A stretch of DNA of 64,000 nt, from positions 6,868,692 through 6,932,691 of the forward strand of contig NC_089322.1 of NCBI RefSeq assembly GCF_036669915.1, read 5' to 3'. The notes beneath the pieces were generated by a model. It saw only the letters and a program-made list of their open reading frames with translations. It did no database searches and was not told where the DNA came from. Below are positions 1-64,000 of the stretch, piece after piece (positions within the stretch are counted from its first letter, which is position 1; every line of letters begins with the position of its first letter). The position numbers were made by a program, and so were the translations under genes. This DNA is from Pocillopora verrucosa (lineage: Eukaryota > Cnidaria > Anthozoa > Scleractinia > Pocilloporidae).

Positions 1-230
1 GTAACCAATGGGTTTCTCGGGATCCCCAAAGGTTTTCTGAATTTCCTTGTAAAAACATGGGAGCTTTTTCGTGCACTTCTTTATGACAGAATTAACATAC
101 CACAAGTACCACTTACAAAGACATTAATCTCTTGCTCTTACGCTATAGATAATATTAGTGCCTTTTCAGGCCTTTTATTTAAAGTGAGCTGAATGTAAGT
201 GACGGAGTTTTGAGGAGTTTTTCTAAATTA
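1..230. other. Edge sequence, 3' flank of GPCR 1
   Basis: AT-rich sequence downstream of the minus-strand receptor at 231-1145. It presumably holds that gene's 3' UTR. I see no coding or repeat signal. Confidence 0.4.
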
Positions 231-1145
231 TTAAGGCCAACAAAGTTGTTCAGTTAATTTCCTCGCTGCATGTCTTACTTCCCTCATTTTCCAGAAGTAG
301 ATTATTGGATTAAGAGCAGAGCTCAGCGCAACTAAGGACCATGCAATTTGCGCGGCAAAGGATGACACGTGTCTATTAGTAGCAATGAACCCTCTCTCCA
401 CGCCAAAAGGAGTATAGCATACAACCAATGTCAGTTGCACAAAGAGAGCACTCGAGACTGTCTTTCTGTAGCGCGAGATATTCAGTTGGTTGCCTACATT
501 ATTATGCTGTGCATTGAGGACTTGCCCTTGAATTTGAGCTTGGTGATGAAAAAGCGTTATAAATATCGTAATATAGCAGAATGTTGAGATGGTGATAAAC
601 GTCATAGTACCCAGGAAGGAAATCATGAAAGAAATCCTCCCGTTATAAAGGGCTACCAATCCACTAGCACTGCTACCGACCCAAAGAGTAGCTATAATAA
701 ACTGTGTTCGTCTTAGAGTCACCACCTGCCTGTATCGTAGCTTAAGTGTAAGTGCAAGAAGTCTGTCTACACTAACCACAGCCAACGTAAGAAGAGACAC
801 TCCACAGAAAGTGACAGCCACGATCCATGACGCCAGTTTGATATAAGAGCAAGTCTTGGCGTTTTTGTGAAGCGTAAAAGAGGCGATATGAAGGGGTTGG
901 TGTAATAAACCAACACCAAGATCTGTAAAAGCAAGGCACTCAAATAAAAGCTTAGAAGGAGGATGCAGGGAAGAAGCCTTTCGAAATGCAGCGAGAATCA
1001 AAATGTTTTCCAGAATGGCTGAGATGCAAATCGCCACGTTAAATGCAAAGAGAAATACCATTTGCTTTCCATCCAGACCTATCGCCGAGCAAGGAATAGA
1101 GTCTTCAACAGTGGTTTGGTTGCTCTCGTTATGTGCATTCTCCAT
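231..1145 (-). CDS. Intronless class A GPCR (copy 1)
   Basis: Seven-transmembrane receptor of 304 aa at the plasma membrane; ligand unknown. The open frame runs 9 bases further upstream, but only through a TTG codon, so I start at ATG 1145. The N-terminus has two N-glycosylation sequons (NES, NQT). TM1 runs about residues 30-52, and TM2 carries the SKLLFECLAFTD stretch. TM3 ends in SVDRLLAL, that is DRL in place of DRY. TM6 has CYTPFG in place of CWxP, and TM7 has NPIIY followed by FWK. The loop between TM4 and TM5 is only a few residues and lacks the usual disulfide cysteine, as in melanocortin-type receptors. The conserved Gly before Asn in TM1 is Glu here (LEN). The closest relative in the window is the pseudogene at 3876-4803. 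No splice sites are needed. The MECA-like assignment is inference. Confidence 0.9.
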   Translation of the reverse strand: MENAHNESNQTTVEDSIPCSAIGLDGKQMVFLFAFNVAICISAILENILILAAFRKASSLHPPSKLLFECLAFTDLGVGLLHQPLHIASFTLHKNAKTCSYIKLASWIVAVTFCGVSLLTLAVVSVDRLLALTLKLRYRQVVTLRRTQFIIATLWVGSSASGLVALYNGRISFMISFLGTMTFITISTFCYITIFITLFHHQAQIQGQVLNAQHNNVGNQLNISRYRKTVSSALFVQLTLVVCYTPFGVERGFIATNRHVSSFAAQIAWSLVALSSALNPIIYFWKMREVRHAARKLTEQLCWP

Positions 1146-1154
1146 CTTCTTCAA

Positions 1155-2400
1155 AATAGTCGCCCTGTTTTTTTTTTGTTTGTTTTTTTGTCTTTTTTTA
1201 TGAACGCGCTTTCATTTGGCTGCATTTATTTTGACATGGAATGATTCTATGATTGTGACAAAAGTCCAGGATCTTCCTAGAAAAACTGATCGCCACCATG
1301 TTTAGTAGAAGGGACTCGTTAGTGAAACTAATTAATATCTTTTTATGGCTTTTTTTTTAAACTTGACCTTACACATTGTTCAATGCCACGGCAATCACTT
1401 TCAACTAAGTGACCACCTGAAACTTTCTATTATTTACTCAGAATGCCTGTGTGGGAGCGTAAAAACAAAACATCGTGAACGGCAAGGGAGCTTACAACCT
1501 TAGTAGCAGTTGTATTTTCATCATTAGTTCTGGCGGTTTCTGTAGTCATTCACCTCTTTTTAACAACCACCCATGTTTCAAGCCAGATTGGAATAGTCTC
1601 GAAGAAATTTAATTTAGCTGTCTTGATTGGCAAATTTTCAGTTCGTCAGCTGTTCTCTAGATTTCTTTGCCTTGAAGACATGTAATAGCTGTTATGTTTT
1701 TGAGGCAGCGGAAAGTAGAGAGCAATTTCCACAGTGAAAGCGGAGGAAAGAAATCCTAGGGTTCATTGTATCAAGAAAAAAACATTGAATTATATTGAAG
1801 CAATTTAAAGTCAGCAACGAGTGTTGAGAGAAAGAGACATCACGGTTGATTGATTTATCAAAGCTGAATTGATGAGTGCTGAACTAAAACAAGGAAAATA
1901 GATATCAGTATCTAATGAATGTGGTTCTCAATTATTATAATTTATAGCCATTTAAGAGGTCACAAAAAAATGCAGAGCAAAGTTCTCAGAATTGGCAATA
2001 AACATGATATGTAAACAATACGAGTGTCCCAACTGTGCATGGAAAGTTCTTTGTTTTTGCGCTCTAACATTCTGGCCAAATGAATTGATGGGAAGACTCC
2101 ACTAATCATTTAATTACAAGTTATTGCAACTCCATTGAAAGTTCTGCACTGTCAGATCCAAAAGCTAAACCCATAACAATTAAAAAGACCCCTTTAAACT
2201 TTATATAAAATCAGATCACTTCATCTGATGAGAAGAAAATCTTAGGCTTTCGCCGAGATTTTCATAATGATCCATTCCCTTATAAATTATATAAACCAGT
2301 CAGAATGATGGAGAATATATCTACAGATGGAAATCAAAGAACAGCCGAAGTTATATTTGGTGCAGGAATAAATTAAATGGAAATCAATTGGTTTTTACCG
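1155..2400. other. Intergenic, nothing recognised
   Basis: AT-rich DNA upstream of GPCR 1, probably including its promoter. Homopolymer T runs occur near 1171-1200. I see no open frame with family features and no clear repeat. Confidence 0.4.
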
Positions 2401-2403
2401 CGG

Positions 2404-2775
2404 CATTTAAAATACAGCCGTTTGCATTGCAGTCATTCTGGTAAACACCCTTATCCTCATTGCATTGCGTAGGGTTCCATATTGAGCTCTACACCCACCT
2501 TCAAGGGTCAATCACTTGTTTTGAAAACCTCGCTGTTCAGGATTATCCAAATTAAGAAAATAAGACGAAGGTCAGTTACAGCGAAAGTGGTACGCATAGA
2601 TACATGCTCGGGTCACATCTGCTGGACTTAAACAAAAAGAAAATCTAATGTATAATGCATTAAAAGCAAGGTTACAAATTTAGCAGTCTTTTTGTCTTTA
2701 AATTCTGCTCAAACTCCTATAATATGCTCTTAGAAAATATGGGAGGTTAGGCAAGCGCTGTGAACGACGATGGGA
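2404..2775 (+). pseudogene. GPCR relic, TM1 joined to TM7
   Basis: Two short islands of receptor sequence survive. Bases 2404-2515 translate to a TM1-like stretch (NTLILIALRRV, then HPPSR after a stop). Bases 2679-2770 match the TM7 region of the pseudogene at 3876-4803 nearly base for base (NSA..PII..., then EVRQA) with a stop before the Lys. TM2-TM6 are absent and about 160 bp of unrelated sequence lies between. It is a heavily decayed, internally deleted member of the local family. Confidence 0.6.
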
Positions 2776-3870
2776 CAGTTCATTTGGCTGCCTTTCCTAA
2801 CTGACTGCTTTGTGAAATTCTTAAAAGTTATCTTAAAGAACGCAAAACTTATTTTTCACAGCATTGAATCCATAGCCTATATTTTATTATTTCCCACATG
2901 TAAGCCATGCTAGTGGAAGTCAAATCCTGACATCTTCTCTCATGAGAATCACTCTACCGACAACAGTCCAATGCAGAATTAGCCATGTATGTGGACGATA
3001 AGACTATACGACTATACATAAGATTTGATTGAAGTGTCACATCAAAGGCGTTACGTTTAAATGAATGAATGGGTAACATTTGCTAAACTTCAAGAAAGGA
3101 AAAATCTGATACACCTAAGTTTATTTTATTGGTAATAAAAAATGGTAGGTGCCCAACGCGATGACAAAATTAAACTGAAAGAAAAAAAGCTATGGAGACA
3201 GTCAACAAATGAAAATACAAATTAAATTTAATAAAAACGATTTAAATGTTGTGGAATCTCCTTGCTAATACAATCTCCTGTTTATCTCCTTCACTTTTTC
3301 ACTGAATTAATTAACAAAGGTTGCAAAGGGGGTATTCAATTTTCAGTGTTTGGTCGGTCCTAACAACCTCAAAGAACCTACAAAAATCATTTTCTCAATG
3401 TTTCTTGTCATTCACTACAGGAAAGAAAATACAAGGGAATAGAAAACGGAAGGGAGCCAAAGCGATGAAAAATCAAAGTAAAAGAAAAACCAATAAAGAG
3501 ACATTTAACAATAAAAATCAATTTAAGTTTTTAAACGATTCTAATGTTAAGAGTTTTCCTAGCTAATGCAATCATTTGTTCTTGTTCCTACACAATTTTA
3601 TTCAATTGATTATTAAAAAGTTCAAAGGGCTATTTAGTTCAAATAGGTTGCTAGGGTTTTGAACGCTCAGTTCATGTTCAGGTTCAAATTAAAAACCTCT
3701 CGATGACCTAAGAGAATCAGTTGTCGCCTTTCGTAATCATTTACTACAGGAAGCCGTGAGATGAAATTAATCAGAAAAAAACCTTGGGTTTTAGCCGGAA
3801 TGAAGGATCCAGGTTAGTTGATAACACAACGTCGAATTCAGATTAAGACATTTTTACAGAGGCGACGCAA
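2776..3870. other. Intergenic, nothing recognised
   Basis: AT-rich spacer between two receptor pseudogenes. A weak internal similarity exists between 3120-3330 and 3430-3620 (a Lys/Asn-rich A-tract followed by a 'cctagctaatgcaatc'-like string), suggesting an old local duplication. No gene is supported. Confidence 0.3.
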
Positions 3871-3875
3871 TTATT

Positions 3876-4803
3876 TTAAAGGGGAAGGAAAACTCATCTG
3901 GAAGCGGAAACCAAACAACACCTCAAAGTTATGTCAAGTGCGAAACTCCTTTGGATGGATATCAACTAGTGATTATGTCAGCATTTGATGTGGCGATTTC
4001 CATCGCAGCCATTTTAGGAAACATTCTGATTTTCATTGCATTTCGGAAAGTTTCGGCTCGAGTTCTTCACCCACCTTCGAAACTTTTGTTCGAGTGCCTT
4101 GCATATAGTGATCTTGGTGTGGGCCTCGTTCTCCAACCTCTTCGTATCATCTCCTACAATTCTTATGAAAACACCGAGTCTTGTTTCTATGCTTTATTTA
4201 CATCTTGGATAGTTGGAAATATTTTTATGTGGAGTTTCTCTCCATACACTAACTGTAATAGGTGTGGATAGACTTCTCGCCCTTACACTTGGGCTAAGAT
4301 ATAGGTAGGTAGTGACTTTAAGACGAGTGAGATTAATTCTAGCCTGGTGTTGGCTTTGTAGCATTGTTATTGGAATGATTTCTCTTTAAAACTTTAAAAT
4401 TCCTTTAATAACCTCGTTGATAGGCATAGTGCTGAGTGTAATATTCTCGACTTTCTGTTATATTACGATATTTGTAGAGCTTAGTCATAACCAAGCCCAA
4501 GTTCAAGATCATATCCACCACGGACAACATAACAATAGGGGAAGCCAACTAAATGTTTCGCAGTACCGAAAGACAGTGAAAAGTGCTCTTTGGGTTCAAC
4601 TGACGTTGCTTATTTGTTTTCTTCCTTTTGGCGTTGAGAAAACGCTCTTTGCTAGGAACGGATTCGAGTCATCGATTCTTTCCAACGTAGCAGCATCTTT
4701 TGTGTCGTTAAATTCTGCTCTAAATCCAATAATCTATCCTTGGAAGATAACGGAGGTTAGACAAGCAATTAGGGCGACGACAGAAGACTTTTTTCATATT
4801 TGA
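3876..4803 (+). pseudogene. GPCR pseudogene, start codon lost
   Basis: A full-length relative of the receptor at 231-1145, broken at several points. Homology begins at 3876, where the frame reads LKGKEN against the intact gene's leader, and the codon matching the intact gene's ATG reads AAG. The sequon NQTT is kept. The frame then runs through TM1-TM3 to about 4225, where a frameshift falls at the IFMWSFS/GVSL junction. In the next frame GVDRLLALTLGLRYR is followed by a TAG where relatives have Gln. Another stop lies near 4386. From 4417 the frame is open again through TM5-TM7 (NPIIYPWK) to the stop at 4801-4803. At least four lesions make a functional product unlikely. Confidence 0.88.
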
Positions 4804-6421
4804 GTTTATTGTCTGTCTCGTAATTTCTCAAAGAGCCATTATGTAGAAGGAAAAAGCAGTTTTGTCATATGAGAGGAGCACAAAAATGCATAGACGTAAT
4901 TTCATGCGAACACCACGTTTTCTACTTGGCATGGGAGTAGAGATCCGTGGGTGGATTGTCACAGATTACAGGAAAAAATATTGTCTATATTTTCAGCAAA
5001 GCCCTTTTTAGTTAATAGCCTCTGATATGGAGATATATACTCTTGGTAATTAAGTTTAGTACTTAATGACCGAAATACACCTAAAATTAGTTGACGGAGT
5101 AATGACATTATCTGCTCTTGGAATGTAAAGTTAGCGCATTCATTATTTATTACAGAAATATCGACTTCCGCACTAAAATCTCATCTGCAATCGGGGAAAA
5201 CCATTAAGAAAAAAAATAAAATGGCTCCTAGATATAGGTCTAAGCACATAATGATATGTTTTGAAATGTGATCTGTATATTAAATCTCGCAAATTACCGA
5301 ATAGCCTTAATTTAATCAATTCACCATGCGGGTCACGCAAACACTGCGCTTTATGCGTGGCTCGGGAATTCAAATACCTAAATTCATTTCTACAAGTACA
5401 AGAAGGATATTTCCTTTAATATTTTAAAAGTGTATATTGTTATTAAACAAATAACCGTCACCTCCGAAAAAGCGCCACGCATACATGGTCCATAGAAAAG
5501 TGACGGAGTGGTTAACGAGTGTCTCTTTCTTTCGTTTTTTATTGTTATTACACCTCTTCCATGCATTATGGCAGTGGCCTTATTCAGCTTTACGGCTGGG
5601 AAATAAAAATGTACTTTAAATCGTCGTAAGATATCATCAGATAGACCAAGGTGCATTAGATGTCCATTATTTGATTACGTGAGGCGACTAAGATTACGAT
5701 CTCGTTGAGACAGCTGCAAGTGGAAATTAAGATAACAATATGCATTTACGATGAGTCATTAATCCAATATTCTTACAAGTTCTATTCATATAAAACACTG
5801 TGCATATAGCATTGGGTTTCAACGAAATAAAGGCAAAAAACTTCTTACAGCGAACGAAGCAATTAAAAGGGTAAGCTTTACTCATATATATGCATTTCGA
5901 CATTATTTTCATGTTGCAATTGTTCGGTTTAATCATGATATCTTGAGAACAAATACATTTCTACGTTGACTACTCAGGCTCACATAGTTTATTGTTCCTT
6001 TATAACCAACCGTCGTGAGTTACATATAATCATACCATTTATAAGCTCGAATGACACAGAGTGATTTGGGGGAAATTCTCTGATTGAAAAGCTGGAATTT
6101 CTCGCCTACGAAATGCCATGCTAAATAACCTGTTCCTACTCACTAAAATCTTTGCAGACTTTTCACTTCTGAGCGAGCTCCTATAAGCAAACCAAAAAAA
6201 TTGGAAATGATGACACAAGTTCTGGAAACATCGCTCATTTTCTTTCTTTTTGATTATTCATAAAAAATAAAAAAAAAGCAAGGCTATATTTTTGTTTGCT
6301 TAGTCTTGAAATTTTAATCAGACTGAGAAAGAGTTTATATTCTCTTGGACTGAGTGATATCTGACATCAACTCCCCAATGGATCCTCTGAAAATAAGAGT
6401 GCACTTCTACTTATACCCCTC

Positions 6422-6454
<33 letters not shown>

Positions 6455-6960
6455 AGGTCTGGGCGATAAAAAGTGACAGTTTGTGTCATTTACTGAGTTG
6501 ATGCATTTTTTTTAATGGATCTATTCCGTGTATGTCAAGGATAAGTATAAATTAATTTCGAAGTCGACGTTTATTTGCATAATTTTTTAGCTTAGAAATG
6601 CTCCTACATGAATGGAAGTTTATTTAAACTAGGTAATTAACTCTAAATCAATTAAATTTGCAAGTAATTTTGAAAAACAGTCTTCGACACAAAATACTTC
6701 GTATTTTTTTTTCGATGGAAGAGACACGAAAGGTATATTTATATAATTTTACACCTGCGTTTTAGCTTTCCGAACTTGACGCCTAAAACGTTGAAGCAAA
6801 CATTACCAGCTGACGAACCAAGTTGTCCTTTAGTTTAGGAAAAAGTAGAAAATAGATCTTATCAACTTCTAATTAATAATTTTTGATTTTTTTTACGTGA
6901 TCACTTTATAGATGGACATGAATAGCAAATAAGTTTTTAAGGACAAGAGACCTGAACCCG
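4804..6960. other. Intergenic with poly-A tract
   Basis: About 2.1 kb of AT-rich DNA. The only distinct feature is an A homopolymer of roughly 29 bases near 6425-6452, possibly the tail of an old retroposon whose body I cannot recognise. Confidence 0.4.
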
Positions 6961-6967
6961 GGTATAA

Positions 6968-7879
6968 ATGGCGAATGCAACAGGGGAGTTACCATTAAGA
7001 ACATTTTTTTCCTGCTCCAGTGATCCGAAAGGACTACTAATCTACATTCTGTCATCCGTGAATGTTCTTATAGCGATCACATCTTTTCCTGGAAACCTCT
7101 TGATAATCGTCGTTCTTCGAAGGATTACATCGATTCATCCACCATCAAAACTTTTATACAGCTCTTTGGCTTCCACCGATCTTTGCGTCGGCATCATATT
7201 ACAGCCTTTGTCAATTGTTTATTTGTTGTCTCTAGAGGTCTCCGATCTCTGTAGCCATATTGGATCCACCTTCTCAGCTGTAGCCTTAGCCCTTTGCGGA
7301 GTATCTTTGCTCACATCCACTGCAATTAGCTTTGACAGATTTTTCGCCCTGAAACTTGGGATAAGATACAGGCATTATATAACAAAGAAGCTGATCTGGG
7401 CCTTCGTATTTATTTCTTGGCTTGTTAGCTGTGGCAATGCAGTCATATATCTATACGAAAGTGATGTCTTTGCGTATACAACCACTGCAGCTGTGTTTTT
7501 GTGCGTATCAACGTCAGTGTTTAGTTACGTAAAAATCTACCGCGCACTTCGCTACCATCAAACGCAAGTACAACAACGGCTACATCTCCAGCAGCCCAAT
7601 AGAAGAGTTATTCCAATCAATATTGCGCGATACAGAAAGACGGTGTCCAGTGCGCTCTGGGTATCGGCAGTGCTGGTAGCATGTTATCTACCATTCGTCG
7701 TAATTATCTTCACAGCTTACTCCTCTGGCATACACTCACCTGTTCTTGCCTTAGCCGCGGATCTAGCAATAACTCTTGTTCAGTTGAATTCTTCTCTGAA
7801 TCCATTATTGTATTGCTGGAAAATTAAGGAAGTAAGACGAACAGCGATAAACTCACTCAAGCAATTCCTCTGCTGCTAA
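6968..7879 (+). CDS. Intronless class A GPCR (copy 2)
   Basis: Complete 303-aa seven-transmembrane receptor from ATG 6968 to TAA 7877-7879. An N-glycosylation sequon (NAT) sits at residues 3-5. TM1 carries FPGNLLI, TM2 STDLCVG, TM3 ends SFDRFFAL (DRF variant of DRY), TM6 reads CYLPFV, and TM7 reads NSSLNPLLYCWK. The conserved Cys at the top of TM3 is present (SDLCSHIG), but the TM4-TM5 loop is about five residues and has no partner Cys, as in melanocortin-like receptors. The short C-tail ends in two Cys, a possible palmitoylation site. It is most like the receptor at 12216-13142 (shared SFPGN/AFPGN and STDxCVG), so the two look like a duplicate pair. The ligand is unknown. Confidence 0.93.
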   Translation: MANATGELPLRTFFSCSSDPKGLLIYILSSVNVLIAITSFPGNLLIIVVLRRITSIHPPSKLLYSSLASTDLCVGIILQPLSIVYLLSLEVSDLCSHIGSTFSAVALALCGVSLLTSTAISFDRFFALKLGIRYRHYITKKLIWAFVFISWLVSCGNAVIYLYESDVFAYTTTAAVFLCVSTSVFSYVKIYRALRYHQTQVQQRLHLQQPNRRVIPINIARYRKTVSSALWVSAVLVACYLPFVVIIFTAYSSGIHSPVLALAADLAITLVQLNSSLNPLLYCWKIKEVRRTAINSLKQFLCC

Positions 7880-9165
7880 AGTTTTGTTGATTAATGTAAT
7901 TTACTCTTGTTTGCCTTTATCCTTTTAAAATCGCTTCCTTTCAAAGAATGCAACGGTAAATTGTGCAAATGTTATAACGTAAGAGAATGAATTGAAGATA
8001 TTTCCCAAAAAAAAAAGAAAGAAATTGGTATGCGCCTGCAAATTTTGACTACTTGTAAATTGCCCAAATTACTATAATAAGTAGCAAGTATGATCGGCAG
8101 TTCTGTAGTAAAAACCAAGATAGTAATTTAGCTGTTGGTTTGTTCTTCAATTCCCTTGCTTTTCAACTTCTTCGCCTTCTCTTGTTTCCGCGGCATAAGG
8201 AGTTAAGTTAAATTAATGCAATCAGTTCTCTTCAGAGAAAGTCACGGTGCAACTTAAGTCGAGGATGACAACCAGTAGAGCATTTTTGAGTACTTGTTAA
8301 GGCAATTGACGACAGCTATCAATTTAACACATATATACATAGATCATAATTTGCATGTAAATAGCTTTTAAGTGATTTTTCACAGAGCAAATGCTTGTCC
8401 GCAAAGCATTTTACAGGGAAGAATTGAGACATATTTACCATAAAGCGAACAAAAAGCGTTGGAAAAATAACCACGATGCTTTCAAGACCGCCATTGTATT
8501 CCAGGTCAGAGACATTTTCTGTCGGATTATATTGTGGAAAAATTACCCAAATCTTGGCCAATACGATGACAACAAAAAAAAAACCGATAGATTATAAAAC
8601 AAAGCTGCATGGCGGCTTATCTAATTTAAACTAAAATGCTAACTATTCTAATGATTATGACTAAAAGGACCAAATGTACTCCAATTTAGTATTATTTTAT
8701 TTGTAAAATTGTTCTGAAAACCTAGTAGAGTAAGTATTTTAACAGCTGCATGTTCACTTTAAGGTCAGTTTCACATAATTTATATGAGAAGTGAGACTTT
8801 TTTGCCATTGGGAGATCTCGTTGGTGCGTTAGTATCAGTCTGAAGAAAAACTTATTCAGCGGGAAAGATTTACTGATGCTCCGAAAGAAAGAGGAACTGG
8901 AAGGATCTACTCGATGATTTCTTAATTTCTGATCAAGGTTGTACTTAATGGCTTATTTTTATTAACTTGAAATACCATTAAAGGAAACTAAATAATAGTT
9001 TTCAGCAATGGAAAAAATGGAAAGTCGTTATTTTAAGTTTTTTTGATCGAATGTGTCCGATGCACATGTTCACTTCTCGAGTCGCGATTATTCAGCCCCC
9101 AGAAGTAACAAGAACATACGTTGAATAACGTCATCTTCGATAGAAAGGCTTAGGTAAATTCGTAA
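7880..9165. other. Intergenic, nothing recognised
   Basis: AT-rich spacer. Small open frames on both strands at 8319-8597 overlap each other and show no family features, so I do not call a gene. Confidence 0.35.
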
Positions 9166-9169
9166 AATG

Positions 9170-9420
9170 TATGAAGGGTGTAAATTTCTAAAGAAATTGT
9201 AGTGCTGTGTCAGGGGGAAATATTACAAGATGATTTGTAATTATCAACTGAGTTGATAATGTAAATTGGCCACCGCAAGAATTTCTAAACCGTTTTTAAT
9301 TTCTAACCGTCTTCGTCATTCGCTCTGACGAAGGACTAACGCTCAAAAACGTCAGCTTTAGAATCTTTTAACGGAGGCCAATTTACATCATCAACATCCT
9401 TGATAAAACCAAAATATTGT
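9170..9420. repeat. Palindromic MITE-like repeat, copy A
   Basis: Near-complete foldback element. One arm (about 9238-9330) reads from 'ctgagttgataatgtaaatt' through 'ggccaccg' to 'gacgaagg'. The other (about 9325-9405) is its imperfect reverse complement and ends 'gaggccaatttacatc' then 'tgataaaacc'. The left flank 'aaattgtagtgctgtgtcag' recurs at copies D and F. No coding capacity. Confidence 0.75.
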
Positions 9421-12215
9421 GGGTGAATTAGATTCCGTACACGCTCTTAATTTTAGCGATCAAACCAGGGTCAAAGAGACGACTGCCGCGATTCCCAGTA
9501 GGAAGATCTATGTTTGTGTTTCAAGGATCCTGCGTTACAAATGGGTGGAGGAGAAGGTCTCACACAAATAAAGACTAAAGTTCTATCCAAAGATAGATTT
9601 TTTATCGATTGATAATCATGATTTTTATAATTTTCCAGTGAAAAAAAAAGATGAGTGAAGTAGGTCATTTTATATTGAGAAATAAGCATTCCTCCCAAGC
9701 ATAAGACGTATTTCGTGCCGTGAGAGCTTCTATAGGGGAAATAAGAGAGAAATTTACATTACAGGCAATTAATGTGCGACAAAAACAAGCATTGTCCATG
9801 TTTATTGAGGAAGTCCATTATTTAAATGGCCTTATGGCTATTTTGACTGTGAATTCACCTCGGTAAACGTTTGCTCTGACTGACTTCTTCTTTGTGTTTC
9901 ATACTCTGGTGAGGTGGATTTTCATGGGCAGCAACAGTGAGTAGTTTTTCACCAAAATTTTATAACTAGAATCATTATTGGCGTGACTGGATCTGTAATT
10001 ACAGGTGAACAAATATCTTACAAAAACAAAGACTCTAATCATAAAAGCTAGATCTCTGCTTGAAGGGAAAACGATTGTAAACTGAGCAAATGTTATATTT
10101 CATTATGCAGACGTGATCTTTATCGAAACACCCTGATTATTGTGCTAATTGCAATAAGCGACTTTCACAACAAGAAATAATGCAAAGTACCTTTATTTCG
10201 ACTGAATCTCTTATCATTAAAAAGACGTTTTGCGGCTGCAAAGCTTTCTCAATCTATTAATTGTCCATTATCATTTATACCTTAATTTATTATTTTTTTA
10301 TTTTCGTTTAAATTACAAAATTTTATATATCAAGGAATGGTAAAAACAAAAATTTTATCATTTCACGACATTTGCGCATGTTTTCAGTGTACACTATATT
10401 GTGTTGAAAAAATTTAAATTCATATCTTATTTAGTCACCAGATAGACATCTCAGGGCTTTTGATTTGCAATTGGTTACCAACACGCTCGAAAGACACACC
10501 AGTAAATGGCTCCCTAAAGCGGTGAATTGTTAAAAAAAAGTTATCACGAGACAATTAAGAGCCAATAAGTCACGAATATACAAAGAAACGAAACATGACA
10601 GCATGAATTAGTCGTCTTGTCAGTCGTTTCCTGCCAATATACTCAATTCTCCAACAAAATCGAAATTAAAGTGAGTTATTATTGATATGAAGTTACTGCT
10701 GACGTGCAGTTTGGTTTGTCTCTTGCATTATTATTTTGAATTGTTAAAATCAAGCATTTCACAACTGGCATGGTGCTTGTAGAATTGTGAACAGAATTGG
10801 CAAATTTGAATAGAAACATAGATGTTATCTTATGAATGACGCCCATTTGCAATTCAAGAAATTTATTAGGACAACAATAAACTAATAGTTATGTGAGTTC
10901 ACTTAGAGCGGACAACGGAGTTTTTCCTTTAATATGTTTCCGTTGTCTTACAAAACAATCAAAATTTTCAGTGTGTCTGTCTATAGATGGAGACTGAAAA
11001 CCATGTCCTATGATGTAGTTTAGGGCCTAACATTACGTGACAGAAGGATCGATTCGGCAATGACAGCAATTTAGGCCTGGCCAGCAGCTGTTTCCATAAT
11101 GTGATTATGCAGCTAGCTATTGAAAGCTTCTTTGTCCACGCTAATATAAGATCCACCGATTTCACGATTTTTCGATCGAGATCATACTCAGGACTCACAA
11201 CAGCGAAGAGGAATCAAGTAAGTTAAAAATATTATCACGAATTATATCATATTATCACAACAAAACTTTCATCAACTCATGGAGCGTGGATTTTGCCACA
11301 GCAAATTAATAAATGAAATTAATAACACTGTAGTTACTCAAATTAAAATCAGAAAAATAGAAGATCCGGCAATTTCAATATTTTGTTGTTCGTTCTCCGA
11401 GCTGTTTTCCAGGTCTAGCATTTTTTAACTTCTCGAGGGGCGCAAAAGCTGTAAATTATTCAATAGTTTAGGTGTATGGTTTTATTTGGAAATGAGAACT
11501 GAAACACTTCATCGCTACAATCTTTTTGTTCGAAATTACATGATCTATTTATTTATCATTTGTTTAAAAAGTTTTTCTAACCTATAATTCATCGCAATAA
11601 AATATGAAAAAAAATTCAAATCAAATTTACAACATGTGTGCTGACCGGTGTACATAGTATAGCATGGGTTTTCCAAGAGAAATTTTGTCCTAACATACAA
11701 AAAAAGGAAAATAGATAAGGAACTATTTAGGTTGGGACAGATTCGTGAACAATTTTAATAAAATGGAACGGAAGCTAAGAAAGGCAATTTTGGCATTTTG
11801 AAGTAATTCAGGATAAACGAAAACAAATAGTCAAATAGTTTACGAATCTGTACGTGCAATCCTATTTCGAAATTCAATAGCGTATTTGTAAGGCGAAATT
11901 CACATCGTAATACGAGCATTTGCAACTGAGAATGACATGCACAGTCTCGAAACATGCTTTGTAGACTTAAAAATATTACTTGTTTTGTGCATGCTATTGT
12001 CATCATTATTCTGCTCTACTCATGATGGTTTTAAATTATGTTGTTTTTAGGTTAAAGGATACTTCCAGCAACCCTTTACTGACGGTCATTGAGGAGAGAG
12101 AACGTCTGCAAATAAACCAATAGGGCTTCTATGGGAAAACGACAAGACACACATCAGAGCTCAGAGGATTTTAGTTTAAAAAAGCGTCACCAAATTTGAA
12201 TTTAAAACGAGTACA
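9421..12215. other. Intergenic, nothing recognised
   Basis: About 2.8 kb without a supportable gene. Short open frames at 9471-9698, 10968-11198 and 11755-12006 (all minus) lack domains, a credible start context or related copies. Confidence 0.35.
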
Positions 12216-13142
12216 ATGAAGGCGAATTTTTCAGTGGCTGAAAACAATTCGAATTTCCATGAAATACTTTGTTCATCCTACTTGACAAGTGAGCATCAAT
12301 ATATACTACTGCCCATAAATTTATTCATATCCATCACTGCTTTTCCTGGAAATGTCCTGATAATCATTGCGCTCCAAAGAGTATCTTCGCTTCATCCATC
12401 ATCGAAACTTTTATTCATTTGCCTCGCTAGCACGGATGTTTGTGTAGGGGTCATATTGCAGCCTCTATACATAAGCTATTTTATGTCACCAGATAACTCT
12501 ATTCCGTGTTATTACATTGGAGATGTGTCTTACATGCTAACTTTCATATTTTGCGGTGTATCCTTGCAAACATCGACTGCAATAAGTGTGGACAGACTTC
12601 TTGCCCTCTTACTGGGTTTAAGATATAGGCATACCATAACCTTGAAGCGAGTGTGGATCTTCGTAATTGCAGCCTGGTTTACAAGCATTTCGAATGCAAT
12701 ATTATACTATTACCAGGAGGCTGTTCCCATGTACCTCGCTTGTATAGTAATGTTATCGAGCATAACAACATCAGCATTCTGTTACGTGAAAATCTATCGT
12801 GTCCTTCTTCATCACCAAACACAGATACAAGAACATCCTCTTAAAGAAGTACCAAACCGAGGAAGCCGTCTGCTGAACATTGCACGATACAAGAAAACAG
12901 TTTCCAGTGCAGTGTGGATCCAAGCCGCCATACTGATTTGCTATCTGCCGTTTATTATAATGACGACAATATATACTATCAGTGAGGAATATACGCCAAT
13001 CATCGCCTTTCTTTCGGATTTGACAGTATCTTTCGTGCAGTTAAATTCGTCTTTGAATCCAGTCCTTTATTGTTGGAAAATAAGGGACGTACGACGATCA
13101 GCCAAGATTTCAATCAGACGTTTATTCGTCGCATGTTGTTAG
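12216..13142 (+). CDS. Intronless class A GPCR (copy 3)
   Basis: Complete 308-aa receptor from ATG 12216 to TAG 13140-13142. The N-terminus has the sequons NFS and, nearby, NNS. TM1 carries AFPGNVLIII, TM2 STDVCVG, TM3 ends SVDRLLALLLG, TM6 reads CYLPFI and TM7 reads NSSLNPVLYCWK. A Cys (IPCYYIG) precedes TM3. The TM4-TM5 loop is very short and lacks the partner Cys. The basic tail (RRSAKISIRR) ends in two Cys, which may be lipidated. It is the closest partner of the receptor at 6968-7879. The third intracellular loop keeps the family string ARYKKTVSSA. Confidence 0.93.
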   Translation: MKANFSVAENNSNFHEILCSSYLTSEHQYILLPINLFISITAFPGNVLIIIALQRVSSLHPSSKLLFICLASTDVCVGVILQPLYISYFMSPDNSIPCYYIGDVSYMLTFIFCGVSLQTSTAISVDRLLALLLGLRYRHTITLKRVWIFVIAAWFTSISNAILYYYQEAVPMYLACIVMLSSITTSAFCYVKIYRVLLHHQTQIQEHPLKEVPNRGSRLLNIARYKKTVSSAVWIQAAILICYLPFIIMTTIYTISEEYTPIIAFLSDLTVSFVQLNSSLNPVLYCWKIRDVRRSAKISIRRLFVACC

Positions 13143-14489
13143 CGGAGTCGAACGAAAAACTCTCAACCTGATTCGCACAACATGTGGGAAACAATGAAAA
13201 ACAAAAAAATATTAAACTTGCAACAGCAAGGTTCATAAAAAATTGATATCTTGGCTGGAAGTTGTTGGATGGATCAAAGTTTTGTTCGACCGTAGGGAGC
13301 TACAACTCGCTTAACGTTCATGGAAATTTTGAAAGTTTGATTTCATTTCATCACCGTGATACAACTTTAAACATATTGTGGCGGAAAAGCCCAAGAGAGA
13401 CAGTAAAGGAAAATAAACTCCATTATAATTTATGTTGGTAGATACTTTTACAAATCATAATCAGGCAATTCACGTTTATGGAAAGCAAAAATTAGAAGAA
13501 CTGCGTTTGACTATAGACTATAGTTTAAAAAAATAATTATTAAGGCATAATAAATAATGAATGACGGAACTTGTAAATAGAACTGAGATAATACATATAC
13601 TGCATAAACATGTTATATCTTATATGTGAACTTGAAATTTATTTTATTTATTAATTTATTACTTTTATTGCCCTTTACATTATTCTCATTGAGTGCTACG
13701 GAAAGAAATGTGTGGTTCATCAAGCGGAGGCTGACAATGAATCTTGTCTCGCTTGGAAAATTTTTTTTACCTCAGTGCAAATGACTATTAGGTAGCAAAC
13801 AAATGTTCTCGTCCCAGTATGGGTTGATGTTTTCTTAGGTATGTGGCTCCGCTGGCTTTCCATTGATCGACTTCGTGGATACTCTGAGGAAGGGTAGTCC
13901 CACCATAAATGCGGAGCAGAGGGGTGAAGGGCTACAACTCTCCCAAACGTGCATTTGAGGTGAGTGCAGTCTCCCCTCCCCCCCTTAACCCATGTTTCAC
14001 TGCGAAAAATATTCTCTCTTAATTGACCCCCCTGGTGCTGGAAAAACTGACCGCTAAGGGGAGGTGATTGCTTCAGAGAAAAATAAATTTCAAAAAAGCA
14101 TTCGATTTTGCTTTAAGACAGCGATTTACTCTTGCAGCTTTTATTTTCACCACACATTCAGTCGTAACTTCTATTTGACCCTCCTCATTACGGCGAGCTC
14201 CCCACTCATAAAGACCTCAAATTAATGGGTTCTAAGTGAACGGTTCTATCTAAAAAGCAGCCCCAAGATATAAGATATTGGCTTTGAAATAAGGTTGAGT
14301 CCATTCCTAGCTTTGAAATTGCATGACAGCCACCCAGTAAGATGTCAAGAGAAAAAATTACTCAACAAAGTAATTACATCCGACCAACACCAAATGAACA
14401 ATTACACAAAAAACTTACAGGACTTTCACTGAATAATAATATGACAGAATTTAAAAAAGGCTCATTCTGAAGTTAACTCTATTTTTCTT
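13143..14489. other. Intergenic, nothing recognised
   Basis: Spacer of about 1.3 kb. It contains a short C/T-rich run near 13966-13990. No gene, tRNA or recognisable repeat was seen. Confidence 0.35.
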
Positions 14490-14566
14490 CAAAACCCATT
14501 ATCGCCAATCGAGCATTACGTAATTTTGTACTATCATAAATAACATATCATCCTTACCAATTCTCT
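14490..14566. repeat. 77-bp direct repeat, left copy
   Basis: Begins 'caaaacccattatcgcc' and continues through 'attacgtaattttgt' and 'aaataacatatcatcc'. It matches 14812-14888 with few differences. The two copies bracket the duplicated 5' piece of the receptor at 16302. Confidence 0.8.
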
Positions 14567-14808
14567 CATGAGAATCTTTCACCGGCGCAACGAAGAACGT
14601 CTTAAAAGAGCTTTACTCGTCATCCACTTATGTTAAATGAAAGTAGAGATAGGTGAAAAACTATTATCGTCGGCTCCAATGCTCAACTTTAATGAAAAAG
14701 ATGTCTTCGGGACAATGCCAGAGCCATTCTGTGTCCATGGGATTAACAGACTAGCCCAAAAAATATTGTTTCCCGTTGAAAATATTCCACTGTCACTAAG
14801 TGCAGTTT
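14567..14808 (+). pseudogene. Duplicated 5' end of GPCR copy 4
   Basis: This 242-bp piece copies the proximal upstream region and first codons of the receptor at 16302-17264. Homology starts at 'catgagaatctttcaccgg' (compare 16233) and passes the ATG at 14637. It keeps the leader (MKVEIGEKLLSSAPM against MKVEMGERPLSSAPM) and ends abruptly inside TM1 after the codons for LSLSAV. The open frame then reads about 17 foreign codons to a stop at 14859. No transmembrane bundle can form, so this is a fragment and not a receptor. It sits exactly between two 77-bp direct repeats. Confidence 0.85.
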
Positions 14809-14811
14809 CTG

Positions 14812-14888
14812 CAAAACACATTATCGCCAATCGAGTATTACGTAATTTTGTGCCATCATAAATAACATATCATCCTCACGAATTCTCT
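14812..14888. repeat. 77-bp direct repeat, right copy
   Basis: Partner of 14490-14566, starting 'caaaacacattatcgcc'. It begins four bases after homology to the receptor gene ends, so the repeat boundary and the fragment boundary nearly coincide. Confidence 0.8.
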
Positions 14889-16225
14889 GTCATGTTGGGA
14901 AATCTATTTTTCCACCCAAACTGCGTCGCTTACCGCCTCATATTCTCCCGGAATATAATGTTTCTCCGAATCCTTTGACAGGGAGAAAGATACTAAGAAA
15001 TGCCGATGTCATAAACTGAGAAGAAACTCAGTCATAAACGAAACGAAGAGCATATTTTTCCAAGTATATAGTTACTGCTCTCTTAACAGATAAGAAGCGC
15101 CGGAAGGTGACTCTTTCAACTTAATATTTGTGCACTTTTATTTTTGCAAACTCTCTGCGTTCTCCTTTCCTCTAGAAGAAGCCAATCGACTTTTCTTCTA
15201 AAAACAGTGAAAAGCTGCTTGAAAATGTAAAAACTGAAGAAATTAAGGTTTTCATTTAGTCTCATAATTAACGAGAGAGCGGATGATCACGCTTGGGAAT
15301 TGGGATAGTTTTCACCTTCCGCTCAGATAAAACAATTTAATAAATGAAAATAATAACTAATGAACACTTATTCAAAATTGGAGTACTTCCTAGCGAAATT
15401 TTCATTGGCAACAACGGAATGACGTCATAATTTCCGGATATAAAGTGAGAGGTAATATTACCTGTCGGAGTAAGAACAAATACTACTCTTTACCCGACGG
15501 ATGTCTATTTACCAAATTGACAGGTGAGATTAATGCTTAACAAGAAAAAAGAGAGAGAACTTGTATTATGCACGAGAACATCTTCAACAAGCATATCACA
15601 AATCATCTATCTCAAGTTTATGTTCTGAAGATCCGAAAATGTCAGAGAAAATGAATGAGAGCATGCTTTATTCAAAGAAATATTTTTGAGTTTTCCTCGC
15701 AACCATTTGATAAAAACCTAGTTAACAATGGAAGAGTTGCCCCAGATGAAAAAAATTGTGATGAACCCAATTACTATGTGAACATTTTTAGAAACTACTT
15801 GACATGTTCTATATTATGTCGATAGGCTTCCTCTCCCTCTTCAGCGTGTATACATTGCAGGATAAGAATGGGATATAACACAATCACTGCTCTTTAGCTA
15901 CTTAGTTCCTTTTTGAATAAATGACAAGAAAAGCGAAATTTATTAACGAAGCTTATGTTTCGTCAAGTTCTTTTCAGGACAGAAATACGTGTATCTAATT
16001 TTGAACTGATTTGAAACAGTAAACAATGAGAAAGCGAGTTTAAACGTTTTTTTTTTTTACGTCGTTTGATACCGAAAGAAATTGGCAGAAGTTCCAGGAT
16101 TTGGAATCTAATATTCAAACATTTGTTTGGGAGCAGCTGTTAAATGCTCTGAAGGCTTGGTTACATTCTGAAATAAAAGTTACATAATATCTCTGGTTTT
16201 TTTCTTATCAGCACATAAGTCTTGA
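14889..16225. other. Intergenic, nothing recognised
   Basis: AT-rich spacer upstream of GPCR copy 4, with a T run near 16047-16056. No gene recognised. Confidence 0.35.
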
Positions 16226-16301
16226 TATTTCCATGAGAATCTTTCACCGGCGCAACGGAGAACGTCTTAAAAGAGCTTTACTCGTCATCCACTTATGTTA
16301 A

Positions 16302-17264
16302 ATGAAAGTAGAGATGGGAGAAAGACCATTATCGTCGGCTCCAATGCTCAACTTTACTGAAGAAGATGTCCTCGGGACAATGCCGGAGCCACTCTGTACC
16401 CATGGGATTAACAGACTAGATCAAAAGATATTGTTTTCCGTTGTAAATGTTCCGCTGTCACTAAGTGCAGTTTTGGGAAATGCTCTTGTTATGATTGCTC
16501 TTTATGAAGTGACCACCCTTCGTCCTCCATATAAACTACTGCTGAGCTGTCTGGCGAGCACGGACCTGTGTGTGGGTCTCACGACTCAACCATTATTCAC
16601 TGTCCTGCTGTGGACCCAGGAACACTCAACTCCGTGTTTTGTGCTAAAGCTCATCGCTCACATCATGGCAACAATCTTTGGAGGGGTGTCGCTGGCCACA
16701 CTCAGTGCGATCAGCATAGACCGACTCGTAGCTCTTCTGTTGGGTGTGCGATATAGGCAAGTTGTAACTTTGAGAAAAGTGCAGATCTGTGTTACCTCAT
16801 TTTGGTTCTTGGGTGTTGCAATTTCTATTTTGTACTTTTACCATTTCCTTCTCCCTCTGGTCATCACTGCTATATTAATGCTGCTTTTCATAGTATCATC
16901 AACGTTCTGTTACTCGAAAATTTATTGCACTCTAAGCAAAGTGAAAAGTGATATCTACCCGGGAGAACCGAGGAGAATTTCAGTCCGTTGCCCACAGTTT
17001 ACGGGGCGATACAGAAAAACAGTATCAAGCACATTATGTATCCAAGTTTCATTGGTATTGTGTTATCTTCCATACGGAACGCTCGTTATCGTTTTTGCAA
17101 TCACTGGAATACAGTCGCCATCTTTGAACTTTGCATGGGCCGTCGCAGTAACTTTGGTTTTCTTTAACTCAACTTTAAATCCATTTCTTTATTGTTGGAA
17201 AAACAGAGAAGTGAAACAAGCAGTGAAGGAAAAGATAAGCCATATGTGCTTCTTCACACGCTAA
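16302..17264 (+). CDS. Intronless class A GPCR (copy 4)
   Basis: Complete 320-aa receptor, the longest of the set, from ATG 16302 to TAA 17262-17264. It has an extended extracellular leader with one sequon (NFT). TM1 has VLGNALVMIAL, TM2 STDLCVGLTTQP, TM3 ends SIDRLVALLLGVRYR, TM6 reads CYLPYG and TM7 reads NSTLNPFLYCWK. The leader and the C-tail (HMCFFTR) are specific to this copy. The third intracellular loop carries GRYRKTVSST. The promoter and first roughly 170 coding bases also exist as a detached copy 1.7 kb upstream (14567-14808), so the upstream homology from about 16233 probably includes cis-regulatory sequence. Class A assignment is certain; the ligand is unknown. Confidence 0.93.
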   Translation: MKVEMGERPLSSAPMLNFTEEDVLGTMPEPLCTHGINRLDQKILFSVVNVPLSLSAVLGNALVMIALYEVTTLRPPYKLLLSCLASTDLCVGLTTQPLFTVLLWTQEHSTPCFVLKLIAHIMATIFGGVSLATLSAISIDRLVALLLGVRYRQVVTLRKVQICVTSFWFLGVAISILYFYHFLLPLVITAILMLLFIVSSTFCYSKIYCTLSKVKSDIYPGEPRRISVRCPQFTGRYRKTVSSTLCIQVSLVLCYLPYGTLVIVFAITGIQSPSLNFAWAVAVTLVFFNSTLNPFLYCWKNREVKQAVKEKISHMCFFTR

Positions 17265-20150
17265 GTGTCGGGAAAAACCATCGAAAGCAAATATTTTCAG
17301 CCTATATTTCAGGCCCCCATTCAAACCAGCTTAAAGCTGAACTGGGCCATAAACATCGCTAGTAAATAAATGAATAGAGAAATAAGTATATTCCTTTTTC
17401 TTGAATGATAAAAGTTTCCAAACGTTCAAGGCTTTTTTTCTGAAAGTAGCGTTCTAATTTAATCTTTCCTTTACTTTGGCAAAGTGTAGGCCTTCTGTCT
17501 GCATAGAATCTTACTGATGCAAATTTGAATTTCATCCACCGCAACCCCTTCCTCCCCAAAAAAAATTCACTAATTTAAAATTGCAGAAAAGTATATCTCT
17601 TAGCGCTGCTCTTGTCTTAGAACGTCAAATGGACACCAACATAGGTGTCGTCCATTAAGAGCATTTTTATATTGGTATTCATGCAGCAAACAACAACATT
17701 AAAGATTCGCTTTGAAATAAACCGCATCCACTTCAATCATAGCTGTGACCTGAATTTTCTGAAAATAGATCATTATGACAATAAAGCTGAACTACTAAGT
17801 CAGTTGAAGTATTGAATCTTTTAAGATTCAACGTTTTAAAAAACGTTGAGTGTTATTTAACAAATTACAACAAATTGCATGTGGTAATATCGTGATAGCT
17901 AAAACATTTGTGGCCATCTGTCGGTGGCAAACTATTTCTTTTAATTGGTGAACATGGCTCTCTATCACTTTATCCGATTTACCTCTAAATCTCTATATTG
18001 GCCCCAGAGCTCTGAAAAGAGTGACTTAAAACCGGAACTAACCACATGGAAATGATATGACACTATGTTCAAACGAATAAGTGATAATAATGACCGAAAA
18101 AACCATGGATTTGTTTTGCACATTGATGCTCCAGGAAAAAGCTGTAAAATCTAAAACAAAAATGATCAGCTCCCAATTTTTAATTGTTATATGTATTGGG
18201 TGAGGAATTTTCACGATATTTCTTAATTACAAAGATTCCTCGCCATGGCATGATAACTGCGTGAATTGTATATGTTGCATCCTTTCTCGATGTTTTCATT
18301 TCTCTTTATTATTTTCATGACATTATGGTTATGATTGTTATTTTTTTATAGTTGAGGATATATTCTTTTAAAGCTAATCTAAGTCCAGAAGTGTTAAGAA
18401 ACAAACTACAAAAAGGAGGTCACGATTAAGAGCTTTCTTTCAGTTTTAAGACTGAAACAGCAGTGATTTTATAGTCCTTTAGCTTTAAAAATCAACTTGC
18501 AATTAGGTAGGTTTTTCAGCGGTTTGACGAGGACATTCCACATCCATATACGTCTACCCTTTCTGTCCTGTGAACTCCAATCGTATGTTAAGGTTCTGAT
18601 CTCTTCGTTTGCACAGGTGGCGATCAATTTGAAAGCTTCAGTCACGTGGAGTGTTTGAAAAGTTAACAGTGGACAAAAATAAAACACACACACATTAGAA
18701 ACTTTGAACAACAATTCTCCAGGAGAGGTAGCAAGGAGAAGAAATATGATGTTAGCAAACGAAAAGAAAAGGGAAATGTTTTACCATAAAACGCAGACCA
18801 CTGCGCTCATTTAAGGAATAGAAGGGGTTCGATACACAAACCATTGGTTTTTTTTTTTTTTTTTTTTTTTTTTTTCAGTTGCGGTGTTTACCTTTGTCAT
18901 GTGGTTGAGACATTTATTTACTCAGCCAGCCTCTCCAGCTCTTGATTTCGATTCGGGATAAACCTAATAAGTGTTCTGAGACTTAGGTTTTGAACAGTGA
19001 AGTTTATAACGTAGATCAATCCATCGGCAAATCCGTCATGGTTGTTTCATTCAAGAGAAGGTTGCGAATACCTTCGTCGCGATTGAAATGTAGGTTGTCT
19101 TTCGAAAACAAGGGTACTAAACCCTCCTGGCTGTCATCACTGGTACGAATTTGTAACTTATGTACTGACTACACGAATTTCAGTCAAAGTGCTCAAGATC
19201 AGTCGTATTGGTAAAGACAAGCTGCATGGTCATGTTGGTTTTGAATAACAGCTATCAATTTGTAAAATATAACACAAAAGTGTATTTTTCATACCTCTGA
19301 GATAGTAAATATCTGTCGCAGCTTTTTTCAATATACAAAAAAAGATTCATCAATTTATCAGCAAAATCAGAGATAGATTTGAACATTCAATATTGTCAAA
19401 CATTATTTCCTGTATGTCATGCACGATAAGAGGTTAGTTATTACCTTTCATTATAACAAAACAACATAATTAAACAGAACGAATGCTATGCGTGTTCTCT
19501 GCCTCACTGAGATTCATTTGAGACACTCCAATCCTTCTCACTTTAGGAAAGGTGGTACGTTGAAATACGAAATTTTTATAGAAAGAATTAAAATGATGAA
19601 AATAATTATGTTGATTGATCTGATAATAATAATAAAAAAGGGACTTAACCTAGTGGATGATACTGCTTAACCCTTTTCAACATAGTACTTAGTATATTTG
19701 ACGGTGGGTTTTCGCAAAGTCCGTGAAATGTCTCTTTAGCGTAGGATCATCATAAAATCTGATAGAACAAGAGCTTTTCAGTTATTTCGAACCCAGATTC
19801 TTTTCACTTGGGGATACAAATTTCTTTATTTGGATTAACAAGGAAAGTAAATGACAATCCTAAGAGAAAAACAGACGTTACTTTTCAGGATTTTCATCAG
19901 GTTCTCCTTGGTGTACTTTCGAAAGTGGTAAAGCGAGTATATGAACCAGAAGTAAATCGATCGGACTGGACACATATTCCTACCTTGCGACCTGGCTACA
20001 TCACTTTTCTTCAAGGATAATTTTTTACGCTAAAAATCTTTGCTTTTACTTTCCTTTAAGATCTATATGACAAAATAATTTCACTTACATGTGCTGCGGT
20101 CAGACTTTCAGGAACCATTCGAGTTGAACATCCTTGCTTGCATCTAATAG
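17265..20150. other. Intergenic with small hairpins and a poly-T tract
   Basis: About 2.9 kb. A perfect short palindrome sits at 17812-17831 (TTGAATCTT, TT, AAGATTCAA), followed by an AACGTT-based one. A T homopolymer of about 29 bases lies near 18847-18875. Several short open frames (18469-18714 minus; 18990-19214, 19488-19670 and 19808-20020 plus) lack any family signature. Confidence 0.4.
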
Positions 20151-20157
20151 AATACAT

Positions 20158-20360
20158 CATGACCAGCTCCCAGTTGGCTTGTTAGCTCAGTTGGAAGAGC
20201 GCTGCACCGGTATCGCAGAGGTCATGGATTCAAATCCCGTACAGGCCTGCATTTTTTTTCAGGCCTTATTTTCACTACTGCCCAAGTAATGTACATTACT
20301 GCGAGGATCACTTTCATTCATGTCTTTATCCGCAGTTCAAATATATGACCTTCATATATT
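20158..20360 (+). repeat. tRNA-derived SINE, copy 1
   Basis: The head at 20176-20247 folds as a tRNA. The 7-bp acceptor stem is GGCTTGT with ACAGGCC. The D arm is GCTC/GAGC, and the anticodon stem CTGCA/CGCAG has one mismatch. The A box reads 'ttagctcagttgg' and the B box 'ggattcaaatcc'. A C replaces the universal U33 and there is no sign of a functional gene, while a second copy (36845-36985, opposite strand) shares the flank 'gaccagctcccagttgg'. The body after the tRNA head includes 'tttttttcaggccttatttt'. I therefore call a SINE, not a tRNA gene. Confidence 0.75.
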
Positions 20361-21052
20361 CTTAACCGTTTCGAATCATAATAACCAACTATGAAATCCA
20401 AGGAAAAATATCTTCAGACCAACACGGAAGCTTTCGATATGATCGGATAATTTTGTTTCAATTTCTATGCAACAGACAGTGACGGATTAGTGCGCTCACC
20501 CTTTAAATGCACCTATGGATGAATATGAAAGAATAAGTTGGCAACAGTGAGTTAATCACATTTAGTGTGTTGTAAGAACGTGAGCCCTTCAGAAAATGAA
20601 ACTAAACAAAACTTTCCAGAGACCGGGAGAAGGAGGAAAAGGGAAGGGGTTGTCTTAAACGTATACAATCTTTAATCTCTTATTTTTTTCTATCTTTATG
20701 TCGTCAAGAGCTACAGACAGCGACAGGCGGGTGCGTTTAACACTTTCGCTTCAATGTCGGTGAAAATGGTGGATAGAGATCCACCTTTTCGGTGAGGATT
20801 GTTCATCACCTCATCCCTTACTCGAGTAATGATATTTTGGCAGGTCTCGTTGCTTAATATAATTTTTCTTTTCGACGATTCACAGCAGAACACCTATTGT
20901 GCGAGGAAACGACCTAAAATAAAAGCGAAAATTTGCACGTTTCAAATAGTTTTCAAAACCATCTCTAATCAAGGCCAACTTTTAGGAATAGGTTATAATT
21001 AAACGTAAAGTCTTGTTACACAATATTTCGGACGATCAACTTTAAAGCCAAA
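20361..21052. other. Intergenic, nothing recognised
   Basis: Spacer between the SINE and a duplicated block. No gene or clear repeat. Confidence 0.3.
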
Positions 21053-21598
21053 CAGCTGCAAGGAAACTCGTACTCTACTAAGGAATAAAACAATTTAAAA
21101 TAGAGGAACCAAACAAACGAAACGACATATTAATTAAAGCAATAGTCAACTGGTGCCTAAAGTTTGTTTATGAAAGCGTTATTCTTCATTTGTTTGATAA
21201 ATGTGGATAATGAAATTTCAGCTGTCTCACCCATTTAGCACGATGATCAAAAACGCATCTATCGGCGTTCCATGCGTTAATTCGTGTGAGCTTCAAGTCA
21301 AAACATGATTTTTTTACTTGTCATTCTGAAAAGTTACAACTTTTTTTCAGAGGTGATGGATTTTTTTTTACCAATCGGGATTTCTTCCTCTTCCCTCTTT
21401 TCTTACAAGGAATGATATTGTTTCGAATATTAATTCCCATTTGTCTAAATAACTGATAGGTGTTCATAAAGTTGATTATTGTCATCGGTTCAACTTGAAA
21501 TTTTAATCAGTTTGCTGCAAATCATACAGACATTTTCTGCAGATTTTTTTTTTGTATTTTTGTTGTAGATATTTATCTACAAACGGAGCGTGGGAAAG
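21053..21598 (+). repeat. Duplicated ~540-bp block, copy 1
   Basis: Collinear with 31044-31558 in the same orientation. Shared anchors include 'actctactaagga', 'gacatattaattaaa'/'gacattttaattaaa', 'ccatgcgtta', and 'agtttgctgcaaatc' followed by 'atatttatc'. Divergence is substantial but order is kept. No coding frame is conserved, so it may be a decayed transposon or a segmental duplication. Confidence 0.6.
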
Positions 21599-22735
21599 AT
21601 ACACATCAATCCAAAGCAAATTAAAATGAGTTCGCACGTTCATTTAATACCCAAGGACAGATTTGCCAACCTTGGAAAACTTTTTCTTGAATGAACCGCT
21701 TCAATAGAATTACTGACTAGATTTAAACAGAAAATAGACGGTACTTTGAAAGGCAGACTCTATTAAACAGGTAATAACTTATTCGATTTTTCTTAATTGC
21801 TGCCCGTTATTGATTCTCAGTCGTGTGCCACTTTCAAGATCCAGAAGTTGAGTATTGATATACATTTCCGATTGCAAAAAAAAAGTTTTACAAAGGAAGA
21901 GATGTTTAATTTTCGAGTTTAACTCACCCAGATTATTTAAGATAAAGCTCTACTGCTACACAGAGGTCTGTAGCAGGACTGAAACAAGCGTACCAAGTTG
22001 TTGCGGTTGGCACAGGAAATATCCAGCTTTATGGAACTTCAGTAACAACTAGAAACTAATGTTCGTTTATTTATGTTACGGCTAAGCTACTAGGAACTGT
22101 GGGTGATTCAGTGGTGAGTGTGATTTTTTCCTACAATACCTACATTTTTTGCTAACAAGCAACGGTCGAATAAGTGACAATAAGTGTGATCTCTTCACTC
22201 ATAGCTTCAGTCCCGTTTAATTTACAGTGTGGTCGCATTCATATTGGATGCATAAGTGTTGAGTTTGTAACTCATGACTTTCAACTTGACAAGACCGCTC
22301 GAGCATTTTGAAGGTGACTTATTATATTTTGGTGAACCACGGCGTCAAATCTTAGATTTAAAATTTAGGACCCAAATCGAATAATTCTTTGCTTTAATTT
22401 TCAATAAAAATATCTATGTTTTCTATTTCATTATGCCGTTCACAATTCCAAATGCGTTTAATGTTCACACTAGGTATATGAATCGGCCATCGAATGTTTC
22501 TCTTTAAATTTGAAATTATACAATTTTCTTTATTACGCATTTTAGAGAACTGTCATGTTTCGCTCTTTTTCTCTTCTGATTGTTAATTATCAGGACAAGT
22601 CAAATACTCGCCCGAACTCCGGCGGCGCCCATCTGGAACATTCAGAACACCGTACTCAACTGATACAAGCTCAGCATTGACAACCTTAACAAACTATAAC
22701 TTTAGATAGCAGTTTACACTTTGGTTTAAGCCACA
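21599..22735. other. Intergenic, upstream of GPCR copy 5
   Basis: Upstream region of the receptor at 22736. No recognised element; a promoter is presumably included. Confidence 0.3.
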
Positions 22736-23638
22736 ATGCTAAACTTAACCTCAGTATTATTGAAGTTAAGGTTATTCAAGGAAGAAGAGAAAGTATTCCT
22801 TGCAATTTGGAATATTCTTACTTGCATCACGGCCGTTTGTGGGAATACTTTCATAATTGCATCTATTCGCCGAGTCTCCTCTCTTCATCTGCCATCGAAG
22901 GTTTTACTGGTATGCCTTGCCTTGACTGATCTCTGCGTCGGTGTCATTACACAGCCATTGTATGTGGCACACATATTGTTTCCAGAATGCCACTCAATTG
23001 GTCTTTATCTTCTAATAGGTTACAACACCACCGGCTTCCTTTTTTCAGGAGTATCAATGCTAACAATCACCGCCATTAGTGTGGACAGACTTCTCGCTGT
23101 TACCTTAGGCCTGAGATACAGACAAGTTGTAACTGTATGGCGAACAAGAATCCTCCTCGTTTCTTTCTGGACCATAAACATGGCATTCGCAATGATGTTC
23201 TTCCATTATTTTGGTGTCATATTATATTTCGTTATTGCTTTTACTTCACTGTGTATTCTAATCTCAACTTTCTGTTACGTGAAAATATGTTATGCTCTTC
23301 GTCATCACCAGGTTACAGTACAACCACCCGCTTACCAAGGAGAAGAAAGAAGGCAAAGAGTTAACCAACTGAATTTGATGCGGTCCAGAAAGACAGTGAT
23401 TAGTGCTATGTGGGTGCAAGCGACTTTCGTAGTGTGTTCCTTGCCGTTAACAATTATAATGATTCTTGTGATCTCAGGTTTTCGAACTGCAACGGTTTTT
23501 TTCATTTGGGATTTGGTAACATCTCTTCTCTTTTTTAACTCGAGCCTAAATCCGTTTATCTATTGCTGGAAGATTAAGCAAGTGAGGCAAGCTGTAAGAG
23601 GCACAGTCAAACAGTGCTGTTGTTTTCTGCAAGGGTAA
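22736..23638 (+). CDS. Intronless class A GPCR (copy 5)
   Basis: Complete 300-aa receptor from ATG 22736 to TAA 23636-23638. An N-glycosylation sequon (NLT) is at residues 3-5. TM1 reads VCGNTFIIASI, TM2 LTDLCVGVITQP, TM3 ends SVDRLLAVTLGLRYRQVVT, TM6 reads VCSLPLT (the aromatic-Pro site is altered) and TM7 reads NSSLNPFIYCWK. The C-tail has three adjacent Cys (QCCCF). The ECL2 is short and lacks the disulfide Cys. It is the parent-like member of a subfamily that includes the pseudogenes at 24028-25300 and 31781-32106, which share QPLYVAHILFP. A palindromic repeat begins about 10 bases after its stop codon, so the 3' UTR is probably repeat-derived. Confidence 0.93.
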   Translation: MLNLTSVLLKLRLFKEEEKVFLAIWNILTCITAVCGNTFIIASIRRVSSLHLPSKVLLVCLALTDLCVGVITQPLYVAHILFPECHSIGLYLLIGYNTTGFLFSGVSMLTITAISVDRLLAVTLGLRYRQVVTVWRTRILLVSFWTINMAFAMMFFHYFGVILYFVIAFTSLCILISTFCYVKICYALRHHQVTVQPPAYQGEERRQRVNQLNLMRSRKTVISAMWVQATFVVCSLPLTIIMILVISGFRTATVFFIWDLVTSLLFFNSSLNPFIYCWKIKQVRQAVRGTVKQCCCFLQG

Positions 23639-23647
23639 CCCTCTGAG

Positions 23648-23765
23648 TCGATAACGTAAATTGGCCACCATAAAGCGCTACAAAGCTGACGTTTCGAGCG
23701 TTATCCCTTCGCCGGAGCGAATGACGAAGGGATAATGCTTGAAGCGTCAGCTTTGTAACCCTTTA
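23648..23765. repeat. Palindromic MITE-like repeat, copy B
   Basis: Begins 'cgataacgtaaattggccac', reaches the loop at about 23710, and returns as the reverse complement through 'agcgtcagctttgtaaccc'. Same family as copy A; the right arm is shortened. Confidence 0.75.
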
Positions 23766-24027
23766 GCACCCATAATCTTGTTCATAGCTCTTCCTTATCA
23801 TTGTTCAATAAAAATTTGCATATTAGTTAACAGAATGTGCTTTTATTAGGATAACACATACCCTTCATGAAACTTTTATCTATTTTTTCACTGGTTGGGG
23901 CTCATTTGTAATTAAAGGCGAAAATTTCTTGAAAATAGCATTCGGAAGTGAAAGAGTTGGATCTGCAGGTGAACCCATTTTATTTACATGCAATAGTAAG
24001 CCAATATTGGGGTTAAAATTCTGAAAT

Positions 24028-25300
24028 TATGATCTTCTCCGCGTTGGTCTCATTAGGCAGCCATTGTGCATAATGTATATTCTGTCTTCAAAAAGGTCTC
24101 AAATGGGTCTTTATCCTCAAACAAGTTACTTTACCACCAGCTCACTCTTTCCAGGAGATTCACTGGTTATCATCACCTCCATCACTGTGGACAGATTTCT
24201 TGTCGCGACATTAAGGCTGAGCCTACAAACAAGTTGTGACTATGAAGCGAACACAAATATTTCTCGTCACTTTATGGCTTTCACACGTGGCTTCCGCAAT
24301 GGTCTTTCATTATTTTCGTTTTATGATACATGTCATCTGCGTAACTTTATCGTTGTACATTCTAATCTCAACTTTGTGCCACTTGAAAATGTATGCACTC
24401 TATCATCACCAGGTTACAGTACAGCCCCACTTTCACCAAGAAGAACAGAGAGGAGTTAACCTACTGTATATAATGTGGTGCAGAAACAAAGTCATTAGTG
24501 CTACATCCATACATACATACATAACTTTATTTAGTAAAGCAGGTCAGGAATATGCAACTTACAAGCTGATGTGGACCTACTGTAATTATAAATAAATATA
24601 AAATCAAATTTCTTAATATAATATAAATAAATATCTATATATTAAATATATATATATAAACAATCAATAATAATAATCAGAGCTTTTGTTGTAAATTTAA
24701 GAGCTTCCTTTCTCAAATTTAATATTCTTAATATCACGTTTTGACAATTTCAGTCGATTTTTAAAAGCTATAGGATTTGAGAAAGATCTAATTTTGTCAG
24801 ATAAAGAAATCCTTGCAGTCCTATGTGAGAAGGTCCTACGACCTAACTCGGTTTTGGGCTTGTTTACATTAATGTTTAAAGATTTCCTAAAGTTATAACT
24901 ATAAGAACTCTTAACAACTAGGGAATTTATTTCTTCTAAGTCCAAGTTATAAAATGCCTTATGAGTAATATTTAAAAGACGGAATTTCTAAAAATAATCA
25001 AGTGGCATCCACTTTACTGTAGTGAGAATATTCTCATCATTCACGTCATTTGGTAGCTTATGTATTAACCTAGCTTTTTGGGTGCAGATGACTGTCCTGG
25101 CGTGTTTCCTTCTACTCTTAATAGTAGTTATTCTTGCCATCACAGGTTTTCGAACGCAGCATTTTTCTTCATTTCGGAATTGGCAACATCATGTCTAACT
25201 CAATTCTAAATCAATTTGTAGAAGATTACGGAAGATTAAGCATGTTAGACAAGCTGTAATAAACACAACCAAACAATGCGACTGTTGTCTGTCGGAGTAA
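24028..25300 (+). pseudogene. GPCR pseudogene split by a LINE
   Basis: Relative of the receptor at 22736-23638. Homology begins in TM2 (24028, matching DLCVGVITQP with changes), so TM1 and the start are missing. Frameshifts separate the TM3 piece (ITVDRFLVATLRL, to about 24230) from the TM4-ICL3 piece (TNISRHF in one frame, LYILISTLCHLKMYA in another). At about 24501, in the codons for VISA, the gene is interrupted by a minus-strand LINE fragment (24502-25077). It resumes at about 25078 with WVQMTVLA in TM6 and ends with RQAVINTTKQCDCC and a TAA at 25298-25300. TM7 has further damage: the NPF motif reads as NQF with a short deletion. Confidence 0.88.
24502..25077 (-). mobile_element. 5'-truncated LINE inserted in GPCR pseudogene
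   Basis: Minus-strand fragment of a non-LTR retrotransposon. Read on the minus strand, it encodes the C-terminal tail of a reverse-transcriptase protein. The first part reads RLIHKLPNDVN and later MPLDYF, then one stop; the next reads KFRLLNITHKAFYN, then KTELGRRTFSHRTARI. That is the TELGxRTF... pattern typical of CR1/L2-like ORF2 ends. The 3' end has 'aataaagttatgtatgtatg', an AATAAA-like signal followed by a TATG microsatellite tail. The terminal ~280 bp match 44088-44366. I see no clean target-site duplication here. Confidence 0.8.
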
Positions 25301-26051
25301 CTATTTAGCTGAGCGTGCGCGCTGCGAGCTCCGCTATAATTGTGCCTTAAGTTGGTTTTCTTTACTCGACATAGACAGATTTAGCCATTGTTGATTAACA
25401 AATTTTGGCTTTATTCAGGCATATTGGTGAAAGTAAAACAAAAGACTGTTAGTGTTTCTTTCTGGAACCATTCCCCTTTTTGCAAGATTGCTCCTTCGTT
25501 ACTCGATGTTTTCCCATCATGCCAAACCTACACCTTATGGTTTCCTTCACTTTGAAAGTTAACTTGGAATTTTTTTTTTTTTTATCATATAATTCAAAAG
25601 TGAAGCGATGCTGTTCAGAAATGCCCCGCAAATTTTCGCTTTTCAGGGCTACAATCACTCCACCCCCTGCCACTGACACCCCACTGTTTTTTCGTCCTCC
25701 ATGGCTAAAGCCTCTTCGAAATTCTATTTCGATTCATGTAGGACTTAAAAGGGGAACAAAATAGTATTTTAAGTACCTTTTAGAGAGAAGAATGTTTTCC
25801 TGTTCACGTTCAATTCAGAAGTAATATCTTGCAACATGTACAATTCTGCGCCTCAATTCCAATTTTGAAGGCAAATTTCAAGGTGTGGAACATATTTCAA
25901 AGTCGAAACACTTTAGGTGTCATGTTTTCACATAGACTCTTTAACGGCGGCGACAAAACAATTTTTATAGCATAACTCGCCCTCAAGTTTAGTCATTTCA
26001 GTTCCCTGATTTCCTTCGAAAGTTGGTTCTACCAAGATGAACACCATCAAT
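25301..26051. other. Spacer between two GPCR pseudogenes
   Basis: Mixed spacer with a T run near 25571-25582. The opposing open frames at 25449-25764 overlap and show no domain. Confidence 0.35.
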
Positions 26052-26998
26052 TCACAGCAGCCAAAAGAGGTTCAAGCACCATCGTCTTATAATGCTCTTA
26101 ACTTCTTTTCTCACGGCCCTTTTCTTCCAGCAATAAAGAAATGGATTTAGACTTGAGTTGAGGTACACAAATAATTCCCTATTTCGGAAGCTAGAGAAGA
26201 TGTAGGCCTACATTTCCCATAATCACTTGGGTACTTAGCAATAGAAGTGTAACTAAATGTGGAAGGTAACAGAACAAAAATGCAATTTGTACGCATTGTG
26301 CGCTGGAGACCGTCTTTTTGTATTTAGTTATATTTAGCATGGCTTCCAGCCCAGTTTTCTGCTATCCTTGTTGAAAATGGCTATGGACTTGCATTTCTTG
26401 GCGACGAAGTCTGTTGAAAATTTTTGCGCAACAGCATGTTGAGATAATGAGACATAGTAATATTGCAGTACTGGTGACACATAATACATTAAACGGAAAA
26501 ATGATTTTTTTCACCGCTAAACCACCACTTAGTAACCAAGATAAAGCAATGGAGAATTGCACCCGTCTTAAAGTTACAACCTATCTATATCGTGGCCCCA
26601 TCATCAACGCAAGAAGTCTGTCCACGTTTATCTCAGGAATTGTCAGCAATGCTCCAACAAATAGCGTTGACGTGGACATGGATGCGTCAAGACGATGAAC
26701 ACAATGATTTGAATGCTCTGAAAAGCACATGCATAGCTTGGATGTTACGTAACGGCTGAGTAATGAGGCCAATACACAAGTCTGAGCACGCAAGGCCACA
26801 GAGGAGAACTTTCGACGATGGATGACAGCAAGAAACCTTTCTTAGAGCCGCAATGATAAGAGCATTCCCCAAAAATGCAACAATTGAAAGAGGGATATTC
26901 GTTACTAAAGATAATATTCCCCGATGATCAAGATCGGCTGTCCAACACAAAGCATCTTCAATTTTCGTGCCGTTACAAACCTTTGTAAAATTTGACAT
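26052..26998 (-). pseudogene. GPCR pseudogene, frameshifts and stop
   Basis: Minus-strand receptor copy. It starts at ATG 26998 with one N-glycosylation sequon (NFT, then NGT), and TM1 reads FLGNALIIAALRKV. TM2 (SDLCIGLITQPL) is followed by a frameshift near 26700. The second frame covers TM3 with NVDRLLALMMGPRYR and then a TAG where intact copies have Gln. The third open piece covers TM4-TM5 to about 26362 and ends HFQQG-stop. Decayed TM6-TM7 can still be read to about 26052 (PFLYCWKKRAVRK). The lesions exclude a functional seven-helix product. Confidence 0.88.
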
Positions 26999-27254
26999 GT
27001 CTTTCGGATATCAACCAACTCTTTTAATTTCTGAAATGCTTCATAAAAAGAATGTTCCCAATAATTCTTTTTGTCCGCAGCCTTCTGTTGATTCACCGCG
27101 ATGGTTCATCAACTCTACTCTAGAGGTCTTTCTAGTTATCAATTTATCAAGATGAAATACAACACCTTATTAATTCATCCTGTGAACTAGGCTTTTCATA
27201 ATTGATTTAGATGTTCATCAGGGTTCACTTTCATCTATATTTTCTTCCGTTGTC

Positions 27255-27285
27255 GGCTCAAATAGACTTCAAATCTATTTGAGCC
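27255..27285. repeat. Perfect 12-bp inverted repeat (hairpin)
   Basis: Arms GGCTCAAATAGA (27255-27266) and TCTATTTGAGCC (27274-27285) are perfect complements around a 7-base loop. No poly-T follows and the role is unknown. Confidence 0.7.
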
Positions 27286-28084
27286 TGGGGTTTAAAAACA
27301 CAGCTTTAATTCGGTAAAATAAACAAACGAAATGGGAATTGTCGAATGTTCTTAATGCAGAGTAAAGTAAGATTGGCTAGCCCAATAACGTTTTAAAATG
27401 ACAAAGGGCCTCGGAAGCCTCATAACGGAGCCTTTTCAAAAACTTTCGAAGTCAAAAATCTGTTTCTAAACTCGGTCAGACTTTTCCAAAAGTCTTTTCT
27501 ACTGACTTATCTTAGTCGTCTTCGAGGGATTTTATGAAAGAGGTAAGTGCATCCAGCAAATAATCGTAGACTGCAAGTTAAAGCAATTTCGCCTGAGTGA
27601 CCTCATTAATTTTTCATCATGTCAGAAATCAGTAATAGCCAATTTAATTTATTCATCATCAAGGAAAAAGGAAAAATGAACGTCTTTGTAGGATGGACCT
27701 AAATAAATGAAAATTCAAATCAAACTTTGAAAATCCTTCAGCAAAAGTATCAAAATACGATAACTTTCTACCTCTTGTTTCCTTGAAATCCAATTATTTG
27801 AAGAAAAAAAACTGCTTAGTTACAAATTCAATTTCAGCGGAAGAAAGTAGAGCTCTCCAAAGTTCAATTAATGTGTCGACTAAAGTAAATAGTTGTCTAA
27901 AATGGAAGGAAGACTAATGGTGCACTGAGAAAGAATCGAATTTCAATAAGTAATTATCTTTTCAGAAGAGCTGAGGCTTGAGTGTTAAACAAAGTATACT
28001 TAAGGGTAACGGTAAAGTCAGTACTCGAGCTAAATGCCTCAGCCAAACGAAGCTTATTTATCTTTCCTAAGCATGAAGCGTCTA
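27286..28084. other. Intergenic, nothing recognised
   Basis: AT-rich spacer without a supportable gene. Confidence 0.3.
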
Positions 28085-28281
28085 GGAGTATCATTGCCCT
28101 TCCATGGATGGCAAGGTTTCGCTCAGCGTTTTTCCAGGGCTCCATCTACTCTTATACGTTGAAGAGTAAGTTAAGTGTTTTACCCAAGAACACAACACGC
28201 TGACCTGCCTCGGTCTCAAACCCAGATCAGACTTCTCCCGTCCGGAGTCTGGCGCACTAACTGTTAGGTCACCGCCTCTCC
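28085..28281 (-). repeat. tRNA-derived SINE (second family)
   Basis: On the minus strand, an A-box-like 'gacctaacagttagtgcg' is followed by a B box 'gggtttgagacc'. A body then contains 'tgtgttcttgggtaaaacac', a motif I recognise from widespread metazoan SINE bodies, and it ends near 'agggcaatgatactcc'. The frame on this strand is not protein-like. The family is unrelated to the SINE at 20158. Confidence 0.65.
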
Positions 28282-29352
28282 CATGTGATATTATAATTAA
28301 TATTGTTATGATATCTCCAATAAGCCGGACGTAGCACCACGGAATCAATCAATAAAAATCCACGGCTATTGTAGAGCTCAAAGTATTTTTAATAGTTAAG
28401 GAGGTATTTCTATCCTTTACTTCTTTATTGAAGTCGTTAGACGGTTCCTTGAAGAGTTTTGTGTATCTTTCACATTGAAGGGCTCTGCTAAAAGTCAAAC
28501 AGCTCACCGTTGGTTAAGATACCCGGCGTCGTTCTAGCCCAGACATTTATAGTTGTAGCACTTTATGCAATACTGATCGCATATATTTCTGCTAAAACAG
28601 TCAATTTTTCGATTTCAGATCGCCTTTTCTCAAATAATTCAACTTGTATTTACCTAAATTTCCATTTGTCATCGCTATGATCTTTCACTCCTTGTGCATC
28701 TGCGATTTTTTTCAATTATACTTTTTCATCGCCATTTATTAAAGAATAATCTATGGCGGAATAACCAATACAGAGGTATTAACGAAGAGATTTATCTAAA
28801 ATTGACATTCATGGGACAAAACGGTACCTTCCCCTCACCACATTGTTAGAAGCGGTGACCGAGCGAATGATAAGGAACAAAACTTTAAAACTCATGCGAA
28901 GACTCTCTTGATAACATCAACAAAAGTGTATCAGGACTAACCCAAAACGTTAACTTCTGCACATAGGACGCTTATGTATTATTTCTTCGTTTCAACCCTG
29001 ACTACCACGACGTCTATCATAAGTTAAATTGTTGCCACAACATCTTTATTTGCTCACAAGATAAAAACTACACATCAGTGTTACAAAGTAAAACATAAAA
29101 AAGCAACTAATTTTTAAACATTTACAACACTAACTTGTATTTAAGAATTAGACGATTTACATGAGCATTTTTAAACGGTATATATTAACTTTTGGACAGA
29201 TACTGGATTTGTTTCTAAAATTATATTTCGTCCCAAAGAATATGTGTTCTCTTGATTTGTCTTCTCGCTTTTTGGGTATTACATTTCTAAGGGGATAGAA
29301 TTCCAACCTTGCCACTTCATAGAAATTAAAGACAAGTAGAGTTTATAACAAA
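28282..29352. other. Intergenic, 3' flank of GPCR copy 6
   Basis: Spacer, the right part of which is probably the 3' UTR of the minus-strand receptor. No other features were recognised. Confidence 0.3.
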
Positions 29353-30264
29353 TCAGCACCATGATTTTATGACGTCCTTCGCAGCTTTTCTCACACCGTC
29401 AATTTTCCAGCAAAAAATAAATGGATTTAAACTTGAGTTTAGCAGCACCAGGGACACTGCGAGTTCCCAAAAGAAACGAAACGATGATATTGATTTACCA
29501 GTTAGGATAAATATAATTGCAAATAAATATGGGCTGTAACAAGCTAGAAATACCCCCTGTACCCATAATGCGCTGGACACTGTCTTCTTGTATCGTGATA
29601 TTACAATCAAGGAGCTGTTCCCTTCGCTGAGGGGAGCAGCTTGAACGTGAATAACTTGAATTTGATTCTGGTGGTGACGAAGTATGTTATATATTCTTGC
29701 GTAACAGAAGGTGGAAGTTACCGTACAAAGCAGCAGAACTGTACAGATAATGTGAAGGATGATAAAAAATTTGACTACCAGCATAATCGAAATTATAACA
29801 CTCACAAGCCAAAATATAGCAACAGTGAATCGTGTGCGTCTTGATGTTACCACTTGCTTGTATCTCAACATCATTTTTAAGGCGAGGAGTCTGTCCACGC
29901 TGATCGCTGTGACGGTAAGTAGTGATGCCCCTCCAAACAAATTAGCGCTAATGACGGCGATGATTTGTATATAAAGACATATTTTACCGCGGAGTAATAG
30001 AATCATGACATAAAAGGGCTGTGAAACGACGCCAACAAATAAATCAGTAAGAGCAAGTGATCCAAGGAAAACTTTTGAAGGTGGATGAAGGGACGTCGTT
30101 TTCAGAAGAGCCAAAATTACAATAGAATTTCCTATTAGTGCAATCATGGCAGAAAGAACATTCAAAGTTGCAAGGAAAATTATTTGGTAAAATTCAAGAT
30201 TTCTTCTGTAAGAGACGACTTGATCTGTCGAGTTTATATCTTTGGTTATGTTTAAACTCGACAT
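29353..30264 (-). CDS. Intronless class A GPCR (copy 6)
   Basis: Complete 303-aa receptor on the minus strand, ATG at 30264. The N-terminus has sequons (NIT, NST). TM1 reads LIGNSIVILALL, TM2 LTDLFVGVVSQP (the usual Cys is Phe), TM3 ends SVDRLLALKMMLRYKQVVT, TM6 reads CYSPY and TM7 reads NSSLNPFIFCWK. The NPxxY tyrosine is therefore Phe, a change expected to affect activation or coupling. The TM3 Cys is present (KICLYIQ); ECL2 is short and lacks its partner. The sequence is more divergent than the other intact copies and has no close pseudogene partner in the window. Confidence 0.93.
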   Translation of the reverse strand: MSSLNITKDINSTDQVVSYRRNLEFYQIIFLATLNVLSAMIALIGNSIVILALLKTTSLHPPSKVFLGSLALTDLFVGVVSQPFYVMILLLRGKICLYIQIIAVISANLFGGASLLTVTAISVDRLLALKMMLRYKQVVTSRRTRFTVAIFWLVSVIISIMLVVKFFIILHIICTVLLLCTVTSTFCYARIYNILRHHQNQIQVIHVQAAPLSEGNSSLIVISRYKKTVSSALWVQGVFLACYSPYLFAIIFILTGKSISSFRFFWELAVSLVLLNSSLNPFIFCWKIDGVRKAAKDVIKSWC

Positions 30265-30565
30265 CTTTTGTATTTGATATAATTGGAAGGTTATCCAATA
30301 ATTCCTCAGTATCAGTCAAGGCTTGTTTTAATAAGCTCTTCAGAGACCCAACTCTCCCAGGCACACAGATATATTTCGTCAATCTGTAGCATGAGAAAAT
30401 GATCAAGAAAGCTCTATTAAGAGAAAAAGTTAGTTTGCATAACTTGTAATTGAAAAGAAAAAGGAAAAGGGTGAAAAAGTAATATTTAACTTCGGAAGAT
30501 CCTTGCGAATCATAGCATCATTTTGCCTATTTCTTACATTTAGGAATAGATTGTTGGGTTTCATC

Positions 30566-30612
30566 AACTGAGTTGTGACTTAAACTGGCCACCGTTAAGA
30601 GTTTCTTAAGAG
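30566..30612. repeat. Palindromic MITE-like repeat, copy C fragment
   Basis: Only part of one arm remains: 'atcaactgagttgtgactta' then 'ctggccaccgttaagagttt'. It ends abruptly. Confidence 0.6.
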
Positions 30613-31043
30613 TTTCCATTTTTGCAAATGGTTGTAGCTCGCCAGAAAGTATCCATGACTCAGTTGTTGAGCGTCAAAGCTTGCAGTTCGAAGGTCTGAG
30701 TTGCAATTCTACTTTGGGACTCTAAATCTTTTCTTTGTCCCACGCTCGAGACAAGACAAAATGCAAAAACACCTTTCTTTACAACATCCCTTGTTCGAGT
30801 ATTGACCTTTAGCAACTCCTCCTGCATAGTCAAGGTTTTTCCTACGGTCTAAATTATTCACTGTATAGGGAACCCACCTCTTTTGCAAACTAAGGGATAA
30901 GTGGAACGTTTAAGGTAGTTTTCAAAACCTCTTTTGCATGAAGGCTTACCTTGGCCAAGCATGAAGTGATCCTCCCAGAGCCTGCTGACCTTATGATGCA
31001 GAAAACTTCAAAACTATGAAGTGTGTTTGTCATTTGATCCTCA
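30613..31043. other. Intergenic with possible degraded SINE head
   Basis: Around 30655-30720 there is tRNA-like spacing: 'tgactcagttgttgagcg' as a weak A box and 'gagttgcaattcta' as a weak B box. Similarity to the tRNA promoter is poor, so I leave it as a possibility only. Confidence 0.3.
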
Positions 31044-31558
31044 CAGCTGCAAAGAAACTCACACTCTACTAAGGAAATTAGACATTTCAGATAAAATAAT
31101 CAAACATGGGGAACGACATTTTAATTAAAACAATAATTAACTAGCAACGATATTAATCTATGAAAGACGTAGTCTATCTCGCTGTTTAATAGATCTGTAT
31201 TTAGAAATTGAAGATCTACATGTTTCCTCTACTCAGCATGACGGTGACCAAACTTATCAATAGACCATGCGTTAAAAATTGTGAGCTTTAAGCCTAAATG
31301 CGGTTTCTTGTTATCATTTTTTTAATAACTTAGCTTCCTTCCGCTTCCTCTTTTTTCAAACGAAGTGATATTTATTTTGACCATTTTTTGACATATGTTT
31401 GCCAAACTGATCTGTATTCGTATAGTTAATTGTTATCTTTGATAGTAATCAGGTCTAACTTTGACTGAATTTTGATAAGTTTGCTGCAAATCTTGAATGA
31501 ATTTAATATCTCGGATTTGTTTTGTATTTTGACAATAAATATTTATCAAGAGATGGAG
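31044..31558 (+). repeat. Duplicated ~540-bp block, copy 2
   Basis: Second copy of the block at 21053-21598, same orientation, with conserved anchors such as 'actctactaagga' and 'agtttgctgcaaatc'. A GPCR 5' fragment of the same subfamily as copy 5 lies about 220 bp beyond it, but on the opposite strand. Confidence 0.6.
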
Positions 31559-31780
31559 TATAAAATTGTCTTTAAGGGTTTGAAAGAACGGTGAATACTT
31601 AAAGGAAGAAGGACATTTCAAGAGGGAAAAAAAATTGGGTCACGTTCAAGCTCTTTTTAATTACTTTACTTTTACTATCCATTGACAATGGCTAAGCCTC
31701 GTTTTCAACATATGGCTCGGTAGCTCAAGCGGTGGAATCTGGGAAGCAAGGACTGGAGACCCCTCAACGCATGAATTTAG

Positions 31781-32106
31781 GGTCAAAGCGAGAAGTCTGT
31801 CCACATTGATGGCGGTGATTGTTAGCAGCGACACCACTGAAAAGAGTGTGCTGGTGGTAAAGTAACTTATTCGAAAATGAAGAACAATTTGAGACCTTTC
31901 TGGAGAAAAAATATTTGTTACATACAAAGGTCGGTCACGGCAAGACAATCCAGTAAAGTCCTCGATGGCAGATGAAGAGAAGAAACTTTACGAATACATG
32001 CGATAATCAAAAGATTCCCAGAAATTGCCAGCTGACAAGTGAGGATATTTCAAGTCGCGAGGAAACTGTCTTCTCTGCTTGAGGCTGTCACATCAAGACA
32101 ACTCAT
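31781..32106 (-). pseudogene. GPCR 5' fragment (copy 5 subfamily)
   Basis: Minus-strand remnant from an ATG at 32106 to mid-TM3. Readable pieces are EDSFLAT followed by a stop in place of Trp, NILTCQLAISGNLLIIACIRKVSSLHLPS in TM1, and LLDCLAVTD in TM2. A deletion of about 24 bases removes LCVGVITQ. A TM3 stretch then ends INVDRLLALTL, and homology stops abruptly at about 31781. TM4-TM7 are absent. It is closest to the receptor at 22736-23638. Confidence 0.85.
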
Positions 32107-32985
32107 TTCCCATTACGTTCCTTCTTCTTAAGATTTTCTATTGTCAAAATTTTTTTATAATGAAGGTAATTAAAAGAAAGCCTCCTAACGAAGACTATGA
32201 AGGCCTCCTTTTTAACACACAAAGAGTGCGCTGATTAACCAGAAATTTCGTTTTTTCTGAACCGATAATTGGAATTTTGCCCTTGTAAGAGAAGGAGTGA
32301 ACGGTGTTTCTTGCATGAAATGTGTTCCAGAGACCATCAGGTTTGAAGTGTTTGTTTCAGTAGTCGAATTAGACAACGACTTTCTGCATGTATTGTGAAG
32401 CCTCTCAGCTGAGATTCGTGGAGTAAAGAGTTCAAAATAGTCCACTGTCGGCTGAAACATATTTTGCCACAGCATGAAGTCCGTACGAAAAAATGCCGAT
32501 GACTAATATTATTCACTAAATGTATGGTCCCGAGGGAAACAGTCAGTTTTGTTTTCCCAAGACTCGAGGGAAAACAAAACCAACTAGTTTCCCGACTTTC
32601 ACCAGCAATATTAGCCAATTTTTACTCATCTGGAGAACGAAAACCTCGAATTTTTTTCTCAGGGAACTGGAACTTAGTGACCGGAATTCCTTAAGTATCA
32701 TAGACAGAGAAAGTTTCATAACATTTAGATTGGTGATGCAGAAAACAAACAAATAAAAGATGCATAAGAAGCGAATTGAAGTAAAATATTTAATTAAGGC
32801 AACATCAAACGGCAGAACTGAACAGTACTTTTCCTTAATTTTCCAATAATCCTTCCAACAACACCTGAAGAGGAATGGTTGTTCACAGTTGATACAAAAG
32901 AATTTTGCCCAGAAAAAGGAACTGCTGAAAGCAAACAGAAACAAGTTTAATTTTAGTATTTCTCGCAAACCGCTGTCATCTTAAA
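32107..32985. other. Intergenic, 3' flank of POLR1G
   Basis: A perfect 13-bp hairpin sits at 32546-32558 and 32568-32580 (GTTTTGTTTTCCC and its complement), probably part of a degraded foldback repeat. The minus-strand frame at 32543-32968 has no domain and is likely POLR1G 3' UTR. Confidence 0.4.
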
Positions 32986-35900
32986 TCATCCTGTTTTCAT
33001 TTTTGAATGTTTCTTTTTCTTCCGCGATTTTTCGGGTTCAGATTCATGTCCACTTTTATCCTTTTTGCGTTTAATGGAATCCATGTTCTTCACTTCTAAA
33101 CAACTGTCTTTATCCGACTTGGACCGTAGAATAGTTTCCTCAAGCAGAGCAGATTCTGGGCTTCCTGTATCACTGGATTTACGTTTCTTTTTTTTCTTAT
33201 TTGACATCAGTAGTGATTCTTCATTGTTTCCTTGAATTTCGACAACATCTGTTTTACGTTTCCTTGGCGATTTTTCATTTGACGTAAATGGTGAATCTTC
33301 GCTGTTTCCCTGTTTTTTGACAACCTCTCTTTTACGCTTCTTTGGCGATTGTATTAAACACTGTTCTCCAATTGTTGTTCTTTCAGCCTTTGGTTCAAAT
33401 CTTGACTGTGTTAGATCAACTTTATGTCTCTCCTTCTCCTTTATCTTCTTTGGAGAATCGCGCTTCTGATATTTATCACTAACTTCATTTGGTGTTTCTG
33501 CTACGTCAGTTTTCCGTTTATCTTTTTTATGTTTTGGTGATTCAAGAAAACTCTCTTCGGTAATGTGGTTTTGTTCTTTATTCTTCTTTTTCTTAGCAGA
33601 TGAACTTGATACCATGTCGTCTTCAACGAGGCTTGATGTCCGCTTCGCTTTCTCTGTTAAATGAAAAATAAACGTATTTTGTGAACATGAACAATCACTT
33701 TTACTACAGAAACCAAAAGACGTACCTTTCCAATGACACTGAGGTATATCGAACGAGTTTCAAAGGCTTTCATTCCATGTGCTTTCGAAAATAAGATGGA
33801 ATTTCGAAAGGCTTCAAACTACAGTGTATCTCATTGCCGAAGAATCTTTAAAAACTTGATAAAATTCTACCCTTTGAAGACAAATTACTTTGAATATTTG
33901 CCGGAGCATTAATTCGAGGAGCGGTAAGCATTGAAGATCTAGCTGGGGCGACCTTTTAAGAGTTTTAGGAGGCGAAAACCACCATAGACTAACAAAAAGA
34001 AGATTGTAGCTTGGATCAAATAGCAGCAACGTGATGCATGAAAGGAATAAGTTACGGTACCCGAATAGCGATCAAGTCCAAAACTACTCACTCGGTGAAC
34101 TTTGCCTGGAAGACTCTGGGACTTCTTGTTTCGTGGACGGAGGAACTACCACAGACTGAATGACACTCATCTGTCCACTAAATGTACCAGCTAAAGATAG
34201 AAAGGTTTCTTAATATCAGCAAATTGAATGAAAAAAAGTGATATCACTCTAATAGTTCCAAGGGGAGATTGAATATTTCCATGTCTTCCAAACTGGGGGG
34301 ATTTTTTCGAGAGGAGAAGCTTGGAGGGAGCCAAAAATTTATAAGGGGGGGGGAGGGGCAATTGAAAGTCAAACTTAAATTTAGGGCAAACCATAAACAG
34401 GTGGTATTTCAAAGGTCATAAACCTACCATACTTTAAATAGAAACTGTCGTAAAAGGCTATTAAACACATTACTGTCATTCTTAGGTATAATAGAGTCCT
34501 TTTTTTTACTAGAGAAGGGGCAAAGTGAGCCATTATTATTGGGCAGTATGACAGAAATATTTTTTGTTGTCTTGGGAGTCTGATAATTTAACCTGTTCAC
34601 CCCTAAGAGTGCCTGGCTTCAAATTTCTCGTTACAATCTTACCCCTAAATCAAACATTACGGTCACGAGAATTAAGGACATGATCACCAACAAAAGAAGT
34701 GCTTGATTTTTAAACAAATTCTCCTTAACAGCACCTTAAGAAATGCATACAGAACAGTATGGAGAATATGTAAACTGATATTAGAGTGCAAAAGGTTAAA
34801 TAGTATCATTGTTACCTGAACAAAAAGATTTTCGTTTGGAAGATGGCAGCAATACAGTAAAAGAAGACAGCTGAAAAATCACAAAAACAATTAAACAAAC
34901 ATTTGAAATAATAATAAAAAAAAAAACAACAGAAAACCATTGCTCCCAACTTGAAGGAACAAATTTTAAAGTGGCACAGTTATAATTACCTCAGCAGTGC
35001 TACCTGCCCTTGAATGCATTTCATATCTTTTTTTCCCTCTGCCCTGTGGATGCATATACAGACTGTAAACACAAATTTCACATGTAAAAACATAGTACTC
35101 ACTTATTTGTACTTTTAAGACTCGTTTCCAAGTAATTAGCACTTTCACTCCCGAGATCTCATTAGCAGTTCTCCTTACTGTCTGCCATAGAATACTTATG
35201 ATGTCAATTTGGAGCATTTGATATTGGATCAACTTGTAGTTCCCTACATGTAATTGAGCTTTCTTCTTTATTCTTGTCACTTGTATGCTTGATACTGTAT
35301 TGATAATGTAAGGAGAAATTCTTGTTTGGTCACTCATGGGAATTAAAGGATTAACAAGTCTGTGCCTCATCACATGCAGTGGTGAAAGTTGATTTTTGAA
35401 GAAAAATATTGTCCAGTTTTGAATACTTTGCAGTGCATGTTGAGAAAAGCAACTCTACAAAAGTGAAAGTACTGTATCGCCTAAAATACAAATTGCTTGC
35501 TACGCTATTAGAGAGTAAGAATCTTAAGACAAACAACAGACCAATTATTATCCAACAGTTCCCCAAAGAACAATTAACAATTGGTTCATATGTCTGTGCA
35601 TCCATCAAGATATGAAGCACGCAGGAAGTTTGGAGAGCACAAAAGATGCGTAAGAGTTGCTCGAAGTGTAGCCATGGGCAACTCTAGCTTCTAGAGTGCT
35701 CTCCAAACTTCCCAAGTGCTTCATATCTTGATGAATGCACAGCTGACGTATGAACCAATTGTTTTATAACATTTTCAACCTGATGGAAAATTTTTTTTAT
35801 CTCAAGGGATTTGTTTGCTGACATCATGAGCGTACACAATAGGAATATGAAGCAAGCTCGTGCAATTGAATTTGATTAGACAAATTTACTAGCTGTGTTA

Positions 35901-38900
35901 TAATAGCTGCTACACTGAACAACCATGAATATAATTAAGAGCTGCCTCTTTTTCTGACAATCACCACAATAGCATCAGCAGTTGATCATGTACATGTACT
36001 CTGATCATCCAGGTAAGAGATGTCCCAAGAAGCGCTTTTGTCTGTACAAATGACTGACATTTTAATAGTCTCAACTCTGAGGTCAAACCACTTGCTCTTG
36101 AGGGACACAGAGATTATATCATGGAGAGTGTGCACAAACAATTTTCATTCACAAGTTGCCATGCATAAAAAAAAAAAGAATGAGTGAGTGCAGCAAAAGA
36201 AGAGAGGTTTTTTAATGCCACTCGATGAGAGAATAAAAACTGTTCAAGCACTTTCCGATTTACACTGTGAAGTACAAAGCTAGAAATGTGAAAATAATCG
36301 CCCTTCCAATCAGAGACAAATGATAGTACTTCACACTGTAAATCTCAGTACATAAATGGCACACAATAAACAAAATCTAGCATGACCAACTAGTAGTTCT
36401 TATTTATCCAGATAGTTTATTTAGTTACTTTACAATTATTATATTATCTGTTATGACTGCTGTAACCTTTCCTCTCCGCCTGCCTCGTCTAGCTTTTGCT
36501 ATTTGCGGGTGGAGATGGCAAAATGATTTGCATGAAATAAAGTATAGTGTGTGTTTGGTGTGTTTGGAATACTAAAATAACAGACTGAGTTATTTTTAAT
36601 TTTCTGAATATCAAGTAGAACAAGCAGACCTTGTAAATACCTGTGTGACATCAAGAGATAAATGTTGTGATCCATTTAAAATAACAGTCTGGCCTGTTAG
36701 ACTTTCCAAGTTAAACTAAAAATAGAAATTAAAAGTAAGTCAGGACACTAAAGTGCTTCTCATTGCCTGGTTGATGATTTGTTCTCTATCTGATTTGCCA
36801 ATTTGCTTATTTAATTAGAACATGAACATGAGAGCAATCTTAGCAGTAATGAACACTTCTGAAGCAGCAGTAAAAATAAGGTCTGGAAAAGAATTCAGGG
36901 CTATGCAAGAGTTGAACCCATGACCTCTGTGAAACTGGTGCAATGCCTTACCAACTGAGCTAATATACCAACTGGGAGCTGGTCATTTTGTTAGTTTGAA
37001 ATAATGAATTAGGTTGGGTCATTAAGTTACCTGTGATGACGAAGAAAATATGAATTTCATATATGAGAACTGCAGGTTAAGATTTGAAGATTAAATAGTG
37101 TTCATTATTGCAAAGATCTCTCTCCTCTCCATTTATTAATCCACAGTTCACATGTATGATATTATATATTCACAGTCATTATTACAACAGTCTTAGATCA
37201 AATAATCTGGAGTTTCTTAAGTTTTGCTTGATTTCACTTTGTGACTGGTCCAGATAACTTGTCCTACTTCCTCAACCAATCAAATTATACTCTTAAACCA
37301 AGTGCAACTTGTATTGGTTAAGTGTGTTTTCCTATACTAAAGGCAATTGGCCTGTTTTCACCCTCAGTTCTCATAGGTTCCTTGTGATATATTTCTTTGT
37401 TTTTATTTGCTATTGGCTCTTGGTTATTGGCTTTTTATGACACTCAATTGGAGCATATTTTGGGATAGAAAACTAAGTTGGATACTTTAATTAAGGGGAT
37501 AAGTTTCTGAGAAACTGTAGTGTTGCGTCAGTGGGAGAGTTTAACAAGGTAATTTGGTATCATCAACTAAATTGGCCACTGTTAAGAGTTTCAAAGCTGA
37601 CGTTACAAGTGTTAGCACTTCATCAGAGCAAATGGAATTGGACACTTACATCATAGGGTACTTTCATTAGCCAAAGGGAAGAGTTATCACGATCAGTTAC
37701 AACATCTTCCAGCAATGGACAGTTGTTGGTGTCATCTAGATTCACAGCTTCAAAGCCAACAGGACACCGAGATCTACAGGTGGGAAATGATGGGGATTAT
37801 TAAAACTTTTTCCGAAATATAGAGAAAATAAGCTGAAATAATAAAATCAATATTTCTGCACTAAAATAGATTGGGCCAGTAAGCCACAGCTCACCAACTA
37901 CAAGCCAAGCTTGGTTCTGTTGAATAACATCACCAAACTTGAATATGATTGGACAACTCAGTACAAAAATTCAACCAATTTGTGCCAATGGCTCAGGGGT
38001 AGGAGGGGACAGGAGGAAGGAGGAGGATGACAAGGAAGATAAGAGAGGGAAGAAAGGGGTGGTGGTAAGATGTTGGAAGGAGGGAGAAGGGGGAAGGACT
38101 GAGAAGGAAGGAAAGGAGGGGGAAGGAGGGGGAAGGAGGGGAAAGGAGGGGAAAGGAGGGGAAGGAGGGGGAAGGACAGAAAATGAGGGCAAGGGGCAGG
38201 GAGGGGAAGGAATGGGAACAAGGGGAAGGAGGGGGATGACAAGAAAGAAAGAGGGAAGGAAGAAGGGGGGTAGGGAGGAGTTGGAAGGAGGGGGAAGGAG
38301 GGGAAAGAGGAGAAAGAACAGAGTTGGGGGAAGGGAGCAGGGAAGGGAAGGTAAGGAGAGGAAATGAGGGGAAGGAGGAGGAGGGAGGGGGAAGGACATG
38401 GAAGGAAGGGGATGGAGGGGAAAGGATGGAAAATGAGGGGGAAGGACAGGGAATTATGAAGAAGGACAGGGAATTACAAAGGACAGGGAAAGACAGGAAA
38501 GGAGGGGAAAGGGGGCAGGGAGGAGAAGGAGAGGGAACAGGGGGAAGGAGAGAGAGGGAAGGAGAAGGATAGAGAAGGAGGGGGAAAGAGAAAAAGGTGG
38601 AGGGGGAGGAAGTGGAAGTAGGGGGGGGGGAAGGGGCAGTAAGTAAGTTAATAAAAAATCCCAGGCAAGGCCAGTGAGGCCTACCTTGTTTGTATGCATG
38701 CTTCAAGGAGTAAAAAATAAAGCAGTAGGTAACATTAAAATGTACAGAAAAGATCCTCCATTCTATAAACTATACCAGTCATGATACAGCCATAAATTTC
38801 CTCTATAGCAATCACAATCATCATATTCGTTATTTAAGTAGTAAACATTATCAACGAATTGATCCAAAATGATGCAGAGGTAATGAACAAACAAACTGAC

Positions 38901-39102
38901 TGCCGGATTACATGCATATCGCACTCAATTTACGCCAGAATTCTGGGATAAGCGGGTTTACCCCCGATCTCAATGATTGTTGTACTTCCATGAACTCGGT
39001 AAACTCTATACATCTACAGCTGAACAAAAACATCGTATCCAACAGCTAACTATCATTATGAAATTATTAGGCTTGCCTCAAGTCTTTCTTAGATGACGGC
39101 AT
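32986..39102 (-). CDS. POLR1G: RNA polymerase I subunit RPA34
   Basis: Seven coding exons on the minus strand: 39077-39102, 37650-37773, 36641-36715, 34990-35043, 34816-34870, 34092-34190 and 32986-33653. Together they are 1101 nt, or 366 aa, and phases agree at every junction. The product is the RPA34/POLR1G (CD3EAP) subunit, which with its partner RPA49 forms a TFIIF-like module of nucleolar RNA polymerase I for rRNA transcription. The N-terminal half matches the family: FEAVNLDD..., LWLMKVPYD (compare LWLIQAPADF in the human protein), LTGQTVILNGSQ, GKKRYEM, and SFTVLLPSS before a GTFSGQMSVIQSV block. The last exon is a long, very Lys-rich tail (many KKKRK runs), also typical. Exon 1 encodes only MPSSKKDL plus part of a codon and uses a GC donor (GAG|GCAAGC). 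That start is the least certain part. It shares its upstream region with THNSL1. Confidence 0.85.
34588..34799. repeat. Short MITE with TTAACC termini in POLR1G intron
   Basis: Imperfect terminal inverted repeats: 'ttaacctgttcacccctaa' on the left and 'ttagagtgcaaaaggttaa' on the right. Length is 212 bp and there is no coding capacity. The pattern is familiar from coral genomes. It lies in the intron between exons 5 and 6. Confidence 0.65.
35143..35354. repeat. Foldback repeat in POLR1G intron 3
   Basis: Starts 'ttcactcccgagatctcatt' and ends near 'catgggaattaaaggattaa'. The same element occurs in opposite orientation at 63458-63661, sharing 'actgtctgcca' and 'aaggagaaattc'-type strings. Confidence 0.65.
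35577..35766. repeat. Long inverted repeat (foldback hairpin)
   Basis: The left arm from 'caattggttcatatgtctgt' through 'catcaagatatgaagcacgc' and 'ggaagtttggagagcac' is mirrored by the right arm 'gtgctctccaaacttccca', 'gtgcttcatatcttgatga' and 'gtatgaaccaattgt'. Arms of about 80 bp surround a short centre. It lies in POLR1G intron 3. Confidence 0.75.
36250..36346. repeat. Small inverted repeat in POLR1G intron
   Basis: 'gatttacactgtgaagtac' near 36256 pairs, with one mismatch, to 'gtacttcacactgtaaatc' near 36327. It lies in the intron between exons 3 and 4. Confidence 0.6.
36845..36985 (-). repeat. tRNA-derived SINE, copy 2
   Basis: The reverse complement shows the same order as copy 1 at 20158: 'gaccagctcccagttgg', A box 'ttagctcagttgg', 'cacagaggtcatggg' and B box 'gggttcaactc'. 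It is more diverged from a tRNA than copy 1. It sits in POLR1G intron 2. Confidence 0.75.
37497..37640. repeat. Palindromic MITE-like repeat, copy D half
   Basis: Left half only: 'gaaactgtagtgttgcgtca', then 'atcaactaaattggccactg' and 'agctgacgttacaagtgtta'. It ends within ten bases of POLR1G exon 2 (37650), so the repeat abuts that exon's donor site. Confidence 0.7.
37994..38635 (+). repeat. Purine-rich minisatellite (GGAAGGAGGGG-like)
   Basis: About 640 bp of almost pure purine on the plus strand, built from variants of GGAAGGAGGGG and AGGGGAAGG. Such tracts can form triplex or G-quadruplex DNA. It lies in POLR1G intron 1, where the transcript is C/U-rich. Open frames across it on both strands (Pro/Ser-rich or Gly/Glu/Lys-rich) come from composition and are not genes. 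Confidence 0.9.
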
Positions 39103-39470
39103 TCTACTTTTCTTGATCCCGATGAGACAAAGATTTCGCGAACATCAGCTTTAGCACCCAGGATAAGAGCATCATAAACGATTTTCAAAGTTTCAGCAGA
39201 CTTTGTCTTTAACCCGATCGAAGGTTCGAAGCCATGTGCAAATCATTGCGACCGCTAACAACCAGCGGCACGAAACCAAGCTGTTATGTTTGTAATTTGC
39301 ATGAAATATACCCCTGAATTCCAGACTACTCTCGACTGATTATATAACCTCTCCACGTGGCCACACGATGTGAGCTGTTACGTTCGCGTGACTCTTGAGT
39401 GACTTGATTTTCACTTTTTCGATGCGTTATAGCAAGATTTAACTCTAAGATTTTATTCCCCATCAGCAAA
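39103..39470. promoter_or_regulatory. Bidirectional promoter region POLR1G/THNSL1
   Basis: The two start codons are 368 bp apart, head to head. A CACGTG box lies at 39354-39359 and a TATA-like 'tatataacc' at about 39341-39349. Transcription start sites cannot be placed from sequence alone. Confidence 0.6.
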
Positions 39471-42400
39471 ATGTTCCACAGAATGAAGTGCCGAGCGAAC
39501 GATTTTTGTCTTCGACGAATGGGTTTACATAGACTACTTGAACGCGCTCTTTCTTCAAATGGTTGTTTTACAAGCAGGAATCGAGAAAATCACTCAATGT
39601 GCTGCTTCGAAAAGAATAGATGGAAATATCTTGTAAATTTACAGAAAAGATCCCTGCAAGACGGAAGGACAAAGGTAAAAAAAATCGCTCAATACTTTGT
39701 CCATGACTCTCTCTTTGTTTATGTTTTTTTTTCCTGTTTAACGGAGGGGGGAGGCAGGGGGCAGGGGGAGTAGGGCTGGGAGGCTGGTGTTTTCTTAATT
39801 AGTGAGGCTGGAGGGGATGGATGGATGAAGTAGTATTCTACTGTATCTTAACTAAGGTTTTTTCATCCAGAAAAGCTAAACGTCTGGATATAAGATAAAG
39901 TAGAATAGTAATTAGTTTGGATGTTTTGGTTGTTGTTGTATCGGATCATATGTACTGTAGGTTGCCTCGGTCGACATGTGGGCCGATACATCGGCCGATA
40001 TATCGGTCGACTGTCAAGGTACTTGTCGACCGACTGTCGGTCGACAGTCAACCGACTATCGGTTGATAGTCGACCGATATTTGACCGATACTTAACCGAT
40101 ACTTGACCGATGCTTGACCGATACTTGACCGATACTTGGCCGATACTTGACCGATACTTGGCCGATACTTGGCCGAAACTTGGCCGATACTTGGCCGATA
40201 CTTGACCGATACTTCACTGGCAGTTAATCGCTACATATCGGCCGATGCATCGGCCGTCAGTCGGTCGATATATCGGTCGACTATCGGTCGACTATCAGTC
40301 GACTATCGACCGACTATCGACCGACTAACGGTCGATAGTCGACTGTCGGCCGATATGTCGACCGAGGCCACCTAGAGTACACATGATCCGTTGTATCAAG
40401 GATGTTGCTTTAGCAGTAAAAAACTATTGTACTGGGCTTATCAGACTTCACCAGAACTCTTCTATTGGATAATCAACATATAGATTCCATGTTGTGGTAC
40501 ACCAGTTCAATAGCAGATCCCATATGATGTCAAAATGTGGTAAGAACAAAAAAGTGGCATACAAAAGAGTGTGTCACTGAGTGTTACCACTTTTTGACAT
40601 CTGTTGTGATCTGTTCTTGAACAAATGCACTGCAACATGATGATATCATCTGTGCATCAGTCCTCCAATAGATCTTGAGTACCAAACAAATTGTTTGTAT
40701 AATCCAGCTTACCCAATACAAATTAACACTGCATACAACTCAGCACCAGCATCTTGGCACTTAGCAAAAGTGAAGCCTGTCCTTTCTCAGTGTCATGCCT
40801 CACATAGTAATTTCCTGTCATCTTATACTTTCCTCCTAACTGCCCTCAGGATATGTTAGACTGACTTGATGCTTCTAATAAACAACCATTTTCAATTTTC
40901 ACTGTTACTTCACAAGGGTGACAATATTATTCTTATGGGAAGTCCTGGTGCAGGAAAAACTTCTGTTGGAAGAATCCTTGGGAGACATTTGCAGAGGGAA
41001 GTTCTTGATATTGATGATGATGTCTTGGAGAAGGTGTGGGGAATGACAGTTGCAGAAAAGGTAAATTATATCTTGCAGCTGTGAAGAATATCCACCACAG
41101 AAATAAATTAAATAACATTTGAACTTGGAGCACTGTAGGGCCATGTTTTGTTGTTGGTATTCACAAGTATAAAAGCATAAAACAAATTGTCATTTTCTCG
41201 AAAAGTATGCTTGTTCTTGGGTGTAAATTGAATTTTAAACTTTTTTGACATCTAGTTGTCTCAAGTGGGCTCTGATGGTTTTGTTGAAGCAGAGGGGCAA
41301 GCATTGTTGCAGTTCTTTCCCAACAATGCTGTTGTGTCTTTGAGTGGGTCCAATCCAATGCATGCAACAGCCATGGATCACACCAGATCACTTGGGACTG
41401 TTGTGTACTTAGATGTGGCAGATGAAGAGATATTGAATCGTCTGGCTGCTATGAAAGTAAACAGGATTGTTGGACAGAATGAAGGTAACAGATGAATTCA
41501 ATTCGGGGGTAGTGTGTAATTTAGTGTTAAATTCTTGGAGTGAAAGTTATAATGGATGTGTGGTAGACAGTGTAGAGAATTGATGCTTTGATCACAGGGT
41601 GGGTGGGTTGACTGAAATGTTTATCAGGTCAATAGTGGCAAGTTCTTTTAAATAACTGTTATATAAAGATTTTAGAAAAGAAATCAGATGTAAATTTTTG
41701 GGACTGGTCATTATTTGCTGCCAGAGGAGAGGGGAAGGGCAGGGGGGGAGGGGGGGAAGGGAGGTTTGGAGGATTTTGATTTTGTCACAACAAAATTTAC
41801 CTGATGCCCCAGAAGAAAGGGCTCTGTCATATTATTACACACCCTCCCTCCCCCCTTCCTCTTTCATGGTCCTTCCATTATACTCTGTTAGCGACAACTG
41901 ATTCCCCTTCATTCCCCCTGAAAGCTATGTGATCCCAACTACCCTCCCCTCCCTGTAGGCAATAAATAACAACTGTTCTCAAATATTTGTGTTTTATGAT
42001 GTCCAATCTTTGTCTTTTTAGGTATTAGTATGAATGAAATTCTTCAGTATCGTAAACAGTTTTACGAATCTAGCTATGACGTTCGTGTCATCTGTGCCAA
42101 TGGAGACTCCATCGAAGAAATTGCCAGCAAAGTTCGGACAAGTTTGGCAGAGTTAAGCATCGATCAGGGATTTACAAGCACAAGACAGGAACACTCTGAC
42201 ACTGGTGACAGTCCAGGATTTTTACGAGTGGTGTTAGAAGGACTGGCGCCCGACGGAGGACTATACGTACCCAAGAAAAAGATACCACACTTTACTGAAG
42301 GTGAGATCATTCAGTAATTTTTAATTGAAAGTTAGGCAGCATTCCTTAAGTTTGTTTTACATCGCCGTTTGATTTGTCAACAAAACTCGCGCTATCCTTA

Positions 42401-45400
42401 CAACTAATCAGATTCAAAACTGAAAAGTCAGTCCCAACTTGGTCACCCACGTTTTCCCGCGCTTCAAGGAATTCGATCGTTTGATCGACAGTCAATCGAA
42501 AAATGCTTAATACTTATAATAATACTAAGAGAGAAAGTGAACACTATCCCATTATTATGTCGACGATCAATCGTATCAAGACGAAAAGTCAATTATTTCT
42601 CGATTTCTTTCCGCTTTATAGGTCAATGGGAAAGGCTTGTAGACTGTAGCTACCAAGACAGAGCTTTGCGAATTCTAGAAACATGGATTTCACCAAGCGA
42701 ACTTCATCCGTCAAGTTTGCGCCAAATGGTTTACAAGGCTTACTCCAGTAATTTCCAACACGAAGGAGTTGCCCCAGTTGTCAAACTTAACGAGCAGTTC
42801 TATCTACAAGAACTATTCCATGGACCTACCGCCTCTTTTAAGGACATGGCTTTGCAGTTGACACCGCAGTTTTTTAGCGAAGCTATCTCTCGAACGTGTT
42901 CCTCTGATGAGGATCTTAAACGTCTCATTCTCGTTGCCACATCAGGAGACACGGGTAGCGCGGTGCTGGAGGGTTTTAAAGAGAACTTTGATACTGATGT
43001 CCTCATTCTCTACCCAGAGGAAGGTGTCAGTTCGATCCAAAAGGCGCTGATGGTTTCGTCTGATGGTCAAAATATGCGCGTGATCGGAGTGAAAAGCGAC
43101 TTCGACTTCTGCCAAACTGCAATTAAGACAATCTTTAACAATATGTCGTTTAGCAAGAAACTAGCAGAGTCGTATGGTGTACAACTGAGTGCGGCGAACT
43201 CTATAAACTGGGGAAGATTATTACCACAAGTTGTTTATCATGCCTCGGCATATTTGGATCTTGTTCAATCTGGAGTTATCTCCATGGGCGAGGAGGCAGA
43301 TTTGTGTGTACCAACAGGAAACTTTGGCAATATTCTGGCTGCCTACTATGCAAAGGTTAGTAAATAAGAAGCACACTTCAGAAACCACACAACAATTATC
43401 TTTGCCATTGAATAGGAAAATGAAAATGATGATTTGAACTGTTTTGTGAGATTAGAAAGAGGAAAGTCTCCTAGAATTCAAGGCATAAATGTTTCTCTTT
43501 ATTGTGTGCAGGAAATGGGAATACCTCTCAATAATCTGATCTGCGCTTCCAACGAAAATAACATTCTTACAGACTTCTTTCACTCTGGTTCTTACGACAT
43601 GAGTAAACGAAGGATTCAACAGACCCTTTCTCCATCTATCGACATTCTCAAGTCGTCCAACTTGGAAAGATTACTTTATCATGTTACTGGACGAGAAGTG
43701 TCTGGGTTGATGAAGTCGTTGGATGAAAATAAGCATTTTCAGGTATGTGACTAGAGTAAATTCATCATAACGATCATTTTTTTTTAGTATTTCCGAGGAG
43801 AGTCATCATGGACATTTCCAATCAAAGGATTGGGAGGGGTTTATGCAATGTAGAAACCAATCCCCCTCCTAGCCCTAGTCCGCGCGGCTATCCATATAAG
43901 TTTGACTTTCGCGTGGATCATGTCTGTTTTATACAACATCTGTAGCAGCTTGCATAAGGTCACAACCTGATGCCGTGTCTCGGACAAAAACCAATAAATA
44001 GAGAATAATACATGGGCGCGCGTAGATATGGAATTTCTCTTCTAGTTTTTTTAACACGATAGCTCACGAGTGAGTGCAGCGATCGAGCTTTTAAAAAATC
44101 GACTGAAATTGTCAAAACGTGATATTAAGAATGTTAAGTTTGAGAAAGGAAGCTCTTAAATTTACAACAAAATCTCTGATTATTATTATTGGTATTGATT
44201 GTTTATATGATATGTATATATATATTTAATAAATAGATACTTATTTATATTATAATAAGTAATTTGATTTTACATTAATTTATACTTATAGTGGGTCCAC
44301 ATCAGCTTGTATGTTGCGTATTCCTGACCTGCTTTGCTAAATAAAGTTATGTATATATGTATGTATGTGAGTGTAGCGAACGAGTGAGATGTCGAGTTGA
44401 CACGAGAAGAGAAACTCTTCATCTAAAAGAAAGCATGTATTCTTTTGTTTATTATCTAAACACAATAATAGCCCTTAGCTGACGAGAAAAATCGGTAAAA
44501 GGATCGACAGTCTCCGAATAAAAACAGTGGAGAGCGTTAGCATTAAGACTCAAGATGAAAAAAGGCGTTGAATCGCTATAAAAACAACAACGTATGGGAG
44601 TAATTTTCAATAAACAAAATTTCCATTTATTTATTTTTTTCCTTACCGACAAAAGAATTCCTTAAGGTACACGACAAAAATCGACTTGTGGCAAATCTTC
44701 CGTTTGTCGATTTTCTTTCTCAGCCGCGAGAAATGCCATCACCAAAGCCACTAATTACATAACTTTCGGTTTTTCTTTCATATTTCGGTCTTCTTTCCCT
44801 TCAAGGGAAGTGTGAATGTCAATGTCTGTAAGCGATACGGATTTTTCAGTGTTTTAGCAGCCATAATCGGAGAAAATTTCGACATACAACGATGGATAAG
44901 AATGGTGAAGGTTTTGCCGTTCATTCATTAACTAGACCAAGTGGCACGAAAGGCGAGTGACGTGTCAGCAGCTGATTGGCGATATCAAACACACATGAAA
45001 AAATATCGTATTTTAAAACGTGTGTTGTCACGGCCTTTCTCAGGGCTGGAAATCCTTGTATAAAGCCTTTCCATTTCTCTCAGTTTGTTAATATTTTGTA
45101 CTAGATAGTTATGTAATCGATACACTTTACTTGCAGGCTTTTCAGCACGTGTCACATTGGTCTTTAAAAGCGTTTTCCCCCATGTGCATGTGCTAAAAAG
45201 CGTCTTCAATGTCGATTCGTAACCGTCTTTATGAGTTGTGTAACCATCGCTGGCACGTGCATCTACACATGCTCGTTTTGCTTTATAAAAGCTTGTTTTT
45301 CTATTACACGTACACTTGAGTCTTTGCCATCGCTAGATCAGAAACAGCAGCTACTTTAAGATGTCCAAATTTCTGCCAAAATTGTTCAAATCAAGCGATC

Positions 45401-47616
45401 GTAAGAACTGGAGGAGAGACATGTTGATTATTCCTCGCCCAAACGAAGTGACCATTTCGACAGAATTCACCCGTGGTCTTGGCAGGCGACTTCCTTGCTA
45501 CGACCTAAGCGAAAATGTCATCATTTTCAAAGCTGAAGGAAAATCAATCACTGCTGGAACAAGTAGCTCAGATGAAGGTAGTCTTCAGCTCAAAGAGAAG
45601 TCAGAACGCGGTTTGATGACGCCCGTGGACAAAAACCCTCCAGCTGAGAGGAAGGAAACACTGATGGAATTAAGAAAGAGACGTCCTTCAGGGTTTAAAG
45701 AATTCGAAATTGCTCTTGGATCGCAGGACTTAGAGGAAGAGGTTGCCTTACAGCTGTGGGAGGATATTTTCAAACCGTTGCGAAGCAGTTTTCAAGGAGG
45801 AAAAGATTGCTTTGAATAGATGTTAAGGTAATGTGACGTTTTGTTCAGCAGCCGAACAGTTTACTCAGAATTTTCGCCGAAAAATTATTTTTAACCTCTA
45901 GAGAGTATCATATGTTGATTCAAGATTTTCAGCGATTATAAAATTGAAAAAATAAAAGGAAAAAGAAGGCGTTTCTTTTCTATGACGTTACTGTAATTCG
46001 GTGTAAACATGATCAGCCGCATTGTACGTATGACGTCACTTCTCGTTACCCTGGAGACTAATTTTTGCCACATTTTACGAAAACAGACCTTATGTCCTCT
46101 TCATTGAACTTCCCTTGACGCTTTTGAACTCCACACGATGACTGATACAAATATTTATATTTTAAAAAAATTTGTTTCAAAATTTCGATAAGATAACGAA
46201 TAGCGTTATTTGATGTAGTATTGCAAGTTATGTATTGACACAAATTGCCATGTTAGCAGAATTAGTATTGTGAATAGGAAATGGAAATAAAAATAAAATA
46301 CTATGTGAATGAATGAATAAGTAAAGCGAAGATCTTGGGAAGCCAACAGCTACCGTAAAAGATCTGAAAACGAACTAAAACGCCAAGTTTACTTTCAGAA
46401 CTACTTCAGTTCATTCTATCTTCCCCAACCTCACCTTCCCTCCATTGTTTGTTTGGTTGCTCGTCAAGGTATATATTATTGCCAGGGAACGTGAAACATC
46501 GAATTGTAATGAGAGCAAATCAAAATGTTAAATATATATTAGTATAATTGCTCCGATGATTGAGGATGCGCACGCTCTAACTGGTCAAGCACCGTGTCAT
46601 ATCTTGCTGTATTCACCTCGTGCGAGATGATTTCAAAATGGCTGCCCTGCATTTGGTCGATGTTTCCGAGGAAGTGATAAATGCGATAGATGAAAATTCA
46701 AATTGGGAAGAGCACGAAAGATGCTACTGAGCTTGGCGGAACACTTTTCAAAAGAAAGATGTGAAGTTTTAGCTTATTGAATGAAATAAACCTCTGCGAA
46801 CCTAAAATCAGGAAATGGTCGTCAGAGATAAAATTTTGAGTCACATCAATAACTTTTGTTGCTCTTTTAAGTTAAATGGAATGTCTGAAGACTAAATAAT
46901 CCGACCACCAATTTTTTATAAAGGAGGGCGGCGGAGTATTATAATAAATCTGTTTGCACATATTTCTTCCACTTTAACTTTGGACCTTTATTCCGCTTAG
47001 CAATTCAAACGTTCGAGCCTGCTACGTGACCGCTGACCGCCGAACACAAACCGCCTGATTAACGACTCAAATGTAAACTGAGTTGCCAAAATATTTTCTT
47101 CCTGCTCGCAATCACCAAAACGGTGGCAGCTTGCAGCACAAGTTTTGTTGCATGGAAACCTTTGTTCTTAAGATCTTTGATATTCTTCGTTTCTTTCAGA
47201 TTTCTGGTGATCTTTGGAGCCACTTGTCAACTGTATTTAAAGCGGATTGGACTACAGAAAAGAGGTGTCTGGATGTGATAAAATCGACCTATGAAGAAAG
47301 TAACTACATCTTTGATCCTCACACAGCAGTGGCTAAAGACGTAGCGGATCGCTTTGCAAATCCTCATCGACCCCTTATCATCTCTTCAACTGCCCACTAT
47401 AGCAAGTTTGCGTACGATGTTCTAAAAGGACTGTCAAAATTACCAGCATCCCAAGGTCCTTTGGACTTGTTTGGGAGTCTAAACAAACTTGGTGCCAACC
47501 CTTCTGCGCATGCCAATCTTGAAACTGTTGTCAAGCGAGATCAAAAGCAGAATACCACGTGCTTAGCGGAAACTAGTGTAATCATTAAGGAAATAGAAGC
47601 CTTTTTAAGTCGATGA
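39471..47616 (+). CDS. THNSL1: Threonine synthase-like 1, seven exons
   Basis: Coding exons: 39471-39674, 40917-41060, 41256-41484, 42022-42300, 42622-43355, 43512-43742 and 47200-47616. Together they give 745 aa, matching the length I recall for vertebrate THNSL1 (about 743). All junctions are GT-AG and keep frame. Exon 1 is a basic, Arg-rich leader consistent with mitochondrial import. Residues from about 69 form a shikimate-kinase-like domain with a P-loop GSPGAGKT (76-83) and DIDDD. From about 260 follows a threonine-synthase-like, PLP-dependent domain. Its PLP lysine is in PTASFKD (Lys359), and a phosphate-binding ATSGDTGS lies at about 391-399. Animals do not make threonine, and the substrate of this paralog is not established. 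Intron 6 (43743-47199) holds a LINE fragment and a nested gene. Confidence 0.93.
39730..39800 (+). repeat. G-rich tract in THNSL1 intron 1
   Basis: Several runs of four or more G (for example 'ggaggggggaggcagggggc') begin about 60 bp after the exon 1 donor. G-quadruplex potential is visible; function is unknown. Confidence 0.6.
39943..40389. mobile_element. 447-bp TIR element with internal satellite
   Basis: The ends are inverted: left GGATCATATGTACT... and right, reversed, GGATCATGTGTACT..., with similarity continuing through 'cctcggtcgacat'. An identical 8-bp direct repeat GTTGTATC flanks it at 39935-39942 and 40390-40397, a clean target-site duplication. Inside are nested palindromes of CCGATA/TCGGTCGAC type and 13 consecutive 11-bp units of (G/A)(A/G)CCGATACTT at 40072-40214. 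It has no transposase, so it is non-autonomous. An 8-bp duplication fits hAT, P or Merlin-like elements; GG termini favour Merlin, as inference. It is in THNSL1 intron 1. Confidence 0.88.
40072..40214 (+). repeat. Tandem array, 13 x 11 bp
   Basis: Thirteen contiguous units, most reading GACCGATACTT or GGCCGATACTT, with single-base variants in a few. It lies at the centre of the TIR element at 39943-40389. Confidence 0.9.
44088..44366 (+). mobile_element. LINE 3' tail with 18-bp target duplication
   Basis: 279 bp matching the 3' end of the LINE at 24502-25077 in opposite genomic orientation, including 'ctgctttgctaaataaagtt' and the TATG tail. It is flanked by an 18-bp duplication with two mismatches: 44070-44087 (GTGAGTGCAGCGATCGAG) and 44367-44384 (GTGAGTGTAGCGAACGAG). 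It is a 5'-truncated insertion in THNSL1 intron 6. Confidence 0.85.
45146..45290 (+). promoter_or_regulatory. Promoter of nested gene: E-boxes and TATA
   Basis: CACGTG boxes at 45146-45151 and 45254-45259, and a TATA box TATAAAA at 45284-45290, about 71 bp before the ATG at 45361. The spacing is that of an ordinary RNA polymerase II core promoter with a short 5' UTR. Confidence 0.7.
45361..45819 (+). CDS. DIFKPL-family small protein, copy 1 (nested)
   Basis: Intronless 152-aa protein of unknown function, wholly inside THNSL1 intron 6 on the same strand, with its own TATA box. It has the family's basic N-terminus (MSKFLPKLFKSSDRK) and a variable, Ser/Glu-rich middle. The conserved C-terminal block spans about residues 98-139 (ETLMELRKRRPSGFKEFE, then LEEEVALQLWEDIFKPL). 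It diverges after KPL: the YTFDFL segment shared by the three downstream copies is replaced by RSSFQGGKDCFE. No signal peptide or membrane helix is visible, so it is probably intracellular. The W-E-D-I inside an acidic context resembles an LC3-interacting motif (inference). I do not recognise the family. Confidence 0.85.
   Translation: MSKFLPKLFKSSDRKNWRRDMLIIPRPNEVTISTEFTRGLGRRLPCYDLSENVIIFKAEGKSITAGTSSSDEGSLQLKEKSERGLMTPVDKNPPAERKETLMELRKRRPSGFKEFEIALGSQDLEEEVALQLWEDIFKPLRSSFQGGKDCFE
46637..46760 (+). pseudogene. Relic of Crypton-like/DUF3504-type ORF N-terminus
   Basis: An ATG-led stretch reads MAALHLVDVSEEVINAIDEN, then, after a one-base shift, STKDATELGGTLFKRK before a stop. This resembles the N-terminal 'NSTKxATKxGVxLFK' pattern of a recombinase-like protein family repeated in coral genomes. 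A second relic with the same order lies at 63052-63193. Both are non-functional remnants; the family name is tentative. Confidence 0.5.
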
Positions 47617-48500
47617 TTGTGGACGGGGATTTTAGCGACTGATAACTCGAACCTTCAAGGGAAATCGAAAAATGTTGGAGGCCTTGCGAGTTGAAAACAA
47701 AGGACCGAAAACAAGGGAAAACGGTGTTTGCTGTTTTTCTATTCGTGCAATATACTTTTTAATCAAATTTAATTCTAGAGAAGTCGAGTGAAAATGGAAC
47801 ATTAAATTACTGCAGAAATCGTGACACAACGTAAATGTTTTGGACTGCAGTAAACTGTTTTTTTCTGATTTGTCACCTGTTGCCACAATAAATGATCCGA
47901 AGGAAAATAAAAATTGCTTCGAGTTAGCGGGAGGTTCGAGATACGAAGGGTGAAATTGCACGTAAAGCTGGGGATAACCGATTTTCACTCAGCTTCGCCT
48001 CGTGAGTCCACATCATTTTGACCACGTGATGACGTGATGACGTGTCGATAAGAGTACAAACTACGCTAAACGTCATGACTTCAAACAAATATTTTCTCTC
48101 CTAGCGGCTAATATATCGTGGACGTCATTTTGTTTCGTCACGTCACGCGTAAGATTGAGAAATAATCTTCCAAAACGTGTTCAGGCTTTCTACGAAGTGC
48201 GCAGGAACTGAAAATGAAATCGAGTCCGGCGTACGTATGAACCCGTTACTGGTAAATTATACTCATTCCATTCCACTCAAAACAAGTAATTGGCTAATCT
48301 AGTACCCAGCCTAGTGATTGGCTGTCAAACAAATATTTTCGATGGCATATCATCAACTGTACGATTTTTCGTTAGCACTTACGGAGGTGAAAATGGCAGG
48401 CTACTAACCAGCCTTCATCGGCGGTGCATCAACCTCGTTCTCAGGGTCCTCTCGCTTCTTCACTCGAGAGGGAAGATTGAAGTTGACCATGCGTCTCACT
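47617..48500. other. THNSL1 3' flank / upstream of copy 2
   Basis: Contains THNSL1 3' UTR and repeated 'gatgacgtg' strings near 48026-48045, including another CACGTG at about 48023. No separate gene is supported. The open frame at 48290-48514 has no family features. Confidence 0.4.
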
Positions 48501-48507
48501 TAAGAGT

Positions 48508-48554
48508 CACGTGATGCTATTCGCGTCAGATCACGTGCGCAAGCATTATAAATA
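48508..48554 (+). promoter_or_regulatory. Promoter of copy 2: two E-boxes and TATA
   Basis: CACGTG at 48508-48513 (in GTCACGTGAT context) and 48532-48537, followed by TATAAATA at 48547-48554, 83 bp before the ATG. Confidence 0.7.
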
Positions 48555-48636
48555 GTTCAAGCAACACGATTCATTGCATTTGTTTTCCACAAATTCTGGC
48601 CTTCTCGACTCCAAGCGGAAGACAACATCGGGCTAA

Positions 48637-49050
48637 ATGATGTCTCTTTTCCTCAAAAAGATTACCAAATCAAATGACCGTACCAAGCAGCCGAGCACGG
48701 GAGAAAAATTGAAATCCAACCAACCGTCAAGCTATTTACGCCGACAGAGCTTCACCATGGTCAGAAAGAGAGTGAGGTTTTCATCCGATGGTGAAGAACA
48801 AGAACACAAGATGAGTGATGTGGGACGGGTGCTAACCGAAAAAGTGCATCAGGGAAACTGCCAAATCCAGAAAAAGATGACATTGGCAGATCTAAAGCAG
48901 AAAAATCCTCCCGGGTTTAAAAAATTTCAGGAGACAGTTGATTCCCAAATGCTGAATGAAGAAGTGGCTTTAATGTTATGGGAAGATATTTTCAAGCCTT
49001 TGTACACGTTTGATTTGCTGCAAACGGACCCTAAATTCTTAGAGATGTAA
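48637..49050 (+). CDS. DIFKPL-family small protein, copy 2
   Basis: Intronless, 137 aa, from ATG 48637 (a second in-frame ATG follows at once) to TAA. The N-terminus is MMSLFLKKITKSNDR, with the same hydrophobic-then-basic pattern as its paralogs. The middle is rich in Arg/Ser (RKRVRFSS) and differs between copies. The C-terminal block is KMTLADLKQKNPPGFKKF, then LNEEVALMLWEDIFKPLYTFDLL, ending FLEM. It is the most diverged copy in the middle but keeps every core C-terminal residue. No signal peptide, transmembrane segment or known domain is visible. It lies 1.0 kb downstream of the THNSL1 stop, on the same strand. Confidence 0.85.
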   Translation: MMSLFLKKITKSNDRTKQPSTGEKLKSNQPSSYLRRQSFTMVRKRVRFSSDGEEQEHKMSDVGRVLTEKVHQGNCQIQKKMTLADLKQKNPPGFKKFQETVDSQMLNEEVALMLWEDIFKPLYTFDLLQTDPKFLEM

Positions 49051-50700
49051 TTATGTAAGTTGAAAACTCGATATTAGGCAAGTATATTTAGTGTGGTTAA
49101 AATGGTTTGCTTTCGTGCAAAAATTTAAAGAAATATAAAGACGTGTACTATGAAATTAACACATAATTAAGCAAATAACTCGTTAATGGATAACCGCACT
49201 AATTAAGGACTAATCATTTGGGAGGGTGAGTTTCAGAGTTTGGAAAAATTTTTAATTCATTGTTATTTCTTCAGCTTGTTTTTCAATATCATTCATAGTC
49301 TTGTTAGCCAAACAACATTGTTCTTGTATTCAAATTCAGAAATCTAAGGCTGACGTCTTTGTCTGTCAGTAAGTCTGCAAACAATTCATTCCAAACATAA
49401 ATATTTTTCGAACTTGGATGAGTTTGTCTCAGTAAATCGATTTTTTCCAACCGTACGTAGATGCATGTCCCCGTTAAAATTGCGCTTTCTGCGAAGGTTT
49501 GACCGGAATTTCGACCTATCAGGCAGAAAAGAGGTGCGAAATTCAGTCCATTGATTATCTGAGTGTTAATCATACCTTTCTTACGGAAACCTTTCTTTAG
49601 CGTGGTTATCTGGTAATGGCGTTAATCTCTCAACCATCCCTGACGTCTTGGTCCTTCATTAATTAAGTATCTGTACGCAACTCATTCACTCCATACATAA
49701 ATATTTTTTCGAATTGGCGGACGGTTGTCTCGGTAACTCTATTTGTACATATTGGTTTCGTTATTACCATTACAACAACCACGTAATAATACCAACGAAT
49801 ACTCTCGAAAACCGGCGACTTAAATGGCGTGAACCGCAACCTGCAAAACGTGATCATTATAGTCAAAATCGATTCAAACCCGTGACCAAGCAATGCCTAC
49901 AAAAATTTTCTCTTCCAATACACGTGCATTTTTCAACTTTAGGTGGTAATCATTAGTATCCCTAGTAATATATTGTGCCGATCTTTTAGGGTTCTTCCAT
50001 TTTAAATTAAGGATATCTGAAATAGCTTTCCCCTTGATAAAAGCACGTATTCCAAATCAGTCGTGCAATTTAGCCAAATTTGATTTGAAGATTTGAAGTG
50101 TTCCTTTTAAATACGGGACGCATTAAATACTATTTTAACAAAAACTTGACGAATGAATTTTTTCTTAGATTCGTGCGTACAACAGGATCAGGACCCCGCG
50201 GAAAAATGAAAATAATAGTGCCGACGGAAATATGACCTATTTGTGAGAAACGAAAAAAAAAAAAAAAAAAACATTCGCGTTCGTCTCTTACTGTTCATGA
50301 TACCGTTAAGATCCTTTCATGGGACCACGTTTATCAAGAGATCCTTGCGCCTTGATTGTTCCGAGGTCTAAATGGGTTGCTCCGTGGTCTAAGTTCATGT
50401 TTGTTGTCCAGTGGTGGTTCTTAGCCTCATGACAATTTTTTTTCAATACATTGTTTTTTTGCAACATTTTGTGATAAAGTTTTGAATACATCAGATTTTC
50501 AAATAACAAAACATTCCTTATGACAGTACGGTATTCTCGAGAACGATAAGTACAAAACAAAACATGAGATAAGGATTGTCCTGCATGGGTCAGTTCTCAT
50601 CATATCTCGGTGTGCATTCGCTTTTCGTTTCAAGGAACTCGAGAGAGCAGAAAAGGAATAAAGAAATAAATTTAATTAGTAAAAATAAACCAATTAAAAG
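49051..50700. other. Spacer between copy 2 and ghost copy
   Basis: Contains two related segments of about 100 bp (around 49360-49445 and 49660-49750, sharing 'attcattcc'/'attcactcc', 'aacataaatattttt' and 'gtctcggtaa'-like strings), a small local duplication. A 20-base A run lies at about 50251-50270. No gene. Confidence 0.4.
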
Positions 50701-51115
50701 GAACGAAAATACAAAAAGACCAAAACATTCAGACTGCTGGTAATCTAGTGGTTCCGTGATCGGGATATTTTTCATCGGTCTAAAATCGTGATTGGCTAGA
50801 AGAGCTTGCAATTTGATGGTTTCATTTTTTCAGTGCCCCAATAAAAAGTCTTCGTGGTCACGTTTTCTTGACTTTGCATTTCATTTGCGGAAAGTTCGTT
50901 GGAAAACGTCATTTCATAAACACGTGATAAAATTATCTCAGGATACATGGGCATTTGCAATCATTTTCGCGCTGAACGTTCGGGAACAAACAAAAACCTA
51001 ACGTACGATGTCTAGTATTTATTATTTTTAATAAATACCTAAGATAAGCGATGGATATAGGGATAAATACTTTTGTATTTTTCAGTTCCTGATGTTGTTG
51101 CCTAGATTTTTGTTT
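50701..51115 (+). pseudogene. Ghost copy: promoter fused to 3' UTR, no CDS
   Basis: Bases 50701-51013 match 51497-51810 (upstream region of copy 3) almost throughout, including the CACGTG box (50921-50926), a perfect heat-shock element (50973-50987) and the ATG TCT of the start (51008-51013). The sequence then jumps directly to copy 3's 3' UTR: 51016-51115 matches 52369-52465 ('attatttttaataaata', 'gagcgatggatatag' with changes). The whole coding region has been deleted between the second codon and the 3' UTR. Confidence 0.88.
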
Positions 51116-51149
51116 TGAATGTCTATTTCTTTTAATCAAATATTTTCTG

Positions 51150-51290
51150 ATGTAGGTTATTTGCCCTGGTTGTTATTTGCCCTGGCAGAGGGCTAACGCT
51201 CAAAACGTCAACATTAAAAATTCTTCAAGGTAGACAAATTGCACTCTTAACTCAGTGGATAAAACCAAATTATCTTGATTCTTTAATGAG
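51150..51290. repeat. Palindromic MITE-like repeat, copy E
   Basis: Right-arm copy with 'gagggctaacgctcaaaacg', 'ggataaaaccaaattatctt'. It shares 'ttatttgccctggca' and the downstream 'gattctttaa' with copy F, so the two were duplicated together with neighbouring gene sequence. Confidence 0.7.
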
Positions 51291-51299
51291 GTAATGATC

Positions 51300-51480
51300 T
51301 ATAGAGCACGAAATGCAGGAAGGGTGTGCCTTCCTCGCCATGTCAGAGACAGACAAATTTTACAAACATTTCATGTGCAGATGTCATTAAGATTTGCAAG
51401 CACACGTTGTCATATCAATGGCGGAAACGTTCTTAGAATCTGCTGCAAAACATTATAAAGGCACTATGTGCGTGAGCTTC
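51300..51480 (+). pseudogene. Second ghost: detached copy-4-type promoter
   Basis: About 180 bp matching 54081-54256, the region just upstream of copy 4. It includes 'gaagggtgtgccttcctcgc' (one of the two), 'catgtcagagacag', 'cattaagatttgcaag', and a TATA-like 'ttataaagg' near 51453. The first codons and coding sequence of a copy-4-like gene are missing; sequence like copy 3's upstream region begins at 51497. Confidence 0.75.
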
Positions 51481-51717
51481 TGAACGAAGGAAAAGGAAAG
51501 AAAATACAAAAATAACCAAAACAGTTAGACTGCTGGTAATCTAGTGGTTCTGTGATCGGGATATTTTTCGCCGGTCTAAAATCGTGATTGGCTAAAAGAG
51601 CTTGCAATTTGATGGTTTTATTTTTTCAGTGCACCAATAAAAAGTCTTCGTGGTCACGTTTTTCTTGACGTTGTATTTCATTTGCGGAAAGTTCGTTGGA
51701 AAAAGTCATTTATTATA

Positions 51718-51784
51718 CACGTGATAAAATTACCTCTAGATACATGGGCATTTGCAATCATTTTCGCACTGAACGTTCGGGAAC
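51718..51784 (+). promoter_or_regulatory. Copy 3 promoter: E-box and heat-shock element
   Basis: CACGTG at 51718-51723. At 51770-51784 the string tGAAcgTTCggGAAc is three perfect alternating nGAAn units, the binding pattern of heat-shock factor. It lies 20-35 bp before the ATG at 51805. Another GAA/TTC pair is in 'ggaaagttcg' near 51687. No clear TATA box is visible. Confidence 0.65.
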
Positions 51785-51804
51785 AAACAAGAACCTAACG
51801 TACG

Positions 51805-52248
51805 ATGTCTCGTCTTCTCAGAAAGTTATTCAAATCAAAAAATAAAGAGAATATGACTGGCGGGATGCGCACCATTGCTTCTGACCAAGAATTTCTCGGA
51901 CCCTCACAAAAGCGGAATGGTTTCAACAAGCAGTCCTCTGTCCACAAGACCAATGGCCGTTTTATCGTCGTTGAAGAAGGCGGAAATTCATACCTGGTTG
52001 AAAAAGAAGAATGTCAAGAAGATAGAGACTTAAGGACAAATTGGAAACGCAGTGGAGATGACAGTCAAGCCGTGCTGACATTGGAAGATTTAAAGAGAAG
52101 ACGTCCACCTGGGTTCCAAAAGTTCGAGGCCTCCCTAGCTTCGCTCGACCTGGATGAAGAAATCGCGCTGGAGTTGTGGGAAGACATTTTTAAACCTTTG
52201 TATACCTTTGATTTTCTCAAAATTGATTCTGGACACTTAGAAATGTAA
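51805..52248 (+). CDS. DIFKPL-family small protein, copy 3
   Basis: Intronless, 147 aa. The N-terminus is MSRLLRKLFKSKNKEN; the middle has FIVVEEGGNSYLVEKEE, a segment shared only with copy 4. The C-terminal block runs from about residue 103 (DLKRRRPPGFQKFE, then LDEEIALELWEDIFKPL) and ends YTFDFLKIDSGHLEM, identical to copy 4 over the last 20 or so residues. The acidic helix-like stretch before LWEDIF and the basic N-terminus are the constant features of the family. The function is unknown; a soluble adaptor or regulator is only a guess. An AATAAA lies in the 3' flank at about 52378. The promoter has a heat-shock element. Confidence 0.87.
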   Translation: MSRLLRKLFKSKNKENMTGGMRTIASDQEFLGPSQKRNGFNKQSSVHKTNGRFIVVEEGGNSYLVEKEECQEDRDLRTNWKRSGDDSQAVLTLEDLKRRRPPGFQKFEASLASLDLDEEIALELWEDIFKPLYTFDFLKIDSGHLEM

Positions 52249-53539
52249 TAGTTGCCTTAGAAAATTGTGCGGTTTACTGGGCTACAAAATAGTTAACCGA
52301 GTTTCTATGTTTTTCTTGCAATGGTTCTGCCAGGGGAAGTATAAAAAAAACAAAAAGGAACCAAAACAATTATTTTTAATAAATATCTAAGATGAGCGAT
52401 GGATATAGAGGTAAATACTTTTGTGTTTTTCTGTTCCTGATGTTGTTGTCTAGATTTTTGTTTTGCTGTGTATAAAAATTTTCTGATTGAGTGCAACAAA
52501 CACCGTTCTCTGCCTTGAAGTCGAAGTCATTCTATTTGTGGAAAGATAAGCTTTATATCCTTTTTATCTGCTCCGAATCGTTTCCATTATATCGGCATAA
52601 GATGATTAAGTAAACTCGATGACCAAATTATGCATCGAGGGACCACGTTTGCTAATATTTTTTGACAGAAAACGCAAGATCTTTACAAAGGATTAGCAAA
52701 CAAACAATCCTCCCAGAGACAATTAAAGTAATTTGTAATTAATTTTTATTCACAACTGATCTTTATAGCAGTTCAAGGCGAATTGAGGTTAACTTACGTC
52801 GATTAATCGTTGATAGAAAAGCAAGAAAGGCAAAGACTTGTTTACTTTGGCTAATTCGGTGACAAAGATGCAACCAGATTTATGAGCGCAGAAAAACTGT
52901 AACTATAGTCCGTATAGCAAAAGGACAGGAAGGCCTACGGGGGCGTAACTTGCCAACTAAATTAACAACTTTACTGCTGTGAAATTAAATTCTTTTTATC
53001 CTTTTGACTCAAGTAGTTTTTTTAAGTTTAATGTTCTGTGTTATATTTGGTCGATCTTTAGAAAGAAACAATTTTGATCTGGTACGTGCTTGCCATAACT
53101 TCGATACAGGTGGCTGCTAGCATAATTGGCAATTGAAGAGACTTGTCACACACCAAGAACCTAGAGGAAATGGAGTGGCGCACCCTTTTGTTTGGCTCGA
53201 AAACGTATGTTCATGGAAAAATTTCTTTTCCAAAATTCTGTCCGAAAATGTTAACCGTAACTCCCTGAGGTTAATATATCACAGTTTAAATCAATTTGTT
53301 TTGATCACTTAATTTCGTTTCCTTCTTTTTGGTTTTTTGTTGTTGTTGTTTGGTTTTATTTTGTTTCTGTGATTTTGTTGTTTTTTCAATAAGCTTGCAT
53401 TAGGTGAAAGAAATTTGTAAAATTATTAAGGTTGGTCGAATATATCCAACTCACGACAAAATCTTAATTCAGTTAAGAAAAATAATGGTGTAAAGTCAGG
53501 AAAACATCAGGATAACAATTGATTCTATAATAAATAAAG
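52249..53539. other. Spacer between copies 3 and 4
   Basis: 3' UTR of copy 3 to about 52470, then AT-rich DNA with a T/G-rich run near 53330-53380. No gene recognised. Confidence 0.35.
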
Positions 53540-53830
53540 AGGGTTATTGGAAACTGTGATGTTGCGTTGGTGGGGGGAGGGGGAAGGACGGGAGGGGGAG
53601 GGAGGGGAGGGAGTATTGCAAGATAATTAGCTTATTAGCTGAGTTGATAATGTGAACTGGCCTCCGTAAAGATTCTTTAAAGCTGGCGTTTCGAGTGTTA
53701 GCCCTTTTTTATTTGCCCTGGCAAAAAGCTGACGCTCAAAACGTCAAATTTCAAAATTCTTCAAGGTGGCCAATTTACATTACCAACTCGGTTGATCAAA
53801 CCAAATTGTCTTGATTCTTTAACGAGGTAA
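53540..53830. repeat. Palindromic MITE-like repeat, copy F
   Basis: Nearly complete. The left end 'gaaactgtgatgttgcgttg' is followed by a G-rich insert (53566-53612, several GGGGG runs, G-quadruplex potential). Next come 'ctgagttgataatgtgaact' and both palindrome arms, ending 'accaaattgtcttgattctt'. Confidence 0.75.
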
Positions 53831-54147
53831 TGATATATGGGTAAACTTGAAAATTATGTTTTCGATTACAGTTACAATGTTCTAATCACTGTTTTGACAC
53901 ACTGACCGGAAATCTTAACTTCCGCTTGGTTTGCCAAAACGTCATTCACACCTATCATGTCCCAGAAAAGGCTCATCCTTAGAACCGCTGTCATTTGAAT
54001 ACCAAATGTGCATGATTATCTCATAATTACATATTTTTTGTTTCTCGAGAAATAGCGAAAACTTTGAACGAGAAGGAATTGGCACGAAATGCAAGAAGGG
54101 TGTGCCTTCCTCGCCATGTCAGAGACAGCCAAATCTTACAAACATTT

Positions 54148-54153
54148 CACGTG
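54148..54153 (+). promoter_or_regulatory. CACGTG E-box upstream of copy 4
   Basis: CACGTG 147 bp before the ATG at 54300. In the ghost promoter at 51300-51480 the corresponding site reads CATGTG, so it is altered there. A weak TATA-like 'catatagg' lies near 54230. Confidence 0.55.
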
Positions 54154-54299
54154 CATATGTCATTAAGATTTGCAAGTACACGTTGTCATATCCATGGCGG
54201 AAATGTCTTTAGAATCTGCCGCAAAACATCATATAGGCGCTATGTGTGTGAGCTTCTGTATCAGTTTCACTCAGACCAGACGGGGAAACAAAGTAAACT

Positions 54300-54710
54300 A
54301 TGGCTCGTCTATATCGAAAGCTGCTCAAGTCAAAACATGACAAGAAAATAACCGGAGGTCTGTTTGACACTCCTTCTGAAGAGAAATTGTTTGGATCCTC
54401 AAAACATTGGAATGACCACAACGTCAACAGTTGCTTCTTGATCGTGAAGGAAAGTGGAAATTCGTATGTCGTTGGAAAAGATCAGTTCGAGAAGAAAACA
54501 GATCAAGGCCACAATGGAGAAAGAGGAGAAACCGAGTTAACTTTGAAAGATTTAAAGAAAGCACGTCCACCTGGATTCCGGAAATTCGAGACCTCGCTTG
54601 GTTCCGTTAAACTAGATGAAGAACTTGCGCTGCAGTTGTGGGAAGATATTTTCAAACCTTTGTACACCTTCGATTTTCTCAAAATTGATTCGGGACACCT
54701 AGAAATGTAG
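54300..54710 (+). CDS. DIFKPL-family small protein, copy 4
   Basis: Intronless, 136 aa, ATG 54300 to TAG. The N-terminus is MARLYRKLLKSKHDKK. The middle contains FLIVKESGNSYVVGKDQ, parallel to copy 3. The C-terminal block is LTLKDLKKARPPGFRKFE, then LDEELALQLWEDIFKPL, ending YTFDFLKIDSGHLEM as in copy 3. Copies 3 and 4 are therefore the youngest pair by C-terminus, although their promoters differ. There are no membrane segments. An AATAAA at 54832-54837, about 120 bp past the stop, is a plausible polyadenylation signal. Conservation of the C-terminal block against a diverging middle argues for a real protein under selection (inference). Confidence 0.87.
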   Translation: MARLYRKLLKSKHDKKITGGLFDTPSEEKLFGSSKHWNDHNVNSCFLIVKESGNSYVVGKDQFEKKTDQGHNGERGETELTLKDLKKARPPGFRKFETSLGSVKLDEELALQLWEDIFKPLYTFDFLKIDSGHLEM

Positions 54711-54965
54711 TGTGTATGTATCAGATGATTGAGTGATTTTGACGATGATAGAATTACCGAGGTTATATGCTAATTCTGTCGAAGTTTCGCAACATTGAAT
54801 TTTTTGCGGCATCAAAAAAACAATAAAACCATCGAATGTCAATTAACGTGTATCGTTGCCTTCATTTTGGGGTAGGCATTTATCTTCATTTCCAGTATCA
54901 AAACATAATTTAACCCAAAAAATGTTATGATGCAAAATTGATCTGATTTGCATAAATCCATTTAG

Positions 54966-55078
54966 TAAACTCGACACATTCGCTCTGACGAAAGGTTAAC
55001 GAGCTCGAAACGTCAGCTTATGAAACTCTTTTCGGCGGCAAATATACAGTAACAACTCAGTAGATAAAACCAAATTAT
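54966..55078. repeat. Palindromic MITE-like repeat, copy G half
   Basis: Right half only: 'cattcgctctgacgaaaggt', 'gagctcgaaacgtcagctta' and 'gtagataaaaccaaattata'. Confidence 0.7.
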
Positions 55079-55249
55079 AGCATAGAAGAGACGTCTAAAA
55101 AATGGGCTGTTAGGGTTATCTCATCTCATTTCAGAATTATGATCGAGAGAATCACCAGATTAATATACCTACCATGATAGCACTAAGATACGAACAGAAA
55201 GATTCTCACAGTGTCGTTAAGTCTCTTTAACTCATTTATTGCTTTTCCT

Positions 55250-55400
55250 TGCCATTCTCTCTGACAGAGGGCTAACGCTCGAAACGTTAGCTTTAGAATA
55301 TATTTACGGTGGCCAATCTGCATTATAAACTCATTTGATGAAACCAAATTATCCTGTTATTCTCCCCCACCAATGTAGAACCGCAGTTTCTTTAAAAAAT
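55250..55400. repeat. Palindromic MITE-like repeat, copy H half
   Basis: Right half with the outer end preserved: 'gagggctaacgctcgaaacg', then 'ggtggccaatctgcattata', then 'tctcccccaccaatgtagaa' and 'ccgcagtttctttaaa'. The outer end is the reverse complement of the left ends at copies D and F, showing that the intact element is one long palindrome. Confidence 0.75.
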
Positions 55401-55880
55401 TAACCTCTTTATTCATTTCAAGGTGTGCTGAGGATAGCAAGGGTAGATGTACTGTTGATGGATCGGCAAATATTGCAAAAATTGTTTTCAAACAACCACA
55501 AATAATGGCAAAATCATTTTATAAGTAAATTAAATTTGTTTGTTGAACTAGATAATCTAGCTGAGTTCCATTCGCTGAATACATCAATTATTTTGCTTTA
55601 AACTTCTGAAATCCAACTAACTAGGCACTCAAATCTTTGTTAATACGTAATTAGTAATCGACTAAGGATTTGCGGAGCTCAAGTAAGGCTCAATTTTGAG
55701 AATTTCCAGTAAAATTATGCCGACCAATTAACAACAATACCGTCGAAATTTTCACTGATTGGTAATCAATTATCACCTTAGAATCTCTAACGCTTACCCA
55801 ATTCACCAGGATAATTATGCTAACCGTTTAACAGAAAATTAAAGTGACTGGCTTGAAACCGTTAAGTAGCAACCAATTAA

Positions 55881-57648
55881 GAGGCCGTGACTGTAAATAT
55901 CGAGAATCGTTGGCCAGGCTAAAAAAAACGAAAATTCTGATAATTTGCCTAGAAAACCCTTTTAGGGAGATATATTCAAAAAAATTATTTTAAAGTTTGA
56001 AAAATCAAATGTGTCCGAGGAAATGGGGAAAAACGAAAATTCGGGTTTTTACCCTATTAATTATGCTATTCTTTACTTGTTTTGAAGCGAAGCCTTCAGG
56101 CAGTGTTACATATCCAGTGCTACGAGGACAGGTTTCAGGAGGTAGAGGAATAGTTGGCACGGAACTTGAACCTTCCTCGAGCCTTGCAGCATATTTAACC
56201 TTCGCTTTATCAAGAAGTGTCTCCCTTTCAACCGTCTTTATGCATGTTCCGAACGCGAGATGCTTTTCTAGAGAAGAGTGCCGTTGGAAACTATGCGTGC
56301 AGCCCTCTTTTGGACATGGAAGCACTTGATCCCTTGTACAGTCTTTCAATTTGACAAAGTCAGCCATGTTTGGATTTTCAGAACTTGCACCACAAGCCCC
56401 CCCAAGAAGAGAAGCAAAGCTACAGAATGACATAGTTTTCTGTTTATGCTCTATGAAAAACCTCGCACGTGTTTACCTTTAAGAAAAAGACCGTGATTGC
56501 ATCATAGAGAATTATCGCCCGGACTGCAACACGGTATAATTGCTACCGTGACATAAGTCCTTTTTATCAAGTTTTATGACAGAAATGTGGCCATTTTCCC
56601 GCAAAAGATAAGAGTAAATAGCATAAAAATAGTTGGGCTGTTATCTTGAGGTGAAAAACTTCACAGCAGAAGCTTGCGGTGTTGCGTGATTTTGTTTACT
56701 CACATGACTTTGTCCAAGATGTCATAGATATCCAAGATATTTCAAAAGAAATAGTATCGCAGTTGCAGAAAACGTAACTATTCAACTAAGAATGATGTCG
56801 ATAATAAACACTAGTCAACAAAAATGGTGAACTATGCAGCGGCCCTTATCTATAGTTAGGTGTAGGTAGTGCTGTTGAAATAGCGAGTCGATAATAACAG
56901 TCTTCTGCAATTCAAATTAACAGAAAATTTCGTATCGACACATCAATCTACAGCCTTCTTCAGTAATGTCTGCGGATTTTTTATTCTATAATTTCATATC
57001 ATTTCCATATCAAAGAGTTTTTTAACCATCTTTAACTATCTTGTTTACTTCGTAGCTCTCAAGTACGATTTCTACAACTGATTTGCATCATGCAAATTCT
57101 TGACCTTGGCCACAGAGCGTTGCAAACTCTTTTATTTTGCCGGCACTTTCTGAATTACCCAGACTTTTTATTTCATATTATTTTCATATAAGTACCACAC
57201 TTTGTGCCAGCATGTAGTTTGACATGATTTCTCACATGCCAAGACGCGTTTTGAAGGCTTGAAGTTGCTCGATTTTTCGCTTTTTGCAACAAGCGTTTGA
57301 CAGCACTTTGTTAAAAAAACATGTGAATTTTAAAATTAAACCAAAGCTCCTTAAAATGTTACAAATAAAAATCAAATGAATTATACTTTGAAGTAAAAAC
57401 ACCCCCGATTTCTTACCAAACATCCTCCTTCAGTGCTCGCACACTAAAGTTGGTCGATTTTGCTGTATTTTTTGCATAATTAATTAGGTAAAAACCCAAA
57501 TTTTCGTTTTTCCCCATTTTCTCGAAAACATTTGATTTTTCAAACTTCGAAATATATTTTTTGAATATATCTCCCTAAAAGGGTTTTCCTGGCAAATTAT
57601 CAGAATTTTCGATTTTTTTAGCCTCTCGATATTTATAGTCATGGGCTC
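55881..57648. mobile_element. 1.77-kb transposon with TTAA flanks
   Basis: Long terminal inverted repeats of roughly 170 bp: the left arm 55881-56065 matches the reverse complement of 57465-57648. Shared strings include 'gataatttgcc', 'cccttttagggagatatatt' and 'ggggaaaaacgaaaatt'. The tetranucleotide TTAA flanks both ends (55877-55880, 57649-57652). The left arm has about 11 extra bases near 55907-55918. TTAA target sites fit piggyBac or Kolobok; the GAG start resembles Kolobok more (inference). No transposase is recognised, so it is probably non-autonomous. Confidence 0.82.
56005..56433 (-). pseudogene. Zinc-finger gene fragment inside transposon
   Basis: A 142-codon minus-strand frame. 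A C2H2-like finger reads CPKEGC at about residues 40-45, then SFQRHSSLEKHL and FGTC. It is followed by RETLLDKAKVKYAARLEEG, a combination I associate with large families of cnidarian zinc-finger proteins. The frame runs on into the transposon's inverted repeat, where the residues stop resembling protein (about 56065 down to 56005). The finger's downstream partner region is missing. It is best read as a captured 5'/middle piece of a host gene or of a larger element, not as a working gene. Confidence 0.6.
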
Positions 57649-57659
57649 TTAATAACTTA

Positions 57660-59332
57660 ATGATCATGGGTGATGTAAGAAGATAATTGCCATTTACGCC
57701 CAATTTCAATTAAGAACTTGAGAGGTTTTCGCTTAGAACTCTGGGGTGGTCTGTCACCATTATAGCAAATAAGAACCACCAAGAACGGAATTTGCCAGCG
57801 AACTATCACTTTCGTTGATATGGACGTACGAACATCATCCTCAATCATCTTTTCTTAACTTGATTTTTTTAACTATGTCTGGGTCTCCGCTTTGAACGCA
57901 GCAGCCCCGCGAATGTCCACATTCGGACTTAATATTAAGCTTCCTTTTTCACAATTTTTTCTTGTAAAATCGCGGAGGTCATATCTTGTGAAATACACCT
58001 TATTCCAAAATAGTGTCACATGAAATAGCCCTTTCGGCTTCCTTTCAAAATATAAATTAGTGTAGGCAGAGATGGGGCTATTAATATAAACATATTAAGG
58101 ACGTATAATTATTATGGATTAAGGTCTGTATGTCTTAATTTATTGAGATAGTGAAAAGTAGTAACGAGGTAGATTGTTATGGATCCACTTCAGTCAATTT
58201 ATTTTTTTAAGTGTTGCTACTCTAGGACCTTTGAAAAAAACATGAACACACTTTTCACACTCCAAAATGACTTGAGTTTGCTGCTTTTTGAAATAAAAAC
58301 TTCCACGTCATGCATGACTCATTCCAGAACCAATTTTCGCAATTTGCTGTTTTCCATACATTACAGTCGTAAAATCAATTCCAACGTGATATGAAAACGA
58401 TTATAAAATGAAGAATTTTTATCTTCGCATTGTTCTCAAAAACATCATTTTCAGTAAAAAAGATTCCATGACTTTCAATGCATGGAAAATTGATGAGTCT
58501 AAGGAGTCAAAGGTCTGAGTGGTATTCAACTGAGAACGACGGCAGTTGAGGTGATAAAGAAATGGCCCACAGTGGTTATTCTTGTCAACACAGCCTTATA
58601 TAAGCTAAATCATAAACATATTTTGATTGGTTTCTACTGTTTAATAGAGGCCACACAGATGAAATTACTATCAACATTTTCCTTCTTTATTACATAAAAC
58701 AAAGAGATCCTATGTTGCCGTGGATCTTTTCAGTTATGAATCACGGAAGAGGTCAAAATGTAGTAAGAACATCAGTGACATACTCAGCTGTGTCTCGCAA
58801 ACAACGTTTTTGTTTTTTCATATTTTGACATCATCTGTGATTTACTTCAGCACAGGTGCAAGACAACATTGAATCTGCTTGTCGAATACATATTACAAAG
58901 ATGAGACCTTTTAAGGATGATTTTTTCATCAGGCTGTGTTTGGTAGATAACATAAGACAACTTTTACTGCAACAAAAATGATGTGCAACAACACTGCAGA
59001 AACTGCAACATGTTGCTGCAATGAATTGCTGCAATAAATGTCCTCTAGTGGATCATTTCACAGATCAATTTCTAAGGGAACAATGCCAAGTTAAAAGCAG
59101 CAATTGGAAACTGGACTTTTGTATCTTCAGCTTTGGATCTACAATTTAAAATGCACGACCAGACTTTATCTTATGACTAAGGATGAATTTTTATACAAAA
59201 AAAGAAAAGGTTGAAACTACTCTTGAAAGAATAAGCACCATTCTGGTGCAAACTGCCATATAAGCTTCGCACAGGGTTCAGTAACAACCCACAGATAACA
59301 TGAACATCCAACAGACATGTACATTCTAGCTT
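57660..59332. other. Intergenic / UBE2N 3' flank
   Basis: AT-rich spacer. The part left of 59333 is likely UBE2N 3' UTR. The small frames at 57657-57848, 58179-58394 and 58831-59034 have no domain support. Confidence 0.35.
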
Positions 59333-61569
59333 CTAATTTTGTATAGCATAGGTTCTTGTCCACTCCCTGGCTGCAATAAAATTATAAAAATAAACCTTTT
59401 CAGTATAGTTCTAATGAAAAAGACTCAGGGGAGGACAAAGAAGGCCTGTTGGGATCATGGGAAGGGGAAAGCAAATACACTATTCATTCAGTGTTAATTC
59501 TTTCACTTCCATGTTTTCACTGTCATTTCTCCTTACAGCATGTCATATATTTCGTATAATTGTGGTGCTCAGAATTGGCTGTTCTTTAAAGCTGCATGCA
59601 TATCATAAAATTCATCTTTTGCCTTCTCTTTTTGGTCTTTCTGCTTGACAAGGTATTTATATTGTAAGATAAATTATTCAAATTGGTCTCTGCTGGGAGT
59701 GAAAAATTTAACAGTGTTCAAAGAAGTTGTGGTCACTCGTAGAGAATACACCAAAAATTGTTTGCCTTTGTCTCCCAGGAGTGATTAACATGTAACTTCT
59801 CCCAATAATAACTATACATTATCCAACAAACAGGCAATGAGAAGATTCAAGCTTATCAGGTTAAGGTTATCTTGATCTAACACCAAATTCTCTTAACTCA
59901 GAATTGCATCAGAGGGCTAAACTGTGCAAGACTAACGGGGTCATTTGAAACACTATGCTGATCAATGTCAGATAATAAATCTGACACAAATGACATTACT
60001 GATACACTTACCAGTGACGAGAGCTTCACTTTCATTTAATTTCCACTTCTCTGCAACATCATTAGCCAAAGGATCATCAGGGTTTGGGGCACTAAGAAGA
60101 GCTTGGATGGACAACAAGACTGTGCGAATCTGAAGAGCTGGGCTCCATTTGTCTATTTAAAAAAAATCAAGCAACTGTTCAAGAGAAAGCTAATTACATG
60201 CTTCTAATTGACAGACAATGAGTGCATTTTCATGTAACACAAGTGCAAAGTTGCAACACAAATGCAAATTACAAATAGCATGAGGGTGCTTTGAAAATTT
60301 CCTCTGTCTTGACTTTCTGTGATGTTTTTTCATACCTATTATTAACAAGTAATAGCCTGATTTCTCTTTCAATTTGGTGTAATGAGCACTTGAAATTTGA
60401 GACTACAAAATGCACTTGCCCTACCAACTTGAGAAATTTTGTTGTCTTTGAAAAATTTACTGGTGCTTATTAAAAACAAATTGCACTTGAAATCAAGTTA
60501 TTACCTAAACTAACTCCAAGAAAAGATTGTAATGTAACTTCTCCCTATCATATTCATACATTGTCCGGCAAAATGGTAATGAGAATACTCAATCTAATCA
60601 GGTTTAAGTTGTCCTGATCTAACACCAAATTCTCAAAACAAATTGAAAGGAAAATATATAGCAGTTAGAGGAGAGAATTAACAGTCAGATCTTAACAGTT
60701 AAAAGGGTTCATCCTTTGTTGTTTTATTTATTTTTGTATCATTAATTAGCAAGTTAAATGTTTTTTTGAAATCAAACAATAACAACTTCATAGGGAAATG
60801 GAAATATAAGACTGAAGCTATAAGAAACCAAATTTTAAAGATAATTATATAAAAAAAAAAAGATCAACTCTAATCTCATTTGTAAAGTATTTCAGTCATT
60901 AGGATTTACAGATGGTCATTCAAACATCAGAAGCCCTACCGAACAGAAAGACAGATAAATTCAGTGAACCAGCGTCTTTCGGAAATATGAAACGTGAATG
61001 TACATTAAATTTTAATCGGTGCCGTACCTTTAAGAATATCCAAGCAGATTCGTCCGAGTTTATCCACATTGGGATGATAAATTTTCGTCATAAATCGAAC
61101 TTTGGGTGCAGCCATTGGGTATTCTTCAGGCAGAAAGAGCTCTAGCCTAAATTTCCCTCCTTCAAACGGGGTCTGGAATCGGTAATAACAGATGATAACC
61201 ATTAGGACACATATAATTTGAATTAAAAAAAACCACGACTTCTTAGAAATCAAACTCATAGAGAACAGATCTAGTTAGTGTCAGTTACCTCGGCGGGACC
61301 TTCTATGACAACATTAAAGTATCTAGCGTTATCTTCAGACGGAAGAGCTGTTATTCCCGGTACTGGCTCTGACATTAATCGTTGCGTTTCCTACAGAGAA
61401 ACGAAAAGCGGCTTTCTCAGATTTTTGTGATTTCATAGCCGGAGCAACAGACTACAATTAACAAAATCTTAGCAAAAAAGCATCAACGTTCATCGTGTCT
61501 GTTGTCTAGAAGGGAAAGAGTGCCGTAAAAACTTACTTTTATTATTCTTCGCGGAAGGCCGCCCGCCAT
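59333..61569 (-). CDS. UBE2N: Ubiquitin-conjugating enzyme E2 N (Ubc13)
   Basis: Five coding exons on the minus strand: 61537-61569, 61289-61390, 61028-61172, 60012-60152 and 59333-59370. The 459 nt give 152 aa, the same length as human UBE2N. The start [11 protein letters not shown] has one extra Gly compared with the human start. The UBC fold is complete: [27 protein letters not shown], then GRICLDILK with the catalytic Cys at residue 88, and an Asn in HPN at 80. The C-terminus ends [12 protein letters not shown]. With a UEV partner this enzyme builds Lys63-linked ubiquitin chains for DNA-damage tolerance and innate immune signalling, in cytosol and nucleus. All introns are GT-AG and phases agree. 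Confidence 0.97.
59787..59900 (+). repeat. Direct repeat in UBE2N intron 4
   Basis: Matches 60528-60636 in order: 'atgtaacttctccc', 'atacattatcc', 'aatgaga', 'atcaggtt' and 'tgatctaacaccaaattctc'. A family of short repeats common in this genome type; no coding content. Confidence 0.65.
60528..60636 (+). repeat. Direct repeat in UBE2N intron 3
   Basis: Second copy of the 59787-59900 repeat, same orientation, ending 'tgatctaacaccaaattctc'. Confidence 0.65.
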
Positions 61570-62103
61570 GGATGCGATTTTCTACCTGAAGTTATCCTGG
61601 AAGATTTGTGATGTTCCAAAATGGCGTATCCTTCGATGAATGCCAGCTACGTGAGCCCGCACTCCAAACACCCTCTCTTTTCATTCCCAGTACCCTTAGA
61701 ATGCGCGAGTTTAGTGTTTCAACTCTTCCGCATCCGCTCCTCCCGTGCTCTGCACCCCCTTTCTTTTTCTCTTCCGCGTTGAATTTACTATTATTTGTTG
61801 CAAGGGAAAAATATGAGATTCGTATTTCGTTCTAGGATCGTCTCATGTGAAAAATTGTTGATATTGCGTGACATCATCGAAAGCGCACTAATTACGTTTT
61901 CGTTTTCAGAGCGACAGCTTAAAATTTGTTGGCCACTGTCGTTCTTTTTAAAGAAAAGAAAAACAATTTAAAAACTCTGATCGAGGGATAATCTGATTAT
62001 TTCAGTTTGTCACAAACATGTCACGGGCATCACAGTCATATGCCTTCCATCTCGTCTGTCACGAGACTGTCACGTAAGTCGCGCGGAAAACCAAAATTGC
62101 AAT
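61570..62103. promoter_or_regulatory. Bidirectional promoter region UBE2N/unknown gene
   Basis: The minus-strand ATG of UBE2N (61569) and the plus-strand ATG at 62104 are about 534 bp apart, head to head. The region has a higher GC share than its surroundings near both ends. No clear TATA box for either gene. Confidence 0.5.
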
Positions 62104-64000
62104 ATGGCGGCAGGATTAGGACTTGCTGAGGTAATCCTTGATTTATTTTCAGATTTTAGCGTGAATAAGGCAATTGAAATTAAGAAAATAACCTTATTTT
62201 GATGACAAAAATCTGAAAAAGGGTTAAAAACAAACGCGTTTGAAAGGTAGATCGTAGTATTTATTTGAAAGACTTTGTAGTTGCTTGCGCGGTAAGAGGG
62301 CTGTTCCCAAAGACCGGTGTTTTTTCCTTCGAATGTCCTTCAAAAGCTTCTCTCAGTTTATTCTCAGATTTATGAAATTTGCTCTTCTTAATTCGAATTC
62401 TCATTCGGTCGACGGTGTTGTTCCGCTCATGGAAACGCGAAATTATTTACTCGCCCACTATATCAAGGTAGCGTGTTAATTTATTGAGAGCCAGTTATGA
62501 TCTTTTTGTCGTGCTTTTTGGAACGAAAGATTTTTTAGGCTTTTATGCCTTATTTACGTGATGAAGCTGCTTGTCAACTTTAATTTCCTTTTGGAAGATA
62601 TCGATCCATTTTGAGAGCCTCATCTCTCCCATAAGGAGTTATTGTTAACTAAATTTGTACCTTCTAGTGTTATGAACGTCGTAATCTCATGCATCTAGTT
62701 TCAGGCCACCTGTAAGCAATCCATTTAAATTTTTAAGCTCGTAACCCTGTAACTCCCAGGTGTAATTTCTCCTTGAAGAGAATAAATAAAAATGTCAATT
62801 TGGGGATTATTTGATCCCATTCCAAATTCTCTAAAATAACTTCATTAGAATTGCATGAACACCAGTAAGGAGAAATACTAAGAGATCACAGGGTTGAAGT
62901 TTTAAGGCTTGCTCTGACCTGATCATTATATGTAAAATTACCCTGATGATTATAGAGAATGGCATTCTTTGATTGGTTGAGGATTAATTGTGTTATATCT
63001 CACTATAATCACCTAGCGCAAGGTAATTATCGCAGAGTTGTGAAATATTGAAATGGCTGCCTAGTGTTTCATCATTGTTACAGAGATAGGGGTACAGATA
63101 ATAGAAAAAAATTCAATTCTGACCAGCACAGAAGATGCCACTAAGTTTGGCAAAACACTTTCCAAAAGAAAGATACAATTTTTTTGCTGATTGCAATTAA
63201 ATAAACCTGTTAAATTCTTTACAATTATTGGATGAGGTTTTTGTGACATCTAGAATATCAGCTGAAGTGGAGGGCTGAGGCTACCAAAAAAACCAAATCT
63301 ACAAATTGTTTTATTATGCATTTAATGAAAAACAAACTGTTTTTGCTTCTCCACTGATGACAAGCAACACAAAGCATGCTAACTTGACATGACTATCCTT
63401 AGAAATCATGCACCGCAGTTGTACACTTTCAGTCTACTCTCTTTACTCATGACTGTCCCTTCACTCCTGTGAGTTAAGAAGACAGAATTTCTTCCGACTA
63501 TATAAACGTAATATCAAGCTGACAAGTGATAAGAATAAAGAAAAATATTAATTATGCAATTGCTAATTCATCTGATACCAGATTCTCCAGCTAACATAAT
63601 GGGAATCATTTGGCAGACAGTGAGGAAAATTATTAATGAGATCTTGGGAGTTATAGGGTTGATAGAGAGCATTAAGGATAGCCAATCAAATTGCAACATC
63701 CGTGATAGAATGACAATATATTTATTCTTGTAACTCAGTAATTTGGGGTTTTATTTATTCACAGGATCAGTTCCTTGACAAAGCTGTTGAAGTTTACAGA
63801 GAATATGCCAAAGCTGCCTCTGTGTCTAAAGCAAGAGTATCGCTATTTGAACAAAACTCAAACTCCAACACAGTTGAAATAAGTATAGACTCTCAGTGGT
63901 CTCAAAGAGATTTGGAAAGAAATGAAAACCGTAGCTTTCTTAGAAATTACATTGCAAGTTACGACACCACGTCATTGAGTTTGAGCAACATCAGGGAACC
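62104..64000 (+). CDS. Unidentified multi-exon gene, 5' part
   Basis: Three exons can be joined in frame with GT-AG sites: 62104-62130 (MAAGLGLAE), 62357-62467 (37 codons, with GVVPLMETRNYLLAHYIK) and 63765 onward (DQFLDKAVEVYREYAKAA, then SKARVSLFEQ). The third exon is open to the window edge, so the gene is truncated. The join gives a continuous, helix-rich, mixed-charge sequence without a signal peptide. Exon 2's acceptor was chosen at 62355-62356 because a second AG 11 bases later breaks the frame. I do not recognise the family. Its head-to-head position with UBE2N suggests a widely expressed gene (inference). Confidence 0.6.
62740..62897. repeat. Foldback repeat in intron of unidentified gene
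   Basis: The left end 'gtaaccctgtaactcccagg' and 'gtaatttctccttgaag' mirror the right end 'aaggagaaatactaa', 'gagatcacagggttgaa'. It belongs to the same broad class as 35143-35354. Confidence 0.6.
63052..63193 (+). pseudogene. Second Crypton-like ORF relic
   Basis: Same order as 46637-46760: MAA, then a stop, then TEIGVQIIEKNS and STEDATKFGKTLSKRK, ending at a stop. Both relics diverge from the same ancestral N-terminus. It lies in intron 2 of the unidentified gene. Confidence 0.5.
63458..63661. repeat. Foldback repeat, opposite copy of 35143
   Basis: Reverse-oriented relative of 35143-35354. Shared strings read backwards include 'tggcagacagtgagga' and 'attaatgagatcttgggagt'. Confidence 0.65.

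Follow-up and report, generated by a model that had tools for sequence, protein, structure and literature searches.

An eleven-copy gene family in the coral Pocillopora verrucosa with a conserved C-terminal block and a tandem clade that departs in its N-termini

Four small related genes standing in tandem within a 64,000-nt stretch of Pocillopora verrucosa DNA (the window) form one clade of a family of eleven copies, of which the other seven are scattered over the genome. The common descent of the eleven copies, selection on a C-terminal block, an N-terminal MG....K pattern in the scattered copies, the lack of Gly2 in the array and a local density of CACGTG E-boxes are all found at the level of the sequence. 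As a tentative account of these features, one that we place a little short of an even chance, we propose that the family consists of small intracellular adaptors tethered to membranes, and that the array clade has swapped its anchor and is driven by a CACGTG-binding bHLH factor. In the scattered copies, an N-myristoylation-type lipid anchor on Gly2, together with lysines, would sit on the membrane; in the array clade, a short basic amphipathic helix would stand in place of the Gly2 anchor. A long, disordered and freely changing tether would link either anchor to a helical C-terminal block of about 45 residues, which would grip one conserved partner, presumably through its L-x-L-W-E-D-[IV]-F-K-P-L face, and the array copies would additionally be transcribed under the bHLH factor.

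The array genes (c1 to c4; Table 1) are taken as single-exon from their open frames alone. The sequence-only reading of the window had described them as four related plus-strand frames, and so they are: the frames lie where it placed them, encode 136–152 aa, and match one another in tblastn with E values of 1e-14 to 4e-45, a kinship that is evidently not due to chance. Their alignment has 28 invariant columns of 164, LWEDIFKPL among them. A C-terminal tail, YTFDFL, had been credited to three copies; it is exact in c3 and c4, whereas c2 reads YTFDLL, and c1 is divergent past FKPL. The further claim that the C-terminus is held by selection and the middle changes faster is borne out by comparison of substitution at nonsynonymous and synonymous sites. 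Over a 41-codon block, pN was below pS in all six pairs (0.13–0.25 vs. 0.43–0.94), as expected of purifying selection, and in the middle region pN was close to pS in four of the six, the pairs with lower pN being c1–c2 (0.54 vs. a pS of 0.79) and c3–c4 (0.35 vs. 0.64). No signal peptide was seen by eye, in agreement with the suggestion of an intracellular type.

We sought copies in the genome from which the window comes (353,415,432 bases; the window occupies positions 6868692–6932691 of contig C11), and what had been presented as a four-gene tandem family proved instead to be a dispersed family of eleven copies containing a tandem clade. The c3 protein as query gave 11 matches (E = 9e-95 to 5.5e-6), namely the four array genes and seven scattered copies. 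With the protein of one scattered copy, L008, as query, these 11 came back along with three weak pieces, of which two contain stops; the protein of another, L010, gave the 11 and one of these three pieces. Along a 33-codon stretch of the block, pN was below pS in all 55 pairs of the 11 copies, the shortened L013 included; synonymous sites were near saturation (median pS 0.76–0.84), and thirteen block positions were invariant or almost so. By these comparisons the 11 copies share descent. In an unrooted tree of the block the array makes up one side of a branch with moderate support (83/87), c1 standing on a long branch, and block column 29 divides the family in the same way, with Trp in 7/7 scattered copies and Ser in 4/4 array copies.

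The same genome gave 74 GFP-family matches, all on contig C1 among the matches listed. When one such piece was compared with PDB sequences, the closest among the best 60 of 309 matches was amFP486 (1.5e-35), from the sea anemone Anemonia majano; the remaining GFP-like proteins in the same best 60 scored no better than 5e-27. By these matches alone the source is very probably a hexacorallian anthozoan.

Table 1. Features of the array region (positions in the window) and contigs of the scattered copies
Feature	Contig	Position	Strand	Remarks
c1	C11	45361..45819	+	152 aa, single open frame
c2	C11	48637..49050	+	137 aa; has KRVRF (PP1-type RVxF motif)
c3	C11	51805..52248	+	147 aa
c4	C11	54300..54710	+	136 aa
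C-terminal block, c1	C11	45658..45780	+	TL..FKPL, 41 codons
C-terminal block, c2	C11	48880..49002	+	
C-terminal block, c3	C11	52078..52200	+	three predicted helices, block-only model
C-terminal block, c4	C11	54540..54662	+	
N-terminal basic amphipathic stretch, c3	C11	51805..51840	+	MSRLLRKLFKSK; c1, c2 and c4 open with similar N-termini
CACGTG E-box	C11	45146..45151	.	215 nt 5' of c1 start
CACGTG E-box	C11	45254..45259	.	107 nt 5' of c1 start
TATAAAA	C11	45284..45290	+	77 nt 5' of c1 start
CACGTG E-box	C11	48508..48513	.	129 nt 5' of c2 start
CACGTG E-box	C11	48532..48537	.	105 nt 5' of c2 start
TATAAAT	C11	48547..48553	+	90 nt 5' of c2 start
CACGTG E-box	C11	51718..51723	.	87 nt 5' of c3 start
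CACGTG E-box	C11	54148..54153	.	152 nt 5' of c4 start, within block D
Coding-less fifth unit, 5' flank	C11	50688..51019	+	E-box at 50921, ATGTCTAGT at 51008; 91.6% identity to c3 5' flank
Coding-less fifth unit, 3' flank	C11	51021..51117	+	92.8% identity to 52369-52465 after c3
Block D, 177 nt	C11	51306..51482	+	upstream of c3
Block D, second copy	C11	54082..54258	+	directly upstream of c4; 91.5% identity
L007	C1			scattered copy
L008, L009	C13			scattered copies, 16 kb apart
L010	C3			scattered copy
L011, L012	C10			scattered copies, opposite strands, 2.3 kb apart
L013	C1			scattered, shortened copy; one TAG within c3 match

The N-termini separate the array from the scattered copies. All seven scattered copies have Gly2 (MG being in each the first Met of the stop-to-stop frame) and Lys7, and six have Ser, Thr or Ala at position 6, with positions 3–5 variable; Gly2 is found in none of the four array copies and Lys7 in all four, and thus in 11/11 overall. 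In control DNA a GGN codon followed ATG in just 194 of 6458 cases, a rate to be read with the caution that the seven glycines are not seven independent events, since the scattered copies are related. A PROSITE-type myristoylation context demands that residue 3 be neither charged nor bulky and that residue 6 be small. The strict pattern is present in five of the seven, because residue 6 is Ile in L007 and residue 3 is Lys in L009, and a relaxed form (any residue 3, Lys7 required) in six. As judged from sequence, the Gly2/Lys7 pattern of the scattered copies is a putative N-myristoylation-type signal.

The array proteins instead each carry four bulky hydrophobics in their first 12 residues, with helical moments of 0.43–0.70, against one or two and 0.17–0.54 in the MG copies other than L007, which has four and 0.25. 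The moments overlap (c2 at 0.43 vs. L009 at 0.45 and L010 at 0.54), and shuffling of the first 11 residues attained the array moments in 0.3–8.7% of cases, the highest figure being that of c2. The dispersal of the seven MG copies over the genome, and the retention of Lys7 in every member, suggest that the Gly2 type came first and that the array clade later swapped it for an amphipathic helix; this direction is suggested rather than proven, because the block tree is unrooted.

AF2, run on four sequences, drew the N-terminal helix at residues 3–10 with low confidence and further helices in the C-terminal block; over residues 16–88 pLDDT was below 50, and the two short strands drawn there are untrustworthy. 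Structure prediction of the block alone, which the sequence-only reading had proposed, gave from the same number of sequences three helices (7–13, 18–27 and 32–54) with a mean pLDDT of 75.7. That reading could name no domain, nor did our searches supply one: the best Pfam score over the 11 members was E = 0.11, a 27-residue N-terminal piece reached 0.03, below its Pfam cut-off, the four array members reached at best 0.061 in NCBIfam and 0.037 in PHROGs, and profile searches of PDB sequences gave no relative that held up. By “undescribed” we mean matchless in Pfam, NCBIfam, PHROGs and PDB.

The first gene of the array, c1, lies inside an apparent intron of a threonine-synthase-like gene that shares its orientation and for which the Pfam matches run in order: PALP and Thr_synth_N at 42408–43367 and THR4_C at 47077–47616, all below their cut-offs; a shikimate kinase match at 40860–41084 is above its cut-off. 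Between c2 and c3 stands a fifth unit from which the coding region is absent, its 5' flank directly joined to its 3' flank. Block D has two matches only in the 353-Mb genome, upstream of c3 and of c4 (Table 1), and its copies are 91.5% identical although dS between the c3 and c4 coding regions is about 1; the flanking cassettes have therefore been copied anew, or else preserved, during the divergence of the coding regions.

In the array stretch (44900–54299, its limits and the E-box motif having first been chosen by eye), 10 of 47 CANNTG sites are CACGTG, compared to 5 of 239 elsewhere in the window and 16 of 794 in a genome control made up of 20 stretches, each of 10 kb, taken from five contigs (15.7 kb of this control read N; array vs. 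control, Fisher P = 3.1e-7). Ranked by enrichment against the remainder of the window, CACGTG came second of 2080 hexamers, and the first and third ranks overlap it; the ranking is unbiased as to motif and was done after the E-box had been picked by eye. A CACGTG lies within 160 nt of the start in 4/4 array genes vs. 0/7 scattered copies. The E-boxes are not wholly specific to the array, because scattered copy L011 carries a pair of them, at –206 and –269. Three of the four array genes had been said to have a promoter signal of their own. As an exact TATAWAW in the 400 nt 5' of the start, this holds for two of the four, c1 (–77) and c2 (–90), and none was found for c3 or c4.

Several readings compete with membrane-tethered, bHLH-driven adaptors. 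The E-box density could be a by-product of local duplications or of local sequence, the genes then being without common bHLH control. Consistent with this, c3 and the coding-less unit have one E-box in common through duplication, and three of the ten array sites do not lie close to a start, at 47556 (in an exon of the threonine-synthase-like gene), 48023 and 49921. Such site counts can also mislead, because CRE half-sites, seemingly enriched, are commoner in one control stretch (28) than in the array (17). With the duplicate dropped, however, the counts still stand at 9 of 46 vs. 5 of 239 (P = 4e-5), the flanks of c1 and c2 have no mutual blastn match at 1e-6, and none of the 20 control stretches exceeds three CACGTG; we regard the by-product account as unlikely, if not to be dismissed lightly. 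Rather unlikely too, in our estimation, is that the proteins are nuclear or cytosolic regulators, in which the basic N-terminus would serve nuclear localization or contact with nucleic acid and MG would come from start context plus common descent. The N-termini are indeed rich in lysine, basic runs occur in c1 (RKRR), c2 (RKR) and c3 (KRRR), and G often directly follows ATG in strong start contexts. Glycine needs GGN, however, which goes beyond a G at +4; Gly2 and Lys7 hold in 7/7 and a small residue 6 in 6/7, yet positions 3–5 vary; and the array N-termini are amphipathic, that of c2 the least.

Two further alternatives concern the block itself. It might be a known fold or motif that has diverged, and by eye there are likenesses to an RGS box (GF..F and the hydrophobic spacing), to helix 3 of a UBA/CUE-like ubiquitin binder (a GF loop and D-x-E-x-A-L) and to an A-kinase-anchoring helix (paired hydrophobics). 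Profile–profile alignment by hhalign gave E = 0.59–0.78 for RGS and 0.4 for UBA, against yardstick alignments of only 3 and 4 sequences, and no Pfam match to either was listed; the AKAP consensus for binding R subunits was found in 0/11 copies; and Foldseek of the block model against PDB returned no chains at E ≤ 10. Together with the Pfam result over the 11 members, this makes a diverged known fold improbable. The guess of an LC3-interacting (LIR) motif, by which the protein would be a selective-autophagy adaptor joining membranes to ATG8, has in its favor W-E-[DG]-[IV] in 10/11 copies, equally a W/F/Y-x-x-L/I/V core with acidic residues within and ahead of it. A LIR core typically sits in an extended or disordered stretch, however, and here the conserved Trp falls inside a helix that the models, both built from four sequences, draw 20 or 23 residues long. 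Conservation spans some 40 residues, from L-x-L before the core to F-K-P-L after it, far beyond the needs of a short linear motif, and the core is broken in L013. The core sequence stands, and its service as a LIR is disfavored by the predicted helical setting of the Trp and the wider conservation, to the point that we think it highly improbable.

The thirteen invariant or near-invariant positions of the block, kept over 11 copies despite near-saturated synonymous sites, make it a ready pull-down target for the putative partner. If the anchor-swap reading is right, anchor evolution and promoter evolution would be linked within one tandem array.

CACGTG is bound by bHLH factors of the CLOCK:CYCLE, USF, MITF/TFE and MAX types, so that CLOCK is one candidate among several for the putative driver of the array. 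It is a long shot that the array is a clock-driven module, in which CLOCK:CYCLE, acting through the E-boxes, would yield anchor-swapped adaptors at set times of day, the amphipathic version competing with the myristoylated one for the partner; if true, such a module would serve as a daily output or as a feedback element peculiar to animals without Period. Work on Nematostella takes CACGTG as a CLOCK:CYCLE site and reports its enrichment among E-boxes (5 kb upstream) only for candidate pacemaker genes, where its share is 15.9%, against 6.8% in genes without rhythm (PMC11093582). The array genes resemble such cnidarian clock genes in the position of CACGTG near the start, and differ from them in that Pfam assigned no bHLH, PAS, cryptochrome or bZIP domain to the array proteins. 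In a diel study of Nematostella, 143 cycling genes received an annotation, and of 37 left without one, 22 had homologues in Acropora (PMC4476465). Nematostella is described as lacking Period (PMC2943474), and in the animal group to which it belongs the array would, if the reading is right, supply concrete candidates for genes driven by E-boxes.

Several known systems stand comparatively close to the family. The small membrane AKAPs (AKAP7 alpha and smAKAP) are likewise short, with a lipidated N-terminus and a single C-terminal helical docking element; the difference is that the AKAP consensus is missing here. Bearded proteins are small and carry N-x-A-N-E, the Neuralized-binding motif. This motif occurs in 0/11 family proteins, whose C-terminal block is another one, and no Su(H) consensus was found in the 1000 nt 5' of any of the four array genes. 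The insect Bearded (Brd) family is nonetheless the closest analogue in layout, without kinship being implied: its genes are clustered, and its comparatively fast-evolving proteins have recognizable conserved domains and an N-terminal helix predicted to be basic and amphipathic (PMC1310631), and the array is also clustered and fast-changing, with a basic amphipathic N-terminus. For the anchors, the nearest comparison is with Arf1 and Sar1, of which the former is N-myristoylated on Gly2 and the latter is not, an amphipathic N-terminal helix being present in both (PMC4140167). The GTPase domain is absent here, so that the anchor logic alone is comparable, and it is the same sort of anchor difference between related proteins: one clade of the coral family would have exchanged a lipid anchor of the Gly2 type for an amphipathic helix and kept its putative partner-binding block.

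Among the 11 family members (the four plus-strand array genes of the window, c1-c4, and seven copies scattered elsewhere in the genome), a PP1-docking RVxF-type motif occurs in two, c2 and the copy L010 on contig C3 (see table). By eye, the contig C1 copy L007 (L007:1459-2085, minus strand) carries, ahead of its block, a pair of segments that resemble each other, each about 45 residues long and ending in KCHSFKQKES and KRHSLKQKEA, respectively; a related stretch, KRHSFGGKEE, is present in L009. Decayed-looking family pieces adjoin intact copies at C10:13879685-13880049 and C13:4912465-4912569; internal stops were found in two of the three decayed-looking pieces. GFP-family pieces, from a family with 74 matches in all in this genome, form two large clusters on contig C1, at 0.67-0.88 Mb and 28.36-28.79 Mb.

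Positions 1-31000 of the window hold six long class-A GPCR-like frames, recognized by eye, together with fragments; the one frame tested matched 7tm_1 at 4e-25. A purine-rich simple-sequence stretch (37924-38800; GC skew 0.378 over 38001-40000) gives rise, on each of the two strands, to long open frames that look spurious, and the repetitive segment 39863-40375 encodes SIGQVSAKYRP-like units in several frames. A dispersed repeat with GCTAACGCTCGAAACGTC-like sequence recurs throughout the window in both orientations.

Features located in the window and in L010
Feature	Position	Strand	Basis
KRVRF (RVxF-type)	c2, 48637-49050		
RSVQF (RVxF-type)	L010:1288-1674		by eye
Class-A GPCR-like frame	231-1211	minus	by eye
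Class-A GPCR-like frame	6968-7879		by eye
Class-A GPCR-like frame	12180-13142		by eye
Class-A GPCR-like frame	16302-17264		by eye
Class-A GPCR-like frame	22730-23638		by eye
Class-A GPCR-like frame	29353-30315	minus	by eye
Class-A GPCR-like fragments	near 3825-4803 and 24025-24595		by eye
Dispersed repeat	51160-51302, 53698-53838, 54977-55078, 55253-55352, 9213-9417, 23643-23754		

About 600 nt upstream of c2 lies CCACGTGATGACGTGATGACGTG (48023-48044), which comprises an E-box (CACGTG) followed by two TGACGTG elements; these could also suit factors of the ATF6/XBP1 type.
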